Of a stretch of 47,504 nt of DNA, positions 1 through 47,504 are shown in pieces. The notes below the pieces were generated by a model. That model worked only from the letters and a program-made list of their open reading frames with translations. It was not told the origin of the DNA and searched no databases. The translations under genes were made by a program, and so were the position numbers. The DNA is from Rhodospirillales bacterium (GTDB lineage Bacteria > Pseudomonadota > Alphaproteobacteria > Acetobacterales > Acetobacteraceae), in the NCBI GenBank assembly GCA_028866335.1, contig JAGWIL010000002.1, positions 1 to 47,504 of the forward strand, in the 5' to 3' direction. Numbering within the stretch: the first letter of the stretch is position 1; each line of letters starts with the position of its first letter.

Positions 1-227
1 TCCCCGCCATGGCGCATGGCGTCCATTTCTTGCTGGATCGCCAGCATTTCCAGCGCGTCCACGAGGATCGCGCCCAACGGCCCTTCGCTGCGCAACAAGC
101 GCGCGTGGCGATGACACAATTCCGCTGCGATGATCGGTGCCCCCAGCTCTTTTGCGCAGACGGGGCATCGATCGACATGCGACATGAGGCGCAAACGATG
201 TTTCAGGGCAGGCAGATGGGAGGTCAT
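1..227 (-). CDS. Small zinc-finger protein, 3' end cut by the window edge
   Basis: This is the N-terminal 75 residues of a leftward gene that runs off the left edge. The ATG at 227 overlaps the TGA of the upstream gene (ATGA), so it is the third gene of a coupled operon. A CPVC pair near residues 21-24 is followed by C-H-x-H about 18 residues later, a plausible zinc-binding knuckle. The rest looks helical (GPLGAILVDALEMLAIQQEM). The last readable residues are RHGG. The fragment at the right edge (47298-47504) begins DEDEDEPE and is also leftward. The two would join in frame if the window ends share two bases, giving a protein of roughly 143 residues. Function unknown; a DNA- or RNA-binding adaptor is possible. 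Confidence 0.6.
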   Translation of the reverse strand, partial: MTSHLPALKHRLRLMSHVDRCPVCAKELGAPIIAAELCHRHARLLRSEGPLGAILVDALEMLAIQQEMDAMRHGG

Positions 228-619
228 ACGGGCCACCCTCCTTCCTCAGCGATGGTGGCATCTCGTGCCATTTCAGCGATCTCGGATGCATCTGGCACCA
301 GCCAGGTCGCAGCATCCGGCAACGGGGGATATGCCTGCGCATCTGAGAGGCCCAGCGTTGCCACCACCAGATCCACGGCCTGGTAGGCGGCATGGGCATG
401 AATACACAGCCCCGCAAGACCGGCGTCCGAGCAGAAGCAGCTCGCGGCGCGCATCGTGCGGGGCGAATACTGGAAATCCTCACCAGGGATGCGCACAGAC
501 ACAATGTTCTGCGCGGCGTCCACGCGGACCACGGCAATCACTGCATAGGGTGCGCTCGGGATGCTAACGGGCACGCGGATCATGCCGGAGGAATCGGGCG
601 CTTTGATTTCTGTAATCAC
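224..619 (-). CDS. Hypothetical protein with SWIM-like CxC-x8-CxH motif
   Basis: 131 residues. The start is the GTG at 619, which overlaps the TGA of the preceding gene (GTGA), so translation is probably coupled. Around residues 60-73 there is a CFC...CIH pattern with spacing CxC-x8-CxH, matching the metal-binding pattern of SWIM fingers. The upstream neighbour has the same spacing. The first 55 residues look like a small beta-rich domain (IRVPVSIPSAPYAVIAVVRV). The C-terminal part is acidic and helical. SWIM domains bind DNA or proteins in recombination and transposition proteins; here no catalytic domain accompanies the finger. Function is not known, but a nucleic-acid or protein interaction role is a fair guess. 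Confidence 0.6.
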   Translation of the reverse strand: MITEIKAPDSSGMIRVPVSIPSAPYAVIAVVRVDAAQNIVSVRIPGEDFQYSPRTMRAASCFCSDAGLAGLCIHAHAAYQAVDLVVATLGLSDAQAYPPLPDAATWLVPDASEIAEMARDATIAEEGGWPV

Positions 620-1089
620 GCCTGCGCCTCCTCTTCGCACCACACGCCGTATTCGGCATGGATGCGCTCGTGCGCGGCAGTGATCCGCGCCGTAATCGCC
701 CGATTCCGCAGCGCCCGCTGGTATGCCATGACCAGCTGGATCGCCGCAGGGGCGACGGCTTTCAGGTGCGTGCAGGTGTGGGCGTAGTGATAATGCGGGC
801 ATTCGCAGCGCGGGCGATCCGTCAGAGACACGCGGTAGAACAGATTTGCGTGGCGAGCCGATTGCACTTCCACGCCGAAGATCCCCAGATGGTCCTCGTG
901 GACCTGGACCCATGCGACCCCGTGCGTCGTGGGGACGGTGAACGCATAGGCCACCGCGCCATCAGCCCAGCGCGTGATCGTGATCCGGCGCTGGCCCATG
1001 CCCGCGATGTACACCGTGTCCTCGGTACTGGACACGGGGCGGGTGAACGTGCTATACTTGTCAGTGATAGGCTGTTCGTGAGTAACCAT
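616..1089 (-). CDS. SWIM zinc-finger protein
   Basis: 157 residues. A clear SWIM-type signature lies near residues 95-108: CEC, eight residues, then CTH (CxC-x8-CxH), followed by LKAVAPA. Upstream of the finger is a beta-rich stretch (YRVSLTDRPRCECPHY) similar in layout to stand-alone SWIM proteins of phages and plasmids. The C-terminal 45 residues are helical and end in an acidic tail. The gene is first in a leftward operon with two smaller zinc-binding proteins, all joined by 4-base overlaps. An AGGGAGAGG ribosome site precedes the ATG at 1089. SWIM modules bind nucleic acids or act in protein complexes. No partner can be assigned from the sequence. Confidence 0.75.
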   Translation of the reverse strand: MVTHEQPITDKYSTFTRPVSSTEDTVYIAGMGQRRITITRWADGAVAYAFTVPTTHGVAWVQVHEDHLGIFGVEVQSARHANLFYRVSLTDRPRCECPHYHYAHTCTHLKAVAPAAIQLVMAYQRALRNRAITARITAAHERIHAEYGVWCEEEAQA

Positions 1090-1104
1090 TCCGGCCTCTC
1101 CCTT

Positions 1105-1131
1105 GCCACCGGCGTCTCTAGCGCCGGTGGC
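1105..1131. terminator. GC-rich hairpin between HTH gene and SWIM operon
   Basis: A perfect 10-base stem (GCCACCGGCG / CGCCGGTGGC) with a 7-base loop. A T-rich stretch (CTCTTTTA) follows on the plus strand. On the minus strand, in which both flanking genes run, the run of A precedes the stem, so as a leftward terminator it is incomplete. It could attenuate read-through or protect a processed mRNA end between the HTH gene and the SWIM operon. Seen directly; the role is inferred. Confidence 0.4.
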
Positions 1132-1137
1132 GCTCTT

Positions 1138-1344
1138 TTATGCCGCTACTGCGGCCTGTTCTGCCTCTGCCTCGCGCCGCGCCTTCTCCGCGAGAAGGTA
1201 GGCCGCCACTGCCTCACGCACGCGCTCGATTGTGTCTTTCTCTGCCAGCCCAACGATGGTTTGGTGTGTCCCCAGCGCCGCCGCCACCTCGGCTTGGCTG
1301 ATTTCCAATTCGCGACGTAAGCGCCGCAATTCTTTGAATGTCAT
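1138..1344 (-). CDS. Small XRE-family HTH regulator
   Basis: 68 residues. The start is set at the ATG at 1344, which has a strong GGGGGC ribosome site six to eight bases upstream; an in-frame extension upstream lacks one. Residues 1-45 form a Cro/CI-type helix-turn-helix (ELRRLRRELEISQAEVAAAL), followed by a charged helical tail rich in A, E and R. The gene lies directly behind a perfect sigma-70 promoter (1400-1428) and is divergent from the larger XRE-type gene at 1679. This fits a repressor or Cro-like switch component. It may also be the first gene of the leftward SWIM operon. Which promoter it controls cannot be told from sequence alone. Confidence 0.75.
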   Translation of the reverse strand: MTFKELRRLRRELEISQAEVAAALGTHQTIVGLAEKDTIERVREAVAAYLLAEKARREAEAEQAAVAA

Positions 1345-1399
1345 TTTGCCCCCTTTTTGATTCGGCGGTGGAATAGTTTGCGTCCACCACTTATCTAGA

Positions 1400-1428
1400 A
1401 TTATAGCGCACATTTAATCGCGTGTCAA
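1400..1428 (-). promoter_or_regulatory. Perfect sigma-70 promoter, leftward
   Basis: On the minus strand TTGACA (1423-1428) and TATAAT (1400-1405) are separated by exactly 17 bases, an exact consensus match. The predicted start is near 1393, giving a leader of about 50 bases before the HTH gene at 1344. It is probably the strongest promoter of the control region and may also feed the SWIM operon and, if the genome is circular, the late genes. Confidence 0.9.
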
Positions 1429-1586
1429 GAGAAGATACACCAATTTCTCGTGAATATTTTAAACTCACCACTTTTTGGCGTGCCTCCATATCCTGACGCG
1501 CTTCGTGGCACTTGTGTACAATGAGGGCGCAGGGGAATATCGTGCCACGCAGATTGTGCGTTTTGGGGGATGGCGTATGGTTGAGG

Positions 1587-1615
1587 TAGGGCAGATCTGG
1601 TGCGTATGGTATAGT
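1587..1615 (+). promoter_or_regulatory. Candidate extended -10 promoter for the 1679 gene
   Basis: TGG-TATAGT (1607-1615) matches an extended -10 element (TGN plus a TATAAT-like hexamer). No good -35 lies 17 bases upstream. It is located 64 bases before the ATG at 1679 and points rightward, divergent from the promoter at 1400-1428. Moderate support only. Confidence 0.45.
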
Positions 1616-1678
1616 GTAAATGTTACTTGGCAGCGTGCTGTAATCGCGCCAGGGTACAGAGCAGAAACGAGGGACACC

Positions 1679-2275
1679 ATGTCACGACGCCCAACAAAAC
1701 AACGGGATTTGAGTGCACGCCAGAAAAGATCCGCCGATTATTTAAGTCACGTGATTGCCACGTGGATATCAGCTGATCCGACCATGCGCGTGCCCATGTC
1801 CAATGTGGATATCGCCGCAGAGATTACCAGGTATATCGTTAATCGGGCCAAGCCAATTACTGGTTCGGCCCTGAGTTCGTGGATCAGTGGGCGATATTTG
1901 CCGTCTTATGAAAACGCCATGGCCATTGCCGCCTATTTTGGGGTGGACCCCGAAGAAGCGCTGGCCGCCTTTGGCCACAAATATGAACCCCCCCTGACAT
2001 TCGGGCGGTTCTGTGACATTGCTACCGCTGCACATGCGAAGCAGCATTGGGGGGATGGGGATTGGATCATTTCCCAGCTCATTGTGACACGTGAATGGGA
2101 AGCGCCGGATCGCAATGCGCCCTGGTGGCGGCAGCTTGCCTGGACGGCACTCTATTCGGATACCGATGTCTATACTCGTGCATGGCAGATTGCACACTTA
2201 GTAGAAGCCGAGCAGGAATTGGGGGCAAAGCGCCGCGCACGTCCGGATGATCGGAAGCGTGCTAATGGGCCTTAA
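1679..2275 (+). CDS. XRE-like transcriptional regulator with C-terminal unknown domain
   Basis: 198 residues. The ATG at 1679 is chosen because the longer in-frame ORF upstream runs through the promoter region. Residues about 40-100 form a helix-turn-helix of the Cro/CI kind: a SNVDIAAEITRYI helix, a SALSSWISGRYLPSYENAMA recognition region and an AAYFGVDPEEALAAF helix, the usual ending of phage repressor HTH domains. The C-terminal half (residues 105-198, LTFGRFCDIATAAHAKQHW) is helical and lacks the Ser-Lys pair of LexA-type self-cleaving repressors. It is divergent from the small HTH gene at 1344 and convergent with the antirepressor operon, overlapping its last gene by 14 bases. A phage repressor role is likely but not proven. 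Confidence 0.7.
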   Translation: MSRRPTKQRDLSARQKRSADYLSHVIATWISADPTMRVPMSNVDIAAEITRYIVNRAKPITGSALSSWISGRYLPSYENAMAIAAYFGVDPEEALAAFGHKYEPPLTFGRFCDIATAAHAKQHWGDGDWIISQLIVTREWEAPDRNAPWWRQLAWTALYSDTDVYTRAWQIAHLVEAEQELGAKRRARPDDRKRANGP

Positions 2276-2570
2276 TTGGCACACCAGTGGCCTGTGCTAA
2301 TTGCCGTATGGCCTCATGGCGAAACGCAATAGACCAATCGTGGCGCTCCCATGCATGCCCAGGGGATGATAATTCACGAACATCCTCAAGCATTTCTGTT
2401 AATGGGGGCGCTTCCCATTGCTGATTATCAGTTGCTTTTTTCAACAGATCAATCATCCAATGGAAGCCTATATTTCCCTCCATAGCCCCCCGCCTGTTGG
2501 TTCGATTTTGTATGAACGCGAGCGCCGTCGCGCCGTTAGTCGTATTCTTTTCTGTTTTGGTCCCCATCAT
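2262..2570 (-). CDS. Hypothetical protein downstream of the antirepressor
   Basis: 102 residues. The ATG at 2570 overlaps the TGA of the antirepressor gene (ATGA), so the two are co-translated. The sequence is mixed: a basic N-terminus (TKTEKNTTNGATALAFIQNR), then FHWMIDLLKKATDNQQWEAP and two helices near the C-terminus (WSIAFRHEAIRQLAQATGV). No known domain is recognised. Its 3' end overlaps the convergent XRE gene by 14 bases. Since partners of P22-type antirepressors often modulate the repressor, an accessory regulatory role is possible, but this is inference from position only. Confidence 0.6.
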   Translation of the reverse strand: MMGTKTEKNTTNGATALAFIQNRTNRRGAMEGNIGFHWMIDLLKKATDNQQWEAPPLTEMLEDVRELSSPGHAWERHDWSIAFRHEAIRQLAQATGVPIKAH

Positions 2571-3037
2571 CCTTCTCCCTCATCCCCAAATACGACAGAT
2601 TCTAGCGTCCCGATTCGTTGTTCCAATGCATGCGTGAATCGCCGGATATCCCCCACATCCCCATTGATCGTGGCGACTCCCACTGGGATAACATCTGATA
2701 CCTCGCCAAAAAGCAAGCGACTTGCCGCATCCACGATCGCTTCCTGTAATTCTAACACAACAGGGCGCACTTCTGTGCGCAATTTTGCAATCTGAATTGT
2801 CCCCCACCAATACCCGATCCCCCGCCGATGAATACACCACGTCATCTGTCGCCCTCGTGTCGCGGTTTGCACGGGAAACTGATAAACAAGTCGCCCTAAT
2901 ACCGCGTGCTCTTGAAGTCGCTGAAGTTGCGTATGGACTCCCGTAATCCCCAGGACGGCACATAATTGCCGGATCACGTAAAATGGACCGTCAGGCGTCA
3001 AGAGCACGGTCAATTCACAGTTCCATGCGGGTAACAC
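2567..3037 (-). CDS. Phage antirepressor (P22_AR_N / BRO-N-like domain)
   Basis: 156 residues starting at a GTG (3037). The first 110 residues match the P22-type antirepressor N-domain layout: a beta strand with LTPDGPFYVIRQLCAVLGI, a QLQRLQEHAVL helix, a strand with TRGRQMTWCIHRRGIGYWWG, then a helix with KLRTEVRPVVLELQEAIVDA. Proteins of this family bind and inactivate phage repressors, promoting lytic growth. The C-terminal 40 residues are acidic and differ from the usual ORF6N or KilA-C tails. The gene is expressed leftward together with a small partner gene, opposite to the XRE repressor candidate. A 28-base near-palindrome lies 50-75 bases upstream. The start is a little uncertain because the GTG has a weak ribosome site. 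Confidence 0.8.
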   Translation of the reverse strand: MLPAWNCELTVLLTPDGPFYVIRQLCAVLGITGVHTQLQRLQEHAVLGRLVYQFPVQTATRGRQMTWCIHRRGIGYWWGTIQIAKLRTEVRPVVLELQEAIVDAASRLLFGEVSDVIPVGVATINGDVGDIRRFTHALEQRIGTLESVVFGDEGEG

Positions 3038-3084
3038 GATGGTATGCTGCTGGGTTTCCCCATGATGGCGGTAGCTCCTTTCCC

Positions 3085-3112
3085 GATGGGGTAGAGATAT
3101 CTATACCCCATC
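3085..3112. promoter_or_regulatory. 28-base near-perfect palindrome, possible operator or attenuator
   Basis: The two 14-base arms (GATGGGGTAGAGAT / ATCTATACCCCATC) match with one mismatch pair around a central GATATC. The palindrome sits just behind the stop of the HTH gene ending at 3121 and ahead of the antirepressor gene. No U-run follows on the minus strand, so an operator for one of the nearby HTH proteins, or an RNA hairpin that separates the two genes, fits better than an intrinsic terminator. Confidence 0.5.
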
Positions 3113-3120
3113 TCTTCTGT

Positions 3121-3402
3121 CTATCCCGCGTCCTGGTGCCGTTGCTGTTCTACTAGGATACGCGCCAGGTAGAGGATAACGCCAGATCGGGGGATACGAT
3201 ACCCGATCTTCTCGCCATAATCTTGCGCCCCAGGAAACTCTCTGATTCGTGCACGGATCGCTGCTTCACCGAGGGGCAAATGTTCTGCCAATTGCGGGAT
3301 CGTCCACCACTGGAGCCCCCCTTTGGTTAGCCAGTCATACTCTGGGATGTTCCGTAACAATGCCTCAGCGGCGTTGATCGCTTCGGTGTCCGCATCTGCC
3401 AT
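3121..3402 (-). CDS. Small winged-HTH / excisionase-like DNA-binding protein
   Basis: 93 residues. The ATG at 3402 has an AAAGAGG ribosome site; the longer ORF upstream crosses the promoter. After a short helical leader (DTEAINAAEALLRNI) the core WWTIPQLAEHLPLGEAAIRAR looks like an AlpA/MerR-type helix-turn-helix in which a strand, a two-helix motif and a wing (YGEKIGYRIPRSGVILYLAR) follow each other, as in small phage excisionases and regulators. It is transcribed from its own promoter (3435-3464), divergent from a strong rightward promoter (3499-3527), and so is well placed to control that promoter. It lies upstream of the antirepressor gene in the same direction. Confidence 0.65.
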   Translation of the reverse strand: MADADTEAINAAEALLRNIPEYDWLTKGGLQWWTIPQLAEHLPLGEAAIRARIREFPGAQDYGEKIGYRIPRSGVILYLARILVEQQRHQDAG

Positions 3403-3434
3403 GAAAAGCCTCTTTCTTTGCGTTATTTGAGCAA

Positions 3435-3464
3435 AGTATAACATATTGGAGACGCGATAAACAA
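3435..3464 (-). promoter_or_regulatory. Leftward promoter for the 3121-3402 HTH gene
   Basis: On the minus strand TTGTTT (3459-3464), an 18-base spacer and TATACT (3435-3440). The start point is near 3428, about 25 bases before the ATG at 3402. It is back to back with the rightward promoter at 3499-3527, only 34 bases apart, the usual arrangement of a regulated divergent pair. Confidence 0.65.
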
Positions 3465-3498
3465 AGCTATGCGATATACAGGACTTAGCGCGATATTC

Positions 3499-3527
3499 TT
3501 GACAAGTATGCCGCTTCGCGTTAAAAT
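3499..3527 (+). promoter_or_regulatory. Strong rightward promoter for the early/accessory block
   Basis: TTGACA (3499-3504), a 17-base spacer and TAAAAT (3522-3527), a near-consensus sigma-70 promoter. The start is near 3534, leaving a leader of about 80 bases that contains an AAGGAG sequence and a 19-base perfect palindrome (3573-3591) before the KGG repeat gene. It is probably the main promoter for 3614 onward, possibly through the csrA and csf genes, since no clear terminator or other promoter is seen before 15.6 kb. Confidence 0.8.
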
Positions 3528-3572
3528 AAGGCAAAGGAGACAGCGACGAACACATACTGTGCTCCCAGAATA

Positions 3573-3591
3573 GTAGATCCACTGGATCTAC
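3573..3591. promoter_or_regulatory. Perfect 19-base palindrome in the leader of the rightward operon
   Basis: GTAGATCCA, one base, TGGATCTAC: nine-base perfect arms. It is centred about 48 bases after the predicted transcription start and 32 bases before the ATG at 3614. No T-run follows. Its size suits a dimeric HTH repressor site acting as a roadblock, for instance for the neighbouring HTH protein; an RNA hairpin role is also possible. Confidence 0.55.
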
Positions 3592-3613
3592 GCACTAATA
3601 GTAGGAGAAATGG

Positions 3614-3952
3614 ATGCGCAAAGCAACGAATCCGGGGATCACCGCATCGGAGATGGGCCGCATGGGCGGCGCAGTGACGAGTGCGCGCCATGGCCGCGCG
3701 CATTATCAAGAGATCGGGAAGATGGGCGGCGCGGCGGTACGTGATGCCCATGGTCTCGCATTTTATCGCGAGATCGGCAAGATGGGCGGGGCGGCATTGC
3801 GTGATGCCCGAGGCAGTGCATTCTTCGCCACCATTGGCGCGATGGGCGGCAATGCCGTCAAGGCGCGCTATGGGAATACCGCATATTATGCCAACATCGG
3901 GCGCAAGGGCGGCAATGCGCCCCACAAGACGCGCCACAAGAAGGCTGGATAG
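3614..3952 (+). CDS. KGG-type repeat protein (five GxMGG units)
   Basis: 112 residues built from five copies of a repeat of about 20 residues: a G-x-M-G-G core (EIGKMGGAAVRDAHG and variants) followed by H/F-Y and I-G. Glycine-rich units of this type (KGG, also called stress-induced acidophilic repeat, related to group 1 LEA proteins) occur in small, probably disordered stress proteins and in some phage proteins. The last unit reads GRKGG, the classic KGG form. The protein is basic at the C-terminus (HKTRHKK). It is the first gene behind the strong promoter at 3499, with an AGGAGA ribosome site. The role is unknown; proposed functions are protection of macromolecules under stress or nucleic-acid binding. 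Confidence 0.7.
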   Translation: MRKATNPGITASEMGRMGGAVTSARHGRAHYQEIGKMGGAAVRDAHGLAFYREIGKMGGAALRDARGSAFFATIGAMGGNAVKARYGNTAYYANIGRKGGNAPHKTRHKKAG

Positions 3953-3954
3953 GG

Positions 3955-3982
3955 CAGAGGATGCCCCGAAAGGCATCCTCTG
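3955..3982 (+). terminator. Perfect 11-base hairpin after the KGG gene (no U-run)
   Basis: CAGAGGATGCC, loop CCGAAA, GGCATCCTCTG. The stem starts three bases behind the stop codon of the KGG repeat gene. No U-run follows, so complete Rho-independent termination is unlikely; partial termination or 3'-end protection of a short, abundant KGG transcript is a reasonable reading. Confidence 0.5.
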
Positions 3983-4027
3983 GGAACGAGGGCAGGGTCC
4001 CACCAGAGCGAGAATGTGAAGGAAAAA

Positions 4028-4324
4028 ATGGCAACACAACACTACCGGCAGGGCGACGTGCTGTTCATTCGTGTGGATGTGATCCCAGCGGACGCCACGC
4101 CTGCGGCGACCAACATCATCGTGGAAGGGGAGGCGACGGGGCATGCCCATCGCCTCCAGGACGGCATGATCCTCATGACTGCCGCCGTGATGTATCTCGC
4201 CTGCGAGACGATGGCGCATGTGGTGCACGAGGAGCATCACGCGATCGATCTGCCGCCGGGCCCCTATCGGGTGCAGCGGCAACGCGAATACTCGCCCGAA
4301 GCGATCCGGATGGTCGTGGACTGA
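4028..4324 (+). CDS. Conserved hypothetical protein (RQGD...GHAH...HEEH family)
   Basis: 98 residues. The start is the ATG at 4028 behind AAGGAA, not the GTG at 4016. The protein carries the conserved blocks of a small family that I know from bacterial genomes and mobile elements: YRQGDVLFIRVD near the N-terminus, EATGHAHRL in the middle, and HEEHHAIDLPPGPYRVQRQ with REYSP near the C-terminus. The many histidines (GHAH, HEEHH) suggest a metal site on a small beta barrel, but no activity is documented to my knowledge. Genes of this family often sit next to DUF6745 genes, as here (the next gene begins 26 bases downstream), which suggests that the two proteins act together. Confidence 0.7.
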   Translation: MATQHYRQGDVLFIRVDVIPADATPAATNIIVEGEATGHAHRLQDGMILMTAAVMYLACETMAHVVHEEHHAIDLPPGPYRVQRQREYSPEAIRMVVD

Positions 4325-4349
4325 GTGCACACATCAGGGAGGTGTCCAG

Positions 4350-5456
4350 GTGCAAAAGATCACCAGAACCCAGAAGGCATTAACTGAGGAACAATTGGCA
4401 TATGCGGAACAGTTCGCACAAGAGCGGATCGCCGCGATCCTGTCTACGGAGCCAGTGGATGAATCCGTAGCGGAAAATTACCTGCGCGATGCATATCGCG
4501 TCGCGAGACGGGAGCCGCCCGCCGTTATCCGCTGGTTTGATTCCCCGGTTGGATTTTGTCTGGCGCGTGTCCCCATCGTCAGGAACAGCATCAGGGCGAT
4601 CATCGGGGCGATCGTCGGGAACAGCGTCGGGAACAGCGTCGGAACGAGCATCGGAACGAGCATCGGAACGAGCATCAGGAACAGCGTCTGGAACAGCGTC
4701 GGGAACAGCGTCGGAACGAGCGTCGGAACGAGCATCGGAACGAGCATCAGGAACAGCGTCTGGAACAACATCGGAACGGGCATCGGGGCGAGCGTCTGGA
4801 ACAACATCGGAACGGGCATCAGGGCGAGCATCGGGGACAGTGTCACCGCATTATTCGATGCCGATGATTGCGCGCTTCTGTGGTTTTATCACATTGCCTA
4901 TCGTCCGAACGATTTCATTCATTTCGCTCAATTCAATGAAATGACGCATGGCTATTTTCTCGGAGCCAATGACGCATGGCTTGTGCGCCGCGCGGTGCGC
5001 CTGGAACGTGATGATCGTGGGCGACTGCATAGCGATTCCGGCATGGCGATCCAGTATGCCGATGGGTGGGGATTCTATGCTTGGCATGGCGTGCGGTGTT
5101 CAGAGCAGATCATCATGCATCCCGAGACACTCACCAAAGCGGACTGGATGCATGAGCGGAATCTGGAAGTCCGGCGTGTCATCCAGGAACGCCTATCTGC
5201 GGGGGAAGACGGCCCGTTGCCATTTCTCGCGTTGGTTGGCGTAAAAACGATCCACGCCGATGAATGTGGAGAACTCATGGAAGTGGATCTGGGGGACGAT
5301 CCCGAACGTATTGCCCGCTACGTCCACGTGCACGATAGCTCCACCTCACGGGAATATTATTTGCGTGTGCCTCCCACGATCCAACGCACCCGTGAAGGCG
5401 TCGCCTGGACCTTCAACATCCCAGAGGCCGAATATTCCCCACTTCAGGAGGCATAA
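4350..5456 (+). CDS. DUF6745 protein with 22 tetrapeptide repeats
   Basis: 368 residues from the GTG at 4350, which follows an AGGGAGG ribosome site. Residues 1-75 are the usual helical lead of DUF6745 proteins (EEQLAYAEQFAQERIAAILS, RWFDSPVGF). Residues 79-165 are 22 tandem four-residue units of the type x-S-V/I-G, encoded by 12-base DNA repeats. Residues 170-368 are the DUF6745 core, with SGMAIQYADGWGFYAWHGV, the WMHERNLEVRRVIQERL helix and a beta-rich C-terminal part. DUF6745 genes commonly place pentapeptide or other repeats in this central slot. The function is unknown. The gene lies in an operon with the RQGD/HEEH gene, which fits the known association. Repeat length is expected to vary between related phages. 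Confidence 0.8.
   Translation: MQKITRTQKALTEEQLAYAEQFAQERIAAILSTEPVDESVAENYLRDAYRVARREPPAVIRWFDSPVGFCLARVPIVRNSIRAIIGAIVGNSVGNSVGTSIGTSIGTSIRNSVWNSVGNSVGTSVGTSIGTSIRNSVWNNIGTGIGASVWNNIGTGIRASIGDSVTALFDADDCALLWFYHIAYRPNDFIHFAQFNEMTHGYFLGANDAWLVRRAVRLERDDRGRLHSDSGMAIQYADGWGFYAWHGVRCSEQIIMHPETLTKADWMHERNLEVRRVIQERLSAGEDGPLPFLALVGVKTIHADECGELMEVDLGDDPERIARYVHVHDSSTSREYYLRVPPTIQRTREGVAWTFNIPEAEYSPLQEA
4584..4844 (+). repeat. 12-bp tandem repeats coding for tetrapeptides
   Basis: About 22 degenerate copies of a 12-base unit (CGGAACGAGCAT, CGGGAACAGCGT and variants) inside the DUF6745 gene. The unit is a multiple of three and lacks stop codons in all three forward frames, so all three frames stay open through the block, and a long reverse frame is open as well. 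Only the frame continuous with the DUF6745 domains is taken as coding. The repeats are contiguous without unique spacers, so this is not a CRISPR array. Replication slippage is the likely origin. Confidence 0.9.
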
Positions 5457-5457
5457 G

Positions 5458-5826
5458 TTGAGTGATGCGATGACGATCGTGACGACGCTTCCGGCGTTGC
5501 ACATTGTCGAATTGCCCACCCATGATACCGTATGCGCCACATGCGGTGGGCAGGTGTGGGATGCTGGCAGCGGCGTCCCGTTCTGTAGCGCCTGCGGGGC
5601 CATGGATATTGGTCCGATCCAGGCGCAATCCCTCGCCATGGAATATGTGCGTGCCCAGCATCCCACCCCGCCGGTGCTTGAAACCGTCACGGTCATCATT
5701 GACGCGCCGGATCATTGGGCGGTGATGATTGAAACCACGACGCCAGAGGAATGGCTGATCCAGGTGACCCGTTCGCCCAATGGCGCATATTCCTGCGCTG
5801 GGCATCGGGTGGGAGTGCATGTCTGA
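5458..5826 (+). CDS. Zinc-ribbon protein
   Basis: 122 residues if translation starts at the TTG at 5458, which has the AGGAGG ribosome site at ideal distance; the ATG at 5470 is the alternative. A four-cysteine zinc ribbon is clear near the N-terminus: CATCGGQVW, then FCSACGAMD. The rest is a beta-rich domain of about 75 residues (ETVTVIIDAPDHWAVMIETT, WLIQVTRSPNGAYSCAGH) with no known match. It starts two bases after the DUF6745 stop codon and is surely in the same transcript. The role is unknown; small zinc ribbons in phages usually mediate nucleic-acid or protein contacts. Confidence 0.65.
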   Translation: MSDAMTIVTTLPALHIVELPTHDTVCATCGGQVWDAGSGVPFCSACGAMDIGPIQAQSLAMEYVRAQHPTPPVLETVTVIIDAPDHWAVMIETTTPEEWLIQVTRSPNGAYSCAGHRVGVHV

Positions 5827-5832
5827 GAGATC

Positions 5833-5856
5833 GGCGCGGGCATCGTCGCCCGCGCC
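5833..5856 (+). terminator. GC hairpin between zinc-ribbon and membrane-protein genes
   Basis: GGCGCGGGC, loop ATCGTC, GCCCGCGCC: a perfect nine-base stem seven bases behind the zinc-ribbon stop codon and just ahead of the TAGGAGG ribosome site of the next gene. No U-run follows. Similar T-less hairpins are seen after other genes of this operon, suggesting RNA processing or stability elements rather than strong terminators. Confidence 0.4.
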
Positions 5857-5875
5857 AAAGCGTTAGGAGGTTTAT

Positions 5876-6247
5876 ATGTCACGGCCAATGGCCCGTTTGC
5901 ATCCCGTGGATAGTAGCCCTGGTGCGGATCGCCTGAATGATCAGGGAGGGCATCCTCCGGGTGATCCGCGCCTGAACGATACGCACCCCGATCTGAAGGC
6001 GGTGCCCATGAACTGGTGGCATCTGCGCCCGCTCACGCTCGCGGAGATGCCCCTATGCAATACACGGTGGCTGGGCTATCTGATCGGCGTGGCAGGAAGC
6101 GTCCTCGTGCTGCTCGCGTGGCGCATGCTCGGGCCGGATCTGGCAGCATCCCAGCAGTGGATCGCGCAACTCACGACGGTGCTGGGAGGCATCCTGCTCG
6201 CGATCGGCGGCGTCCTGGTATTCGAGACGACGGTGGGCCAGCGATGA
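5876..6247 (+). CDS. Small membrane protein, two predicted helices
   Basis: 123 residues starting behind an AGGAGG ribosome site. The first 60 residues are polar, proline-rich and probably cytoplasmic (HPVDSSPGADRLNDQGGHPP). Two hydrophobic segments follow: WLGYLIGVAGSVLVLLAW near residues 65-84 and LTTVLGGILLAIGGVLVF near 99-117. There is no signal peptide or known domain. The gene overlaps by four bases (ATGA) the next gene, which also encodes a two-helix membrane protein, so the two may form a complex. An early phage membrane pair might act in superinfection exclusion or host takeover; this is inference from position. Confidence 0.6.
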   Translation: MSRPMARLHPVDSSPGADRLNDQGGHPPGDPRLNDTHPDLKAVPMNWWHLRPLTLAEMPLCNTRWLGYLIGVAGSVLVLLAWRMLGPDLAASQQWIAQLTTVLGGILLAIGGVLVFETTVGQR

Positions 6248-6450
6248 AACGCGAGGGGCTGTATATCCATGTGACGGCGCTTGCGCTGACGTATGCGACC
6301 ACGCTGTTTCTCCTGGTGACATTGTTTGCGGTGCTCGCGCTTTTCGCGTTTGTTGAAGAGCTGCCAGGCATCGCGGTACTCCTGATCATTGTGGATTGCG
6401 CGGTCGTCATCCTAGCGGCGCGCGAGATCCGCGAATGGCGAAAGGATTGA
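6244..6450 (+). CDS. Small two-helix membrane protein
   Basis: 68 residues, start coupled to the stop of the preceding membrane gene (ATGA). Two long hydrophobic helices fill most of the chain: HVTALALTYATTLFLLVTLF and GIAVLLIIVDCAVVILAA, joined by a short acidic loop (VEELP) and ending in a basic-acidic tail (REIREWRKD). The positive N-terminus (MKREG) and C-terminal arginines suggest that both ends face the cytoplasm. It is similar in build to phage exclusion or holin-like peptides, but it lies in the early block rather than with the lysis genes. The function cannot be assigned. Confidence 0.55.
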   Translation: MKREGLYIHVTALALTYATTLFLLVTLFAVLALFAFVEELPGIAVLLIIVDCAVVILAAREIREWRKD

Positions 6451-6454
6451 TCCC

Positions 6455-7048
6455 ATGGCGATATCGCATAAGCGGACCCCATCACGCCCGTTGGTTCCGG
6501 GCGTCATGCGGCAAGGTGATGAGACGTTTCGGAAATTGCAGGAAATGCGCGACCTGAGTGCCGATGCTGCCGATGCCCTCTATCGCGCGCGTGCGGTGCT
6601 GACCCAGTTGCTGTCCGGCGGCCAATTGCGCATCCTGATCGATCATCTCGCGGCGGCAAAAACGCATGCGGATGCGATCTCCGGGATGACCATCCCGCGC
6701 CCACTCGGGCATCAGGATTACGCAAGCCACGTGGGCGATCTCGTCTATGCCCTCGCGGCAAAAATCGAGGGCGATCTCGCCGATGATCTGCTACATATCC
6801 AGGATGTGAATCGTGCCCTCGCCGAAGCGATCCAGGCGACGATGCATACCGAGCATCTCGTGGTGTTTGGCCGTCCTATTCCTGATGATCGCGCGGTCGT
6901 GCCGCCGGATGAACAACCCACCTCCGAAACATCGGCCATTCCCACCACTGATACGCCCGTGCAGACCATGCACGTCACCCCAGGCGATCCCAGTGCGTCC
7001 ATGGCGGCAGCATTGCTGGGCCTTAGGGCATCCACTGAAGAGGAATGA
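6455..7048 (+). CDS. Hypothetical helical protein
   Basis: 197 residues behind an AAAGGA ribosome site. Residues 20-130 appear largely alpha-helical (TFRKLQEMRDLSADAADALY, LTQLLSGGQLRILIDHLAAA, VGDLVYALAAKIEGDL), followed by a Pro/Thr-rich low-complexity tail (PPDEQPTSETSAIPTTDTPV) and a final helix. No domain is recognised. It follows the two membrane-protein genes within five bases and is probably in the same operon. Confidence 0.55.
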   Translation: MAISHKRTPSRPLVPGVMRQGDETFRKLQEMRDLSADAADALYRARAVLTQLLSGGQLRILIDHLAAAKTHADAISGMTIPRPLGHQDYASHVGDLVYALAAKIEGDLADDLLHIQDVNRALAEAIQATMHTEHLVVFGRPIPDDRAVVPPDEQPTSETSAIPTTDTPVQTMHVTPGDPSASMAAALLGLRASTEEE

Positions 7049-7059
7049 AAGGATTCCAG

Positions 7060-7272
7060 ATGTCCACTCCCCAAAAGCCCGTGCGCTTGAGCACTGATCC
7101 AGAGGTGTGCACCGGCTCGCTCTTTGCTATCACGTGCTGCCGGTGCGGGGCATCCATCATCCACGATGACCCTATCCGCATGACATGGGACGCCGCCCGG
7201 CATGGCTATGTCTGCGATCGCTGCGATCCAGGGATGAACCGGCAGCCATTGCCCCTGGCAGCGGCAGAATAA
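7060..7272 (+). CDS. Small zinc-ribbon protein
   Basis: 70 residues. The start at 7060 (MSTPQ) is preferred over the ATG at 7045 because of the AAAGGA ribosome site between them. Two CxxC pairs (CCRCG and CDRC, about 30 residues apart) make a zinc ribbon or rubredoxin-like knuckle; an additional C lies before the first pair. No more can be said: proteins of this kind in phages often bind nucleic acids or host RNA polymerase. Confidence 0.6.
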   Translation: MSTPQKPVRLSTDPEVCTGSLFAITCCRCGASIIHDDPIRMTWDAARHGYVCDRCDPGMNRQPLPLAAAE

Positions 7273-7334
7273 CGAAAGCGGGCGGCCCCTACTATTGTTG
7301 CCGCCCCCCAGTTGTCGTGAAAGGACAACCACGC

Positions 7335-7790
7335 ATGAGTATCTCACACGCCGCCCCCGCGCCACAAGAGGAACGCGAGCGGCATGCCACGAGCATCCTG
7401 GCGATTCCCGCCGATCGGATCACCCGTGCCGATCGGGCATGGTATCATACGCGCGCCAAGGCGGGCGAGGACGTGTATGCCTATCCCAGCCCCAGTGGCA
7501 CGCAATGGTTCTTGTGGGATACCGATACACGCATTCCCCTTGTGCCACTGGGGATCGCCTATGAACTGGTATTCCTCACGGTGGCGCGTGGCCAGCACCT
7601 CGAATGGGTCATCGAGTGGCGCGGGCCTGGGCAAGCCACGCTAGAGCGGTGCACGATCAGTGTGGCGCAATGGTTCGATGAGCCGGATCAGGCGTACCAG
7701 GCGCGGGTCCGGCGGATCGCACGGGGCAAATTGGCCGAGGCGGCGCAGGCATGCTGGTCGCCGAATGTGTTCAGTGGATTGCATTTCTAG
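7335..7790 (+). CDS. Hypothetical protein
   Basis: 151 residues; an AAAGGA ribosome site nine bases upstream supports the ATG at 7335. The ribosome site lies between short inverted arms (GTTGTC / GACAAC), so its access could be structure-controlled. The protein has a polar N-terminus, a central beta-rich part (AYPSPSGTQWFLWDTDTRIP, LEWVIEWRGPGQATLERCTI) and a C-terminal helix with repeated arginines (QARVRRIARGKLAEAAQACW). I do not recognise a family. Confidence 0.5.
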   Translation: MSISHAAPAPQEERERHATSILAIPADRITRADRAWYHTRAKAGEDVYAYPSPSGTQWFLWDTDTRIPLVPLGIAYELVFLTVARGQHLEWVIEWRGPGQATLERCTISVAQWFDEPDQAYQARVRRIARGKLAEAAQACWSPNVFSGLHF

Positions 7791-7877
7791 GGAAAGGAAC
7801 GCGGCGCGGGATCTTGGCAGAGGCGCGCCGCGAAGAGGAAACTATGGATATTCTAGCATACATGAGGGGGGTGCGCT

Positions 7878-9251
7878 ATGGCGCTTGCGATTGATCCGCC
7901 CGACGTATTGGCCCGACGTACTGCCCCCAGAGGAATACCTCAGCATCGGGGGATGTTAGGTGGGATTTGGGCGCGCCTTTTTGGCGAGCGTATTCATGCT
8001 GTCAGAGTGGAAGACCATAGCCGGTTTATTGGGTGGCTGGGACGAACGCTTGCGCCCATCCTTCTAATTACCTTCAGTCTCGCAGCAGTGATTGTGCTCG
8101 CAGGGCAGCAACTCACGGAGACGGTCTCATCTATTCGCACTGGCAGCCAACTTAATGTTGTTGTTGTTACCAGTGTAGTCACCGCGCTCTTGACGGTGAT
8201 TGCCATGGATGTCTGTATGCTCCTCTGCGCATTGCTGATTCGTGATGCGCTGAGTCGAGGGCAAGGGATTGGGAAATGGCTCTTTTATGCGGTCTTTGGA
8301 CTATTGCTTGGCACGGTCGAAGGCCTCACCTTTTACCGGATGTTGGTACAACTTGAAGCCCCTGCGGATATTATCGTGCAATTGCTTGATATTGCCCGCT
8401 CGGCCCTTGCCCCCGCCTGTGCCGTCTTCCTAACGGTCATTCCACAGCGGCAATTGAATCGGGAAGAAATTGATCGGCATATCCTCGCGAAGACGGCAGC
8501 GGTGCTCTTGCATCAACTCGATGCCATGGCGCTTTCTGGGCAGGCCGCGTTTCGGGAACTGCTTGAGCTCTTTTTGCACCTCTCATTGCCAGACAATCCG
8601 CGCGCGGCGCAGGCTCAAGCCGAGCGAGACGCTCGGTTAACGACGATGCTTGAGCGTTTAAGCCCCCAAGCACTCGCCATGGATGTGCAGGCCGCGCGTA
8701 TCGGCGGCTATGAAGCGGCGCGGGCCGACATGGAAGCGCAGATCGCGGAATTGCGGGCGATGCTAGAGGCGACGCCTGCGCGGCGCGTGGCCCGCGCGCC
8801 CAGCGGCGCAACCGAACGCGATAGCGTGTTGCAGGACGCGGGGATCACGCTCTTGCGCCACGTAACCAACCGTGATGGGCGTGTTATGGCGGGGCAATCG
8901 TTGCGCGGCGGCTGGATACGCAGCACTGATATCACCACGTTGTCCGGGGGCAAGGTCACCGATGACGCGGCGACGGCCATGGCGCGGGAATTGGGCAAAC
9001 TCGCCAAAGATGGGCGGGCCTATGCGTGCCCATTGATGCCGGTATTGCGGCGCTTGTCAGAGATGGGGGCACTCATCCCAGCGGTTGCGGCATGGTATAC
9101 CGCCCAACGGGCAACGAAAGAGCCGGATAGCAGTGCTGTATCGCCGCCTAGCCCCATCGCTAGTTCCGCGATAGTATCACATATAACCGAGGGAAGCGAT
9201 CTCGTGATGCCAAACGGGACGGGCGATCCTGCGATCGTATCGGCGGGATAA
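7878..9251 (+). CDS. Membrane protein with C-terminal cytoplasmic helical region
   Basis: 457 residues. Four hydrophobic segments are seen between residues about 50 and 200: LAPILLITFSLAAVIVLAG, VVVTSVVTALLTVIAMDVCM, GKWLFYAVFGLLLGTVEGL, and ALAPACAVFLTVIP. The rest is soluble: a helical stretch rich in Ala, Arg and Glu (residues 215-310, AQAQAERDARLTTMLERLSP) likely to form coiled coil, and a smaller C-terminal region with a possible helix-turn-helix (VTDDAATAMARELGKLAKDG). The last 50 residues are Ser/Pro-rich. The gene precedes csrA in the same direction. A membrane-bound sensor or exclusion factor is conceivable. The family is not recognised. Confidence 0.55.
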   Translation: MALAIDPPDVLARRTAPRGIPQHRGMLGGIWARLFGERIHAVRVEDHSRFIGWLGRTLAPILLITFSLAAVIVLAGQQLTETVSSIRTGSQLNVVVVTSVVTALLTVIAMDVCMLLCALLIRDALSRGQGIGKWLFYAVFGLLLGTVEGLTFYRMLVQLEAPADIIVQLLDIARSALAPACAVFLTVIPQRQLNREEIDRHILAKTAAVLLHQLDAMALSGQAAFRELLELFLHLSLPDNPRAAQAQAERDARLTTMLERLSPQALAMDVQAARIGGYEAARADMEAQIAELRAMLEATPARRVARAPSGATERDSVLQDAGITLLRHVTNRDGRVMAGQSLRGGWIRSTDITTLSGGKVTDDAATAMARELGKLAKDGRAYACPLMPVLRRLSEMGALIPAVAAWYTAQRATKEPDSSAVSPPSPIASSAIVSHITEGSDLVMPNGTGDPAIVSAG

Positions 9252-9257
9252 GGATAA

Positions 9258-9319
9258 CGCTATCGCCAGGATAGCGGAATTGTATCGGACGGAAAGACAC
9301 AAGGTATCCACAGGATACC
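9258..9319 (+). promoter_or_regulatory. Two-hairpin GGA-rich leader of csrA
   Basis: Two perfect seven-base stems lie in tandem: CGCTATC-GCCAG-GATAGCG (9258-9276) and GGTATCC-ACA-GGATACC (9303-9319). At least six GGA triplets fall within the leader, including one at the loop border of each hairpin. The second reads ACAGGAUA, close to the core of the CsrA-binding consensus (ACARGGAUG). CsrA proteins commonly repress their own mRNA by binding such sites, so autoregulation is likely. Structure is seen in the sequence; binding is inferred. Confidence 0.6.
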
Positions 9320-9342
9320 AACAGGGAAGGAATGGCAATCAG

Positions 9343-9540
9343 ATGGGCAATTTGGTCCTACGCCGGAAGCCAGGCGAGGCGATCGTGCTGGGGAATGTCA
9401 TCGAAATCACCATCATCGCCGTGGAAGGGAATGTGGTCAGGCTATCAGTACGCGCGCCTGAGTCAATCACCATAGTGAGAAAAGAGTTGCTCGCCCCCGA
9501 GCATCCTCGCCATATCCCGCCGCCGGAAGACGTGGCATAG
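9343..9540 (+). CDS. csrA: Phage-encoded CsrA/RsmA translational regulator
   Basis: 65 residues, the usual CsrA size. The sequence aligns end to end with CsrA: NLVLRRKPGEAIVLGN at the N-terminus, EITIIAVEGNVVRLSVRAPE across the central strands and ITIVRKELL at the end, keeping the RNA-binding arginine equivalent to R44 of E. coli CsrA and the LxLxR start. CsrA dimers bind GGA motifs in mRNA leaders and block or alter translation. An aagga ribosome site lies about 12 bases before the chosen ATG. The gene sits between the membrane-protein gene and the csf operon. Several downstream ribosome sites are GGA rich (for example GAGAAGGAGGATAGG before 9561), so both self-control and control of the csf genes are possible. 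Host translation reprogramming is the other option. Confidence 0.9.
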   Translation: MGNLVLRRKPGEAIVLGNVIEITIIAVEGNVVRLSVRAPESITIVRKELLAPEHPRHIPPPEDVA

Positions 9541-9560
9541 GAGAAGGAGGATAGGCTGGT

Positions 9561-10034
9561 ATGGGATTCTTTGCCGCTGAACTTGCGCAGATCTTGCGTG
9601 CTCATGGGGTGACGCCGAATGCGTCCCCTTGGGCGACGCTGGCCCGCATGCATCTGCATCCCCAGTTGATTGATCGGCTCAAAAAAGCCGCCGATGATCC
9701 TGAGGTGATTGCCGCCATGCCGGAGCCGCATCTCGCGCAGCTCCGGGCCGAACTGGAATTGAGCCTGAACGAGCAGGCGCGATTGCAGGCCGGAATCGAA
9801 GCCGATGTCATGCTGCGGATGATGCGGTACCACTCGTACCCACTCAACGACGCGATGCATGTCGCGAATGGGGTGTTTGCGGCAATGCTGAAAGATCGGC
9901 TCGCAAACCAGTGCCAGACGATCACGTATGCCGAAACCAGTGACGCCGTGAATGACGCGATTATCGCGGGGCGCGGGCGCAGAGGGCGAGGCATCCGACG
10001 GCGCGTCGAGGCACCCCAGGAGGATCTCCCGTGA
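9561..10034 (+). CDS. Helical protein, first gene of the csf operon
   Basis: 157 residues behind a GGA-rich AGGAGG ribosome site. It is almost entirely helical by composition (LIDRLKKAADDPEVIAAM, LAQLRAELELSLNEQARLQA, NDAMHVANGVFAAMLKDRLA) and ends in a basic tail (GRGRRGRGIRRR). The next gene overlaps by four bases (GTGA). No family match is recognised. Because a helical small subunit (Cas11) of about this size is expected in type IV-B effector operons and none is otherwise seen, this gene is one candidate; the basic tail would suit RNA or DNA contact. This is a guess based on size, composition and place. Confidence 0.6.
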   Translation: MGFFAAELAQILRAHGVTPNASPWATLARMHLHPQLIDRLKKAADDPEVIAAMPEPHLAQLRAELELSLNEQARLQAGIEADVMLRMMRYHSYPLNDAMHVANGVFAAMLKDRLANQCQTITYAETSDAVNDAIIAGRGRRGRGIRRRVEAPQEDLP

Positions 10035-10330
10035 CGAATGCGAATCCGTTTGGCATCCCCAATCTCATTCGGGTGCCAGAATCGCAGGTGCGGTGCGAGG
10101 GATGTGCCCGGTTGGTTCCCATCAGTGAGAGCCTGTCCCTCCCAACGCCAGTTGGCACCTGGCAAGGGTGCATGCGTTGTGCGGGGGCACGGCTGGCGGC
10201 CTATGGTCGCCTGGAAACGCAGTATGCCCATGCCCTGACCTTGCTGGCACGGGCCTATCGGATGCTCACGAAACCAGAGGGGTATCGCGAGATCGGCGCG
10301 CTTGCGGACGAGATCCAGCACGCACTGTGA
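10031..10330 (+). CDS. Zinc-finger protein of the csf operon
   Basis: 99 residues from a GTG overlapping the previous stop (GTGA). Two CxxC pairs, CEGC (residues about 22-25) and CMRC (about 46-49), form a treble-clef or zinc-ribbon site; the C-terminal half is a pair of helices (QYAHALTLLARAYRMLTK, EIGALADEIQHAL). Canonical Csf1 proteins carry an N-terminal four-cysteine finger. The Csf1-like protein encoded two genes downstream lacks these cysteines, so this small protein could supply the missing finger in trans. That is inference; it might equally be an unrelated phage zinc protein. Confidence 0.6.
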   Translation: MTNANPFGIPNLIRVPESQVRCEGCARLVPISESLSLPTPVGTWQGCMRCAGARLAAYGRLETQYAHALTLLARAYRMLTKPEGYREIGALADEIQHAL

Positions 10331-10342
10331 GGGGAGGCAATA

Positions 10343-10687
10343 ATGATGGTGGTGGTCATCCACATCATGCCAAAGACGCTGATCTATTCCGAGCACGCCT
10401 TCTCGCGGCAACACGAGCGCACGATTGTCAATGCGCTCGTGTTGCCGCGAGCGGCCCAGCATACGCTGGATCTCGTGGCGGACATCACGAAACGGGCATT
10501 GTATCATCCTGGCAGTGACACCTATGCGTTCATGCATGGCGGCCAGGCCTGGCGCGCGATGCAGCCGCTGGTGCTCTTTGCCCCGAGCGAGATCCCGCAT
10601 TGGCGCGAATGCAAGGCGTGCCGGGATGGGGAATGGTGCGCGATCGGCCTCCGGATCATTGCCGCGCGCGTGCAAGGGGTGGCATGA
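10343..10687 (+). CDS. Hypothetical protein upstream of csf1
   Basis: 114 residues, GGGGAGG ribosome site. The N-terminal part reads YSEHAFSRQHERTIVNALVL, a helix with His and Arg residues somewhat like the TPHAVRRFQERV segment in the HTH gene at 13623. A C-x2-C-x4-C cluster (CKACRDGEWC) near residues 91-100 may bind metal. The stop overlaps the csf1 start (ATGA). The family is not recognised. Translational coupling to csf1 suggests a role with the effector complex or its expression. Confidence 0.5.
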   Translation: MMVVVIHIMPKTLIYSEHAFSRQHERTIVNALVLPRAAQHTLDLVADITKRALYHPGSDTYAFMHGGQAWRAMQPLVLFAPSEIPHWRECKACRDGEWCAIGLRIIAARVQGVA

Positions 10688-11520
10688 TGACGGCGAATTC
10701 TGTCTCGGATGCGCTCGCCACCGCATTCACATTCCCGCCGCTCCCCACACCGCCGGTGCTGCTCTCTGGGGAAACCTATGATGCCATGACTGGCACGCCC
10801 ATCACGGCGGGGTATCCCCTGGCGACGATCCTTTCAGTTACTACCGCCGATATTGCCAGCACCTTCCCACATCATTCCGGATACGTCTCCGATGCTACAG
10901 CGCGGGTGTTCGGCAATAGTAAGTTCACCGGCAATATTCTGGCGTATCAGCGCGACGGCGCATGGATCGGCATGCGCCCCCTGGTGAGCAGAGAAAATGA
11001 CCTATCAGTGGATCGCGGCCTATGGTGCGATATTCTGCCCAATCTGCCGATTGGCACACCCTGTGTTGCGATATTCAGCGATGATTCCAAGCGTCGTCTG
11101 TGGCCCAATGCCGTCGTCAGCACGATCGGGCCGCACTGGCGCGTCTACCTGCATGCGTCTGAGTTCGGTTCGGCGCTGATCACGATCGATCACGCCGCGT
11201 TGCTAGAGTGCCTGGTGCTCGTCACGCGCTGGTATGATACCGCGCTCACCAAAGATGCCATGCGGCGCGGCATCCTGCGCCTGGCATCATCGGCATGGGT
11301 CAATGGCGCGGGATGGGCGATGGCCCGTCGCGCCGAATCCGAGATCGCTCCCTGGCGCGACACGCCGGAACTCGCGATCGCCCTGTACGTGGCGCAACAC
11401 GCACCGAATTACGATGAGAAGGAAGTCCGCACATCATGGCAGAAACCACCGCAACCATCACCGGAGACATTGACATCAGCATCATCCCCGCGACCCGTGC
11501 AAGTTGGCCTCTTCGACTGA
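10684..11520 (+). CDS. csf1: Csf1-like protein of a type IV-B-like CRISPR-Cas complex
   Basis: 278 residues; start coupled to the previous stop. Residues 33-73 (YDAMTGTPITAGYP, then HHSGYVSDATARVF) follow the pattern of Csf1/Cas8-like proteins, in which a 'C-x-x-tG-x-pI-x-xGY' segment precedes a conserved y-v-s helix. Residues 130-143 (IFSDDSKRRLWPNA) match the family's conserved K-K/R-x-x-W/F block. The usual N-terminal cysteine pair is missing (LLSGETYDAMTG). A helical C-terminal extension (residues 175-262) makes the protein longer than typical Csf1 and could stand in for a Cas11 small subunit. Csf1 is the large-subunit equivalent of type IV complexes. The assignment rests on motif memory plus the adjacent csf2, csf3 and cysH. 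It overlaps csf2 by 85 bases. Confidence 0.6.
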   Translation: MMTANSVSDALATAFTFPPLPTPPVLLSGETYDAMTGTPITAGYPLATILSVTTADIASTFPHHSGYVSDATARVFGNSKFTGNILAYQRDGAWIGMRPLVSRENDLSVDRGLWCDILPNLPIGTPCVAIFSDDSKRRLWPNAVVSTIGPHWRVYLHASEFGSALITIDHAALLECLVLVTRWYDTALTKDAMRRGILRLASSAWVNGAGWAMARRAESEIAPWRDTPELAIALYVAQHAPNYDEKEVRTSWQKPPQPSPETLTSASSPRPVQVGLFD

Positions 11521-12878
11521 AGACCCTGACGCCGCTCGCGCATGGCGACCCCGACGCGCAAGACAAAAGCAACACCGCGCCATTCCGGCGCATCGCGCAG
11601 ATCGTCACGTTTGAGGAAGCGGGGACGCCCTGTACCGAGGCGCAACTACAACGCATCCTCCAGGCCGTTCCGGCCCCCACCGTCCTCATGGAGATCCTAG
11701 AGGGGATGGACGCGCCGGAATACCTCGCCTGCGCCGGATTGCGGCTGTTTCTGGACGCATACAACGGCACCGGCATGTTGGACGGCCCCAGCCGCTACGA
11801 TCGCCTAGCCTCGCGGGTGTGGATGAGCGCTAGCCGTGCGCGTTCCATGCGCGCGTTCTGGTCCGATCTCTGCAAGTCATTGCAGACCGGCGGCGACGGC
11901 GGGTTCACGCCGGAACTGCTCTCGTATCTTGCCATGCCGGGCACGCTCTCCATGCATGTTTTGGACATTATGGTGCAGCAGACCGAGACGTGTGTCATGG
12001 TCGCGCGGGCGTGGAATGACGCGGTGAAATTGAGCGATCGCGGCTACGCCGAACGCACCGGCAAAGCGTACCAGTCCACCGGCTATGAGATCCCGATGTA
12101 TTCCGCTGATCGGTTGCCCGCGCCGCAACTGACCGCCGTCCGGCGCATTCCGGCGATCACCGGCAACGCCATGCGGCATAGCGTGTTGCGTGAACCGCTC
12201 ATGGCGCACCTGAAGCATCATCTGGACATCCCCTTCTTTCCCGAACCCGTCGCCAAAATGCTGGGCAATGGCGGCAGCATCGCGGGGGCACAGCCGTATG
12301 ACGAGGCAGCACTGGGGGCGGAGATCGCGCAACGCTACCCCTCGCTGGCGCTCTTGGGCGGATCGACCGGCTGGATCATGCTGCCACGCTCGTATGCCCA
12401 GATCCCAACGTGGCTGGTCTGCCATGAGCATTCGGCGGTCCTGGCGCGATATGGCATCACGCCGGAACATGCGGCGGAAGATCTCATCACGACCGTCACC
12501 GAGGTCCGGCATGGGGCCGATCCGATGCCTGTTGCGGGGGAAGTGCTGGTAGAAGGCGCAGAGATCCTCTCGTTGCTCACGATCCGCCTGGGCGCGCCGG
12601 ATCTCGTGGTGGGAGCCGCCGCCGCCGCGTTGCTCTGGTACAAGCAGCATGCCGTGGCCGGTGGCACCGCCGCGCGCGGGCGCGGCTTGCTGGATCTGGC
12701 ATTGCCCGATGATCCGGAGATCGCCGAACTGGCGCAGGGCTATGAAGCGTATCTGCGCCGCAATCAGGATGTGTTGCGCGCCGGATTGCTGGATTTGACG
12801 CTGGGGACTGGGCGCAACGTCTGCGAAGCGCCAAAGGAGAAGGCCAAGAAGGGCAAAGGGAAAGGCGATGAGGACTGA
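11436..12878 (+). CDS. csf2: Csf2 (Cas7-like backbone) of a type IV-B-like complex
   Basis: 480 residues, longer than usual Csf2 proteins (about 330-350). The start at 11436 lies inside the end of csf1 (85-base overlap). Residues 27-52 (RLKTLTPLAHGD ... SNTAPFRR) resemble the first RRM strand and following loop of Csf2/Cas7 (consensus L-x-x-L-T-P-L-h-x-G/D). Residues 238-250 (IPAITGNAMRHSV) match the Cas7 'P-x-I-x-G-N-x-l-R' motif. A large insertion of mainly helical sequence lies between these blocks. The end is lysine rich (KAKKGKGK). In type IV systems Csf2 coats the guide RNA as a helical backbone. The gene overlaps csf3 by 11 bases. Confidence 0.65.
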   Translation: MAETTATITGDIDISIIPATRASWPLRLKTLTPLAHGDPDAQDKSNTAPFRRIAQIVTFEEAGTPCTEAQLQRILQAVPAPTVLMEILEGMDAPEYLACAGLRLFLDAYNGTGMLDGPSRYDRLASRVWMSASRARSMRAFWSDLCKSLQTGGDGGFTPELLSYLAMPGTLSMHVLDIMVQQTETCVMVARAWNDAVKLSDRGYAERTGKAYQSTGYEIPMYSADRLPAPQLTAVRRIPAITGNAMRHSVLREPLMAHLKHHLDIPFFPEPVAKMLGNGGSIAGAQPYDEAALGAEIAQRYPSLALLGGSTGWIMLPRSYAQIPTWLVCHEHSAVLARYGITPEHAAEDLITTVTEVRHGADPMPVAGEVLVEGAEILSLLTIRLGAPDLVVGAAAAALLWYKQHAVAGGTAARGRGLLDLALPDDPEIAELAQGYEAYLRRNQDVLRAGLLDLTLGTGRNVCEAPKEKAKKGKGKGDED

Positions 12879-13626
12879 TCCACGCATTGCCGCATGCGCC
12901 GCAACGTGGGGGCCGCTCGCGTTGCGGCCCTTGCGCGTCACGATGCATCTCGACACCGGCGTGGCGATGTACGAGCCGATCCATCTGGACGGCCTGCTCA
13001 GTTACGCCGTGGTGACGCATGCCATTGGTGGCGGCGCGGACTTAGTGGATGCGCCCGATCCCTACGATCTCCCATTGCCCCTCGCGTGCCTCTGGCGCGA
13101 TCCGGTGTCAGGCTTGCCGCTGTGGGCGGCGACAGAAATGGAGCCGTTGGGCATGGCGCATCGGACGCGCGTGACCTGGACGCGCAAGCAGGTCGAGGCA
13201 CATCATGTCGTCACGGCGTCCGGCAAGCCGTATGCCCCCCGGTCAGGCAACGGGCCAGGGAAAGACATGCAGATCCCGCTCCCGATCACGATGTGTGCGA
13301 CGTGGCAGGCCGACGTGATCGGCGATGCGCGGATCATCCACGATCTCCTCAGTAGTGTTGGGCAGGTGGGCAAAAAGGGATCACAGGGCTGGGGGCATGT
13401 CGTGTCATGGCAGATCCAATCTCTGATGGCGTGGAATCTGTGTGATGCACAGGGCGACACGCGGCGCATCGTGCCGGGAGGGGCGCTCGCATCGCACGAT
13501 GGTGGCGCGCAATGGATGGGGTGGACGCCGCCCTATTGGCGAAATCGCATGCTATGCCTGCCAACCGGCACACATCTGGGAGAGTGGCGATGGGTGGACA
13601 GAATTACAACAACCGGGGCGGCATGA
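12868..13626 (+). CDS. csf3: Csf3 (Cas5-like) of a type IV-B-like complex
   Basis: 252 residues. Two hallmark blocks are visible. One is the EPIHLDGLLSYAV segment near residues 36-48, the conserved N-terminal motif of Csf3 proteins, where a strand is followed by HLDALLA-type sequence. The other is the glycine-rich loop GQVGKKGSQGWGHV at residues 165-178, typical of RAMP (Cas5/Cas6) folds and especially Csf3. LPLPLA near residue 68 and the SGNGPGKDMQIPLP segment also fit the family order. Csf3 caps the 5' end of the guide in type IV complexes. The gene overlaps csf2 upstream and the HTH gene downstream (ATGA), so the complex genes are translationally coupled. Confidence 0.72.
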   Translation: MRTDPRIAACAATWGPLALRPLRVTMHLDTGVAMYEPIHLDGLLSYAVVTHAIGGGADLVDAPDPYDLPLPLACLWRDPVSGLPLWAATEMEPLGMAHRTRVTWTRKQVEAHHVVTASGKPYAPRSGNGPGKDMQIPLPITMCATWQADVIGDARIIHDLLSSVGQVGKKGSQGWGHVVSWQIQSLMAWNLCDAQGDTRRIVPGGALASHDGGAQWMGWTPPYWRNRMLCLPTGTHLGEWRWVDRITTTGAA

Positions 13627-14282
13627 CGTTGCCAGAACGCCAAGCGCGAGCGCAGCGCTTGGCGGGATACGTCCGGCGCTATGCCGGGACACACGCTCCC
13701 ACATGGATTGCGCGCCTGATGCATGACCCAGAATGCACCGCCGCGACGGTGGTAAAAGCGATGTATCGGCATAAGTGTGCCCCCACACGCACCGGCGAAT
13801 GGATGACGGCGCGCCAAGCGGCGACACATCTTGGCTGCACCCCACAATGGGTTTCGGCACAATGCCGCGCGGGAATGCTTGAGGCACATCGCAATCCTGG
13901 CGGGCGCTGGTGGCTGATCAGCGCGAAGGCGATTGCGGAATACGCGCGTGCCCGCGCGGCCCCTCGTGCCGATCTTGCGCGGGTCCAGGGGCGCTATTTC
14001 GTGACGCCGCATGCCGTCCGGCGCTTCCAAGAGCGCGTGTTGCGCCCCAAGCATCTCCGGTTCCCCTTCCATCAGGCGCGGGCAATCCTCATCGCCGCGC
14101 TGGATCACGACTGGTCTGCACATCCGGTCCAGCACACCGATCCGCTCGCGGCGCAAGAGGATAGCGTGATGGTGCGCGTCAATTGGCCGGTGGGGGGCCA
14201 GCGCCTCTGTTTTCGAGCGTTTATTTCCACACGCGGGATCAGCCCGGCGCGGCCATTACCGAAAGTGGTGACGGTCCTATGA
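13623..14282 (+). CDS. MerR/excisionase-type HTH protein within the csf operon
   Basis: 219 residues; the ATG at 13623 overlaps the csf3 stop (an in-frame ATG at 13590 is an alternative start). Residues 60-110 are a clear AlpA/excisionase-like helix-turn-helix: TARQAATHLGCTPQWVSAQC, then a wing (GMLEAHRNPGGRWWLISAKA). Residues 120-219 form a second domain (VTPHAVRRFQERVL ... PVGGQRLCFRAFIS) of unknown type, with a helix resembling a segment of the 10343 gene product. A DNA-binding protein between csf3 and cysH might autoregulate the operon or recruit the effector to DNA. Neither role is documented. Confidence 0.65.
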   Translation: MTLPERQARAQRLAGYVRRYAGTHAPTWIARLMHDPECTAATVVKAMYRHKCAPTRTGEWMTARQAATHLGCTPQWVSAQCRAGMLEAHRNPGGRWWLISAKAIAEYARARAAPRADLARVQGRYFVTPHAVRRFQERVLRPKHLRFPFHQARAILIAALDHDWSAHPVQHTDPLAAQEDSVMVRVNWPVGGQRLCFRAFISTRGISPARPLPKVVTVL

Positions 14283-14764
14283 GTTTGCTGAAATGCCGGG
14301 AATTGGCCCTGATCATTGGCCCATGTGGCGCGGGCAAGAGCACCTACGCGCGCGCGCATTATCCTGAGCACGCCCGCCCCGAGCGTGAAGGGATGATCCG
14401 CGCCATGACGCCAGATGGGGCGCTACACTACTATCCGGCGCTCCGGGCGATTGCCTCGGCATTGCAGGATCTTGCCGTGGCATCCCTGTTTGCGCGGGGG
14501 TATGCGGTATGCGTAACTGATGGAGGGGCGACACGCGCCGAACGGGCGCGATGGGTCGGCATGGCCGCCAATGTGCCCTGCCACGTCATTCGTCTCGTGG
14601 TGTCCCCCGCGACGGCCATTGCTCGTGCCGCCTCCGATCCCACACGGCCCCAAACGAGCAAGGGGAAATGGCCGAAGATTGTCCAAAACTGGTATCGGCG
14701 CTGGGAATCGCCCGATCCCGCTGCTGAGGGATTGGCATCCTATCTGGAGGTGGCCTGGGAATGA
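14279..14764 (+). CDS. P-loop NTPase, polynucleotide-kinase-like
   Basis: 161 residues, coupled to both neighbours by ATGA overlaps. A Walker A motif, GPCGAGKST, occupies residues 14-22 in the context LALIIGPCGAGKSTYAR, typical of small kinases of the AAA_33 / T4 polynucleotide kinase type. Downstream VCVTDGGATRAERARW resembles the 'D-x-x-x-x-x-x-x-R' lid region and VIRLVVSP the strand before the nucleotide-binding tail. It is slightly shorter than the stand-alone kinases of this group and shows no phosphatase domain. A nucleic-acid or small-molecule kinase inside a type IV-B-like operon is unusual; it could modify guide RNA ends or a nucleotide substrate shared with the CysH-like protein. 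Confidence 0.7.
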   Translation: MSLLKCRELALIIGPCGAGKSTYARAHYPEHARPEREGMIRAMTPDGALHYYPALRAIASALQDLAVASLFARGYAVCVTDGGATRAERARWVGMAANVPCHVIRLVVSPATAIARAASDPTRPQTSKGKWPKIVQNWYRRWESPDPAAEGLASYLEVAWE

Positions 14765-15573
14765 CCCCAGACGAACGATTGCGCGGCATCCTGCATGCGC
14801 GCCTGCCTGGCTTCCAACGCAAGATCGCCGTGACGCAAACGATCATCCGGAACGCTTTGCGGATCGACGATCTGTGCTGGTACGCGGCGTTTAGTGGCGG
14901 CATTGATAGCCTGGTGATGCTCGATCTGCTCTGGCGACTGGGCATCCGGTGCGATGTGGTGTGGGGGGATGACGGCATTGATTTTCCAGAGACCCTGCAA
15001 TTTCTGACGGCCACACAGGCGCGATATGGGGTCCGACTAATCCGCGTGCGTAGCCAAGATCCCTGGCGATCCTGGTGCGCGGAAATGGAGCGGCCCGATC
15101 TAGCGGAAGATCCAGCGGCACTCGCCGCATGGCGCAATCCGCATGACTGGGATCACCAGTGGCGCTCGTTGACCAAAGACGCGCCCGGAAATGGCTATGG
15201 CGGCGTGTTCCTGGGGATGCTGGGGACGCGCTGGAAGCAGGGCGGCGAAAGCGCGGCGCGGAACCATCAGTTACGCGGCGGCTGGCATCCGACGTATCAA
15301 GTCGCCAGCGAAGGCGGCATGTGGCATTGCTCGCCCCTCGCGGCATGGACCAAACACGACGTGTGGGGATACGTCGCCGCCAATGACCTGCCGTACAATC
15401 CGGTCTATGACGTTCAGGCGCAGATGGGCATCCCGATCGAGCGCCGCCGCGTCAGTGCCCTCACCTGTTTTCGCGCCGTCCAGTTCGGCTCCCACGCCGC
15501 GATCCGCGCCGGTTGGCCGGATCTCTGGAATGATGTGGCGGAGACGTTTCCCACGATCCGGCGCTATTCCTGA
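14761..15573 (+). CDS. cysH: CysH-like PAPS reductase / ATP-pyrophosphatase family protein
   Basis: 270 residues; start overlaps the kinase stop (ATGA). The ATP-pyrophosphatase P-loop SGGIDS is at residues 45-50 in YAAFSGGIDSLVMLDLL, followed by VVWGDDGIDFPETLQFL, which matches the 'D-t-G-x-x-f-P-E' strand of PAPS reductases. A later GMLGTRWKQGGESAARN segment fits the 'G-x-R-x-x-E-S-x-x-R' substrate loop. The C-terminal E-C-G-x-H reductive cysteine motif of true PAPS reductases is absent. CysH-like genes are a known companion of type IV-B CRISPR loci, where their role is unresolved. It is the last gene of the operon; about 90 bases later a new promoter starts the next unit. Confidence 0.85.
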   Translation: MTPDERLRGILHARLPGFQRKIAVTQTIIRNALRIDDLCWYAAFSGGIDSLVMLDLLWRLGIRCDVVWGDDGIDFPETLQFLTATQARYGVRLIRVRSQDPWRSWCAEMERPDLAEDPAALAAWRNPHDWDHQWRSLTKDAPGNGYGGVFLGMLGTRWKQGGESAARNHQLRGGWHPTYQVASEGGMWHCSPLAAWTKHDVWGYVAANDLPYNPVYDVQAQMGIPIERRRVSALTCFRAVQFGSHAAIRAGWPDLWNDVAETFPTIRRYS

Positions 15574-15663
15574 CGCATTCTGGACTCCTAGCATATGATA
15601 GCCACGTTCATTATTTACACTTGTAAAGTAATCCGGCATTGCCAAAATATGTACGTATATGTC
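15574..15663 (+). other. Non-coding gap after the cysH-like gene
   Basis: Part of a 174-base gap between cysH and the next gene. It is A/T rich compared with its surroundings and holds a 14-base palindrome (TTTACA-CT-TGTAAA, about 15615-15628) upstream of the promoter at 15664, possibly an operator. No T-run terminator is evident and no gene fits here. Confidence 0.45.
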
Positions 15664-15692
15664 TTGACATGCACAGATATCGATGCTATACT
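15664..15692 (+). promoter_or_regulatory. Near-consensus promoter for the post-csf gene block
   Basis: TTGACA (15664-15669), 17 bases, TATACT (15687-15692). Transcription should start near 15699. The leader contains a small hairpin (GATGC-AGAGA-GCATC) and an AGGGGAG ribosome site before the ATG at 15748. It gives the unknown genes 15748-17281 expression independent of the csf operon. Confidence 0.85.
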
Positions 15693-15747
15693 TAGGACAT
15701 AAGAGATGCAGAGAGCATCCGAAACCACCGAAGGGGAGACCAACATC

Positions 15748-16458
15748 ATGATCACTGTTTCCGGCAACGAGACCTACACCGCCGCCTGCCAGATGCTTTC
15801 CGATCGCGTCAATGTGGATTGTGTCGAGTATTGCTTCGACCTCGACACCTGCACGCTCGCTGATAAATCCATGCTGGCCGCCGTCGCTTGCGCGCTCGAC
15901 ATTCCCGCGCCGCAGGACGATAGCGAGGATGAGTTCTATCTCGCGCTGGATCGCGTGAACGCTACCTTGACCGCGCTGTTCCGCACCTGCCTTGAATCCG
16001 CTGAGCGATCCATGCGCGAGCAGTACATTGAGCAAGAGCGCGGCGCGCAAGTCACCCGCACGCCGTCGGGCGAACTGGTGTGGACAGACGGCTGGGAGCC
16101 GGTCGATGTGGATGCGGAATACGAGAAACTGCAAGACATCGCCGCCCAGTACGACACAAGCGATCCGCTGCCGATCGTCGCGACCACCGCCTATCACCTG
16201 GAAGTGATCGGGGCATCCGACCTCACTGCAACGGATCTCGCATCCGAGATCGCGCGCATGGCCGATCCGACGGGCGTGGAATGCTATCGCCTCTGGATTG
16301 GCGATAGCGCCCAGCCCGCGCAGGTGGTCTATTCGCCACCGGATCAGCGGATCGGCATCGCCTGGGGCGCGGATGCCACCTGGGCTGATGCGATTGACGC
16401 TGAATCCGGCGCGGCAATGTATGTGAACGATCCCGACGCATTCGCCGCCGCGAACTGA
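15748..16458 (+). CDS. Hypothetical acidic protein
   Basis: 236 residues. The ATG at 15748 follows an AGGGGAG site nine bases upstream. The protein is strongly acidic and helical in its first two thirds (DDSEDEFYLALDRVNATLTA, ECxDLDT and EYEKLQDIAAQYDTSD stretches), with a beta-rich last third (YRLWIGDSAQPAQVVYSPPD). I know no family for it. It is the first gene behind a strong promoter. Small acidic early phage proteins of this kind are frequent inhibitors of host enzymes or defence complexes, which makes it a candidate host-takeover or anti-defence protein, but without direct evidence. Confidence 0.6.
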   Translation: MITVSGNETYTAACQMLSDRVNVDCVEYCFDLDTCTLADKSMLAAVACALDIPAPQDDSEDEFYLALDRVNATLTALFRTCLESAERSMREQYIEQERGAQVTRTPSGELVWTDGWEPVDVDAEYEKLQDIAAQYDTSDPLPIVATTAYHLEVIGASDLTATDLASEIARMADPTGVECYRLWIGDSAQPAQVVYSPPDQRIGIAWGADATWADAIDAESGAAMYVNDPDAFAAAN

Positions 16459-16503
16459 AAGCACCGCTGACCTATCGGCGTGACGGGGAGAAGGGAAACG
16501 ACC

Positions 16504-16779
16504 ATGCAGCCAGTTGATCACCCTGATTTCATCATCACAACCGATCGCGATTATGATGAAGTCGCACTCAATCACGCGCTTGAGCGTGCTGGCCCAGCCC
16601 CACGCCCCATCATTGAAGCGCGTGCGATGGAGACTGACGCAGAACGCATCACCCTGCTGATCGAAGAATGCCGCAAGTTGCGTGCTCAGCGCAATCATGC
16701 GCGTCAAAAATATGACGCGCTGGTCGAAGCATACCTTCGGCGCACTGGCGAGATGCCTGGCGCCGGGGATACAGATTAG
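16504..16779 (+). CDS. Hypothetical small helical protein
   Basis: 91 residues, ATG at 16504 behind a GGGAGAAGGGA stretch. The N-terminus is acidic (DHPDFIITTDRDYDEVAL); the second half is one long basic-acidic helix likely to be a coiled coil (TLLIEECRKLRAQRNHARQK, YDALVEAYLRRTGEM). No domain is recognised. It follows the acidic 15748 gene in the same unit and is followed by a 30-base perfect palindrome. Confidence 0.5.
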   Translation: MQPVDHPDFIITTDRDYDEVALNHALERAGPAPRPIIEARAMETDAERITLLIEECRKLRAQRNHARQKYDALVEAYLRRTGEMPGAGDTD

Positions 16780-16788
16780 TCGTCACCT

Positions 16789-16818
16789 GTGACGCCGGTT
16801 CACGTGAACCGGCGTCAC
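16789..16818. promoter_or_regulatory. 30-base perfect palindrome
   Basis: The 15-base arms GTGACGCCGGTTCAC / GTGAACCGGCGTCAC are perfect and contiguous, centred on CACGTG. It lies 10 bases after one gene and 26 bases before the next. As RNA it would form a very stable hairpin with an extremely short loop, but no U-run follows. As DNA it would be an unusually long symmetric protein-binding site. Which of the two applies is open. Confidence 0.7.
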
Positions 16819-16843
16819 ACTATCCAGGAAAGAGGAACACCCC

Positions 16844-17281
16844 ATGCCCAACTATCTTGATGTCTCATTTCGCGCCACGCGCATTGAACCCGCGTTGCGC
16901 AGCCGGTGCGCTGATCAGACACGTGGCGCGATCTCAATGGTTGCCCGTCGCGACATGGAACGCTACTATGCACTGCTTGCCCGCACATGCCCCACCTTCG
17001 CGCTCAACGAGGCGTGCCTGATCATGGATGTGATGAACGGCTGCATCGTGACGCCAGAGACGATGCAGTTGCTCTGGGCGAATGTGGATGACGCGATCCG
17101 CCTGGATGCACTGGATCACAAGTGGAACATAGACGGCGCGGCGCTGGTAGCGCGATTGCGCGCGCTGCCCTATGCCGAATGCGTCGCGCTGGTAGATGCT
17201 GTTGAACGCGCTTGGCTCCTGGAAGACGGCACGCCAGAGGAACGGGTGCGCGCCGTAGGGCTGGTGCGCCGCGATGATTGA
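16844..17281 (+). CDS. Hypothetical protein
   Basis: 145 residues, AGGAAAGAGGAA ribosome region. The sequence is largely helical (DMERYYALLARTCPTFALNE, TPETMQLLWANVDDAIRLDA, ECVALVDAVERAWLLEDG). No motif or family is recognised. The last gene of the unit starting at 15664; it is followed within five bases by an IS200/IS605-type hairpin. Confidence 0.5.
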   Translation: MPNYLDVSFRATRIEPALRSRCADQTRGAISMVARRDMERYYALLARTCPTFALNEACLIMDVMNGCIVTPETMQLLWANVDDAIRLDALDHKWNIDGAALVARLRALPYAECVALVDAVERAWLLEDGTPEERVRAVGLVRRDD

Positions 17282-17462
17282 CACTCCCCATGCCGAGAAG
17301 GCAGGGGATTCTCGGATCTTCTCTCGTGCGAGAGGTTTCGTCCCCGGCATCCCAGGGGCACCCCGACGGGCCTGCCCGGCCCCTTTGATCTGATGACAGC
17401 GGAGTGGTCCGAGGAGCACCCCAAAAAGCAGCTGCCACAGATAATATAGCAGAGGTGATCGC
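17282..17462. mobile_element. Non-coding segment with IS200/IS605-type end hairpin
   Basis: The 181-base gap begins with a hairpin CCCC-A-TGCC-GAGAA-GGCA-GGGG (17286-17307), a stem with a single bulged A, the layout of TnpA-recognised end hairpins of IS200/IS605 elements. The same hairpin with compensating base changes is found at 34176-34197. More GC-rich inverted segments follow (CTCTCGTGCGAGAG near 17321; GGGCCTGCCCGGCCCC near 17378). There is no transposase gene. It may be an IS605-derived MITE remnant or a structured RNA. The last 20 bases carry the AGAGGTGA ribosome site of the next gene. Confidence 0.5.
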
Positions 17463-18458
17463 ATGAATAAATCCGGCCAGCTGCACTATGACGCCTATCG
17501 CGCCGCCGCGCACGATCCCGCGCAGATCGCAGCGGATATGCGGGGCACAGGATATGCCGCGCTATACGGCTCCATGCGCCTCGCCACGACGGATCAGCAG
17601 CGGTGGGCGCGAGATTGGGATGCGGCGCGGATCTATGTCCTGTCACGTGAGGCGCTAGAGGTGGTCCTGGAAGCGGGGGCGCGGTTGCAGCCAGGACAAT
17701 ATCCGATCCCGCACCCGCCCGCGTTGCCGATGTGGATCGAGTTTGATAGCGTCTCGATTCAGACCAATAACGTATCGTGGACGGGGATGCTCTTCACTGC
17801 CGATGAGGCTGGGGATGTTGAGGTAATGATCATGGGCGCGAGCATGCCGCTCGGCTTCACCTATGCCCCAGAAACGCTACATTGGCGGGCTCCCCTTCTT
17901 CAAACGGCACACCTTGCCCCACCAGGCCACCGCTGTGAGGCCGTCAGCTGCCCGCTCCAGATCCAGCGGGGCACAGGCCGCGTCGTGATTGCCACGAGTG
18001 ATCAGGATGCCCTGCTGACCGATCAGGGGATCGCGTGCCAGTGCTGGGGGACCATCGAGCAGTGGACCCGCATGATCGCGGCATTCCTGGCATTCCTCAC
18101 CGCGCAAGGAATCGAGCACGAGATCGTCGTGCTTCCAGTGAAGCCACCGCCACGCCACATCCGGCGCGATCCCAAGCGCGTGAGTGCCCCGAGCAATCCC
18201 ATCCGGTACCAGCGGATCTCACTCGCGCATCCCGCCCCCAGCGTCATCCGGCGCTATGCGGACGGCACAGCGGACGTGGAACCGGCAGCCGCGAGCGATG
18301 CCCCGCTCACGCGCACCATCGTGCGGCGTCCTCATCCGCGCTTGCTGATCGCAGGGCCAGGGCAGCGGTGGAAGACGACGCGCATTGTATTCGTCGCGCA
18401 AAGCGTGCCGTATGAGCGCCACGTGCGCAACGGCGTGCGCTTTTGGGTGGAGGAATAG
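17463..18458 (+). CDS. Conserved hypothetical protein of mobile elements
   Basis: 331 residues. The first 170 are a mixed alpha/beta domain (DWDAARIYVLSREALEVVLE, LPMWIEFDSVSIQTNNVSWT). The centre contains a helix with EQWTRMIAAFLAFLTAQGIE. The C-terminal 60 residues (RTIVRRPHPRLLIAGPGQRW, TTRIVFVAQSVPYER, RFWVEE) follow a pattern that I know from a group of unannotated proteins in actinobacterial and Chloroflexota plasmids and phages, ending in R/H-x-H-x-R...GPG...R.R.I.V.p..V. The function is unknown. It starts behind the IS605-like segment and is followed at once by the HTH gene at 18462. Confidence 0.55.
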   Translation: MNKSGQLHYDAYRAAAHDPAQIAADMRGTGYAALYGSMRLATTDQQRWARDWDAARIYVLSREALEVVLEAGARLQPGQYPIPHPPALPMWIEFDSVSIQTNNVSWTGMLFTADEAGDVEVMIMGASMPLGFTYAPETLHWRAPLLQTAHLAPPGHRCEAVSCPLQIQRGTGRVVIATSDQDALLTDQGIACQCWGTIEQWTRMIAAFLAFLTAQGIEHEIVVLPVKPPPRHIRRDPKRVSAPSNPIRYQRISLAHPAPSVIRRYADGTADVEPAAASDAPLTRTIVRRPHPRLLIAGPGQRWKTTRIVFVAQSVPYERHVRNGVRFWVEE

Positions 18459-18461
18459 GAC

Positions 18462-19148
18462 ATGGCAAAGAAGAAGTGGAAGCCGGGGCATTATTCGTCG
18501 CGCCGGAAGCTCACAATGGCACAGGTGGCAGATATTCGTGAGCGGCTCGCGCGGGGAGAGGGGATTCGCGCCATTGCGAAACGCTACGCGGTCGGGGAGA
18601 GGACGATTTATCAGATCGTGGAAGGCAGAACCTATCAGGAGGTGCCCCCCGCGCCAATACCAGGATCGTTTGTGCGATTGGAGGCAAGGCGTCGCCTCGT
18701 ATTTCCTCGCTGGCTCTGGGAGGTCCTGGGCAGCCCAGAACGCATTCGCCTCGTGCGCCAGGATGGGGCATTGCGCATCACGGCAGGGGATGACGCGGAT
18801 ATCGCCATGCGCGGACAGAATGAAGTGGTGTGCTGGTGGCATATCCCATTTTGCATCCTGGCCACCGTGAGGCTAGCGATGGGGGAATATCCCGCGTTCA
18901 TCCTGCCAGTGGCGCGGGCGATCCGCGTGGATGCCCCGCTATCTCAGCCCGAGCCTGGGGCTGAACCAATGGAAGGCGAGGTGACGAGGCTAGAGGCGGC
19001 ACGCATACTTGGCATCAGCCATGAGAGTGTGCGTCAACTGGGGATCAGTGGCAGACTGCCAGTGGCTCGGTGGCACGGGGGCCACCAATTTTTCTCGCGT
19101 GATGTCGTGCTGGCATTCGATCGGGATCGGCAGGTTCGGCGGGGATGA
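18462..19148 (+). CDS. DNA-binding protein with two HTH motifs
   Basis: 228 residues. Residues 15-55 form a resolvase/homeodomain-like helix-turn-helix (TMAQVADIRERLARGEGIRA, IAKRYAVGERTIYQIVEG). Residues 65-105 (FVRLEARRRLVFPRWLWEVL, IRLVRQDGALRI) look like an AbrB-like or small beta-rich segment. Residues 172-222 are a second, MerR/excisionase-like HTH (TRLEAARILGISHESVRQLG, with a GGHQFFSRDVV wing). Two unlike DNA-binding modules in one chain suggest a regulator that bridges sites. It is in line with the gene at 17463 and ends 63 bases before the next promoter, which it may regulate. Confidence 0.65.
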   Translation: MAKKKWKPGHYSSRRKLTMAQVADIRERLARGEGIRAIAKRYAVGERTIYQIVEGRTYQEVPPAPIPGSFVRLEARRRLVFPRWLWEVLGSPERIRLVRQDGALRITAGDDADIAMRGQNEVVCWWHIPFCILATVRLAMGEYPAFILPVARAIRVDAPLSQPEPGAEPMEGEVTRLEAARILGISHESVRQLGISGRLPVARWHGGHQFFSRDVVLAFDRDRQVRRG

Positions 19149-19211
19149 GGGAGTCATGGATGGGATCGTCTCTGAGTTTTTGTGATTTTCCGAAATTGGT
19201 CCTGGAATTGC

Positions 19212-19240
19212 TTGACAATGTAGTAACCATGTGGTACTAT
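19212..19240 (+). promoter_or_regulatory. Promoter for the 19288 unit
   Basis: TTGACA (19212-19217), 17 bases, TACTAT (19235-19240). The spacer and -10 region form an imperfect palindrome (TAGTAACC...GGTACTA), and a second one lies just downstream, suggesting repression by an HTH protein. Drives the three-gene unit ending at 20292. Confidence 0.75.
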
Positions 19241-19249
19241 TATTATGTA

Positions 19250-19262
19250 CCTACGACGTAGG
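19250..19262. promoter_or_regulatory. Operator-like palindrome after the 19212 promoter
   Basis: CCTACG-A-CGTAGG, six-base perfect arms around one base, positioned over or just after the predicted transcription start (near 19247). This is a classic place for a repressor site. Confidence 0.5.
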
Positions 19263-19287
19263 AAGTACACTGAAAGAGGGAAGAGAA

Positions 19288-19713
19288 ATGCAGTCATTCA
19301 ACACGAACATAACTCGCACAACCAATCCGGTATTGGCGACTGAAAAACAAATCGCATTTATCAGTGATCTGCTGAGTCAGATCAAACCAATTGCTGCGAC
19401 ATTTGATGCCGGTCGGGCGCGTGGTTCTGCGATCCTGGTGCGTGATTTCTACACTGCGCTCGAAATTCCGAGCGATCTCAAAATGGATGAGGCGAGCGCC
19501 CTCATCACCGAATTGACGTTTATTCGCCGGTGGGCGGAACGCATGCCCAATGAGTTGAAAACCCCTATCGAATCGATCGTGCGTGAGTTGCGTTCACGCG
19601 GTCGCTGGGAGCATCAGGGAAAATCCCGCAATTACGGCGCGGCGCATTGGTTTGCATTTGATGCTGCATGCCGCATCATCGCCACGGCAATGGATGCCGA
19701 GGTTGCGGAATGA
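19288..19713 (+). CDS. Hypothetical protein with TEKQIxFI motif
   Basis: 141 residues; the ATG at 19288 follows GAAAGAGGGAAGAG. The N-terminal ATEKQIAFISDLLSQIKP segment is a recurring opening of small helical domains in phage and plasmid proteins ('A-T-x-K-Q-x-x-F-I-x-x-L'), of unknown function. The rest is helical (EASALITELTFIRRWAERMP, IESIVRELRSRGRWEHQGKS). The stop overlaps the start of the next gene (ATGA). Codon use is somewhat less GC rich than in surrounding genes. Confidence 0.55.
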   Translation: MQSFNTNITRTTNPVLATEKQIAFISDLLSQIKPIAATFDAGRARGSAILVRDFYTALEIPSDLKMDEASALITELTFIRRWAERMPNELKTPIESIVRELRSRGRWEHQGKSRNYGAAHWFAFDAACRIIATAMDAEVAE

Positions 19714-20051
19714 ATCACATTGACGCGATGCGCCTCGTCGCCAGCCATTCTTTCGTCGCCATGCCACAGGCGACGAAGGCGCTCCAGGCGCTCCAGGGGG
19801 GATCGCCGATCGCCTGGAGACGGGTGATCGGGGCCATTAAATCCGCCCTGGCAGATCCAGCCGCGACGTTCACGGTGGCGGATCGCCAGGCGCTCGGCGC
19901 GGTACTGGCGGGGATTGAGGAACCGGATACACGTGACACGGATCTACGCATCCGTGTCACATTCACTGAAAAAGCGCGCGTAGAGCGTGACGCCGCGACG
20001 GCGGACATGACGGTGAGCGCCTATGTGCGCGCCAAACTCGGATTGGAGTAA
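19710..20051 (+). CDS. Hypothetical protein with possible RHH-like C-terminus
   Basis: 113 residues, start coupled to the previous stop. The last 35 residues (LRIRVTFTEKARVERDAATA, DMTVSAYVRAKLGLE) have the strand-helix-helix pattern of ribbon-helix-helix DNA-binding domains: an alternating RxRVTF strand, a helix with R-x-x-A, and a VSAYVRAKL helix. The N-terminal part is helical (QATKALQALQGGSPIAWRRV). It could regulate its own operon by way of the palindromes near 19220-19262. The RHH reading is moderately supported. Confidence 0.55.
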   Translation: MNHIDAMRLVASHSFVAMPQATKALQALQGGSPIAWRRVIGAIKSALADPAATFTVADRQALGAVLAGIEEPDTRDTDLRIRVTFTEKARVERDAATADMTVSAYVRAKLGLE

Positions 20052-20055
20052 CGAC

Positions 20056-20292
20056 ATGGCGGATAAATATACGCGCACGATGATCCCGTGCGAATGCGGC
20101 GCGCGACTCTATTTCAGCGGCAATCAGCACTATCTCTATTTTTATTGCTCCGCGTGCACGCGGACGCAAGAAATTCCCGATATCTGGAAGCGGCGCGCGC
20201 TAGTCCGGCTCGCTCGCCAGGGCAAGCCGATCACGTGGGCGGAATACCAGCGCGAATCCGCCCGATTCGAGGCGCGCTGGCAAGAAGGGTAG
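20056..20292 (+). CDS. Small zinc-ribbon protein
   Basis: 78 residues starting four bases after the preceding stop. A CxC pair (CECG) and a CxxC pair (CSAC) 21 residues later make a zinc ribbon around an aromatic-rich strand (LYFSGNQHYLYFYC). The C-terminal half is a basic helix (WKRRALVRLARQGKPITWAE, FEARWQEG). The last rightward gene before the terminator at 20364. Function unknown; nucleic-acid binding is likely from the basic character. Confidence 0.6.
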   Translation: MADKYTRTMIPCECGARLYFSGNQHYLYFYCSACTRTQEIPDIWKRRALVRLARQGKPITWAEYQRESARFEARWQEG

Positions 20293-20363
20293 CCAACCTG
20301 CCAGCGCCCTATCTGGCGCGATCACGTTTCGGGTTGCAGCCAAAGAATAGCCCCCTCAGACAC

Positions 20364-20396
20364 AAAAAGAGGCTCCCCACTCAAGGGGAGCCTCTT
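20364..20396 (-). terminator. Intrinsic terminator at the end of the late operon
   Basis: An 11-base perfect stem AGAGGCTCCCC (20368-20378), loop of six, GGGGAGCCTCT (20385-20395). Read leftward it is followed by TTTTTGTGT, a textbook Rho-independent terminator for the late genes. Read rightward the tail is weaker (TGCTATATTGC), so it may also partly stop the convergent early transcript. Confidence 0.85.
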
Positions 20397-20405
20397 GCTA
20401 TATTG

Positions 20406-20678
20406 CTAGGTTGCGCTTCCAGAGGATGGGGCTACGGGTTTCGCTTGTGGGGGTGGCGTGCCGTTTTTCATTGCCTGCACATTCTGGTGCACCTCGCCCC
20501 AGAGCGCTCCCAGGACGCTCACCAGGGCCACCAGTGCCCCCACGATCGTCTGGATATCCCCTTGGGCGGCAGCGACCTTGGCCGAGTCCAGGCCGAGCGC
20601 TGGGGCCATTGCCAGAATCACGCCAAAGACGCCACTCAGTGCGGCGGCAATCCGATGCCATGTGGATAGGGAAAGCAT
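20406..20678 (-). CDS. Holin-like two-helix membrane protein
   Basis: 90 residues from the ATG at 20678, eight bases behind AAAGGA; an ATG at 20684 is the alternative. Two hydrophobic helices, AAALSGVFGVILAMAPALGL and TIVGALVALVSVLGALWGEV, are separated by a short polar turn with QGD; the C-terminus is polar and Pro-rich (GTPPPQAKPVAPSSGSAT). Size, topology and position as the last gene after the peptidase suggest a class II holin. It is preceded by a 19-base stem hairpin that may set its expression apart from the peptidase. Confidence 0.65.
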   Translation of the reverse strand: MLSLSTWHRIAAALSGVFGVILAMAPALGLDSAKVAAAQGDIQTIVGALVALVSVLGALWGEVHQNVQAMKNGTPPPQAKPVAPSSGSAT

Positions 20679-20694
20679 GGGCATGGTCCTTTCT

Positions 20695-20739
20695 AGAAAA
20701 CGAGCGCGCACGATTCTTTTTCGTGCGCGCTCGTTTTCT
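20695..20739 (-). terminator. 19-base stem hairpin between endolysin and holin-like genes
   Basis: Perfect arms of 19 bases (20695-20713 and 20721-20739) around a seven-base loop. The stem lies within two bases of the endolysin stop and, read leftward, ends in CGTTTTCT, so it may act as a partial terminator or attenuator. If it does, the holin-like gene receives less transcript than the peptidase. Confidence 0.65.
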
Positions 20740-20740
20740 G

Positions 20741-21682
20741 CTATCCCAGGTCGGCCAAGGTCTGTTGCACATTCGCTTTGACCAACGCCAGCTGGTGCGT
20801 GATCGTGTCGAGTTTTGCCAGTGCCTCATCCACTTGTGCGCGGGCCGCCGCGAGATCCGCACCGATGTTGCCGAGGTAGACCCCATTGGCATCGGTGTGC
20901 CGCAGTTCGCCCAGTTGGAACAGTTGCGATGCCCCCAGCGCAGAGGTCACCATCTCGGCCAATGGCGCGCCCAATGAGGCTGGTCCCCGTGCGAGCAACC
21001 ATGTCCGGAACGGCTCGGGCACGGGATACGCGACGTTCGCAAAGTGCAGCGCCGCCCCATCATCGGTGATGCCTCCTGGCAGTGGCGGCTTGGGGAAATC
21101 CAGGATCAGCATGCCGATGGGTTGCGCTGCCAGGAGGCCATACCCGCCCGCGTCATAGGGATAGATATCCCAACTCGACATCACGGCAGGATTATTCGGG
21201 TCCCCCACGACGTACCCCTCGGCAGCGATTCCGGCAATGTAGATCGCGTGATCATGCACGCCGGTGTCCTCATGTGTGCCAGCAGAATCGACCAATGCCA
21301 GCGCATTCTGGACCTGGAGCACGATCGGATGCACCCCCGCATGCGCCTTGATCAGATCATGCATTGCCGTGGGGTCCATGGGCGCATTGCGATAATCAAC
21401 CTCCCAGTCCTGGGGGATGATCGCGCCGCGCACCCGCAATTCCTTTGCCATATTCGCGATCGTTGCGCCGCCATTCTCCGCGCATTCGCCCCGCGCCAGC
21501 ATGGCATCGCGCATGGAAATCATCAGATCGATCGCGGCTTGTTGACTCATGGTGGGCTTCAGCGCGGCGGCATAGGCCATGGCGGCACTCGCCTGGGTAC
21601 ACGTCCCGTTATATGCACGACCATCGGTGCCCTTCGCGAATTCACTGATATGTGGGCCGGGCAAGAGCTGTTGGATTGCCAT
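20741..21682 (-). CDS. Papain-like (C39-type) peptidase, probable endolysin
   Basis: 313 residues; GAAAGGA ribosome site. Residues 20-165 have the layout of C39-like papain-fold peptidases: NGTCTQASAAMAYA with the likely nucleophile C28, a HDHAIYIAGI segment with H143/H145, and GDPNNP (D161) after it. Residues 205-255 form a small domain (PFRTWLLARGPASLGAPLAE) that could bind the cell wall. The last 55 residues are a coiled coil (ADLAAARAQVDEALAKLDTI). It lies at the end of the late operon beside membrane proteins of holin size, so a peptidoglycan cross-bridge peptidase used in lysis is the best reading. A virion-associated peptidase is the alternative. Confidence 0.7.
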   Translation of the reverse strand: MAIQQLLPGPHISEFAKGTDGRAYNGTCTQASAAMAYAAALKPTMSQQAAIDLMISMRDAMLARGECAENGGATIANMAKELRVRGAIIPQDWEVDYRNAPMDPTAMHDLIKAHAGVHPIVLQVQNALALVDSAGTHEDTGVHDHAIYIAGIAAEGYVVGDPNNPAVMSSWDIYPYDAGGYGLLAAQPIGMLILDFPKPPLPGGITDDGAALHFANVAYPVPEPFRTWLLARGPASLGAPLAEMVTSALGASQLFQLGELRHTDANGVYLGNIGADLAAARAQVDEALAKLDTITHQLALVKANVQQTLADLG

Positions 21683-21967
21683 TTATGGGGTCCTTTCATC
21701 ATGTTGCGGGGCATCGTCCCCTTGCGTGCGAGTATGCTGCGCGGTGAAATCCTTAAGGGCTTGAGCGTGTTGCTTGTGCATCTGCTTCGTTTCGGCATGC
21801 TGCTTCAGGCTGGTGGCCAGCACGATCGAGGACACGGCAGCACTGACGACGTTGGTATAATTGCCGAGGATCAAAGCAAGGCTGGTGACATTGGCAAAGA
21901 CGATCAGCGGAATGAGCAATCCAATCGTCAGCAGGATCACGAGCGGATGGGTCGCGTAGGCCACCAC
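21683..21967 (-). CDS. Small membrane protein of the lysis cassette, N-terminus frameshifted?
   Basis: 94 residues if begun at the GTG at 21967, which has no ribosome site. Two hydrophobic helices (VILLTIGLLIPLIVFANV and VVSAAVSSIVLATSL) precede a charged tail (KQMHKQHAQALKDFTAQHTR). The same frame is open upstream (RFYAWLDQRLFPRV), and an ATG with an excellent GAAGGTGAG site lies at 22013 but is one base out of frame across a run of five C (plus-strand G at 22006-22010). With four C the protein would start MPRFYAWLDQRLFPRVVAYA. A single-base indel, a sequencing error or slippage is likely. Probable holin or spanin-like accessory. Confidence 0.6.
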   Translation of the reverse strand: MVAYATHPLVILLTIGLLIPLIVFANVTSLALILGNYTNVVSAAVSSIVLATSLKQHAETKQMHKQHAQALKDFTAQHTRTQGDDAPQHDERTP

Positions 21968-22018
21968 GCGCGGAAAAAGGCGCTGATCGAGCCAGGCATA
22001 GAATCGGGGGCATCGTGC

Positions 22019-22414
22019 TCACCTTCGCGCAATGACGATGATCAGACTCACAAGACTAATGATCAGCCCCGCGCTCATGATGATCCAGCCAACGGCGGTC
22101 GTGCCCAGCGTAAACGTGCGGCCTCGTGCCGCTTCTTGCGCGGTTTCGACTTCGCCGATGCGCCCGGTCACTTCATCATAGCGTTGCTGGGCGAGTTCTT
22201 TGCTCATAAACCGCGTTTCTAGGGCAGAGAATCCCGTCTGCATTTCGGTGCGCAAGGCGCTCATATCGGAACGGGTAACATGATCCACGCTGAGGCTGTC
22301 AACTTTCGCACTCAATACCCCCAGGCTGGCCGTGACGGGAGCCATCTCGGCACGAATGATCGCGCGAATGTCTTCCGAGGTCAGCCGCCCATCCACAGGA
22401 CGAAACCATGCCAT
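22019..22414 (-). CDS. Coiled-coil protein with C-terminal membrane anchor
   Basis: 131 residues behind a CGGAGT ribosome site. Residues 15-95 form a long coiled coil (EDIRAIIRAEMAPVTASLGV, VDSLSVDHVTRSDMSALRTE, YDEVTGRIGEVETAQEAARG), then one hydrophobic helix (VGWIIMSAGLIISLVSLIIV) ends the chain with ARR. This build is that of XhlA/Bdr-type phage membrane proteins that accompany holin and endolysin. Located directly upstream of the small membrane gene and the peptidase, it is probably a lysis accessory protein. Confidence 0.65.
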   Translation of the reverse strand: MAWFRPVDGRLTSEDIRAIIRAEMAPVTASLGVLSAKVDSLSVDHVTRSDMSALRTEMQTGFSALETRFMSKELAQQRYDEVTGRIGEVETAQEAARGRTFTLGTTAVGWIIMSAGLIISLVSLIIVIARR

Positions 22415-22417
22415 ATG

Positions 22418-22705
22418 CTACTCCGTCCCAGGTGGCGCGTCCGGTGATGGCGAGGATACGGGGTGATCGGGTTCGGGCGTGATAATGACCCCTCGTGCGC
22501 TATCAATGGTGGCAGGCACCGCCGGATCAATCCCATAGGATTGCAGCAGCAGGTGCTTCAGATTGCGCACCACCTCGGCCTCGCGCGCGCGCACGAATGC
22601 TAACTCATGCGTCAGGCGCGCTTGCTCTGCCTGCAAAAATGTCCCGATGTGTTCCACGGCGGTGAAGTGCGCGAGGTGATTCGCGCCGATGGGATATTCT
22701 GCCAT
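22418..22705 (-). CDS. Small hypothetical protein of the lysis/fibre boundary
   Basis: 95 residues from the ATG at 22705, behind a GGGAG site. The middle is one amphipathic helix (TAVEHIGTFLQAEQARLTHE, FVRAREAEVVRNLKHLLLQS), the C-terminus is Pro/Asp rich (EPDHPVSSPSPDAPPG). There is no known domain. Placed between the last fibre gene and the coiled-coil membrane gene; could be a fibre assembly protein or an XhlA-like partner. Confidence 0.5.
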   Translation of the reverse strand: MAEYPIGANHLAHFTAVEHIGTFLQAEQARLTHELAFVRAREAEVVRNLKHLLLQSYGIDPAVPATIDSARGVIITPEPDHPVSSPSPDAPPGTE

Positions 22706-22718
22706 GCCAACTCCCTTT

Positions 22719-23315
22719 CTATGTCGTGACCACCCATGCCGAGCCGCTCCATGTTTGCGGATTCGCCTGCACCCATGCGGAGCCATTCCAGATCTTGATT
22801 AGCGTGCCGTCTACCCATGCCGAGCCGGGCCAGACTTTGCCGACGCCGCCGGGCGTATACGTGATATACGCGCCCACCGCGCCAACAGGAGAAATCGTCG
22901 GACTGGCAAATGAGCCAGGGCTACTCATCGCTTTGGTGTAGGACGTATTCGCGAGGCCGGTGCTCGATGACTCGGAACTGAACACGAGCGATCCGGTGGC
23001 GACGAACCCGATCCAGATCGTGCCTGCCGCCACATAGACACTGCTGATGCTTTTCGTCCACCAGTCCTGGCCACCCGCGCCGGACCCGCTTTTGTTGTTG
23101 ATCGCAAACGCGCCGGAATTGATCAAGAGATTGCCGGAACTATCCCAGACGCACAGATAGCCATTCTGGCTTGCGCTCTCGGAGTCGAAATAGCCAGAGA
23201 TACTGGTGACGACGCCGCCGCCGGTGGGCATCGTGAATTCCGACGCGGCGGCGGTAGCCGATCCGATATAGTCATAGCCCGCCGCCGGGCTGGTGGTGTT
23301 GCCAATCGTCGCCAC
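22719..23315 (-). CDS. Tail fibre / receptor-binding-like protein
   Basis: 198 residues from a GTG with a GAGGTGA site. The first 140 residues are Ser/Gly-rich beta structure (YDYIGSATAAASEFTMPTGG, LCVWDSSGNLLINSGAFAIN) like jelly-roll receptor-binding domains. The last 40 residues hold three W-x-G-S-A-W units (KVWPGSAWVDG, KIWNGSAWVQA, TWSGSAWVVTT), a short repeat common at the ends of phage fibre proteins. It is the most distal structural gene before lysis, the usual place of host-range proteins. Confidence 0.65.
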   Translation of the reverse strand: MATIGNTTSPAAGYDYIGSATAAASEFTMPTGGGVVTSISGYFDSESASQNGYLCVWDSSGNLLINSGAFAINNKSGSGAGGQDWWTKSISSVYVAAGTIWIGFVATGSLVFSSESSSTGLANTSYTKAMSSPGSFASPTISPVGAVGAYITYTPGGVGKVWPGSAWVDGTLIKIWNGSAWVQANPQTWSGSAWVVTT

Positions 23316-23323
23316 GGATCACC

Positions 23324-24130
23324 TCACTGATTCAGCCAGATGCTGCCGGTCGGGATCGTGCCAGTGGGCGTGGTGGTGCCAGTAAAGATGGGCACGCTGG
23401 TGGCCGTGCCGTTGCGCGTCGTGGGAATGCCGCAATTTGCCGGGCCGTTATAATTTCCGCTGTCGTCAATATAGGTGGTAATGTGGGCCGAAGCTGCACT
23501 CCCAATGCCGAAGGGCACTTTCAGTGTGGTGCCATTCCAGGTGCCAAACTCAATCCAATTTGCCGCGCCGGATTGCGGCGTATTGAGGTAGAGCGACGTT
23601 TCCACCGCCAACCACGAGAGGCTGCCATATGGCCCCCCGGATGGGCCAACATTGACGGCCCCAGGGAAATTGATCGCCCCCGCTCCGCTTGTGAACAGCG
23701 ACGTGGTGAGCGTGCGGGCATCGGTGACGGTGCTGATATTGCCGCTCCCGTCCGTAGTGAGGTGGCAAATCGCGAGATAATTGCTCACGCCGCTGTGGGA
23801 CGTGGCAAACGACCACGTCCCATCGGGGTTCAGATCCAGATAATAGGTCGTGGATAATGCCGAGGTGGTGAATTGGCCCCCGATGCTCGCGGCCTGCGCC
23901 CGCCGCCGAAGCGTATTATCCGCTTGCAAGAGGAATGCCGTGCCCGCCGTCACGTCAAGCTGATTCGCGGTCGTGCCGTCTTTGGTGCAGACAAGACCGG
24001 AAAGCACGAACGCGGTAAAAAGATCCTGCTCGAAACTATTCGTGCTTTCGGTGTATTGGCTCTCGATATTATTGAGGCGGGCGGCGCTGGCAGAGTCGCC
24101 ATTCACCCACGTGTGCGCCGTATAAGGCAT
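23324..24130 (-). CDS. Tail fibre or baseplate-associated protein
   Basis: 268 residues. The ATG at 24130 is seven bases behind GGGGGTG; a GTG at 24139 is an alternative. The N-terminal segment HTWVNGDSASAARLNNIESQ carries the 'W-x-n-G-e...a-x-x-L-N-x-i-E' motif found at the start of many siphophage tail and fibre proteins. The remainder is beta-rich and Thr/Ser/Gly-rich (QLDVTAGTAFLLQADNTLRR, LSTTYYLDLNPDGTWSFATS), ending in the TGTIPTGSIWLNQ pattern. It lies between the distal tail gene and the receptor-binding candidate. Confidence 0.65.
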   Translation of the reverse strand: MPYTAHTWVNGDSASAARLNNIESQYTESTNSFEQDLFTAFVLSGLVCTKDGTTANQLDVTAGTAFLLQADNTLRRRAQAASIGGQFTTSALSTTYYLDLNPDGTWSFATSHSGVSNYLAICHLTTDGSGNISTVTDARTLTTSLFTSGAGAINFPGAVNVGPSGGPYGSLSWLAVETSLYLNTPQSGAANWIEFGTWNGTTLKVPFGIGSAASAHITTYIDDSGNYNGPANCGIPTTRNGTATSVPIFTGTTTPTGTIPTGSIWLNQ

Positions 24131-24142
24131 CGCAATCACCCC

Positions 24143-24748
24143 CTAGAGTGTTGAATCCAGTTGAAATGAGGCGCTATCTACATTGTTCGTGTGGCTCCAA
24201 AATTGCACATCCCGCGCAAGCAGGGTGCCGGTGCCCGCGCTACTGGTTGCGGTTGATCCGCCCCAATAGCCGACTTCCAGATAGGTAGCGGTGGGGGTCG
24301 TTGGATCAAAATACCCCGTATTGAGCGATTCTCCCGCTGCCGCGCCTGCCACACCGGGGGTGGCCCCGATCCGATAGGCCGTGGATTGCGCATACAGTTG
24401 GGTATCGGTTGCCGCAGGCGTCGTCACCACGCCGGAGCCAATCGCATAATTCGCGTTGGCTGTGAAACTGCTCACCGCGATCACGGTGTCGCCTGGGCTA
24501 TTGCCGGTCCCGGTGATGACCTGCGTATCTCCCGTGGAATCAATGAGCGTGAGCGATTGCCCATTGGCAATCGCATTCGGAATCCCTGCCGCGAGCGTGA
24601 TGCTGGTATACGCGGTCCCTGACACCAGCGCAGCGGTGAGCGTCCCCATTCCGGTGCTCACCTCAACATAGGTAATGGCCGTATTTGCCCCCGCCGTCTG
24701 CAAGGCCGTGGCCCACAACGTCAAGCCACCATTCGTCAAGACCGCCAT
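24143..24748 (-). CDS. Tail protein, beta-rich
   Basis: 201 residues behind an AGGAGC site. Composed of Ala/Thr/Gly-rich strands (NGGLTLWATALQTAGANTAI, LTLIDSTGDTQVITGTGNSP, ATYLEVGYWGGSTATSSAGT). The order 'TYVEVSTGMGTLTAALVSGT' resembles the family of phage proteins placed after tail hub genes, of which the product at 41502 (TLTxGIGIWDASS) is a distant structural cousin in this genome. Probably part of the distal tail or fibre base. Confidence 0.6.
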   Translation of the reverse strand: MAVLTNGGLTLWATALQTAGANTAITYVEVSTGMGTLTAALVSGTAYTSITLAAGIPNAIANGQSLTLIDSTGDTQVITGTGNSPGDTVIAVSSFTANANYAIGSGVVTTPAATDTQLYAQSTAYRIGATPGVAGAAAGESLNTGYFDPTTPTATYLEVGYWGGSTATSSAGTGTLLARDVQFWSHTNNVDSASFQLDSTL

Positions 24749-24760
24749 AGGGGGATGCTC

Positions 24761-26740
24761 CTAACACACAGTTGTGGGGATCGTGAATGGCACGATGGGG
24801 CACGTCGTTTTCGTCGCATGCACCACCACGGTGGGGCTCAGCGTGATTTGCGAGGCCAATAACAGCGCAAGGGTGCTGCTATCCGATGTATCAGAGAGGT
24901 CACTTGGATCGGCTTGCTGGTTCATGAGATTCTGGTAATACGTCTGCCATTGTGCCGCGTCATAGGGGCTGCCCACCGCCGTCACGTGATACCAGAGGTT
25001 ATATCCGTCGCGACTATCCGTCATCTCGACACTTTGGATGAGCATTTGCCGATTGGTTAGGCCGAAATCGGCCAGGTTCACCGTGAGCATCTGCCCTTCT
25101 GCCAGCGTGGATTTGAGGGTATCAAACTCAAGCAGCGTCATATCCTGCCCATAGTGCGAGAGCATGCCCCCCGCGATCTGAAATGCCGCCGCTTGGGTGT
25201 GCACCTTCGTATCCGCTTGCACCGCTTCCACATAGCCAGTCCCCCCACTTTCACGCGCCTTCTGTGCCGCGATCAGGCTACTATTACTCGCGAGGGCCAC
25301 GATCGGATACCGCCCCTTATACGTCACGGTCAGATATTGGCTCGTGGATAAGACGGGGCTGCCCGTGTCTTGCGCACACACCGCATCCCCCACCGCGACA
25401 TACCAGTTTTGCCCCGTCGCGCCTTTCGTCCCGATGCCACTATTCAGCGTATAGGTGCTGCCCGTGCTGCTATCATAGATGCTCATGTCCCGTGCCGTGA
25501 CACTCGCCACATCATAACTGAGCGTGAACCCGCGCTTGTGCCCGTCGCCATAGATCGTCTCAGTCAATACCCCCGTCGTGGCAAAAGCGCCGCGCACGAA
25601 TTGCCGGTTCACGTACCGATTGTTGCCATTCGTGACACTCAGGTTGCTATCATTCGTGACTTGCGTCCCGTCAAGCGTGAATGGGGCGGGAATCCCGCCA
25701 TATGGCTGAAACCACAGGACGCTATTGAGATCAATGTTCCACCAATACCCCGATTGCTGCGCAAGCCAGTCGAGCGCGGCGGCAATCTGCTTGCCATTCC
25801 AGATCACTTCCGTGATGGTGGGACCAGCGGCAATACTGCTCGCGGTCGCCGTGACCCCTTCGGCAGCGAGCACGGTCGAGAGCAAGGATTGCACGATCGT
25901 CCCTGCGCTGGTTGCCAGAAATGACGTGAACACCACGCGCTTATCCGCTTTATAGCAGTTATCCATGAGGGTCAGGTCATGTAAGAGCAATCCCGTCCCT
26001 TGCCGACTGCCGGGTGGCTTATACGCCTTATCCTTGCTGACATAGCCCGCATAGACAAGCGTTCCGGCGGCGCTATAGATCGTGACGCGCGTGCCATAGG
26101 ACCACGTGACCCCGACGGCGCTCCAAACACGCATGCTGCCGGTGCTGCGTTGCCCGATCTGGTTTATGACGCTCACGGACCCCGCTTCCACTTGATAAAT
26201 CGTGCCGCCAATATAGGCGGTCATGCTATTAAAATTGAGGACCACGCCCCCCGCCACCCATGCGGCAAGCGTCCCACTATTGATCTGTAGCCCATCGGCC
26301 CACAAATTAATGGCAAGGAGATTCCCGCCCGTATCCCAGCGAATGGCGACATAGGTGCTCGGCAGCGAGCTCCCCAGCGTCACGGTCGTGCTGAACCGGA
26401 CCCATGTCCCTGCCGAGGGGAGCGTGATATTCCCAACGGTGCCAATATTCCCGATGTCCGATTGGCAATAGTAGCGAATCGTGGCCCCCGCCGAGGTGGC
26501 ATCGGTCAGGAAATAGGTGCTGAGGGTGATCTGCTCGGACGCGGTGAACTCGGCCACTGGCACCCGCACTTCGCAGCCCTGGTAGGTTGCCGTCCCATCA
26601 CTCCGGAACTTCAGCGATGAGGCCCCGTGCCAGGCATGGCTAGTATCGCGGGCAAGGGTCACGCCGGTATTGATTGTGGTGAACCCCGTCGTATCAGTTT
26701 CGACATCAGCTTGATTTGCGGTGAGCAGATTCGTTGTCAT
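24761..26740 (-). CDS. Distal tail hub protein with N-terminal carbohydrate-binding-like module
   Basis: 659 residues. Residues 1-165 look like a CBM4/9-type jelly roll (NLLTANQADVETDTTGFTTI, SHAWHGASSLKFRSDGTATY, LPSAGTWVRFSTTVTLGSSL), as seen in proteins that bind host or matrix sugars. Residues 170-600 resemble a phage tail hub or Tal-type protein: a WSYGTRVTIYSAAGTLVYAG segment, then the gp27-like GKQIAAALDWLAQQSGYWWN segment, and a beta-rich end. It follows the tape measure gene directly, the usual position of Dit/Tal proteins. It likely forms the tail tip and contacts the cell surface. Confidence 0.7.
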   Translation of the reverse strand: MTTNLLTANQADVETDTTGFTTINTGVTLARDTSHAWHGASSLKFRSDGTATYQGCEVRVPVAEFTASEQITLSTYFLTDATSAGATIRYYCQSDIGNIGTVGNITLPSAGTWVRFSTTVTLGSSLPSTYVAIRWDTGGNLLAINLWADGLQINSGTLAAWVAGGVVLNFNSMTAYIGGTIYQVEAGSVSVINQIGQRSTGSMRVWSAVGVTWSYGTRVTIYSAAGTLVYAGYVSKDKAYKPPGSRQGTGLLLHDLTLMDNCYKADKRVVFTSFLATSAGTIVQSLLSTVLAAEGVTATASSIAAGPTITEVIWNGKQIAAALDWLAQQSGYWWNIDLNSVLWFQPYGGIPAPFTLDGTQVTNDSNLSVTNGNNRYVNRQFVRGAFATTGVLTETIYGDGHKRGFTLSYDVASVTARDMSIYDSSTGSTYTLNSGIGTKGATGQNWYVAVGDAVCAQDTGSPVLSTSQYLTVTYKGRYPIVALASNSSLIAAQKARESGGTGYVEAVQADTKVHTQAAAFQIAGGMLSHYGQDMTLLEFDTLKSTLAEGQMLTVNLADFGLTNRQMLIQSVEMTDSRDGYNLWYHVTAVGSPYDAAQWQTYYQNLMNQQADPSDLSDTSDSSTLALLLASQITLSPTVVVHATKTTCPIVPFTIPTTVC

Positions 26741-26743
26741 GGG

Positions 26744-29278
26744 TTAGAACCCCCGACTACCGGTGCCATTGCGAATCACATCGGGTTGCAAGCGGGTCAC
26801 GATTTGCGCGACCCGCACCCCATCCAGATAGATCGTGAGGGGAAGCATTTGTCCCCCTTGTGTTGCGGTGCCCAGGCCATAGGCTTGCATCATGCCTGCA
26901 GGGATGCCGCTCACGCTTTGCCCCTGCGCCAGCGGCGTGATCTGTGCGCCGCCGGGCATCTGCACCAGTTCCGGCCCGTTCTCGCCGACAATCGCGAGAC
27001 CCGTGCCGCCCATCGTGCCGCCGGTGGCAAAGTGCGGCAAGAGATTGCCCAGGCCCCCGATCGCGCCGCCGATCACCGGAATGTTTTTCAGTGCCCCCGC
27101 GATCGCCCCCGCGCCGGACGCGATGCCCGCCGCGAGCTTTTGCATCAGCGTCATCCCGAAATTCAGCAGATCGCCTGGCAGGGACGAAAGCGCGCCCAGC
27201 ACCTTGCCCGGCAGCGAGGTGAAGAAATTGACCACGCCGGTAACGAGATCGCTCACCTTCGTGATGAATCCCGATTTCAGCTCCTCCGCTTTGGCCACGA
27301 CCCAGTTTTTCAGATCGATCAGTTTGCCCAGCACCCCCATCGCCAGGTTTTTGCTGAACTGGATCGCGCTATCCTTCATTTCGCCCATGTGCCCCAGGAA
27401 GCCCAGCTTGGCTTCCCGTGCCTGCCGGATCGCATCCTGCTTGACGCGCTCCATTTGCGCCTTGTGTTGTGCTGCGAGCATGACCGCATGCTGGACGGCC
27501 TCGCGTTGCATCTGTTCGGTGTGCTCGACCACCGCGAGGCGCATTTCTAGCACTTTTTTCTTGGCCGGATCGGTCGTGTTCTTGATCTGTTCCAGGAGCC
27601 CCTGGCGCATGCGATCGGTGTGCATCACGGCGGCTTGGGCCATTTGCGCCGTGTGCTGATCGGCGGCCACCTTCATCGCGAGCGTGTGGACTTGCGTCGC
27701 GTCATCGGCAGATTTCATGCCTGCCAGCACAGATGACGCCATGGCTCCGATCGGCCCGGGAATGTGCGACAGCATCCCCAGGATGTTTTCCACGGCGGAT
27801 CGGATGATGATTTTCAGTTTGTCGAACCACTGGCCGATCTCTTTGATGTGCGTCACGATGAGGATGATGATCCCGATCACACCTGCAATGGCGATGCCCA
27901 CCAGAATGAAGGGGGCCGCCGCCGCGATGGTCGCCACTGCCGCCGCGCCCGCTGCCACCGCCTGCGCGCCAAATGCCACCACACTCGACGCGATCGCGGT
28001 CACTGCCGCCGGAATGGCCGACGCCGCAAATCCTAGCATCGCGCCGCCCAGCAGTAACAAGATCCCCTTGACCGCCGTCGCTGCCGGACCAGTGCCTTCC
28101 AGCCAGCTCACGAATCGCCCACCCGTGGAAACCACCGCGAGCAATCCCCCCACGATCGCCATGAGGGTTGGCACGAAATACGTGGAAAACAGATCCACGA
28201 TCTTGCCCGCAACGGGTAACAGCCCCGTGCCGATCTTGATCATGAGCGTCTCGACAACTTCTTTGGCCCGATCCATCTTGAAATTAAAATCCTTTTGTAC
28301 ATCGGACCAGCCGACAATCGATGTGCCGCCCTTTTTGACCTGATCCGTGACACCCGCGACGTTGTTCTTGAAGTCCGACATGTGCGTACTGGTCAGATCC
28401 ACTATGCCCTGCATCTGCTTGCTGCCACCGGAAATGTCTTTCAGCGCCGCGACATAGGCCGCGCTGCCGACGGGGAACTTTTTCCCCACCGCGTCGGTGA
28501 TCATTTTCAGCGCGTCGGGCAGACTCTTTTGCATCTCCGACGCCACGTCAGAAGACGAGAGGCCGAAGTTTGCCAGCGCCTTTTGTGCGGCCTTGCTTGG
28601 TGCGTCCAGAGCGAGGATCGTTTGGCGCAGATATGTCGCGGCATTGGCGGCGGGCACGCCCTCGCCGGTCATGGTGGCCATCGCGCCCATCACGTCATTG
28701 AGACCGACCCCGGCGGCACTGGACGTGGGGAGGATCTGGGACATGGCCGCCGCTAGATCGGCCATGTGGGTTTTGCCGGATGCCACCGTCGCGATGAGCG
28801 TGTTCATCGCGCCGCTCGCCCCATTCGTGACATCGGGATAATCTTTCAGGATCGTCGTGAGGGCATCTGCCGTCGTCCCAAGATCGGCATTGCCGACTTT
28901 CGCGCCCTCGGCGGCGGCCTTCAGCACATCCAGCCCCGCTTTGCCGTGATAGCCCGCGCTCTCAATCATGAACATGCCATCGGTCAACTGCTGGGTGCTC
29001 GTGCCCGTCGCCGTTGCCATGTTGAGGATGCCATCCGACACCATCTTGATATTGCTCTGCGATTCCCCCGCGCCCGTCACCAATGAGGTCATGCCCGCCT
29101 GGAAATCGCCCGCCATCTTGACGGCGGCGATCCCAATGCCTGCAACCGCCGCAACCCCGCCCAGCGCCGCAATAGGCAACGCCTTGCCCAACAAGCCCGC
29201 GACGCCATTAAGCCCCTTTTCCGCGCCGGACGTATCCGCGCTAACCTTGGCAACTAATTGGGCGACTTGAATTGGCAT
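26744..29278 (-). CDS. Tail tape measure protein
   Basis: 844 residues. The N-terminal 300 residues match the phage minor tail / TP901-type tape measure domain (KVSADTSGAEKGLNGVAGLL, ATATGTSTQQLTDGMFMIES, TTADALTTILKDYPDVTNGA, MGAMATMTGEGVPAANAATY). A central stretch has hydrophobic helices (FVPTLMAIVGGLLAVVSTGG, LVGIAIAGVIGIIILIVTHI) and a long coiled coil follows (residues 540-640). The C-terminus is Gly-rich. At about 150 bases of tail per 800-900 residues by the usual 1.5 angstrom per residue rule, the tail would be near 125 nm. It is preceded by the chaperone pair, although an opposite-strand gene is inserted between. Confidence 0.9.
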   Translation of the reverse strand: MPIQVAQLVAKVSADTSGAEKGLNGVAGLLGKALPIAALGGVAAVAGIGIAAVKMAGDFQAGMTSLVTGAGESQSNIKMVSDGILNMATATGTSTQQLTDGMFMIESAGYHGKAGLDVLKAAAEGAKVGNADLGTTADALTTILKDYPDVTNGASGAMNTLIATVASGKTHMADLAAAMSQILPTSSAAGVGLNDVMGAMATMTGEGVPAANAATYLRQTILALDAPSKAAQKALANFGLSSSDVASEMQKSLPDALKMITDAVGKKFPVGSAAYVAALKDISGGSKQMQGIVDLTSTHMSDFKNNVAGVTDQVKKGGTSIVGWSDVQKDFNFKMDRAKEVVETLMIKIGTGLLPVAGKIVDLFSTYFVPTLMAIVGGLLAVVSTGGRFVSWLEGTGPAATAVKGILLLLGGAMLGFAASAIPAAVTAIASSVVAFGAQAVAAGAAAVATIAAAAPFILVGIAIAGVIGIIILIVTHIKEIGQWFDKLKIIIRSAVENILGMLSHIPGPIGAMASSVLAGMKSADDATQVHTLAMKVAADQHTAQMAQAAVMHTDRMRQGLLEQIKNTTDPAKKKVLEMRLAVVEHTEQMQREAVQHAVMLAAQHKAQMERVKQDAIRQAREAKLGFLGHMGEMKDSAIQFSKNLAMGVLGKLIDLKNWVVAKAEELKSGFITKVSDLVTGVVNFFTSLPGKVLGALSSLPGDLLNFGMTLMQKLAAGIASGAGAIAGALKNIPVIGGAIGGLGNLLPHFATGGTMGGTGLAIVGENGPELVQMPGGAQITPLAQGQSVSGIPAGMMQAYGLGTATQGGQMLPLTIYLDGVRVAQIVTRLQPDVIRNGTGSRGF

Positions 29279-29371
29279 GAGAACGCCTCGCTTGCTTGTT
29301 TGCCAAGATGGTACAATGGGAACGCGGCGGCATGCGCCCCGCCGCGCTCAACACCAAAAGGAGGAATGTCC

Positions 29372-29740
29372 ATGTCACAGAGTTTTCGGGATCGCATTCG
29401 CCCGTGGGAATGCGCGGCATGCCACACGAAGAACATCAGTGCCAACAAGACGGAATGCCCCAAGTGCCATGAACCGCGCGCCGGGTCAGCGGCGGCGGCG
29501 GCGCAAGAGGCGAGTGGGCAGACGACGCGGATCTATGAAGGGGAGCAGGCGCTTCAGGCAGGCATCGCCGAAATGGCGCGGCAAGGATGGCGCGTCGTCT
29601 CGCAATCAAGTCACCAACCATCATCCGGCGTCGGGCGCGCGGTGGCCCTGGGAGGCATTGGCGCGATGATTTTCAAGCCCCCCATCAAGTTCACCGTGAT
29701 TTTTGAACGAATCGCGCCACCCGATCCGGCGGCACCCTAG
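29372..29740 (+). CDS. Moron gene: RanBP2-type zinc finger protein
   Basis: 122 residues, the only rightward gene inside the late region. The ATG at 29372 is seven bases behind AGGAGG. Residues 8-35 match the RanBP2/NZF pattern: W-E-C-A-A-C, then N about four residues on, then C-P-K-C (W-x-C-x2-C-x3-N-x6-C-x2-C). The C-terminal 65 residues (GIAEMARQGWRVVSQSSHQP ... FTVIFERIAPP) resemble DUF4177-like small domains. A candidate promoter with TGG-TACAAT is at 29309-29317 and an eight-base stem hairpin (CGCGGCGG / CCGCCGCG) lies in the leader. Own promoter and opposite orientation mark it as a moron, possibly expressed in the lysogen. Confidence 0.7.
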   Translation: MSQSFRDRIRPWECAACHTKNISANKTECPKCHEPRAGSAAAAAQEASGQTTRIYEGEQALQAGIAEMARQGWRVVSQSSHQPSSGVGRAVALGGIGAMIFKPPIKFTVIFERIAPPDPAAP

Positions 29741-30336
29741 CTACTCCTGCTGCTTGTTCTTTTCGGCGACGGCCTGTTCATGCGCAATGGAGCAGATCTC
29801 GGCCCATTCCCACCAGTCCGGATGAGCGATTAGCCATTCGACACTGGCGGCTCCCTTGAGCCATCGGGCGACGAAGAGGATGCGGATGGGATCCGGGACG
29901 CCCCCTCGGAAGCCGATGAGGCCATCGTAGAGGAGATAGGTTTTGAGTTCCCGGATGAGGGCGTCCCGCTCGCGTTTCCCGCCGTATGACTCGTGGTAAT
30001 GGCCGTAAACACGGCCCAAATGAAATCACTGAACGTTTCGAGTTGCGTGGCCATGTTCTCCGGAGTGATCGGCTGCATGGTCACGCCGTCATCTTCCAGG
30101 TAATCCCAGCTTGCCAGGATACCACACAGCCACGCGCCAGTATCCAGCATCGCCTGCCGGACCGCTGCCTCATCATCGGCGGCTTGTGCGGCATTGACCT
30201 CCGCCGTGATCTTCTTGCCCTGCGCGGCCACGTCACTGAGCGCGGCGGGATAATATTCGACATTGACGGTTTCGCCCAGGTACTCGAAACTACACGACTT
30301 GCGCAGTTTCGCCAGGGCGCGGGGAGTAATGGGCAT
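29741..30336 (-). CDS. Tail assembly chaperone fusion (gpGT-like), made by -1 frameshift
   Basis: Two overlapping reading frames: 30336 to 29830, and a second frame that is open from 30019 to 29741. In the overlap the heptamer G-GGA-AAC (29974-29980, read leftward, first-frame codons GGA AAC) is a canonical -1 slippery site. Slipping there joins 121 residues of the first frame to 77 of the second (RERDALIRELKTYLL... ending KNKQQE), giving about 198 residues. The second-frame part has a real-looking helical composition, whereas the unshifted tail of the first frame is low-complexity Ser. This is the usual G/GT arrangement between major tail and tape measure genes; the fusion guides tape measure packing into the tail tube. 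Confidence 0.85.
29830..30336 (-). CDS. Tail assembly chaperone gpG-like (unshifted product)
   Basis: 168 residues if no frameshift occurs, with an AAGG ribosome site. Residues 1-120 (PRALAKLRKSCSFEYLGETV, EVNAAQAADDEAAVRQAMLD, MATQLETFSDFIWAVFTAIT) form the conserved part shared with the fusion protein; a GAWLCGILASWDYLEDDG segment is typical of this group. After the frameshift site the tail is Ser/Gly/Pro-rich. The short form is usually the more abundant and both forms act as chaperones of the tape measure protein. Confidence 0.8.
   Translation of the reverse strand: MPITPRALAKLRKSCSFEYLGETVNVEYYPAALSDVAAQGKKITAEVNAAQAADDEAAVRQAMLDTGAWLCGILASWDYLEDDGVTMQPITPENMATQLETFSDFIWAVFTAITTSHTAGNASGTPSSGNSKPISSTMASSASEGASRIPSASSSSPDGSREPPVSNG
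29974..29980 (-). promoter_or_regulatory. Programmed -1 frameshift slippery heptamer
   Basis: Read leftward the sequence is GGGAAAC, with the two slippery codons GGA and AAC in the first frame, an X-XXY-YYZ heptamer of the same class as the lambda G/T site (GGGAAAG). The codon following the shift is CGC in the -1 frame. A GC-rich stretch directly follows (GCGAGCGGGACGCCCTC), which could stimulate the shift. Confidence 0.85.
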
Positions 30337-30348
30337 GTGGCGACCTTT

Positions 30349-31626
30349 CTAGAGGGCAGTGAGGGTATTGGTCAGCGTGTACAGTTGGCTTTGGCCTGAC
30401 CCCCAGGCAGTATCTTCGGCCAAGATGAATGTATATTCCACATCAAACACGTCGTCAGTGTTGCCGAATTCGCTCATCTCTGCAACAAACAGGCACATAT
30501 CATGGGTGAATGCAGCATAGACCGGCGCGGCGGTGATGACGAGCGCGCCACCAGTGAGGCCCGATCCCGAGCCAGTGATCGCCGTCGTGTCATTGGCGAG
30601 CGTCCCGGTCAGCAGAATGACCCAATTCGGCGCGGTACCCGTCACGGTGGCATTCCCTGATCCGACGGTACTCAGGCCGGTAAATGCCGTTTGCACGGTG
30701 CCCGCCGTCGCGTTATACGCGATGCCCGCCGTCGTCTGCCCTTTGTATGTCAGCGTAAATGTGCCGCCGGATGCCGCGCCGACGCCCACCGTGACATCGT
30801 TTTCAATAAGCTGGCCCTGGCCGCTGACACGCACATAGCAGCGCGCGCCATTTTCCAGATAGTTGCCCTTGATCGCGATGCCCGTGCTATTGCCCTGCAA
30901 CTTGACTTTGAGTTCCTGTTTTTTCTCTTTGTCAATGATGCTTGTGAACGAGGCATTGGTGCGATTGATCGGCCAATAGGGGTCATAGAACGGCCCCGCC
31001 GTCCAGGCAACATTCAGCGGATCGAGTAATTGCGTTGTGCCAATGCCTGCACTCGTGGAATCCAGGTACAGATTGAAATCCGCGCCGGTGGCCGGATATT
31101 GCGCGACGGTGGTCGGGCTGGCCGTGAGCGTCACGCCGTCGGTGAAGGATTGGCTGATCCAGTCAGAGGTGATCTGCGCTTCCTGCTTGCGGGTGAAATT
31201 GTAGCCGAATGCCGTGAACACGGCATAGGCATACTGCTCAGCATCACTCGCTTCGCCGTTTTGCAGGGTAAATGTCTTGGCATTCGCGGCATAGGAGCCG
31301 GTCAAGGCAGGCGTCCACTTCCAATCCTTGACCGTCGTCGCGCCGCTATGCGTCGTGATCGTCGCCGCGCCAAACAGCGATGACAGCGGATACACCGATT
31401 GCGCGAAATCCAGCGAGCCACTGATCTTGCCACCGGCATATTCTGTAAGTACGGCGGAGGCGCTCGGATGCTGGCGACCGGTCCCCCGAAACTGCTTCGT
31501 GGCGATCTTGGGGCCAAAGGTCCAGATAAACGCATCCAGCAGTTTTGACGCCGCCACACTGGTGCCTGGCGTTGTTTCCAATCCGATCTGACACTGCTGA
31601 TTTACTGATGCACGAGGCGTCGGCAT
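30349..31626 (-). CDS. Major tail protein with inserted Ig-like domain
   Basis: 425 residues. Residues 1-280 and 370-425 have the make-up of siphophage major tail tube proteins: NQQCQIGLETTPGTSVAASK at the start, FGPKIATKQFRGTGRQHPSA, SGSLDFAQSVYPLSSLFGAA, and FDVEYTFILAEDTAWGSGQS at the end. Between them, residues about 286-365 (GGTFTLTYKGQTTAGIAYNA, VQTAFTGLSTVGSGNATVTG) form a domain that I recognise as a mobile Ig-like unit often inserted in phage structural proteins. It would be displayed on the tail surface. Located exactly upstream of the chaperone pair, as expected. Confidence 0.85.
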   Translation of the reverse strand: MPTPRASVNQQCQIGLETTPGTSVAASKLLDAFIWTFGPKIATKQFRGTGRQHPSASAVLTEYAGGKISGSLDFAQSVYPLSSLFGAATITTHSGATTVKDWKWTPALTGSYAANAKTFTLQNGEASDAEQYAYAVFTAFGYNFTRKQEAQITSDWISQSFTDGVTLTASPTTVAQYPATGADFNLYLDSTSAGIGTTQLLDPLNVAWTAGPFYDPYWPINRTNASFTSIIDKEKKQELKVKLQGNSTGIAIKGNYLENGARCYVRVSGQGQLIENDVTVGVGAASGGTFTLTYKGQTTAGIAYNATAGTVQTAFTGLSTVGSGNATVTGTAPNWVILLTGTLANDTTAITGSGSGLTGGALVITAAPVYAAFTHDMCLFVAEMSEFGNTDDVFDVEYTFILAEDTAWGSGQSQLYTLTNTLTAL

Positions 31627-31641
31627 GAGGGCACCGTCCTT

Positions 31642-32076
31642 TCAACTAACAAGAATTTTATATAGTCCGCCCACACGACTCCAGTACACGTCGGAGCCGG
31701 TCACGACCTCTGAGAGTACGATGGGTTGTTCACGATAGCAAGCTAGAATGGTCCCCCCTTGCGCAGTGCCAGCAGTGCGATGCAAATCGGCGTCAATGAG
31801 CCGCGCCGCCGGAACGAGCGACGCCGCCATCATCGTATCCGGACCATAGATTGCGACCTGATACAGGCCGCCGGTCATGATGCGATCAGCGAATGATCCC
31901 ATGACATCCGCGCCGCCCTGATAATTGATCAGGACGTAGGGCGGGGCGTTGATCGCGGCTTGCGGCGCGGCGGCGCGATAGATGCCACCGGTGGCGATCG
32001 CGTTGAGCGGCGCGTCGGCCTGCAATTTCGCCAGGATATACGCCATGCCTTCGGCGGGGCCGATCACGGTGGTCAT
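31642..32076 (-). CDS. Tail completion / terminator protein
   Basis: 144 residues. Size, alpha/beta composition (AEGMAYILAKLQADAPLNAI, GGIYRAAAPQAAINAPPYVL, LYQVAIYGPDTMMAASLVPA, HRTAGTAQGGTILACYREQP) and position between a gp10-like protein and the major tail protein match the DUF3168/gpU-like tail terminators, which cap the tail tube and join it to the head. The ATG overlaps the stop of the gene before it (ATGA). Confidence 0.75.
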   Translation of the reverse strand: MTTVIGPAEGMAYILAKLQADAPLNAIATGGIYRAAAPQAAINAPPYVLINYQGGADVMGSFADRIMTGGLYQVAIYGPDTMMAASLVPAARLIDADLHRTAGTAQGGTILACYREQPIVLSEVVTGSDVYWSRVGGLYKILVS

Positions 32077-32510
32077 GATCCGATCAGCGCGGCCAGCGCC
32101 GCCTCCCAGCCATCGCCTGATTCAAAGGCCTGTCGCACGGCTTCCACGGCGGGCAAGAGGCTGGGGAATGACGGCATGCGACTGGTGCCCATTTCCAGGA
32201 AAATAAAATGCCCCGATGCATTCGAGACATACGCCGTCTGATCATCTGTGGGCGCTTCGACTTCTGGCATCATCTCGCTTCCCGCACTGCCATCACCGCC
32301 GATGAATCCTTGCCCATACGTGCTCATATCCTGCATGACGACGTAGAAGCCGCTCTCTGCCTGGCCAGTCTGATTCTGATACGGGTGATTTGCGGCGGCA
32401 TATTGCGCGATGGCCATCGCGGCTTTCTTCACCTGCGCTTTGCCGGTGACATGCAACGCACCGACCACTTGCGGCAATTTGTTACTCACGACAATGAGTT
32501 CATCGCCCAT
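32073..32510 (-). CDS. HK97 gp10-like neck/tail component
   Basis: 145 residues, GGAGTG ribosome site. The N-terminal helix (LPQVVGALHVTGKAQVKKAA, IAQYAAANHPYQNQTGQAES) and the strand run (GFYVVMQDMSTYGQGFIGGD, QTAYVSNASGHFIFLEMGTS, RMPSFPSLLPAVEAVRQAFE) follow the HK97 gp10 family, in which the 'Y..f.E.GT.kmpa.Pfl.pA' segment is the hallmark; here FLEMGTSRMPSFPSLLPAV. Part of the head-tail joining module. Confidence 0.85.
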   Translation of the reverse strand: MGDELIVVSNKLPQVVGALHVTGKAQVKKAAMAIAQYAAANHPYQNQTGQAESGFYVVMQDMSTYGQGFIGGDGSAGSEMMPEVEAPTDDQTAYVSNASGHFIFLEMGTSRMPSFPSLLPAVEAVRQAFESGDGWEAALAALIGS

Positions 32511-32513
32511 CGC

Positions 32514-32888
32514 TCACACTCCCTGGTCTGGCAGGACCAACTGGCAAATCAGGAGTACCTCGCGCCGTGCCCCACCGATGTCCTGGATATCCAGAATGCT
32601 GTACGTCTGTGTGGCATCACTCTCAGTTGTATCCACGATTCGCATCGCCGCCGTGATCGGCGTGCTGGGGATGCGCCGCATGCGATATTGCGCCTGCCGT
32701 CGGATGATCGGCTGCCCGTCGAGCGCCGTCGCCTGATATGTTTTCGCGGTGAATGCCGCGAATGTCGTCGCAACCACGGCCCACGCGGGGGACGGTGTGC
32801 CCCAGGCGTCCACGGTGACCGGCGCTTGCTGCTGGATCGTGACGCGGCGGTTGTAGTCGCCAGGATTGGGCGGCTTGTATGGAGGCAT
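32514..32888 (-). CDS. Head-tail adaptor (SPP1 gp16 / phage H-T joining family)
   Basis: 124 residues. The NRRVTIQQQAPVTVDAWGTP opening and the AQYRMRRIPSTPITAAMRIV stretch (with 'R.....i....RI.....y.I..i.d......L...c') are typical of the head-tail joining family Phage_H_T_join. Located between the connector and the gp10-like gene, as in HK97-like phages. Acts as a stopper ring at the portal vertex. Confidence 0.85.
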   Translation of the reverse strand: MPPYKPPNPGDYNRRVTIQQQAPVTVDAWGTPSPAWAVVATTFAAFTAKTYQATALDGQPIIRRQAQYRMRRIPSTPITAAMRIVDTTESDATQTYSILDIQDIGGARREVLLICQLVLPDQGV

Positions 32889-32891
32889 GGA

Positions 32892-33113
32892 TCACTCATC
32901 CTCACGATCTTCCATGGCCTTGACGACATGCGGCGCGAGTACCGCGCCGTCAACTTGCACAATAATTGGCGCAGGGGAAGGAATGATCGGGCGAATGGGT
33001 TCATCCCAGGCATAGAGACACGCGGTGCACTGCCACGAATACTGAGTGGATGATGTCAGGGGTGCCCCTTGAATCTGATGACTTCCGCATTGCGGGCAGG
33101 TGAATTGCGTCAT
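32892..33113 (-). CDS. Small zinc-ribbon protein in the connector module
   Basis: 73 residues from the ATG at 33113, which overlaps the stop of the connector gene; a GTG three bases earlier is an alternative. CPQCGS and CTAC, about 21 residues apart, form a zinc ribbon (FTCPQCGSHQIQGAP, YSWQCTACLYAWDEP). The C-terminus has a short helix. Small zinc ribbons at this place are seen in some siphophages; function unknown. Confidence 0.65.
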   Translation of the reverse strand: MTQFTCPQCGSHQIQGAPLTSSTQYSWQCTACLYAWDEPIRPIIPSPAPIIVQVDGAVLAPHVVKAMEDREDE

Positions 33114-33769
33114 CACACGTTCCTCACCCCATCCAGGCCCGCCAGCAAACTATCGGGTGGCATGCCGCTCTCGTCACGGTGCTCATAGAGATAGGCAACG
33201 GCGGTCAGCAGGGCGCGGCGAAACGAGTACGGCACTGCACTCTGTCCCGCGCCATAGCCCGCCTGCCACGTGATGCGCACGCGCGGCGCATACACGCCCA
33301 TAAAATTGATCAGCGCGCCAGTGGGTGCCCAGTATGAGATCGCGCTCGCTCGCAACCACACACGCGGCGGATCGTTATCTGCATCCACAACGTAATCGGT
33401 GGTGACGGTCATCGTCTGCCAGACATCGAGATCCTTTTCGATTTCGGCGGTGGTGACCGTGACGCCGCCCGGCGTGGATCGTGGCAGCCAGAATGTCAAT
33501 TCCATGCCCAGCGGCGCGTAGATGCCCCGCAACTTGCTCTCAGGCGACTTGGGCAGCATCCAGACGCCTTGCAACGTTTGGGTAATCAGCGCGCGACTCG
33601 TGCGCGATTCGAGCCACTCGCGGGCCGAAGAGATGAGATAGTCCAGCAGCAGATCATCATCGGCCCAACTGATGCGCAGCCAGTTCTTGACCTCATCGCG
33701 CGTGATCGGCTCGATTGCGGGGGCGACCGTCGTTTTGAGGGATTGCAGGCTGCTTTGTGCCGAGCGCAT
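33113..33769 (-). CDS. Head-tail connector (HK97 gp6-like)
   Basis: 218 residues. EPITRDEVKNWLRISWADDD, then LLDYLISSAREWLESRTSRA, is the standard opening of gp6-like connector proteins (phage_connect_1: 'l.lae.K..lri....dD..l..li.aAre.ve..tgr.l'). The middle is beta-rich and unusually long, and PYSFRRALLTAVAYLYEHRD closes with the conserved 'P..ir.A.l.lva.lYe.Re' helix. Forms the ring below the portal. Confidence 0.88.
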   Translation of the reverse strand: MRSAQSSLQSLKTTVAPAIEPITRDEVKNWLRISWADDDLLLDYLISSAREWLESRTSRALITQTLQGVWMLPKSPESKLRGIYAPLGMELTFWLPRSTPGGVTVTTAEIEKDLDVWQTMTVTTDYVVDADNDPPRVWLRASAISYWAPTGALINFMGVYAPRVRITWQAGYGAGQSAVPYSFRRALLTAVAYLYEHRDESGMPPDSLLAGLDGVRNV

Positions 33770-33783
33770 GGATCAGCCTCCGA

Positions 33784-34098
33784 TCAAACGGGGGTGTCGT
33801 CACTCGCCGATACGTCCGGCGTGCGGGGCGCGGGGGCATCCGCGACCGACGTGGCCTTTGTCGCCTTCGGGCCGCTGGGTTTCGTTTGGCGCGTATCAGC
33901 GGGCATGCCAACCGGATTGCCGTCGGCATCCACTTCCATGGCATGCCCGGATGCCACAAACCCGTCAAGCAGATCTTGGGAAATCGGCGGATCGGTGCGA
34001 TCCAGGGAATAGATCTCGCCCGCCTGATAGGTGACAATGTGGATATGATCCCATGCCCCCTCACGATCGGCAAGCATCCGGATATATTGGATAGCCAT
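33784..34098 (-). CDS. Hypothetical protein between capsid and connector genes
   Basis: 104 residues. The first 60 (MLADREGAWDHIHIVTYQAG, EIYSLDRTDPPISQDLLDGF) look folded, with a 'y.aGe.ysl....a..lv..G.A..v' pattern found in small phage head proteins; the remainder is a Pro/Thr/Ser/Ala-rich disordered tail. Possibly a head-completion or scaffold-like component. It is preceded by the 296-base structured gap. Confidence 0.6.
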   Translation of the reverse strand: MAIQYIRMLADREGAWDHIHIVTYQAGEIYSLDRTDPPISQDLLDGFVASGHAMEVDADGNPVGMPADTRQTKPSGPKATKATSVADAPAPRTPDVSASDDTPV

Positions 34099-34118
34099 AG
34101 CAGCTCACTTCTGTGAAC

Positions 34119-34144
34119 GTGGCGCGCCTTTGGGGGCGCGCCAC
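34119..34144. terminator. GC-rich hairpin upstream of the 34098 gene
   Basis: GTGGCGCGCC, loop TTTGGG, GGCGCGCCAC: a perfect 10-base stem 20 bases upstream of the ATG at 34098 on the minus strand. No U-run follows on either side. Could be a processing or attenuation element between capsid and connector genes. Confidence 0.45.
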
Positions 34145-34394
34145 ACGCGAAACAAGGAGGCAGGCAGTGACGACTCCCCATGCGTAGAACGCAGGGGCAT
34201 CTATGGATTTGCACCAATGCATGCTCGTCCACATGCGGTGTTGATTGCTCTTTTTGAAAGGCGGACGTGACTCACAAACCTTTCAAACCCACCATACCAT
34301 GAATAGTCCGCAGTGGCAACAGCGACGGTGTCGCTGCGGCGACCGCGCTTGCATCCCCATAGCTCGAAGCAAGGGGGATGCAAGCGCGATCTTG
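34145..34394. mobile_element. Structured non-coding insertion with IS200/IS605-type hairpins
   Basis: A 296-base gap in an otherwise tightly packed operon. It contains CCCC-A-TGCG-TAGAA-CGCA-GGGG (34176-34197), the same bulged hairpin as at 17286 with compensating changes; a nine-base inverted repeat TTTGAAAGG / CCTTTCAAA (34253-34287); CAGCGAC-GGT-GTCGCTG near 34319; and a 15-base perfect inverted repeat (34344-34358 / 34374-34388) enclosing a second CCCC...GGGG hairpin. No coding frame with a ribosome site is convincing. This fits a transposase-less IS605-derived element (MITE/PATE) or a folded RNA; it is the only long gap of the late operon. Confidence 0.55.
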
Positions 34395-34829
34395 CTAACT
34401 GCCAGAGGCCACGGTGGGCAGGTTGGCCGGGTACGCCCCAACCGCCAGGACGCCATAAATCGCGCCAGTCGTGGCCCCAGAGACCGTGACGACGGCACGC
34501 ACATAGCGATTGCCATTGACGTAACTCACCCGCTGCACGAGGTTCTGCCCCGTGGCACTCGTAATCGCCGTGAATGCGCCCAACTGGCCAGCGGCGGGCA
34601 CGTCGGTCCACGTGCTGTTATCCGGCGAATCCTGGAGTTTTGGCGTATGTGAGCCGTCAGTCCAGGCCCCGAAATCCACGATGATATCCAGCGCCTCATA
34701 GGGCGCGGCAATGTCGCCCGATGGGCCTTTTTCCCGATCGAACGCCGCGCCGGTCAGTGTCGAGGTGTGTGCGGCGGGGGCATTCAGCGTATACGGGATC
34801 ACGGTGTAATGGATCGATTTATTGGACAT
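34395..34829 (-). CDS. Probable capsid decoration or head fibre protein
   Basis: 144 residues from the ATG at 34829, behind GGGAGGG. The protein is all-beta by composition (TVIPYTLNAPAAHTSTLTGA, LDIIVDFGAWTDGSHTPKLQ, DSPDNSTWTDVPAAGQLGAF, VVTVSGATTGAIYGVLAVGA) and resembles the small beta-sandwich proteins encoded directly downstream of HK97-type capsid genes ('h.p.lq.S.Dg.tW..v'). Those decorate capsids or serve as head fibres. The product at 41034 has a similar plan. Position supports a decoration role. Confidence 0.65.
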   Translation of the reverse strand: MSNKSIHYTVIPYTLNAPAAHTSTLTGAAFDREKGPSGDIAAPYEALDIIVDFGAWTDGSHTPKLQDSPDNSTWTDVPAAGQLGAFTAITSATGQNLVQRVSYVNGNRYVRAVVTVSGATTGAIYGVLAVGAYPANLPTVASGS

Positions 34830-34911
34830 GCAAAATGTCCCTCCCAAGGCAAAGATGAACTCTCGCCGCATAGACCCTAGACGGCGAGAGAGGGAACGTC
34901 AGGGAAGCAAG

Positions 34912-36135
34912 CTAGGAATGACAAGTAATTGTGTGGATCGCCTCTGACAGCACGGTTTGTGCCCCAACCCGCTTGTACGCCAGGACGCCGATCTGCGCCG
35001 ACGTGGCATACAGCTCTTCCAAACGCTGCACCGCAATTTGCGTGCGATCCACGATGCGATAGCCGCGCTGAAAGTCGCCAAACGCGATCGGCACCGCTGA
35101 TGCGGCCTGGTTCGGCATGTCTGGTGCAACGACATATTCCAGGTTCAACAGGCGCGGCGGATCGGCCAATCCCATGCCCGGCTCCCACAGATAGCGATTC
35201 TGGCTGTCCTTCAGTTTGCGAATTACGCCAAGCGTGTTGAGGTTAAACACCCATTTCGCATTCGCGATATAATACGCGAACGCGCTCCAGTTGTGCAGCG
35301 CGCCGATCAGATCGTCCGCGCCCACAACGCCGGATGAGGCGGTGGTGTACGTCGTCATGTTCGGGTCATTCAGGATGCCCAACGGCTGGCCGACGCCTGT
35401 GCCTGAAACGAATGCCGTGCCCTCCAATTTCGCGAATTGTTGCGCGAATTCAAAGGACATCTCCTTCTCCATATCGAAGAAGGAATCTTCCAGCAATTGG
35501 CGCGAGAACAGCATCAATGCATAGCATTCATGCGTGGGGATGTCCTTCATGCCGAACTGGGGATTACTCGACACGGTGCGTGTGCCGGTTTCTGAGATCC
35601 AGGCGGCGGCGGTAGGGGCCGTCAACACCGGAATCTTGAGATTGTTGCTACTGGTTTGCATCACGCGACTGATCCCACGCAAGGGCGAGATCAGCACAAC
35701 GTTGCGAATGATCTCATCCTGGATGATATCAGGCAGCACAAAGAATCCACCCAGTGTATCATCTGTGAGGTTCAGCGCCTTGAGATCCAACCCGTGCGCA
35801 TTCGGGGTCCCGTCTTTCAATTGATCCGGGACCAGGTGTGCGCGATCCTCTGTGCTCAGATTGCGCATCGTGAAATTGCTGGCGATCAGCGACCGGAGCG
35901 CTTTCGTGCGCGCTTTCTGGCGCTGCTTCGTTTCCAGGTCCGGGCTGTCAGCGGCGCGCGGGCCGTCATGCAACGCCGGGCGCGTCATTTTCGCTTCCAG
36001 TTGATCCAATCGCGTATTGAGCGCCTGGAAGTTTGGCGCGCGTTCCGCCAGTTGCGCCTCGCCCAGATCAACAATCTCACGCAACCGGTGCGTGAGATGC
36101 TGCATTTCTTCGTAGTCTTGTGGGGTGCCTGCCAT
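34912..36135 (-). CDS. Major capsid protein, HK97 fold
   Basis: 407 residues. Residues 1-75 are a helical delta domain acting as scaffold (YEEMQHLTHRLREIVDLGEA, ALNTRLDQLEAKM). The mature part shows HK97 signatures: LPDIIQDEIIRNVVLISPLR near the N-arm, the VMQTSSNNLKIPVLTAPTAA / AAWISETGTRTVSSNPQFGM E-loop region, LFSRQLLEDSFFDMEKEMSF spine helix, and FGDFQRGYRIVDRTQIAVQR near the end. It directly follows the protease gene in transcription order. The prohead protease next to it should remove the delta domain near residue 110-125. Confidence 0.92.
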   Translation of the reverse strand: MAGTPQDYEEMQHLTHRLREIVDLGEAQLAERAPNFQALNTRLDQLEAKMTRPALHDGPRAADSPDLETKQRQKARTKALRSLIASNFTMRNLSTEDRAHLVPDQLKDGTPNAHGLDLKALNLTDDTLGGFFVLPDIIQDEIIRNVVLISPLRGISRVMQTSSNNLKIPVLTAPTAAAWISETGTRTVSSNPQFGMKDIPTHECYALMLFSRQLLEDSFFDMEKEMSFEFAQQFAKLEGTAFVSGTGVGQPLGILNDPNMTTYTTASSGVVGADDLIGALHNWSAFAYYIANAKWVFNLNTLGVIRKLKDSQNRYLWEPGMGLADPPRLLNLEYVVAPDMPNQAASAVPIAFGDFQRGYRIVDRTQIAVQRLEELYATSAQIGVLAYKRVGAQTVLSEAIHTITCHS

Positions 36136-36138
36136 GTG

Positions 36139-38103
36139 CTAGCCCTTTCCGCCGGATCGCATCCGGCGCAACGCCATAAGATCCGCGTCCAGCGCGGTGA
36201 TCAACCCAGGCGTGGTGCCAGCCGTGCGGCGGTCCGGCGCGGGGGTGCGGCCCTTGTTGGGATTGGTGCCGCCATTGGGGGTATCGTCGTCGCCCAGCAC
36301 CGTGTCCTCGTCCTGCCGGACATGATCGGGATCGGTTTTCGTCATGAGATCGGCAATCGCGCCATGGTGCATCTTCATCGCCTTCATCGCCTCACTCATG
36401 CCGTCCAGCGCCTCGGTGATGACGGTGCGGTTCGCGCTCCCAATGGCGCGCCCCGCCTTGCGCAATGGCGCGGGGGCAGCAGGCATGGCGAGTGGACGAC
36501 GACGCGCCTTCCAATCATCATCATCATCATCATCGTCGGCATTGCAGCCGTCGGGGTCAAGAAACTGATCGCCGTCATCGTCCAGACACGGCGCAAAATC
36601 CGCGGCCAGTGAGCGCGCCACCAGGCTCATGACGGCTTTGCCAAATGCGTCAAGGTTGGCCTGTGCGGCCTCTTGGGCATTAAACGGCTCTGCATTGTCA
36701 GAAAGCCATCCATTTGCTTGCCATTGCGCTTGCATCATCAGTTCTGCCATCGCGTGCGTGAAGGCAATGAACGTATCGCCCCAATCATCTTGCAACTCAT
36801 CAGCGGCATTTAAGGATTGGAAGAGCGTATCAAAATCACGCGCCTTGCGGGGCATACGCCCATCCGGAGTCTTGCGATCAGGGCTTGGCATTGCGGCTTT
36901 GGGCGTAGGCGCGTTCTCATGCGCGTGGCCATGCGCAGCATCATCCTCGTGCGTGTGCTCGTGCTCATGCATCGCGTCATTCCCCTGACTTCCCATCGCC
37001 GTGTGACTATGCGTGTGCGTGCCCGTATATTTCGCGTGCGTGCCGTCCTCAGAGACGGCCAGCTCGCCGCCACTGCCCTTGATCAGGCGAGTGTTCATGT
37101 TCGCTCCTTTGCCGTCCTCTGATTCGCCTAGCGCTTTCTGGCGGGCGGCGATACGCTTATCAATAATGGCTTGTTCATCTTTGGTGTATTGGCTGCGCGT
37201 CGCCTCCTGCCCAAAACGCGACGCGGCATTATCGGCATGACTCTTATCCGGCATGGGGAGCTTGTAATTGACGGGATCGCCCCATTCCTCATCCGGCACG
37301 TCTTTCCACGCGCTCGGCTTCGTGACGTTCCCGCCGTCCTTGATCCCGATGCCATACTTCTTTGCCCGTGCCTCTTGGGCCGCCTTGTCATCATCTGTGG
37401 CCGCCTTGGATTGGAGTCGTGTCGCCAAATCTGTCATTGTCTCTATGACCCCCTGGATGGTGTACGGCTGGTCGCTCGCATCGGCGGGGGCCAGCGCAGT
37501 ATGGAGCGCCTTCAATTCGCGGTCAAGCGCCTCACAGAGCGCGTCCGAATGAAGCGATCCCGTGTGCAAGAGGCTGTCAATGCGACTGGCGCGATCCGCC
37601 AGCGCCGTAAGCTCGGAGGGATGTGCGAGCGATTTAATGGAAATGACTGGCGTCTGGGGTTGCGCGCCCCAGGTCACACAGGAAAATTCAAATAATTTCA
37701 CCTGTTTCAGCAATCGGGCATGCTGCGCGCGGTCCCACGTTGCTTCCACCACTTCATAGCCAATCGAGTGTTCAGTCAAAACCTTTTCGGCATAGAGTGT
37801 GAGCACATCGCGAGCCAGCGGCGTATCCGCGAGCGGCACTTCAAAATATAGGCCATAGGGATCTTCTCGCAATACGCTTGGCACCCCTAGCAGTCGCGTG
37901 GAATCATGCATATAGAGGAACTTGATGCGCGGCTGCTTGGATTGCGGCCCTTGCTCGGCCAGGGTCTTTTGGAACGCCCCGGGTAGCACGATATCCTGAT
38001 CGGAGTCAATGATATTGAACGCCGATGCATAGCCGGTGATGATGCCTTGCAGCGTGTCCACATCGCGAATGCCGGAGGAAAGGGCTTTATGTAACATGAT
38101 CAT
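36139..38103 (-). CDS. HK97-type prohead protease fused to DUF6582-like and low-complexity regions
   Basis: 654 residues, far longer than stand-alone S78 proteases (about 200). Residues 12-185 hold the peptidase: GIITGYASAFNIIDSDQDIV, likely catalytic H66 in LYMHDSTRLLG and S113 in EHSIGYEV. Residues 249-326 match the DUF6582 pattern (WKDVPDEEWGDPVNYKLPMP, QYTKDEQAIIDKRIAARQKA). Residues 356-396 are His-rich (HTHSHT, HEHEHTHE, HGHAHE); residues 523-530 are eight Asp coded by a CAT/ATC triplet run near 36520. The fusion could make a protease-scaffold polyprotein; the His-rich and Asp-rich parts suggest metal binding. Confidence 0.85.
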   Translation of the reverse strand: MIMLHKALSSGIRDVDTLQGIITGYASAFNIIDSDQDIVLPGAFQKTLAEQGPQSKQPRIKFLYMHDSTRLLGVPSVLREDPYGLYFEVPLADTPLARDVLTLYAEKVLTEHSIGYEVVEATWDRAQHARLLKQVKLFEFSCVTWGAQPQTPVISIKSLAHPSELTALADRASRIDSLLHTGSLHSDALCEALDRELKALHTALAPADASDQPYTIQGVIETMTDLATRLQSKAATDDDKAAQEARAKKYGIGIKDGGNVTKPSAWKDVPDEEWGDPVNYKLPMPDKSHADNAASRFGQEATRSQYTKDEQAIIDKRIAARQKALGESEDGKGANMNTRLIKGSGGELAVSEDGTHAKYTGTHTHSHTAMGSQGNDAMHEHEHTHEDDAAHGHAHENAPTPKAAMPSPDRKTPDGRMPRKARDFDTLFQSLNAADELQDDWGDTFIAFTHAMAELMMQAQWQANGWLSDNAEPFNAQEAAQANLDAFGKAVMSLVARSLAADFAPCLDDDGDQFLDPDGCNADDDDDDDDWKARRRPLAMPAAPAPLRKAGRAIGSANRTVITEALDGMSEAMKAMKMHHGAIADLMTKTDPDHVRQDEDTVLGDDDTPNGGTNPNKGRTPAPDRRTAGTTPGLITALDADLMALRRMRSGGKG

Positions 38104-38163
38104 GTCCCGTCATACAAAAGCGCCGTCGTGTGGTGGCGCTTAGGATTTCGCGTCGTAACGCGG

Positions 38164-38634
38164 CTACAAGAGGATGATCGCGCCGACCGAATACGTCGCA
38201 CTATTCGCGTTGTTCGCCGTCACCTTGGCTCGCCACGTCCGAGGCAGCACATCGGATGCTGTGGCATTGGCGGCGGCGGTCAGCCCAGGATAGACACGAT
38301 AGATGTTGGTGCTATTCGATGTGACCGCCGCGCCAGTCAGGATCGTGTAGTATTTGCCGCTCACCGGATCTTTGCCGTCAATCTCCAACGTCACGCTACC
38401 CGTCCCGACGGCGGTCATGTCCAGCACGACAATCACGCCGCGCCCATTCGTGTTCGTCTGATCCGCGCTCGTTTGCGTCGTGGTATAGGCCGCCGAAGCC
38501 ACAAGCGTAATGGTATCCTGGTTGGTTGGCTCGACCGCAAGCCCTGATCCTGGGCTGACAAGATGCACCGCCGCGACATTGAGTCCCACTTGCGCTGAGG
38601 TGTTGGGATCGTTGTGAACCGTCGTATTTGCCAT
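38164..38634 (-). CDS. Beta-rich structural protein
   Basis: 156 residues. Strands rich in Thr, Ser, Val (NVAAVHLVSPGSGLAVEPTN, TITLVASAAYTTTQTSADQT, GVIVVLDMTAVGTGSVTLEI) and the segment DGKDPVSGKYYTILTGAAVT, a pattern I know from small phage virion proteins ('l.l.....v.G....v..l.i.g.D..sG.y..iL...a'). Probably a decoration or neck protein. First gene upstream of the protease; the gap of 60 bases contains its stop-proximal sequence only. Confidence 0.6.
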   Translation of the reverse strand: MANTTVHNDPNTSAQVGLNVAAVHLVSPGSGLAVEPTNQDTITLVASAAYTTTQTSADQTNTNGRGVIVVLDMTAVGTGSVTLEIDGKDPVSGKYYTILTGAAVTSNSTNIYRVYPGLTAAANATASDVLPRTWRAKVTANNANSATYSVGAIILL

Positions 38635-38637
38635 CGC

Positions 38638-38931
38638 CTATGCCTCCTGCCGTCGCACAAAGAACGAGCCGCTGATCGCCGCAATATCGGTTCCCGTGCC
38701 GTCCCAGAGATAGGTCGTGCTTCCGGCCTGTGTGACCGTCAGCACGACATGATAATTGCCAACGGAATCTTTCGTGATCTGGCTTGCCGCATACGTCAGC
38801 ACGGTCTCGGTGCCGTCCGGTGTGCGATACGTCAGGCTCACGGTGGTGGGATCGGTCGCCACGCCGCCGACGGTGAACGTCGCCGACAGTTTCACCGCTT
38901 GATTTTCATCGTACACGCTGGTCATGGTCAT
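38638..38931 (-). CDS. Small Ig-like structural protein
   Basis: 97 residues. VKLSATFTVGGVATDPTTVS, LTYRTPDGTETVLTYAASQI and YHVVLTVTQAGSTTYLWDGT follow a single Ig-like or fibronectin-like fold, the typical small virion protein ('v.l...f...g..vDpt.v.l....P.G......'). Such proteins frequently sit at head or fibre surfaces. Lies between the repeat fibre and the 38164 gene with three-base spacing on both sides. Confidence 0.6.
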   Translation of the reverse strand: MTMTSVYDENQAVKLSATFTVGGVATDPTTVSLTYRTPDGTETVLTYAASQITKDSVGNYHVVLTVTQAGSTTYLWDGTGTDIAAISGSFFVRRQEA

Positions 38932-38933
38932 GC

Positions 38934-41021
38934 TTACCCTTTCGCGTCGCGCGCGGTGACGATCCCAGCGGCGGCGTCACTGCCAGCGACGATGCCAAGC
39001 GTCTGTATGGTGGTGGTGATCGCGCCATAAGCCGTGTTGGTTGTGGCCGCGAGTCCGAGCGCGGCATCCGATGATGAGACGGTGCCATATGCGGCGTCAC
39101 TGGAGGTGACGGTGCCAGACGCATATGGCGTAGAGACGGTGCCAGTTTCAGTAATGGCGCTATTCGCCTGGATCGCCTGGCCAGCGGCAATGATGACCGC
39201 CGCCTCGCTGATCGCGGCATTTGCCGTGAGCGACGCGGACACGATCAGCAGCAATGCGGTTTCTGTCAACGCGGCATTGCTGCTGATCGGCGCGGGGCCA
39301 CGCACCTGTGCCGTCGTCACTGCCAACGCGCTCGTGCTGACAACGCTCGCGGCGCTCTGAATGATGCCGGTCTCGCTGATCGCGGCGGTGCTCACGACTG
39401 GCACAGCATCGGCCACCACTTGCGCCACAGCCGCGAGCACTGCGGTGTTTTGCACGCTCGCCGCCAGATCCACCAGTTGCGCCGATGCCCCCAGGGAACT
39501 ATTCGCGATCAGATGAGCGGAGGCCAGGACACATGCCGGTGCGGTGACAATCGCGCTATTCGCCACCGCCGTCGCACTCGGCGCAATGAGGATCGCGCCG
39601 GTTTCACTCAAGTCGCTTTGCGCAACGATCGGCGTCGCTGACGCGCTTTGCAGGATCGCGGTCTCGGCCATGGCGCTGTTCGCCACAATCGCGGCGGCGG
39701 GGCTGATGATGCGCGCCGCTTCAGTGATCTGGCTATTGGCCACGACCGGCGCGGCGGTGATGATCGTGACGGGCTGCCCTGCAATGAGCAAGCTATTCGA
39801 TTGTAGGGACGTGGCGGGCGCGGTAACGATGCCATTCGCCTCAGCGAGGGCACTCGTGCTAACAAAGGCGTCACCAGCGGGGCTGATGAGCGTGGCGCTT
39901 TCAGCCAGCGTGCTATTCGCCGAAAAGGGGGATGCCACACTGATGAGCAGATTCGGCGCGTCAGCCAGCGTGCTATTTGCCTGCACCGCCTGGCCATAGG
40001 CGATGATGGTCACCGGCTGGGTTTCTACTACTGCGCTATTGCTCGTCATTGCAGCGGACGTGCAGATGATCAACGCGGGCGGTGTCTGGACCAGCGCGCT
40101 ATTCGCCTGCACACTGGCGGTTGGGGCAATGACGAGCGCCGCCGTCTCTGCCAGCGCCGCGTTGGCGACCAGCGGATCGGCGTCACTGAGGATCAGCGCC
40201 ACCGTCTCGCTCAGGCCGCTTGCCGCGGCAAGTGGCGCGGTGGGGGCAACCACTTGCGCGGTTTCAGCCAATGCGCTGTTGGCAATGAGCGCCGCGCTCC
40301 CACTCACGATCGCGCTGGACGCAATGCCCACTGGGAAGACAAGTCCCGATGGCGTGACCGTGCCAAATGGCGGGAGGCATATCTTGAATGTCGCGACGAC
40401 GCCACACCATCCCTCGGCGGTGGACACTGTCGCCTTGACCTCGGCGGTGGTGATGGCATTGGCGAGTTGCGAATACGTCGCCTGGCTATTACTAGTGCCG
40501 GTGGCTAGATTACTCTGATTGATCCATCCAGGGGTGATATTCGTGAGGGATTGGGTCCCGGCTTTATAGGCATGCGCCGCAACGAAGAGTTCTGCCGCTT
40601 GCTGGGTGATACCCGTCGTGCCAGAATCAAACGTCGTGCCAGTCGTTGCGCCGTCCGTATGGGCCGCCACATCGAGCGGCGATGCTGTCCACCCATACGG
40701 TGCGTGCCATTCCTCCGCATACAGGACAAAACTATGCGTGCCAGACCAGGAAAACGTGAATGCCGTCGTGCCTGGCGCGGGGCCGCCATGCCCCACGACG
40801 CCATACCAGATCGCGGGTGTTACCTTGCTGGTAGCGTTGCCAAGATCCTCAACCGCTTTGGTAAGCGTGCTCGTCGTGGATTGCGTCTCGCTGTTATTGC
40901 CGACGGTGACATAGCAGAGGACGAGGTTCCCATACTTGACGCCCGCGCCAAACGTGACCGTTGCGCTCGCCGCCGAACCGCTATCATTGAACGCCGTCTG
41001 GACGCGCGTCGGGGTGATCAT
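38934..41021 (-). CDS. Repeat-rich fibre-like structural protein
   Basis: 695 residues. Residues 1-225 are a folded beta-rich head domain (FNDSGSAASATVTFGAGVKY, AFTFSWSGTHSFVLYAEEWH, ITPGWINQSNLATGTSNSQA) of a type common in phage and bacterial surface proteins. Residues about 235-690 are some 20 copies of a repeat of about 20 residues around the core V-x-A-N-S-A-L-A-E-T-A (VANAALAETAALVIAPTASV and variants), likely a beta-solenoid or extended stalk. No collagen repeats are seen. Located between portal-side and protease genes rather than in the tail module, so head fibre or whisker is possible. Confidence 0.7.
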   Translation of the reverse strand: MITPTRVQTAFNDSGSAASATVTFGAGVKYGNLVLCYVTVGNNSETQSTTSTLTKAVEDLGNATSKVTPAIWYGVVGHGGPAPGTTAFTFSWSGTHSFVLYAEEWHAPYGWTASPLDVAAHTDGATTGTTFDSGTTGITQQAAELFVAAHAYKAGTQSLTNITPGWINQSNLATGTSNSQATYSQLANAITTAEVKATVSTAEGWCGVVATFKICLPPFGTVTPSGLVFPVGIASSAIVSGSAALIANSALAETAQVVAPTAPLAAASGLSETVALILSDADPLVANAALAETAALVIAPTASVQANSALVQTPPALIICTSAAMTSNSAVVETQPVTIIAYGQAVQANSTLADAPNLLISVASPFSANSTLAESATLISPAGDAFVSTSALAEANGIVTAPATSLQSNSLLIAGQPVTIITAAPVVANSQITEAARIISPAAAIVANSAMAETAILQSASATPIVAQSDLSETGAILIAPSATAVANSAIVTAPACVLASAHLIANSSLGASAQLVDLAASVQNTAVLAAVAQVVADAVPVVSTAAISETGIIQSAASVVSTSALAVTTAQVRGPAPISSNAALTETALLLIVSASLTANAAISEAAVIIAAGQAIQANSAITETGTVSTPYASGTVTSSDAAYGTVSSSDAALGLAATTNTAYGAITTTIQTLGIVAGSDAAAGIVTARDAKG

Positions 41022-41033
41022 GGCCGCCCCCGA

Positions 41034-41498
41034 TCATACGGATTGCAGCGAATAGGGATAGCAGACAATCGTGGAGCCGGATGCCGGAAACGCCACGCCT
41101 GCGCTATTGAGCGCCTGAAACTCCATTTTCCCCGGCGTCAAGGGCACGCGCCAGATATGGATGCGCTGCGTCGTTCCCGTGGATTCCAGCACAAAGGAGC
41201 CGACCAGTTTGCTGTTTTGTGGCGCGGTCGTTCCCGCCGCAGGCATGATCTCGTAATTCGTGCCGTCCAGCGATGTTGCCATATACAGGCCAATCGTGTT
41301 CCCCAGCGTCGGTGCCGATCCGAACGTGACATCAAGCTCAAAATCAGCATAAAGGGAAAGGTTGCTCGTATTGTCCAGGATCGTGCCGGTCCCGGAGCCG
41401 GTCAAACCAGAGACACTGCCATTGGCGAGGCTATTGAGTTCGCTTGCGAGTACTGTCACACTCGTCAGGTATGCCGCAAGCTTGATCGTCGTGGCCAT
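41034..41498 (-). CDS. Beta-rich structural protein similar in plan to the 34395 product
   Basis: 154 residues. Strands LASELNSLANGSVSGLTGSG, LYADFELDVTFGSAPTLGNT, IGLYMATSLDGTNYEIMPAA and RIHIWRVPLTPGKMEFQALN follow a jelly-roll arrangement seen in small virion proteins ('y.D.el..tf.s.p..g..v.ly...s.DG.nY.'). The recurring 'sG...f.l.n..g...p..g..i...py' ending is present. Part of the structural set 38164-41915. Confidence 0.6.
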   Translation of the reverse strand: MATTIKLAAYLTSVTVLASELNSLANGSVSGLTGSGTGTILDNTSNLSLYADFELDVTFGSAPTLGNTIGLYMATSLDGTNYEIMPAAGTTAPQNSKLVGSFVLESTGTTQRIHIWRVPLTPGKMEFQALNSAGVAFPASGSTIVCYPYSLQSV

Positions 41499-41501
41499 GG
41501 G

Positions 41502-41915
41502 CTACACCTCGACAATCAGCGCCGCCGCCGCCACCTGATATTGGTTGCCAACACTCACGGCCTGGCTTGTCACTGCCTGATAGAAGAGCAAATTTCCCGC
41601 GCTTGAGGCGTCCCAGATGCCGATGCCGGTGACTGTGTAGCTACTGGTCGTCACCGCCGGAAACGTGATCGCGTTGCTATTGCTGATCTGGTCATGGATC
41701 GTATCGGCGTTCTGGCTGATCGCGCTCCATGCGCTTGACGCGACTGTCTGGCGCGCATAGGATGAGCCACTCACCTCCGTGCCCGATCCGGTATTCGCCG
41801 TTGGGGTCGTGCTGAAGAGGCCAATATAGAGATTCGCGGGGGCGGCGGGAAACGTGACCCCTTTTATCCAGGAGAGCAAGTCATCGGCTAAGGCCTTCGC
41901 TGTCGCATTCGCCAT
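41502..41915 (-). CDS. Phage structural protein, HEG-insertion target
   Basis: 137 residues. ALADDLLSWIKGVTFPAAPA, NLYIGLFSTTPTANTGSGTE, SGSSYARQTVASSAWSAISQ and TGIGIWDASSAGNLLFYQAV match a known group of phage virion proteins ('l.vgLft..P...g.gtEvsG..YaR..v' and 'fg.fd..sgG.ll....l'). Its first 12 residues are MANATAKALADD. A truncated, slightly different copy of the same start (MANATAKSLADD) lies 890 bases upstream, on the other side of the homing endonuclease gene. The start codon lies inside the end of the endonuclease gene, and has its own AGGA site. Confidence 0.75.
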   Translation of the reverse strand: MANATAKALADDLLSWIKGVTFPAAPANLYIGLFSTTPTANTGSGTEVSGSSYARQTVASSAWSAISQNADTIHDQISNSNAITFPAVTTSSYTVTGIGIWDASSAGNLLFYQAVTSQAVSVGNQYQVAAAALIVEV

Positions 41916-42621
41916 CTACATTTCCTGCTTTCTTGCGTGTCCAGTTACGCTTGCCTGACTCTGACATTTTTACGCGCGTCTCAGGCGTTGGGGTATATGT
42001 TTGGTGCTTTCCACGTGCTTTTGTCGTTGCTATCCTCGTGGCAATTTGCTCTGGGGTTTGCTTATGCCCAAGCTTTGCAGCACTCATTTTCGCACGCGAT
42101 TCTTCACTAACGCTATGGCCCCGAAGCCCTTGCGTGATCTTTGCTCGCACTTCTGGCGATCTAGGCTTGCCTCTGCGGGCTTTACCCATCTTTTCGCGCA
42201 CGTCAGCAGGCAACGATCGCCCCTTCAGGGTTGCTGATATTTTCGCTCGCACCTCATCAGAGAATGTGCGGCCCTTCTGAATGCATCGCATGCGCTCAAT
42301 TGTTTCTGGCGCATGCCGAAAGCCTAAAGGACTGCCAGCGCGCAAGAGGATGTTATAACTAGGCTTGAGAGTATCAATCCAATGTTGCTCACGAGCAAGG
42401 ATGAGATTCACATCTTCAATCTCTTCAATGAGCGTAAAGGTAAATGCCTCAGAGCCATATTTGTTCCATGCGTGTTGCAGGTGGCGATTCGGATGTTTGC
42501 CGGGGCGAAGATCGCGATGATGTTCATACAGCCGATCTTGAAGGTGTGCTGAACTGCCAACATACTGCTTGCCATTCACAGTGTTGGTAATGGCATAGAT
42601 GCCCATAGGGGGTACAGTCAT
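41881..42621 (-). CDS. GIY-YIG homing endonuclease with NUMOD3 repeats
   Basis: 246 residues from the ATG at 42621 behind AAGGAGT; longer in-frame starts lack a ribosome site. The nuclease domain has GIYAIT (residues 7-12), QYVGSS (19-24), R-L-Y-E-H-H with the catalytic-type Arg, and a C-terminal W-I-D-T-L-K-P-S-Y-N. After it come NUMOD3-type DNA-binding repeats (RTFSDEVRAKISATLKGRSL, KPRSPEVRAKITQGLRGHSV, KQTPEQIATRIATTKARGK). A promoter (TTGTCG-17-TATACT) lies upstream. It overlaps the downstream structural gene by 35 bases. A mobile selfish gene that cuts intron- or gene-less alleles. Confidence 0.93.
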   Translation of the reverse strand: MTVPPMGIYAITNTVNGKQYVGSSAHLQDRLYEHHRDLRPGKHPNRHLQHAWNKYGSEAFTFTLIEEIEDVNLILAREQHWIDTLKPSYNILLRAGSPLGFRHAPETIERMRCIQKGRTFSDEVRAKISATLKGRSLPADVREKMGKARRGKPRSPEVRAKITQGLRGHSVSEESRAKMSAAKLGHKQTPEQIATRIATTKARGKHQTYTPTPETRVKMSESGKRNWTRKKAGNVDGECDSEGLSR

Positions 42622-42724
42622 CGGTCTTACTCCTTGCGGTAAGTCCTTGGTGATGTGGACCGCCAGGATGCCAAGGAGCATCTTTTTAGACTGGTTCATG
42701 AGGCCAATCCTAGACGGCATCTCT

Positions 42725-42753
42725 AGTATATCATTCTCTCTGGCAGGCGACAA
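42725..42753 (-). promoter_or_regulatory. Promoter of the homing endonuclease
   Basis: On the minus strand TTGTCG (42748-42753), 17 bases, TATACT (42725-42730). The predicted start is near 42718, giving a leader of about 100 bases. It overlaps the end of the truncated copy of the structural gene start, so the promoter probably came in with the endonuclease gene. Confidence 0.7.
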
Positions 42754-42805
42754 AGCGGAAATAATACATATCGTCAGCAAGTGACTTTGCGGTGGCATTC
42801 GCCAT
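42731..42805 (-). pseudogene. Truncated 5' copy of the 41502 structural gene
   Basis: A reading frame of 24 codons: MANATAKSLADD followed by MYYFRFVACQRE and a stop. The first 12 residues are the same as the start of the gene at 41915 except S for A, but many codons differ at the third base. It keeps a GGAG ribosome site directly behind the head-morphogenesis stop. This appears to be the original start of the structural gene, cut off by insertion of the endonuclease gene. Confidence 0.75.
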
Positions 42806-42806
42806 A

Positions 42807-43613
42807 TCAGTCTCCTTCGCTCTCCATAATCGCGGCCTGCGCCTCGGTGGGCGTGCCGGTAATGACCCATTCCAGCCAGCACCGGCAGCCGCTTGTCTCA
42901 GATAATGATCCCTGTGGATCGCCAGGGTAGTCCAGCGATTCGCCGCCGACGGTGAACGAGTCCTGCGCGTCAATGGTCATGCCGTCCACGTCGTCGTGCG
43001 TCGCTCGCACGCGATCATCGCCCATCGTGTTCCACGTCTTCGCGCATGAGTAGCCCTGATCCAGCAGGTTCAGGATGCCATCAAATTCGCCCATGCCCCA
43101 CCCCTGGCGTGTCAGATCGCCCGCGATTTGTTCCGCGAAATCCCCCGCGCCGGTCTGGCCGATCCACTGATCAAACAGCGCGGAGACGGCGTCCACGAGG
43201 CCCGCGAGATCCATCCCGTGTGCGATGCCCGCCGTGAGTACCTCTGTCAGCATATCGCCGGTGTGATCTTGCACCCATCCGGCAAGATCGTCCTGATTCG
43301 CGGCAGCCCACTCCGCTGCCGAGGTGCCCGGCATGTCCATGCCCGTCACACCAGCGGCCTCTAGCGATTGCCGCACTGCCGCGCTCGCAGCGGTGGCCGC
43401 GCCGGTGACGAGGGCGACCAGCAGCACCGCCCAGGCATGGCGCTGGCGATCATGGGCCTGTTGCGCGGCCTGTTGCGCTTGATCGGGATCGCCCGCACTA
43501 GTAATGGCCGCACAGACGGCTTGGCGCGTCGCGGCGAATTGCGCCACGACGGCGGCACGGTTCTGCGCCGCTAGCCGATCGCGGGCCGCGTGTGCCGGTG
43601 GGAGGGGACGCAC
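42807..43613 (-). CDS. SPP1 gp7 / Mu F-like head morphogenesis protein
   Basis: 268 residues from a GTG that lies inside the end of the portal gene (43-base overlap). The N-terminal half is Ala-rich helix, with a possible membrane-like or coiled segment (WAVLLVALVTGAATAASAAV). The C-terminal part is the family's conserved core: KTWNTMGDDRVRATHDDVDG, then FTVGGESLDYPGDPQGSLSE and CRCWLEW. Proteins of this family act in head assembly, attached to the portal, and some enter the host with DNA. Follows the portal gene as usual. Confidence 0.88.
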   Translation of the reverse strand: MRPLPPAHAARDRLAAQNRAAVVAQFAATRQAVCAAITSAGDPDQAQQAAQQAHDRQRHAWAVLLVALVTGAATAASAAVRQSLEAAGVTGMDMPGTSAAEWAAANQDDLAGWVQDHTGDMLTEVLTAGIAHGMDLAGLVDAVSALFDQWIGQTGAGDFAEQIAGDLTRQGWGMGEFDGILNLLDQGYSCAKTWNTMGDDRVRATHDDVDGMTIDAQDSFTVGGESLDYPGDPQGSLSETSGCRCWLEWVITGTPTEAQAAIMESEGD

Positions 43614-45121
43614 TGCCTCACCACCGGCGCGGCTTTTGGGCGCAAGCGAATCACCTTGCCCGCCAAGAGATCATCGAGCGGATCATGTGCCTTCTGCCCG
43701 CCTTCCACTGCGCCGCCCATGCCCCCATCAGGCACGCCGGTGTCACCAGGCTGATCGCCCTCTGGCGCAGGGGTTGGCGCGCCCTCATCCGTATCATTCG
43801 CATCGCGGGGCGGTGGCATCCCAGAGGCATTGGTCCCAGGGGGCTTGACCGCTTCCGGCCCTTCAGTGGGCTTGACAGGCATCGCTCCCGCGCCCGCCAC
43901 GACTTCATCCAGCGTGGCGTTGGTATTGAGGACGATGATCACATCGCCATTGGGGATCGCGGCATAGCCCGTCGCGGCACGCTTCTCATTGACCGTCAGG
44001 AACGTCGCCGCCTGCACTTGTGCCCAGCGTGCCGCGCGTAACGGCCCCAGCGCTTCCACATCCTCTGTGTCATAGTCAAGCCACAGGCGGCGATCAAACA
44101 TCGGCACGAGCCAGCGGTTCAGCTCATCACGCAGAATGTCCATGAGGGGCAGGACGGTTTCGGTATAAAATGACGCACGGGCCTCGCTATAACTCGAATA
44201 TGTCTTCACCTCTGGATCGCCCAGCATCTCTGGCGGGACGCCCAGCGTGATCGCGATCATGCGTTGCTGTTGCAGGGACATCTTGCCCCAATCAAGATCC
44301 TGTGGCGTCATGCCATTGGCGACCCAGGTCACGCCGTCTTCCAGGAGGCCGGGCAAGCCCACATTGCGCGAGCCGGTGTAGCGTTCGATGAGTTGCTCGC
44401 GCATGCGGGAAAATTGCGTGTCGCCCAACCGCTCTTTGCTGACAAAAAACCCCGGCACGCGCCCGCTATTTTGCAGCAACGCCAGATTCCAATCACCACC
44501 CGCGTTGTGGATGTCAATGTTGCGCGCTGCAACGGCCAAGGGCGACATGCCGTACCAGTCATCTAGGGGGGCAAAGGTTTTGGTGTGCAGCACGGCAGGC
44601 TTGTCGAAATCAATATGACTCCCATTGACCTCATAGACATAGCCGCTGACAAATTGTCGCTCATCCGGCACCACCCGCATGCGATCCGGGCGCAAGGTCC
44701 ACAGTTCCACAGGGGGGCGTTTCCCGTTCTGGGGCTGGTTCGCCCACAGGTAGCTATTGCCTGCGACATAGAGATAGGAGACATATGCCTCAAAGAACTT
44801 GCCCCACCCCTGATTGGGATTCGGGTGCTGCATCAGGTCAATGAGCGGATGCTGATCGATCTCTTTGCCCCGCCGGTTGCTGCCGTCACGCTCGTAGAGC
44901 ACCCACGGGATGCCCGCGCATCCCGTGGCGATCAGATTGATCGCACGAAACACGGGAGCCGATTCCGCATACCCTTCTTTGGCCAGCGTATCGAAGCGGC
45001 GGGGCGTGCGCACCGGCTGCGAGAGGCCATACGATGAAACGATCAGCGGCCCGGCGGGATTCGCTTTTGTGCGGCCAAAGAGGGCGTGCGTGGCGCGTTG
45101 GATGCGATCGCGAATGCCCAT
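43571..45121 (-). CDS. Portal protein (HK97 type)
   Basis: 516 residues; ATG at 45121 behind AGGGGT. ESAPVFRAINLIATGCAGIP, then HPLIDLMQHPNPNQGWGKFF, YLYVAGNSYLWANQPQNGKR, the DDWYGMSPLAVAARNIDIHN block and GRVPGFFVSKERL follow the HK97 portal family throughout (Phage_portal). LGVPPEMLGDPEVKTYSSYS is the 'fgVPp.llg...' motif. The C-terminal 110 residues are Pro/Gly/Asp-rich. Twelve copies should form the DNA entry ring. Confidence 0.92.
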   Translation of the reverse strand: MGIRDRIQRATHALFGRTKANPAGPLIVSSYGLSQPVRTPRRFDTLAKEGYAESAPVFRAINLIATGCAGIPWVLYERDGSNRRGKEIDQHPLIDLMQHPNPNQGWGKFFEAYVSYLYVAGNSYLWANQPQNGKRPPVELWTLRPDRMRVVPDERQFVSGYVYEVNGSHIDFDKPAVLHTKTFAPLDDWYGMSPLAVAARNIDIHNAGGDWNLALLQNSGRVPGFFVSKERLGDTQFSRMREQLIERYTGSRNVGLPGLLEDGVTWVANGMTPQDLDWGKMSLQQQRMIAITLGVPPEMLGDPEVKTYSSYSEARASFYTETVLPLMDILRDELNRWLVPMFDRRLWLDYDTEDVEALGPLRAARWAQVQAATFLTVNEKRAATGYAAIPNGDVIIVLNTNATLDEVVAGAGAMPVKPTEGPEAVKPPGTNASGMPPPRDANDTDEGAPTPAPEGDQPGDTGVPDGGMGGAVEGGQKAHDPLDDLLAGKVIRLRPKAAPVVRQCVPSHRHTRPAIG

Positions 45122-45131
45122 ACTGCTACCC

Positions 45132-46565
45132 CTAATCAAAGAACCGGATGCGCCCGCCCCGATCGGCACTGAGATAGCGCAAGGCGTAACTGGTGGTATC
45201 GCACTGATCGTCATGCGCGCCACGCGGGAAATGCACGTGCTCATCGATCCATGCCGCGAGCCATTCTGCCGATTCGGGAAGATAGACCCTGCCCGCCTCA
45301 AACAGCGGGGATATCAGATCGGCGCGGCTCTCTTTGCTGCCATCGGCGGCAACGGCAATCACGGGCAATGCGGTTGTTCGGTGTAGCATCTGGATTGCTG
45401 ATTGCCCACTGGCCTTGTCTTCCACGAGGATCGCGCTGGGCGCATGCGCCGCCGCTTGATCGCGAATCGCCTGGATCAGCCCTGGAAAATCTACCCGATC
45501 GCGCCAGATATTGATAAGATAATAACCGATCCCATCCGTGCCCCATGTGGCAATGACGCTATAGTCATTCGCGACGCCTTCCTTGAAGGCGCTATCCACG
45601 GCTTGAATGACCTGAGGCATTTGGGGCAATGTGCGATACCGCTTGCCCATCCATGCCTGCTGAAACGTCCCGCCCGCCCGTGGCGTCGGGCGTTGTTGAT
45701 ATTGCCCAGCGTAGCCATACACGCCAAGAGCAATTTTTAACTGCGCCACTTCCGTTGGGCCAATGCGTTCCGGCCAAAGCAACTCCCCATCCAAACGGCG
45801 CGGGTCTTCCCATCCCAGTGCCGTGACACATTTGGTATTGGCTTCGTATTCCAGCGGCAAGCAAAGATGCACATAATCGCCCTTTTCCAGGACATGCGCG
45901 GATAGGTCGCGTTCATGCAACCGCTGCATCACAATGACCTTGCAGCCGGTTCGCGGATCATTCAGGCGACTGCTGATCGCCTGATCCCACCAATCTAGCG
46001 TGGATTCACGAATGAGGGCACTGCCTGCCATCTTTGCATTGTGTGCATCATCCACAACGATTGCGTCACCGCCCTCCCCGGTCACGCTTGATCCGACGGA
46101 GACTGCGTATCGATAGCCACGGGCGCTATTCTCGAAGCGGGATTTGAGATTCTGATCGGGGGCAAGCTGCACCATATCCCCATAGTGGCGTTGGTACCAG
46201 TCGCTTTCAATGATACGACGGCATTTCAGGCTATCGCGGATTGCCAGAGAGAGCGCATAACTGGCAAAGAGCCACCGGAACGCGGGCGTGGTCGCCCAGG
46301 TCCACACTGGCCACATGACCGAGACAATCGTGCTTTTTGCGCATCGCGGGGGCATATTGATTAGCAGATTGCGGATCTCGCCGCGACTGACGGCTTCCAG
46401 GTGTTCACTGATCGCGTCAATGTGCCAGTTGGGCATGAATGGCGTGGTAGGTTCCACGATGGGCCACGCGAGCGGAATGAAGTCTCGCAAGTGGCGACGG
46501 CCTTCTTCCGCCTGGATGATCGCGAGCCACTCTTTAGCCGTCTGGGGGGGAGGCTGTATCGCCAT
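45132..46565 (-). CDS. terL: Terminase large subunit
   Basis: 477 residues. ATPase part: Walker A MPPRCAKST (residues 71-79), the aromatic WLFASYALSLAIRDSLKCRR stretch, Walker B DAIVVDDAHN (about residues 167-176, VVDD), and the coupling region VIVMQRLHERDLSAHVL. Nuclease part: QAVDSAFKEG with the first Asp, ILVEDKASGQSAIQML with the second acidic pair, and HDDQCDTTSYALRYL with the last Asp pair, as in RNase H-like phage terminases. The GEGGDAIVVDD pattern is close to the group of terminases with Terminase_6-type ATPase. The motor of DNA packaging. Overlaps the small subunit gene by 32 bases. Confidence 0.93.
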   Translation of the reverse strand: MAIQPPPQTAKEWLAIIQAEEGRRHLRDFIPLAWPIVEPTTPFMPNWHIDAISEHLEAVSRGEIRNLLINMPPRCAKSTIVSVMWPVWTWATTPAFRWLFASYALSLAIRDSLKCRRIIESDWYQRHYGDMVQLAPDQNLKSRFENSARGYRYAVSVGSSVTGEGGDAIVVDDAHNAKMAGSALIRESTLDWWDQAISSRLNDPRTGCKVIVMQRLHERDLSAHVLEKGDYVHLCLPLEYEANTKCVTALGWEDPRRLDGELLWPERIGPTEVAQLKIALGVYGYAGQYQQRPTPRAGGTFQQAWMGKRYRTLPQMPQVIQAVDSAFKEGVANDYSVIATWGTDGIGYYLINIWRDRVDFPGLIQAIRDQAAAHAPSAILVEDKASGQSAIQMLHRTTALPVIAVAADGSKESRADLISPLFEAGRVYLPESAEWLAAWIDEHVHFPRGAHDDQCDTTSYALRYLSADRGGRIRFFD

Positions 46566-47247
46566 GACGCGCCACCGCCGCTTCTAGCATCGCTTTCATC
46601 GCCGCCAATTCCTGATCCGTCAGGCCACGCACTGATTGCGCGATCTGGATCGGGCCGCCGTCCTTGCCGCTCATTTCGACTTGCTGCTTTTCGCGGAACT
46701 CTGGCATGCGGGCGGTCGCCAATTTCACGATCAGCGGGTCGCTATACTTTTGTACCGTCATGGGCGTGCCGTCGTCGTTGCGGATCAGTTTGCCCGAACT
46801 CACGACGGGCTCTGGGACGCCATAGACAGCGCGGCGAAACATCTCGCCGCGTAGCGCGTCGTTCACATCCGCCTGCGCGGCATGGTAGCGCATGCTGAAC
46901 GTCGGATCGTGCTCTTCCCACCAGATCACGGTGGCGCGATCGATCTGCGCCACCCGTCGCGCACCCGCCTCATTCGCCAGTTCCACAAATGCCGCGAGGA
47001 ATGCCGCCTGCACGCCTGGCTTAATCTTACGGGGGATGTTCTGGCCTTGCGAGCGGCGGCCATCACGCGCGTGAACGAGGGAAGCGCGATCCGGATCGCC
47101 TACTACGATATGCCGCCTGTGCCGAGAAATCGCCCCAAGCGATACCCCAAAGCGATCCGCAATTCGTCGGATCGGATCGGCGATCCGGATCGCGCGATCA
47201 ATCGCCTCCCGTTGAGGATGAATGCAGATGGTACATGCGGCAGGCAT
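46534..47247 (-). CDS. Terminase small subunit-like protein
   Basis: 237 residues; ATG at 47247 behind AGGGG. The N-terminus has a CTICIHPQREAIDRAI zinc-like knuckle, next a helix-turn-helix (DPIRRIADRFGVSLGAISRH) as in DNA-recognition domains. Further on there are helical parts (FLAAFVELANEAGARRVAQI) and KYSDPLIVKLATARMPEFRE, which recalls the 'hsd.ll..llka..P..yr.k' motif of Terminase small subunits. It overlaps terL by 32 bases, which fixes the reading as TerS. Confidence 0.8.
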   Translation of the reverse strand: MPAACTICIHPQREAIDRAIRIADPIRRIADRFGVSLGAISRHRRHIVVGDPDRASLVHARDGRRSQGQNIPRKIKPGVQAAFLAAFVELANEAGARRVAQIDRATVIWWEEHDPTFSMRYHAAQADVNDALRGEMFRRAVYGVPEPVVSSGKLIRNDDGTPMTVQKYSDPLIVKLATARMPEFREKQQVEMSGKDGGPIQIAQSVRGLTDQELAAMKAMLEAAVARHGDTASPPDG

Positions 47248-47297
47248 CAAGATCCCCTACTCTGGCAACGCGCCTGGCACTATGCCTGGCCGCGATC

Positions 47298-47504
47298 CTA
47301 TGCCGAAACGGGGCGGGTATCGCCATGACGAGGGGCAACCCCATCCGGCATGGGCGGGACGCGAGAAAACGACGGATCGAGCGAGTATGGGGAGGAGGGA
47401 GCAGGCAGGGCGCGTTCATAGGCCCGCGCGCGCGGGGCGCGGCGCTCGGCCCCACGGGGCACGCGATACAGCTCCATGATCTCTGGCTCGTCCTCATCCT
47501 CATC
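47298..47504 (-). CDS. C-terminal part of a small protein, cut by the window edge
   Basis: 68 residues to the TAG at 47298. The fragment starts DEDEDEPEIMELYRVPRGAE, and ends with a Pro/Arg-rich tail. The codon pattern (GAT/GAG repeats) is a small triplet repeat. Ahead of the small terminase gene by 50 bases in the leftward operon. If the window ends join with two shared bases, this is the C-terminus of the zinc-finger protein at 1-227. As it stands, a hypothetical partial gene. Confidence 0.55.
   Translation of the reverse strand, partial: DEDEDEPEIMELYRVPRGAERRAPRARAYERALPAPSSPYSLDPSFSRVPPMPDGVAPRHGDTRPVSA

Follow-up and report, generated by a model that had tools for sequence, protein, structure and literature searches.

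Plasmid-borne type IV-B CRISPR systems, such as those of Rhodococcus, Mycolicibacterium and Xylanimonas, carry csf1, csf2 and csf3, often accompanied by cysH. One IV-B complex has been solved (PDB 7jhy, from Mycobacterium sp. JS623), and it showed no preference for crRNAs (PMC7937560); in the IV-B loci of annotated records that we used for comparison, a separate cas11 gene is present in 12 of 12 cases (11 plasmids and 1 phage). Virus-borne IV-B has already been published: the available part of PMC10848311 describes an archaeal-virus (Fuxiviridae) locus with CysH and a mini-array, which we compare here by description. A IV-B-like operon with CysH is likewise found in Skermania phage SPI1 (locus L005), with cas11 and csf2 as separate genes. 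Type IV-A systems have a DinG helicase, Cas6 and an array, are without Cas11 (PMC7937560) and, going by the accessible part of PMC11656645, silence without a nuclease. The type III-E Cas7-11 (gRAMP) and III-I Cas7-11i proteins unite Cas7 and Cas11 in one polypeptide, with several Cas7 domains and one Cas11 per chain (PMC12669027, the portion available).

The locus described here has the csf2, csf3 and cysH genes of the plasmid systems and a putative csf1, and differs from them in that its carrier is a phage and its Cas11 lies inside Csf2. The gene block at 10684-15573 is almost certainly a type IV-B-like CRISPR effector set; because it has no separate cas11 gene, we class it as a IV-B-like variant and not as a plain IV-B member. 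Within the window (the whole stretch of 47,504 nucleotides that was analysed), the operon order is csf1-csf2-csf3-(two genes)-cysH, and every gene of the operon is an open frame. The features are as follows.

10684..11520, + strand: putative csf1, large-subunit (Cas8-like) gene, 278 aa; PADLOC typeIV_Cas8 E 0.017
11436..12878, + strand: csf2 with inserted Cas11, one gene, 480 aa; PADLOC Cas7 E 2e-20, Cas11 E 2e-5
11436..11609, + strand: first portion of the Cas7 core, residues 1-58, with strands at 20-30 and 50-58; from the Csf2 profile and alignment with unfused phage Csf2s
11637..12059, + strand: inserted Cas11 domain, residues 68-208; from hhalign and predicted secondary structure
12132..12878, + strand: remainder of the Cas7 core, residues 233-480
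12868..13626, + strand: csf3, Cas5-like; PADLOC typeIV_Cas5 E 1e-32, PDB 7xfz Csf3 E 9e-5
13623..14282, + strand: HTH_17 gene (E 1e-8), with YFVTPHAVRRFQERV in its C-terminal domain; 51% identity to an operon gene of locus L001
14273..14764, + strand: P-loop kinase-like gene (AAA_33, E 3e-11) between csf3 and cysH, a candidate member of the system
14761..15573, + strand: cysH-like ATP-pyrophosphatase gene with an SGGIDS loop; PAPS_reduct E 9e-20

A preliminary description of this DNA had started the system at 9561 and had cysH directly following csf3. Neither point held: three ORFs tested in 9561-10687 are without Cas similarity, and the HTH and P-loop kinase-like genes intervene before cysH. 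The C-terminal domain of the HTH gene (with YFVTPHAVRRFQERV) also occurs near csf genes in loci L003, L038, L039 and L041. The motifs named in that description are all present in their frames, and its phage context is confirmed by the terminase, portal, HK97-family capsid, head protease and tape measure encoded in the same window, which support a tailed phage as carrier. In the window (63 ORFs; the phage genome is perhaps incomplete) neither a CRISPR array nor genes for Cas6 or adaptation were found, which agrees with type IV-B, and the ORFs gave no match to DinG. This contrasts with type IV-A and, for the array, with the Fuxiviridae locus. Rfam gave zero matches in the window.

For Csf2, Csf3 and CysH the evidence supports the type IV-B-like identity that was first proposed; for Csf1 the support is weaker. 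Besides its PADLOC match, Csf3 resembles the IV-A Csf3 of 7xfz and scores 63 bits against TIGR03116, which is below the 140-bit cut-off of that model. The window CysH matches a profile of 6 CysH proteins from annotated IV-B records and is without the catalytic cysteine motif ECG(I/L)H; in the CysH alignment (32 rows, leaving out those of at least 300 aa and those on the minus strand) the SxGxDS loop is kept in 32 of 32, as SGGIDS in the window and SFGADS or SWGKDS elsewhere, and no cysteine is common to all. The csf1 gene, which shares its last 85 nt with csf2, is weakly similar when taken alone (profile-profile comparison by hhalign with nine Csf1s of annotated records gives prob 70%, E 4e-5); its position agrees with the proposed identity, the csf1 at the equivalent position of L001 is 48% identical, and viral homologues link the two profiles, matching that of the annotated records as well as the window-type one. 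This weak similarity, helped by synteny and the bridging homologues, suggests a Csf1. The match of csf2 to PADLOC typeIV_Cas7 likewise agrees with the preliminary description, which had overlooked the Cas11 insert in that protein.

Sequence comparison indicates that the Cas11 small subunit is encoded in the locus as a domain inside Csf2, and this insertion is the reason that Csf2 has 480 aa instead of about 290. Three of three members of a 3-row Csf2 alignment match both PADLOC Cas7 and Cas11, and the alignment matches 12 Cas11s of annotated records (hhalign, prob 87, E 4e-6). A profile built from the 15 fused proteins hits two subunits of 7jhy to which the window's are homologous, Csf2 at E 1e-12 and Cas11 at E 1e-4, and aligns over residues 82-202 with 6 stand-alone phage Cas11s (hhalign, prob 99.5, E 6e-23). 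Ahead of the insert, Csf2 profile positions 5-34 align at residues 21-52, a match that is weak alone (-2.0 bits). The AlphaFold model of Csf2 (pLDDT 83.6, from a 23-sequence alignment; an earlier 3-sequence input gave pLDDT 35 and was discarded) has a Cas7 fold that is interrupted, between two of its strands, by an insert of nine helices and no strand of at least 3 residues. Foldseek with this model returned 35 matches at E<=1e-3, every one a chain from a CRISPR complex of type IV or type III, although such whole-chain searches bear on the Cas7 core and not on the insert. Of the Cas8-, Cas7- and Cas5-like folds that had been expected for the three proteins, the Cas7 fold was thus recovered, Csf2 alone having been predicted. 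The insertion point is clean relative to sister phage loci with separate csf2 and cas11, and by eye a plausible ribosome site precedes csf2 in the window and in L001. Compared with the III-E and III-I chains, this protein has one Cas7 core interrupted by one Cas11, so that each polymerising copy would carry its own Cas11. The fusion appears to be without description in the literature searched, Pinilla-Redondo 2020 and Moya-Beltran 2021 lying outside that scope.

A search with a 5-row Csf3 alignment found 24 IMG/VR loci with Csf3: csf2 is fused in 13 (one of these cut by a contig end) and unfused in 8, with a recognised separate cas11 in 7 of the latter, and the remaining 3 are cut; cysH is present in 21 of the 24. 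The fused genes number 15 in 15 records, including the near-identical pairs L016/L017 and L021/L022, and their products are colinear with the window's at 25-46% identity, with core residues conserved; in the sister locus L026, csf2 is broken by an in-frame stop. The trees fit a single origin of the Csf2-Cas11 fusion, inside a phage clade; SPI1 falls outside this clade on both trees. On the Csf3 tree the clade holds 19 rows (15 fused, counting P0007, presumed fused because its contig agrees with that of P0002 in length and sources, and 4 without an assigned architecture; support 96/95), and the fused label needs 5 changes because those 4 rows lie inside the clade. The Csf2 tree excludes L026 (broken), L015 and L036 (cut) and L039 (a copy of L038).

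Among 5.8 billion proteins searched (about 8,000 candidates scored) there were three full-length relatives, the window itself included. In 400 genomes of the phylum to which the L001 genome belongs, with up to 4 candidates per genome scored, 13 match the fused profile, the L001 genome at full length and the remaining 12 over short stretches (19.6-27.2 bits); we therefore rejected a wide occurrence of the fusion in bacteria, one full-length case having been found. Viral contigs searched with the window Csf2, the window Csf3, the 3-row Csf2 and a 2-row Csf1 alignment yielded nothing. Plasmids gave no match to the window Csf2, and 29 records, all below 60% identity, to the window Csf3. The remark that descriptions of such systems in phages are rare is broadly correct: in 50,697 phage records, tblastn with the window Csf2, the window Csf3 and three other phage Csf2s found no match and a plasmid IV-B Csf2 matched one record, though the IMG/VR search with Csf3 gave 24 loci and an archaeal-virus locus is published (PMC10848311, in the part available).

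The explanation that we favour, by a little over even chances for the whole, is a fused Csf2-Cas11 effector that coats RNA without cutting it and captures guide RNAs, with CysH alongside. Assembly of Csf2-Cas11 on RNA is likely, and each backbone subunit would then likely bring its own small subunit: a polymer of these subunits would line a short RNA, the 1:1 tether placing Cas11 in an inner strip, and Csf3 and Csf1 would cap the filament. The RNA would stay uncut, as no nuclease was recognised in the gene set, and would come from the host or co-infecting elements, as no array or Cas6 was found in the window. Loss of the putative catalytic Asp42 of 7jhy (taking the published number as the position in the deposited chain, where residue 42 is Asp) was dropped as an argument here: this position, in a loop that aligns loosely, has Asp in 0 of 15 fused Csf2s and in 1 of 12 annotated-record Csf2s, and since 11 of those 12 are also without it, its loss says little on cutting. 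By capturing small or guide RNAs during infection, the complex may blunt RNA-guided defence or a competitor. Such capture in mobile-element conflict is our best guess at the biological role, and a tentative one; it is common to other hypotheses too. Action against plasmids or other phages, or use as a guide-RNA regulator, had been put forward as possible roles in the preliminary description. CysH may act beside the complex as an ATP-pyrophosphatase adenylating a bound substrate, an enzyme that guide capture leaves unexplained (review PMC8175902, in part).

RNA-guided silencing is a possible alternative of modest probability: the fused complex would load host-made crRNAs or an undetected phage guide and, like IV-A, would stop the transcription of host genes or of competing phages and plasmids without cutting them. 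The nuclease-free silencing by type IV-A and the mini-array of the archaeal-virus locus (PMC11656645 and PMC10848311, as far as available) are in keeping with it, and a perfect 20-bp hairpin (z -7.2) upstream of csf1, at 10402-10451, could belong to an RNA. In L032 a perfect 12-bp hairpin of different sequence lies some 0.36 kb ahead of csf1, and no other locus showed a perfect one of at least 12 bp there (perfect arms only); because L032 is thus the only other case, we dropped the hairpin as a common guide RNA. Exact 18-mer repeats at array-like spacing occur in the window and, among L001-L041, in L005, L023 (twice), L026 and L032, but inspection pointed in every case to tandem duplication or a coding repeat, and they were rejected as CRISPR arrays. 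The unmatched DinG and Cas6 in the 63 window ORFs and the indifference of the solved IV-B complex to crRNAs (PMC7937560) also argue against silencing.

Alternatively, CysH may be central, the RNP presenting bound RNA or DNA to it for adenylation or another modification, with guide capture secondary. This has already been proposed for IV-B (PMC8175902, in the part available), and the frequency of cysH in the Csf3 loci and the invariant SxGxDS loop without a universal cysteine fit it. We nevertheless consider it unlikely, as the loop varies in its other residues and phages have PAPS-reductase homologue families (phrog_424 and phrog_2302). PAPS-reductase homologues of phages also occur outside csf operons. 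An assembly artefact as the source of the fusion, or a decayed operon without function, is very improbable: the scarcity of full-length relatives and the broken csf2 of L026 are outweighed by the 15 diverged, colinear fused genes, the plausible ribosome site and the open frames.

The role of type IV-B is a standing question, for which this lineage, kept by phages, offers a simpler system: since each Cas7 contains its Cas11, it needs CysH and only three Cas-like proteins, and is suited to purification and to study during infection. The sister phage clade retains csf2 and cas11 as separate genes. The fusion is another route, beside III-E and III-I, by which Cas7 and Cas11 have become one polypeptide. 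More speculatively, and on balance doubtfully, the lineage may represent a phage-restricted type IV subtype in which a self-polymerising Cas7-Cas11, uniting both strands of the CRISPR filament in one protein, would serve as an array- and nuclease-free trap, stripping the host or rivals of guide and small RNAs.

The operon of the window is a single run of six overlapping genes on the + strand, from csf1 to cysH, in which csf2 is a fusion: its Cas7 core is interrupted by an inserted domain that is, judged from the sequence, Cas11.

10684-11520, +, csf1 (PADLOC, hhalign and position)
11436-12878, +, csf2, fused (PADLOC and our own profiles)
12868-13626, +, csf3
13623-14282, +, HTH gene, between csf3 and the kinase-like gene
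14273-14764, +, P-loop kinase-like gene, directly before cysH
14761-15573, +, cysH

Among the identities proposed in the preliminary description, profiles give clear matches for Csf3 and CysH, and Csf1 is weak on its PADLOC match alone (E 0.017); the latter shares 48% identity with the Csf1 of L001 (a related locus from a Ktedonobacterales MAG, on a contig of 5.9 kb), sits at the expected operon position, and matches nine Csf1s from annotated records in profile-profile comparison (E 4e-5, probability 70%). The csf1 and fused csf2 genes overlap by 85 nt both in the window (11436-11520) and in L001 (897-981), and in each, inspection by eye shows a plausible ribosome site before csf2. Just upstream of the run the phage encodes a CsrA-like RNA-binding regulator (9280-9540, E 7e-17), and just upstream of csf1, inside a 114-aa ORF, lies a 20-bp perfect inverted repeat with a 10-nt loop (10402-10451, z -7.2 as RNA). 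The only other locus with a perfect hairpin (arms of at least 12 bp) upstream of csf1 is the viral locus L032 (12 bp, 5394-5425). In another viral locus, L023, the region downstream of the csf/cysH genes holds, at a distance of about 1.7 kb (from about 10497), a 73-nt hairpin-rich unit twice in tandem; upstream of these genes, from about 2317, lies a tandem duplication of 96 nt.

Csf2 of the window has 480 aa, compared with 286-339 aa in the 12 annotated-record IV-B loci from which we built our own Csf2 and Cas11 profiles. The PADLOC matches lie at residues 121-211 (Cas11) and 235-337 (Cas7), and all three fused proteins scanned match both families. Our Csf2 profile aligns at positions 5-34 (residues 21-52; -2.0 bits, weak alone, the placement being plain in alignment with unfused phage Csf2s), 44-123 (residues 235-313) and 179-282 (residues 348-450), and positions 55-130 of our Cas11 profile fall on residues 122-199. 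A profile of the fused Csf2s (15 rows, 13 after filtering) matched six stand-alone phage Cas11s over residues 82-202 (probability 99.5, E 6e-23); these Cas11s matched the annotated-record Cas11s at E 2e-9, and the control pair, Csf1 against Cas11, gave E 0.11 and a probability of 0.6%. Against all PDB sequences, the best matches of the fused profile were Csf2 (E 1.1e-12) and Cas11 (E 1.4e-4) of 7jhy, the solved IV-B complex, each through a different part of the profile, followed by a Cas7c chain (E 8e-4); the stand-alone Cas11 profile also reached 7jhy Cas11 (E 0.005).

Among 5.8 billion proteins, a search that scored about 8,000 candidates returned two further fused Csf2s, one on a 10.4-kb contig and the other in L001, where csf1, fused csf2, csf3, one other gene, cysH and an HTH gene form one run. 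In 24 loci from viral contigs, scanned with five Csf3s, a complete fused csf2 is present in 12 (L014, L016-L023, L025, L028, L032) and one cut by the contig end in L015; cas11 and csf2 are separate in seven (L026, L027, L029, L031, L033-L035), L030 has an unfused csf2 at the contig end with no cas11 recognised, and three loci are cut (L024, L036, L037). The six stand-alone phage Cas11s, as queries, led to 11 loci (five new, six previously found), all with separate genes. The two genes are also apart in 12/12 annotated-record loci fetched, of which 11 are on plasmids and one is in Skermania phage SPI1, whereas in the window Cas11 lies inside Csf2. Gene order differs within the fused clade, cysH lying between csf2 and csf3 in L019-L023. 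In the sister locus L026, csf2 (about 6784 onward) is broken by an in-frame stop ahead of the last Cas7-core part.

On a Csf2 tree of the Cas7 core, with Cas11 columns removed, the 15 fused proteins fall on one side of a branch (support 93/89; 94% of 200 bootstrap trees), and their sister is a group of seven phage loci with unfused csf2 (99/96; joint support 100/99). The Csf3 tree agrees, with a 19-row clade (15 fused and four rows of unassigned architecture; 96/95) adjoining a nine-row clade (seven separate and two unassigned; 99/95), both together at 99/96. Because both trees are rooted at the midpoint, we infer the direction of change, fusion rather than fission, from the separation of cas11 and csf2 in the other IV-B loci seen. 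The literature searched, in which coverage of key papers is incomplete, yielded no description of a Csf2-Cas11 fusion. Fusions named in the text consulted are Cas7-11 of III-E/III-I (PMC12669027) and csf1-csf3 fusions in type IV (PMC8175902); a type I-E Cas7-Cas11 fusion has been made as a laboratory construct (PMC12883894).

The operon is phage-borne, as originally proposed; the window represents a portion of a tailed-phage genome, with these phage genes:

26744-29278, -, tape measure
34912-36135, -, major head protein
36139-38103, -, head maturation protease
43571-45301, -, portal
45132-46565, -, terminase large subunit

The window also holds a GIY-YIG homing endonuclease amid the head genes (41881-42882) and an array of 12-nt repeats (4567-4854). 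Among the 20 of 24 viral records checked for virion genes, a portal was found in five, Terminase_6N over cut-off in 11 and at least one of these in 14, including eight of the 12 complete-fusion loci; the capsid profile phrog_10 matched 5/22 records, every one already with a portal. Several records without a match are short fragments, but this does not hold for others, such as the records of L023 (56 kb) and L032 (54 kb). Published work already describes IV-B carried by viruses, as well as type IV from phages and prophages (PMC10848311, PMC11656645).

One domain, marked by the motif YFVTPHAV(K/R/E)RF(R/Q)ER(V/I), recurs beside IV-B-like loci and is possibly an unnoticed IV-B accessory; three stand-alone copies scanned had no Pfam match.

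Window 13623-14282, +, fused to the HTH, as in L001
L003 6669-6926, stand-alone, between csf3 and cysH
L041 7911-8279, between csf1 and cas11
L038/L039 7998-8330, beside the IV-B-like locus
L040 3198-3392, no csf genes in the stretch examined

Several IV-B loci (L003, L009, L012) have a second, longer PAPS-reductase-like gene nearby, annotated DUF3440. Between csf1 and cas11, two plasmids share a small conserved ORF that contains CxxC (L004 4507-4737, L006 2349-2582); its L004 copy had no Pfam match.

In the solved IV-B complex, six Csf2 and five Cas11 subunits are assembled on heterogeneous RNA that is about 55-60 nt long (PMC7937560); fusion would fix the Csf2:Cas11 ratio at 1:1 and would tether the inner (Cas11) strip. 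RNA-guided silencing by the complex is a live alternative, and so is CysH-driven modification. Where 7jhy has its putative catalytic Asp42, Asp is present in 0/15 fused proteins, but since only 1/12 annotated-record Csf2s has Asp there, the residue is uninformative as to cutting, either way. CysH keeps S-x-G-x-D-S in 32/32 aligned rows, with no cysteine common to all, the same pattern that PMC8175902 describes for IV-B CysH. From this pattern, the assembly of the IV-B complex on RNA, and a window that yielded neither an array nor a gene for Cas6, DinG or adaptation, we propose, with modest confidence, that the operon makes an RNA-coating complex with which the phage would capture small RNAs or guide RNAs.
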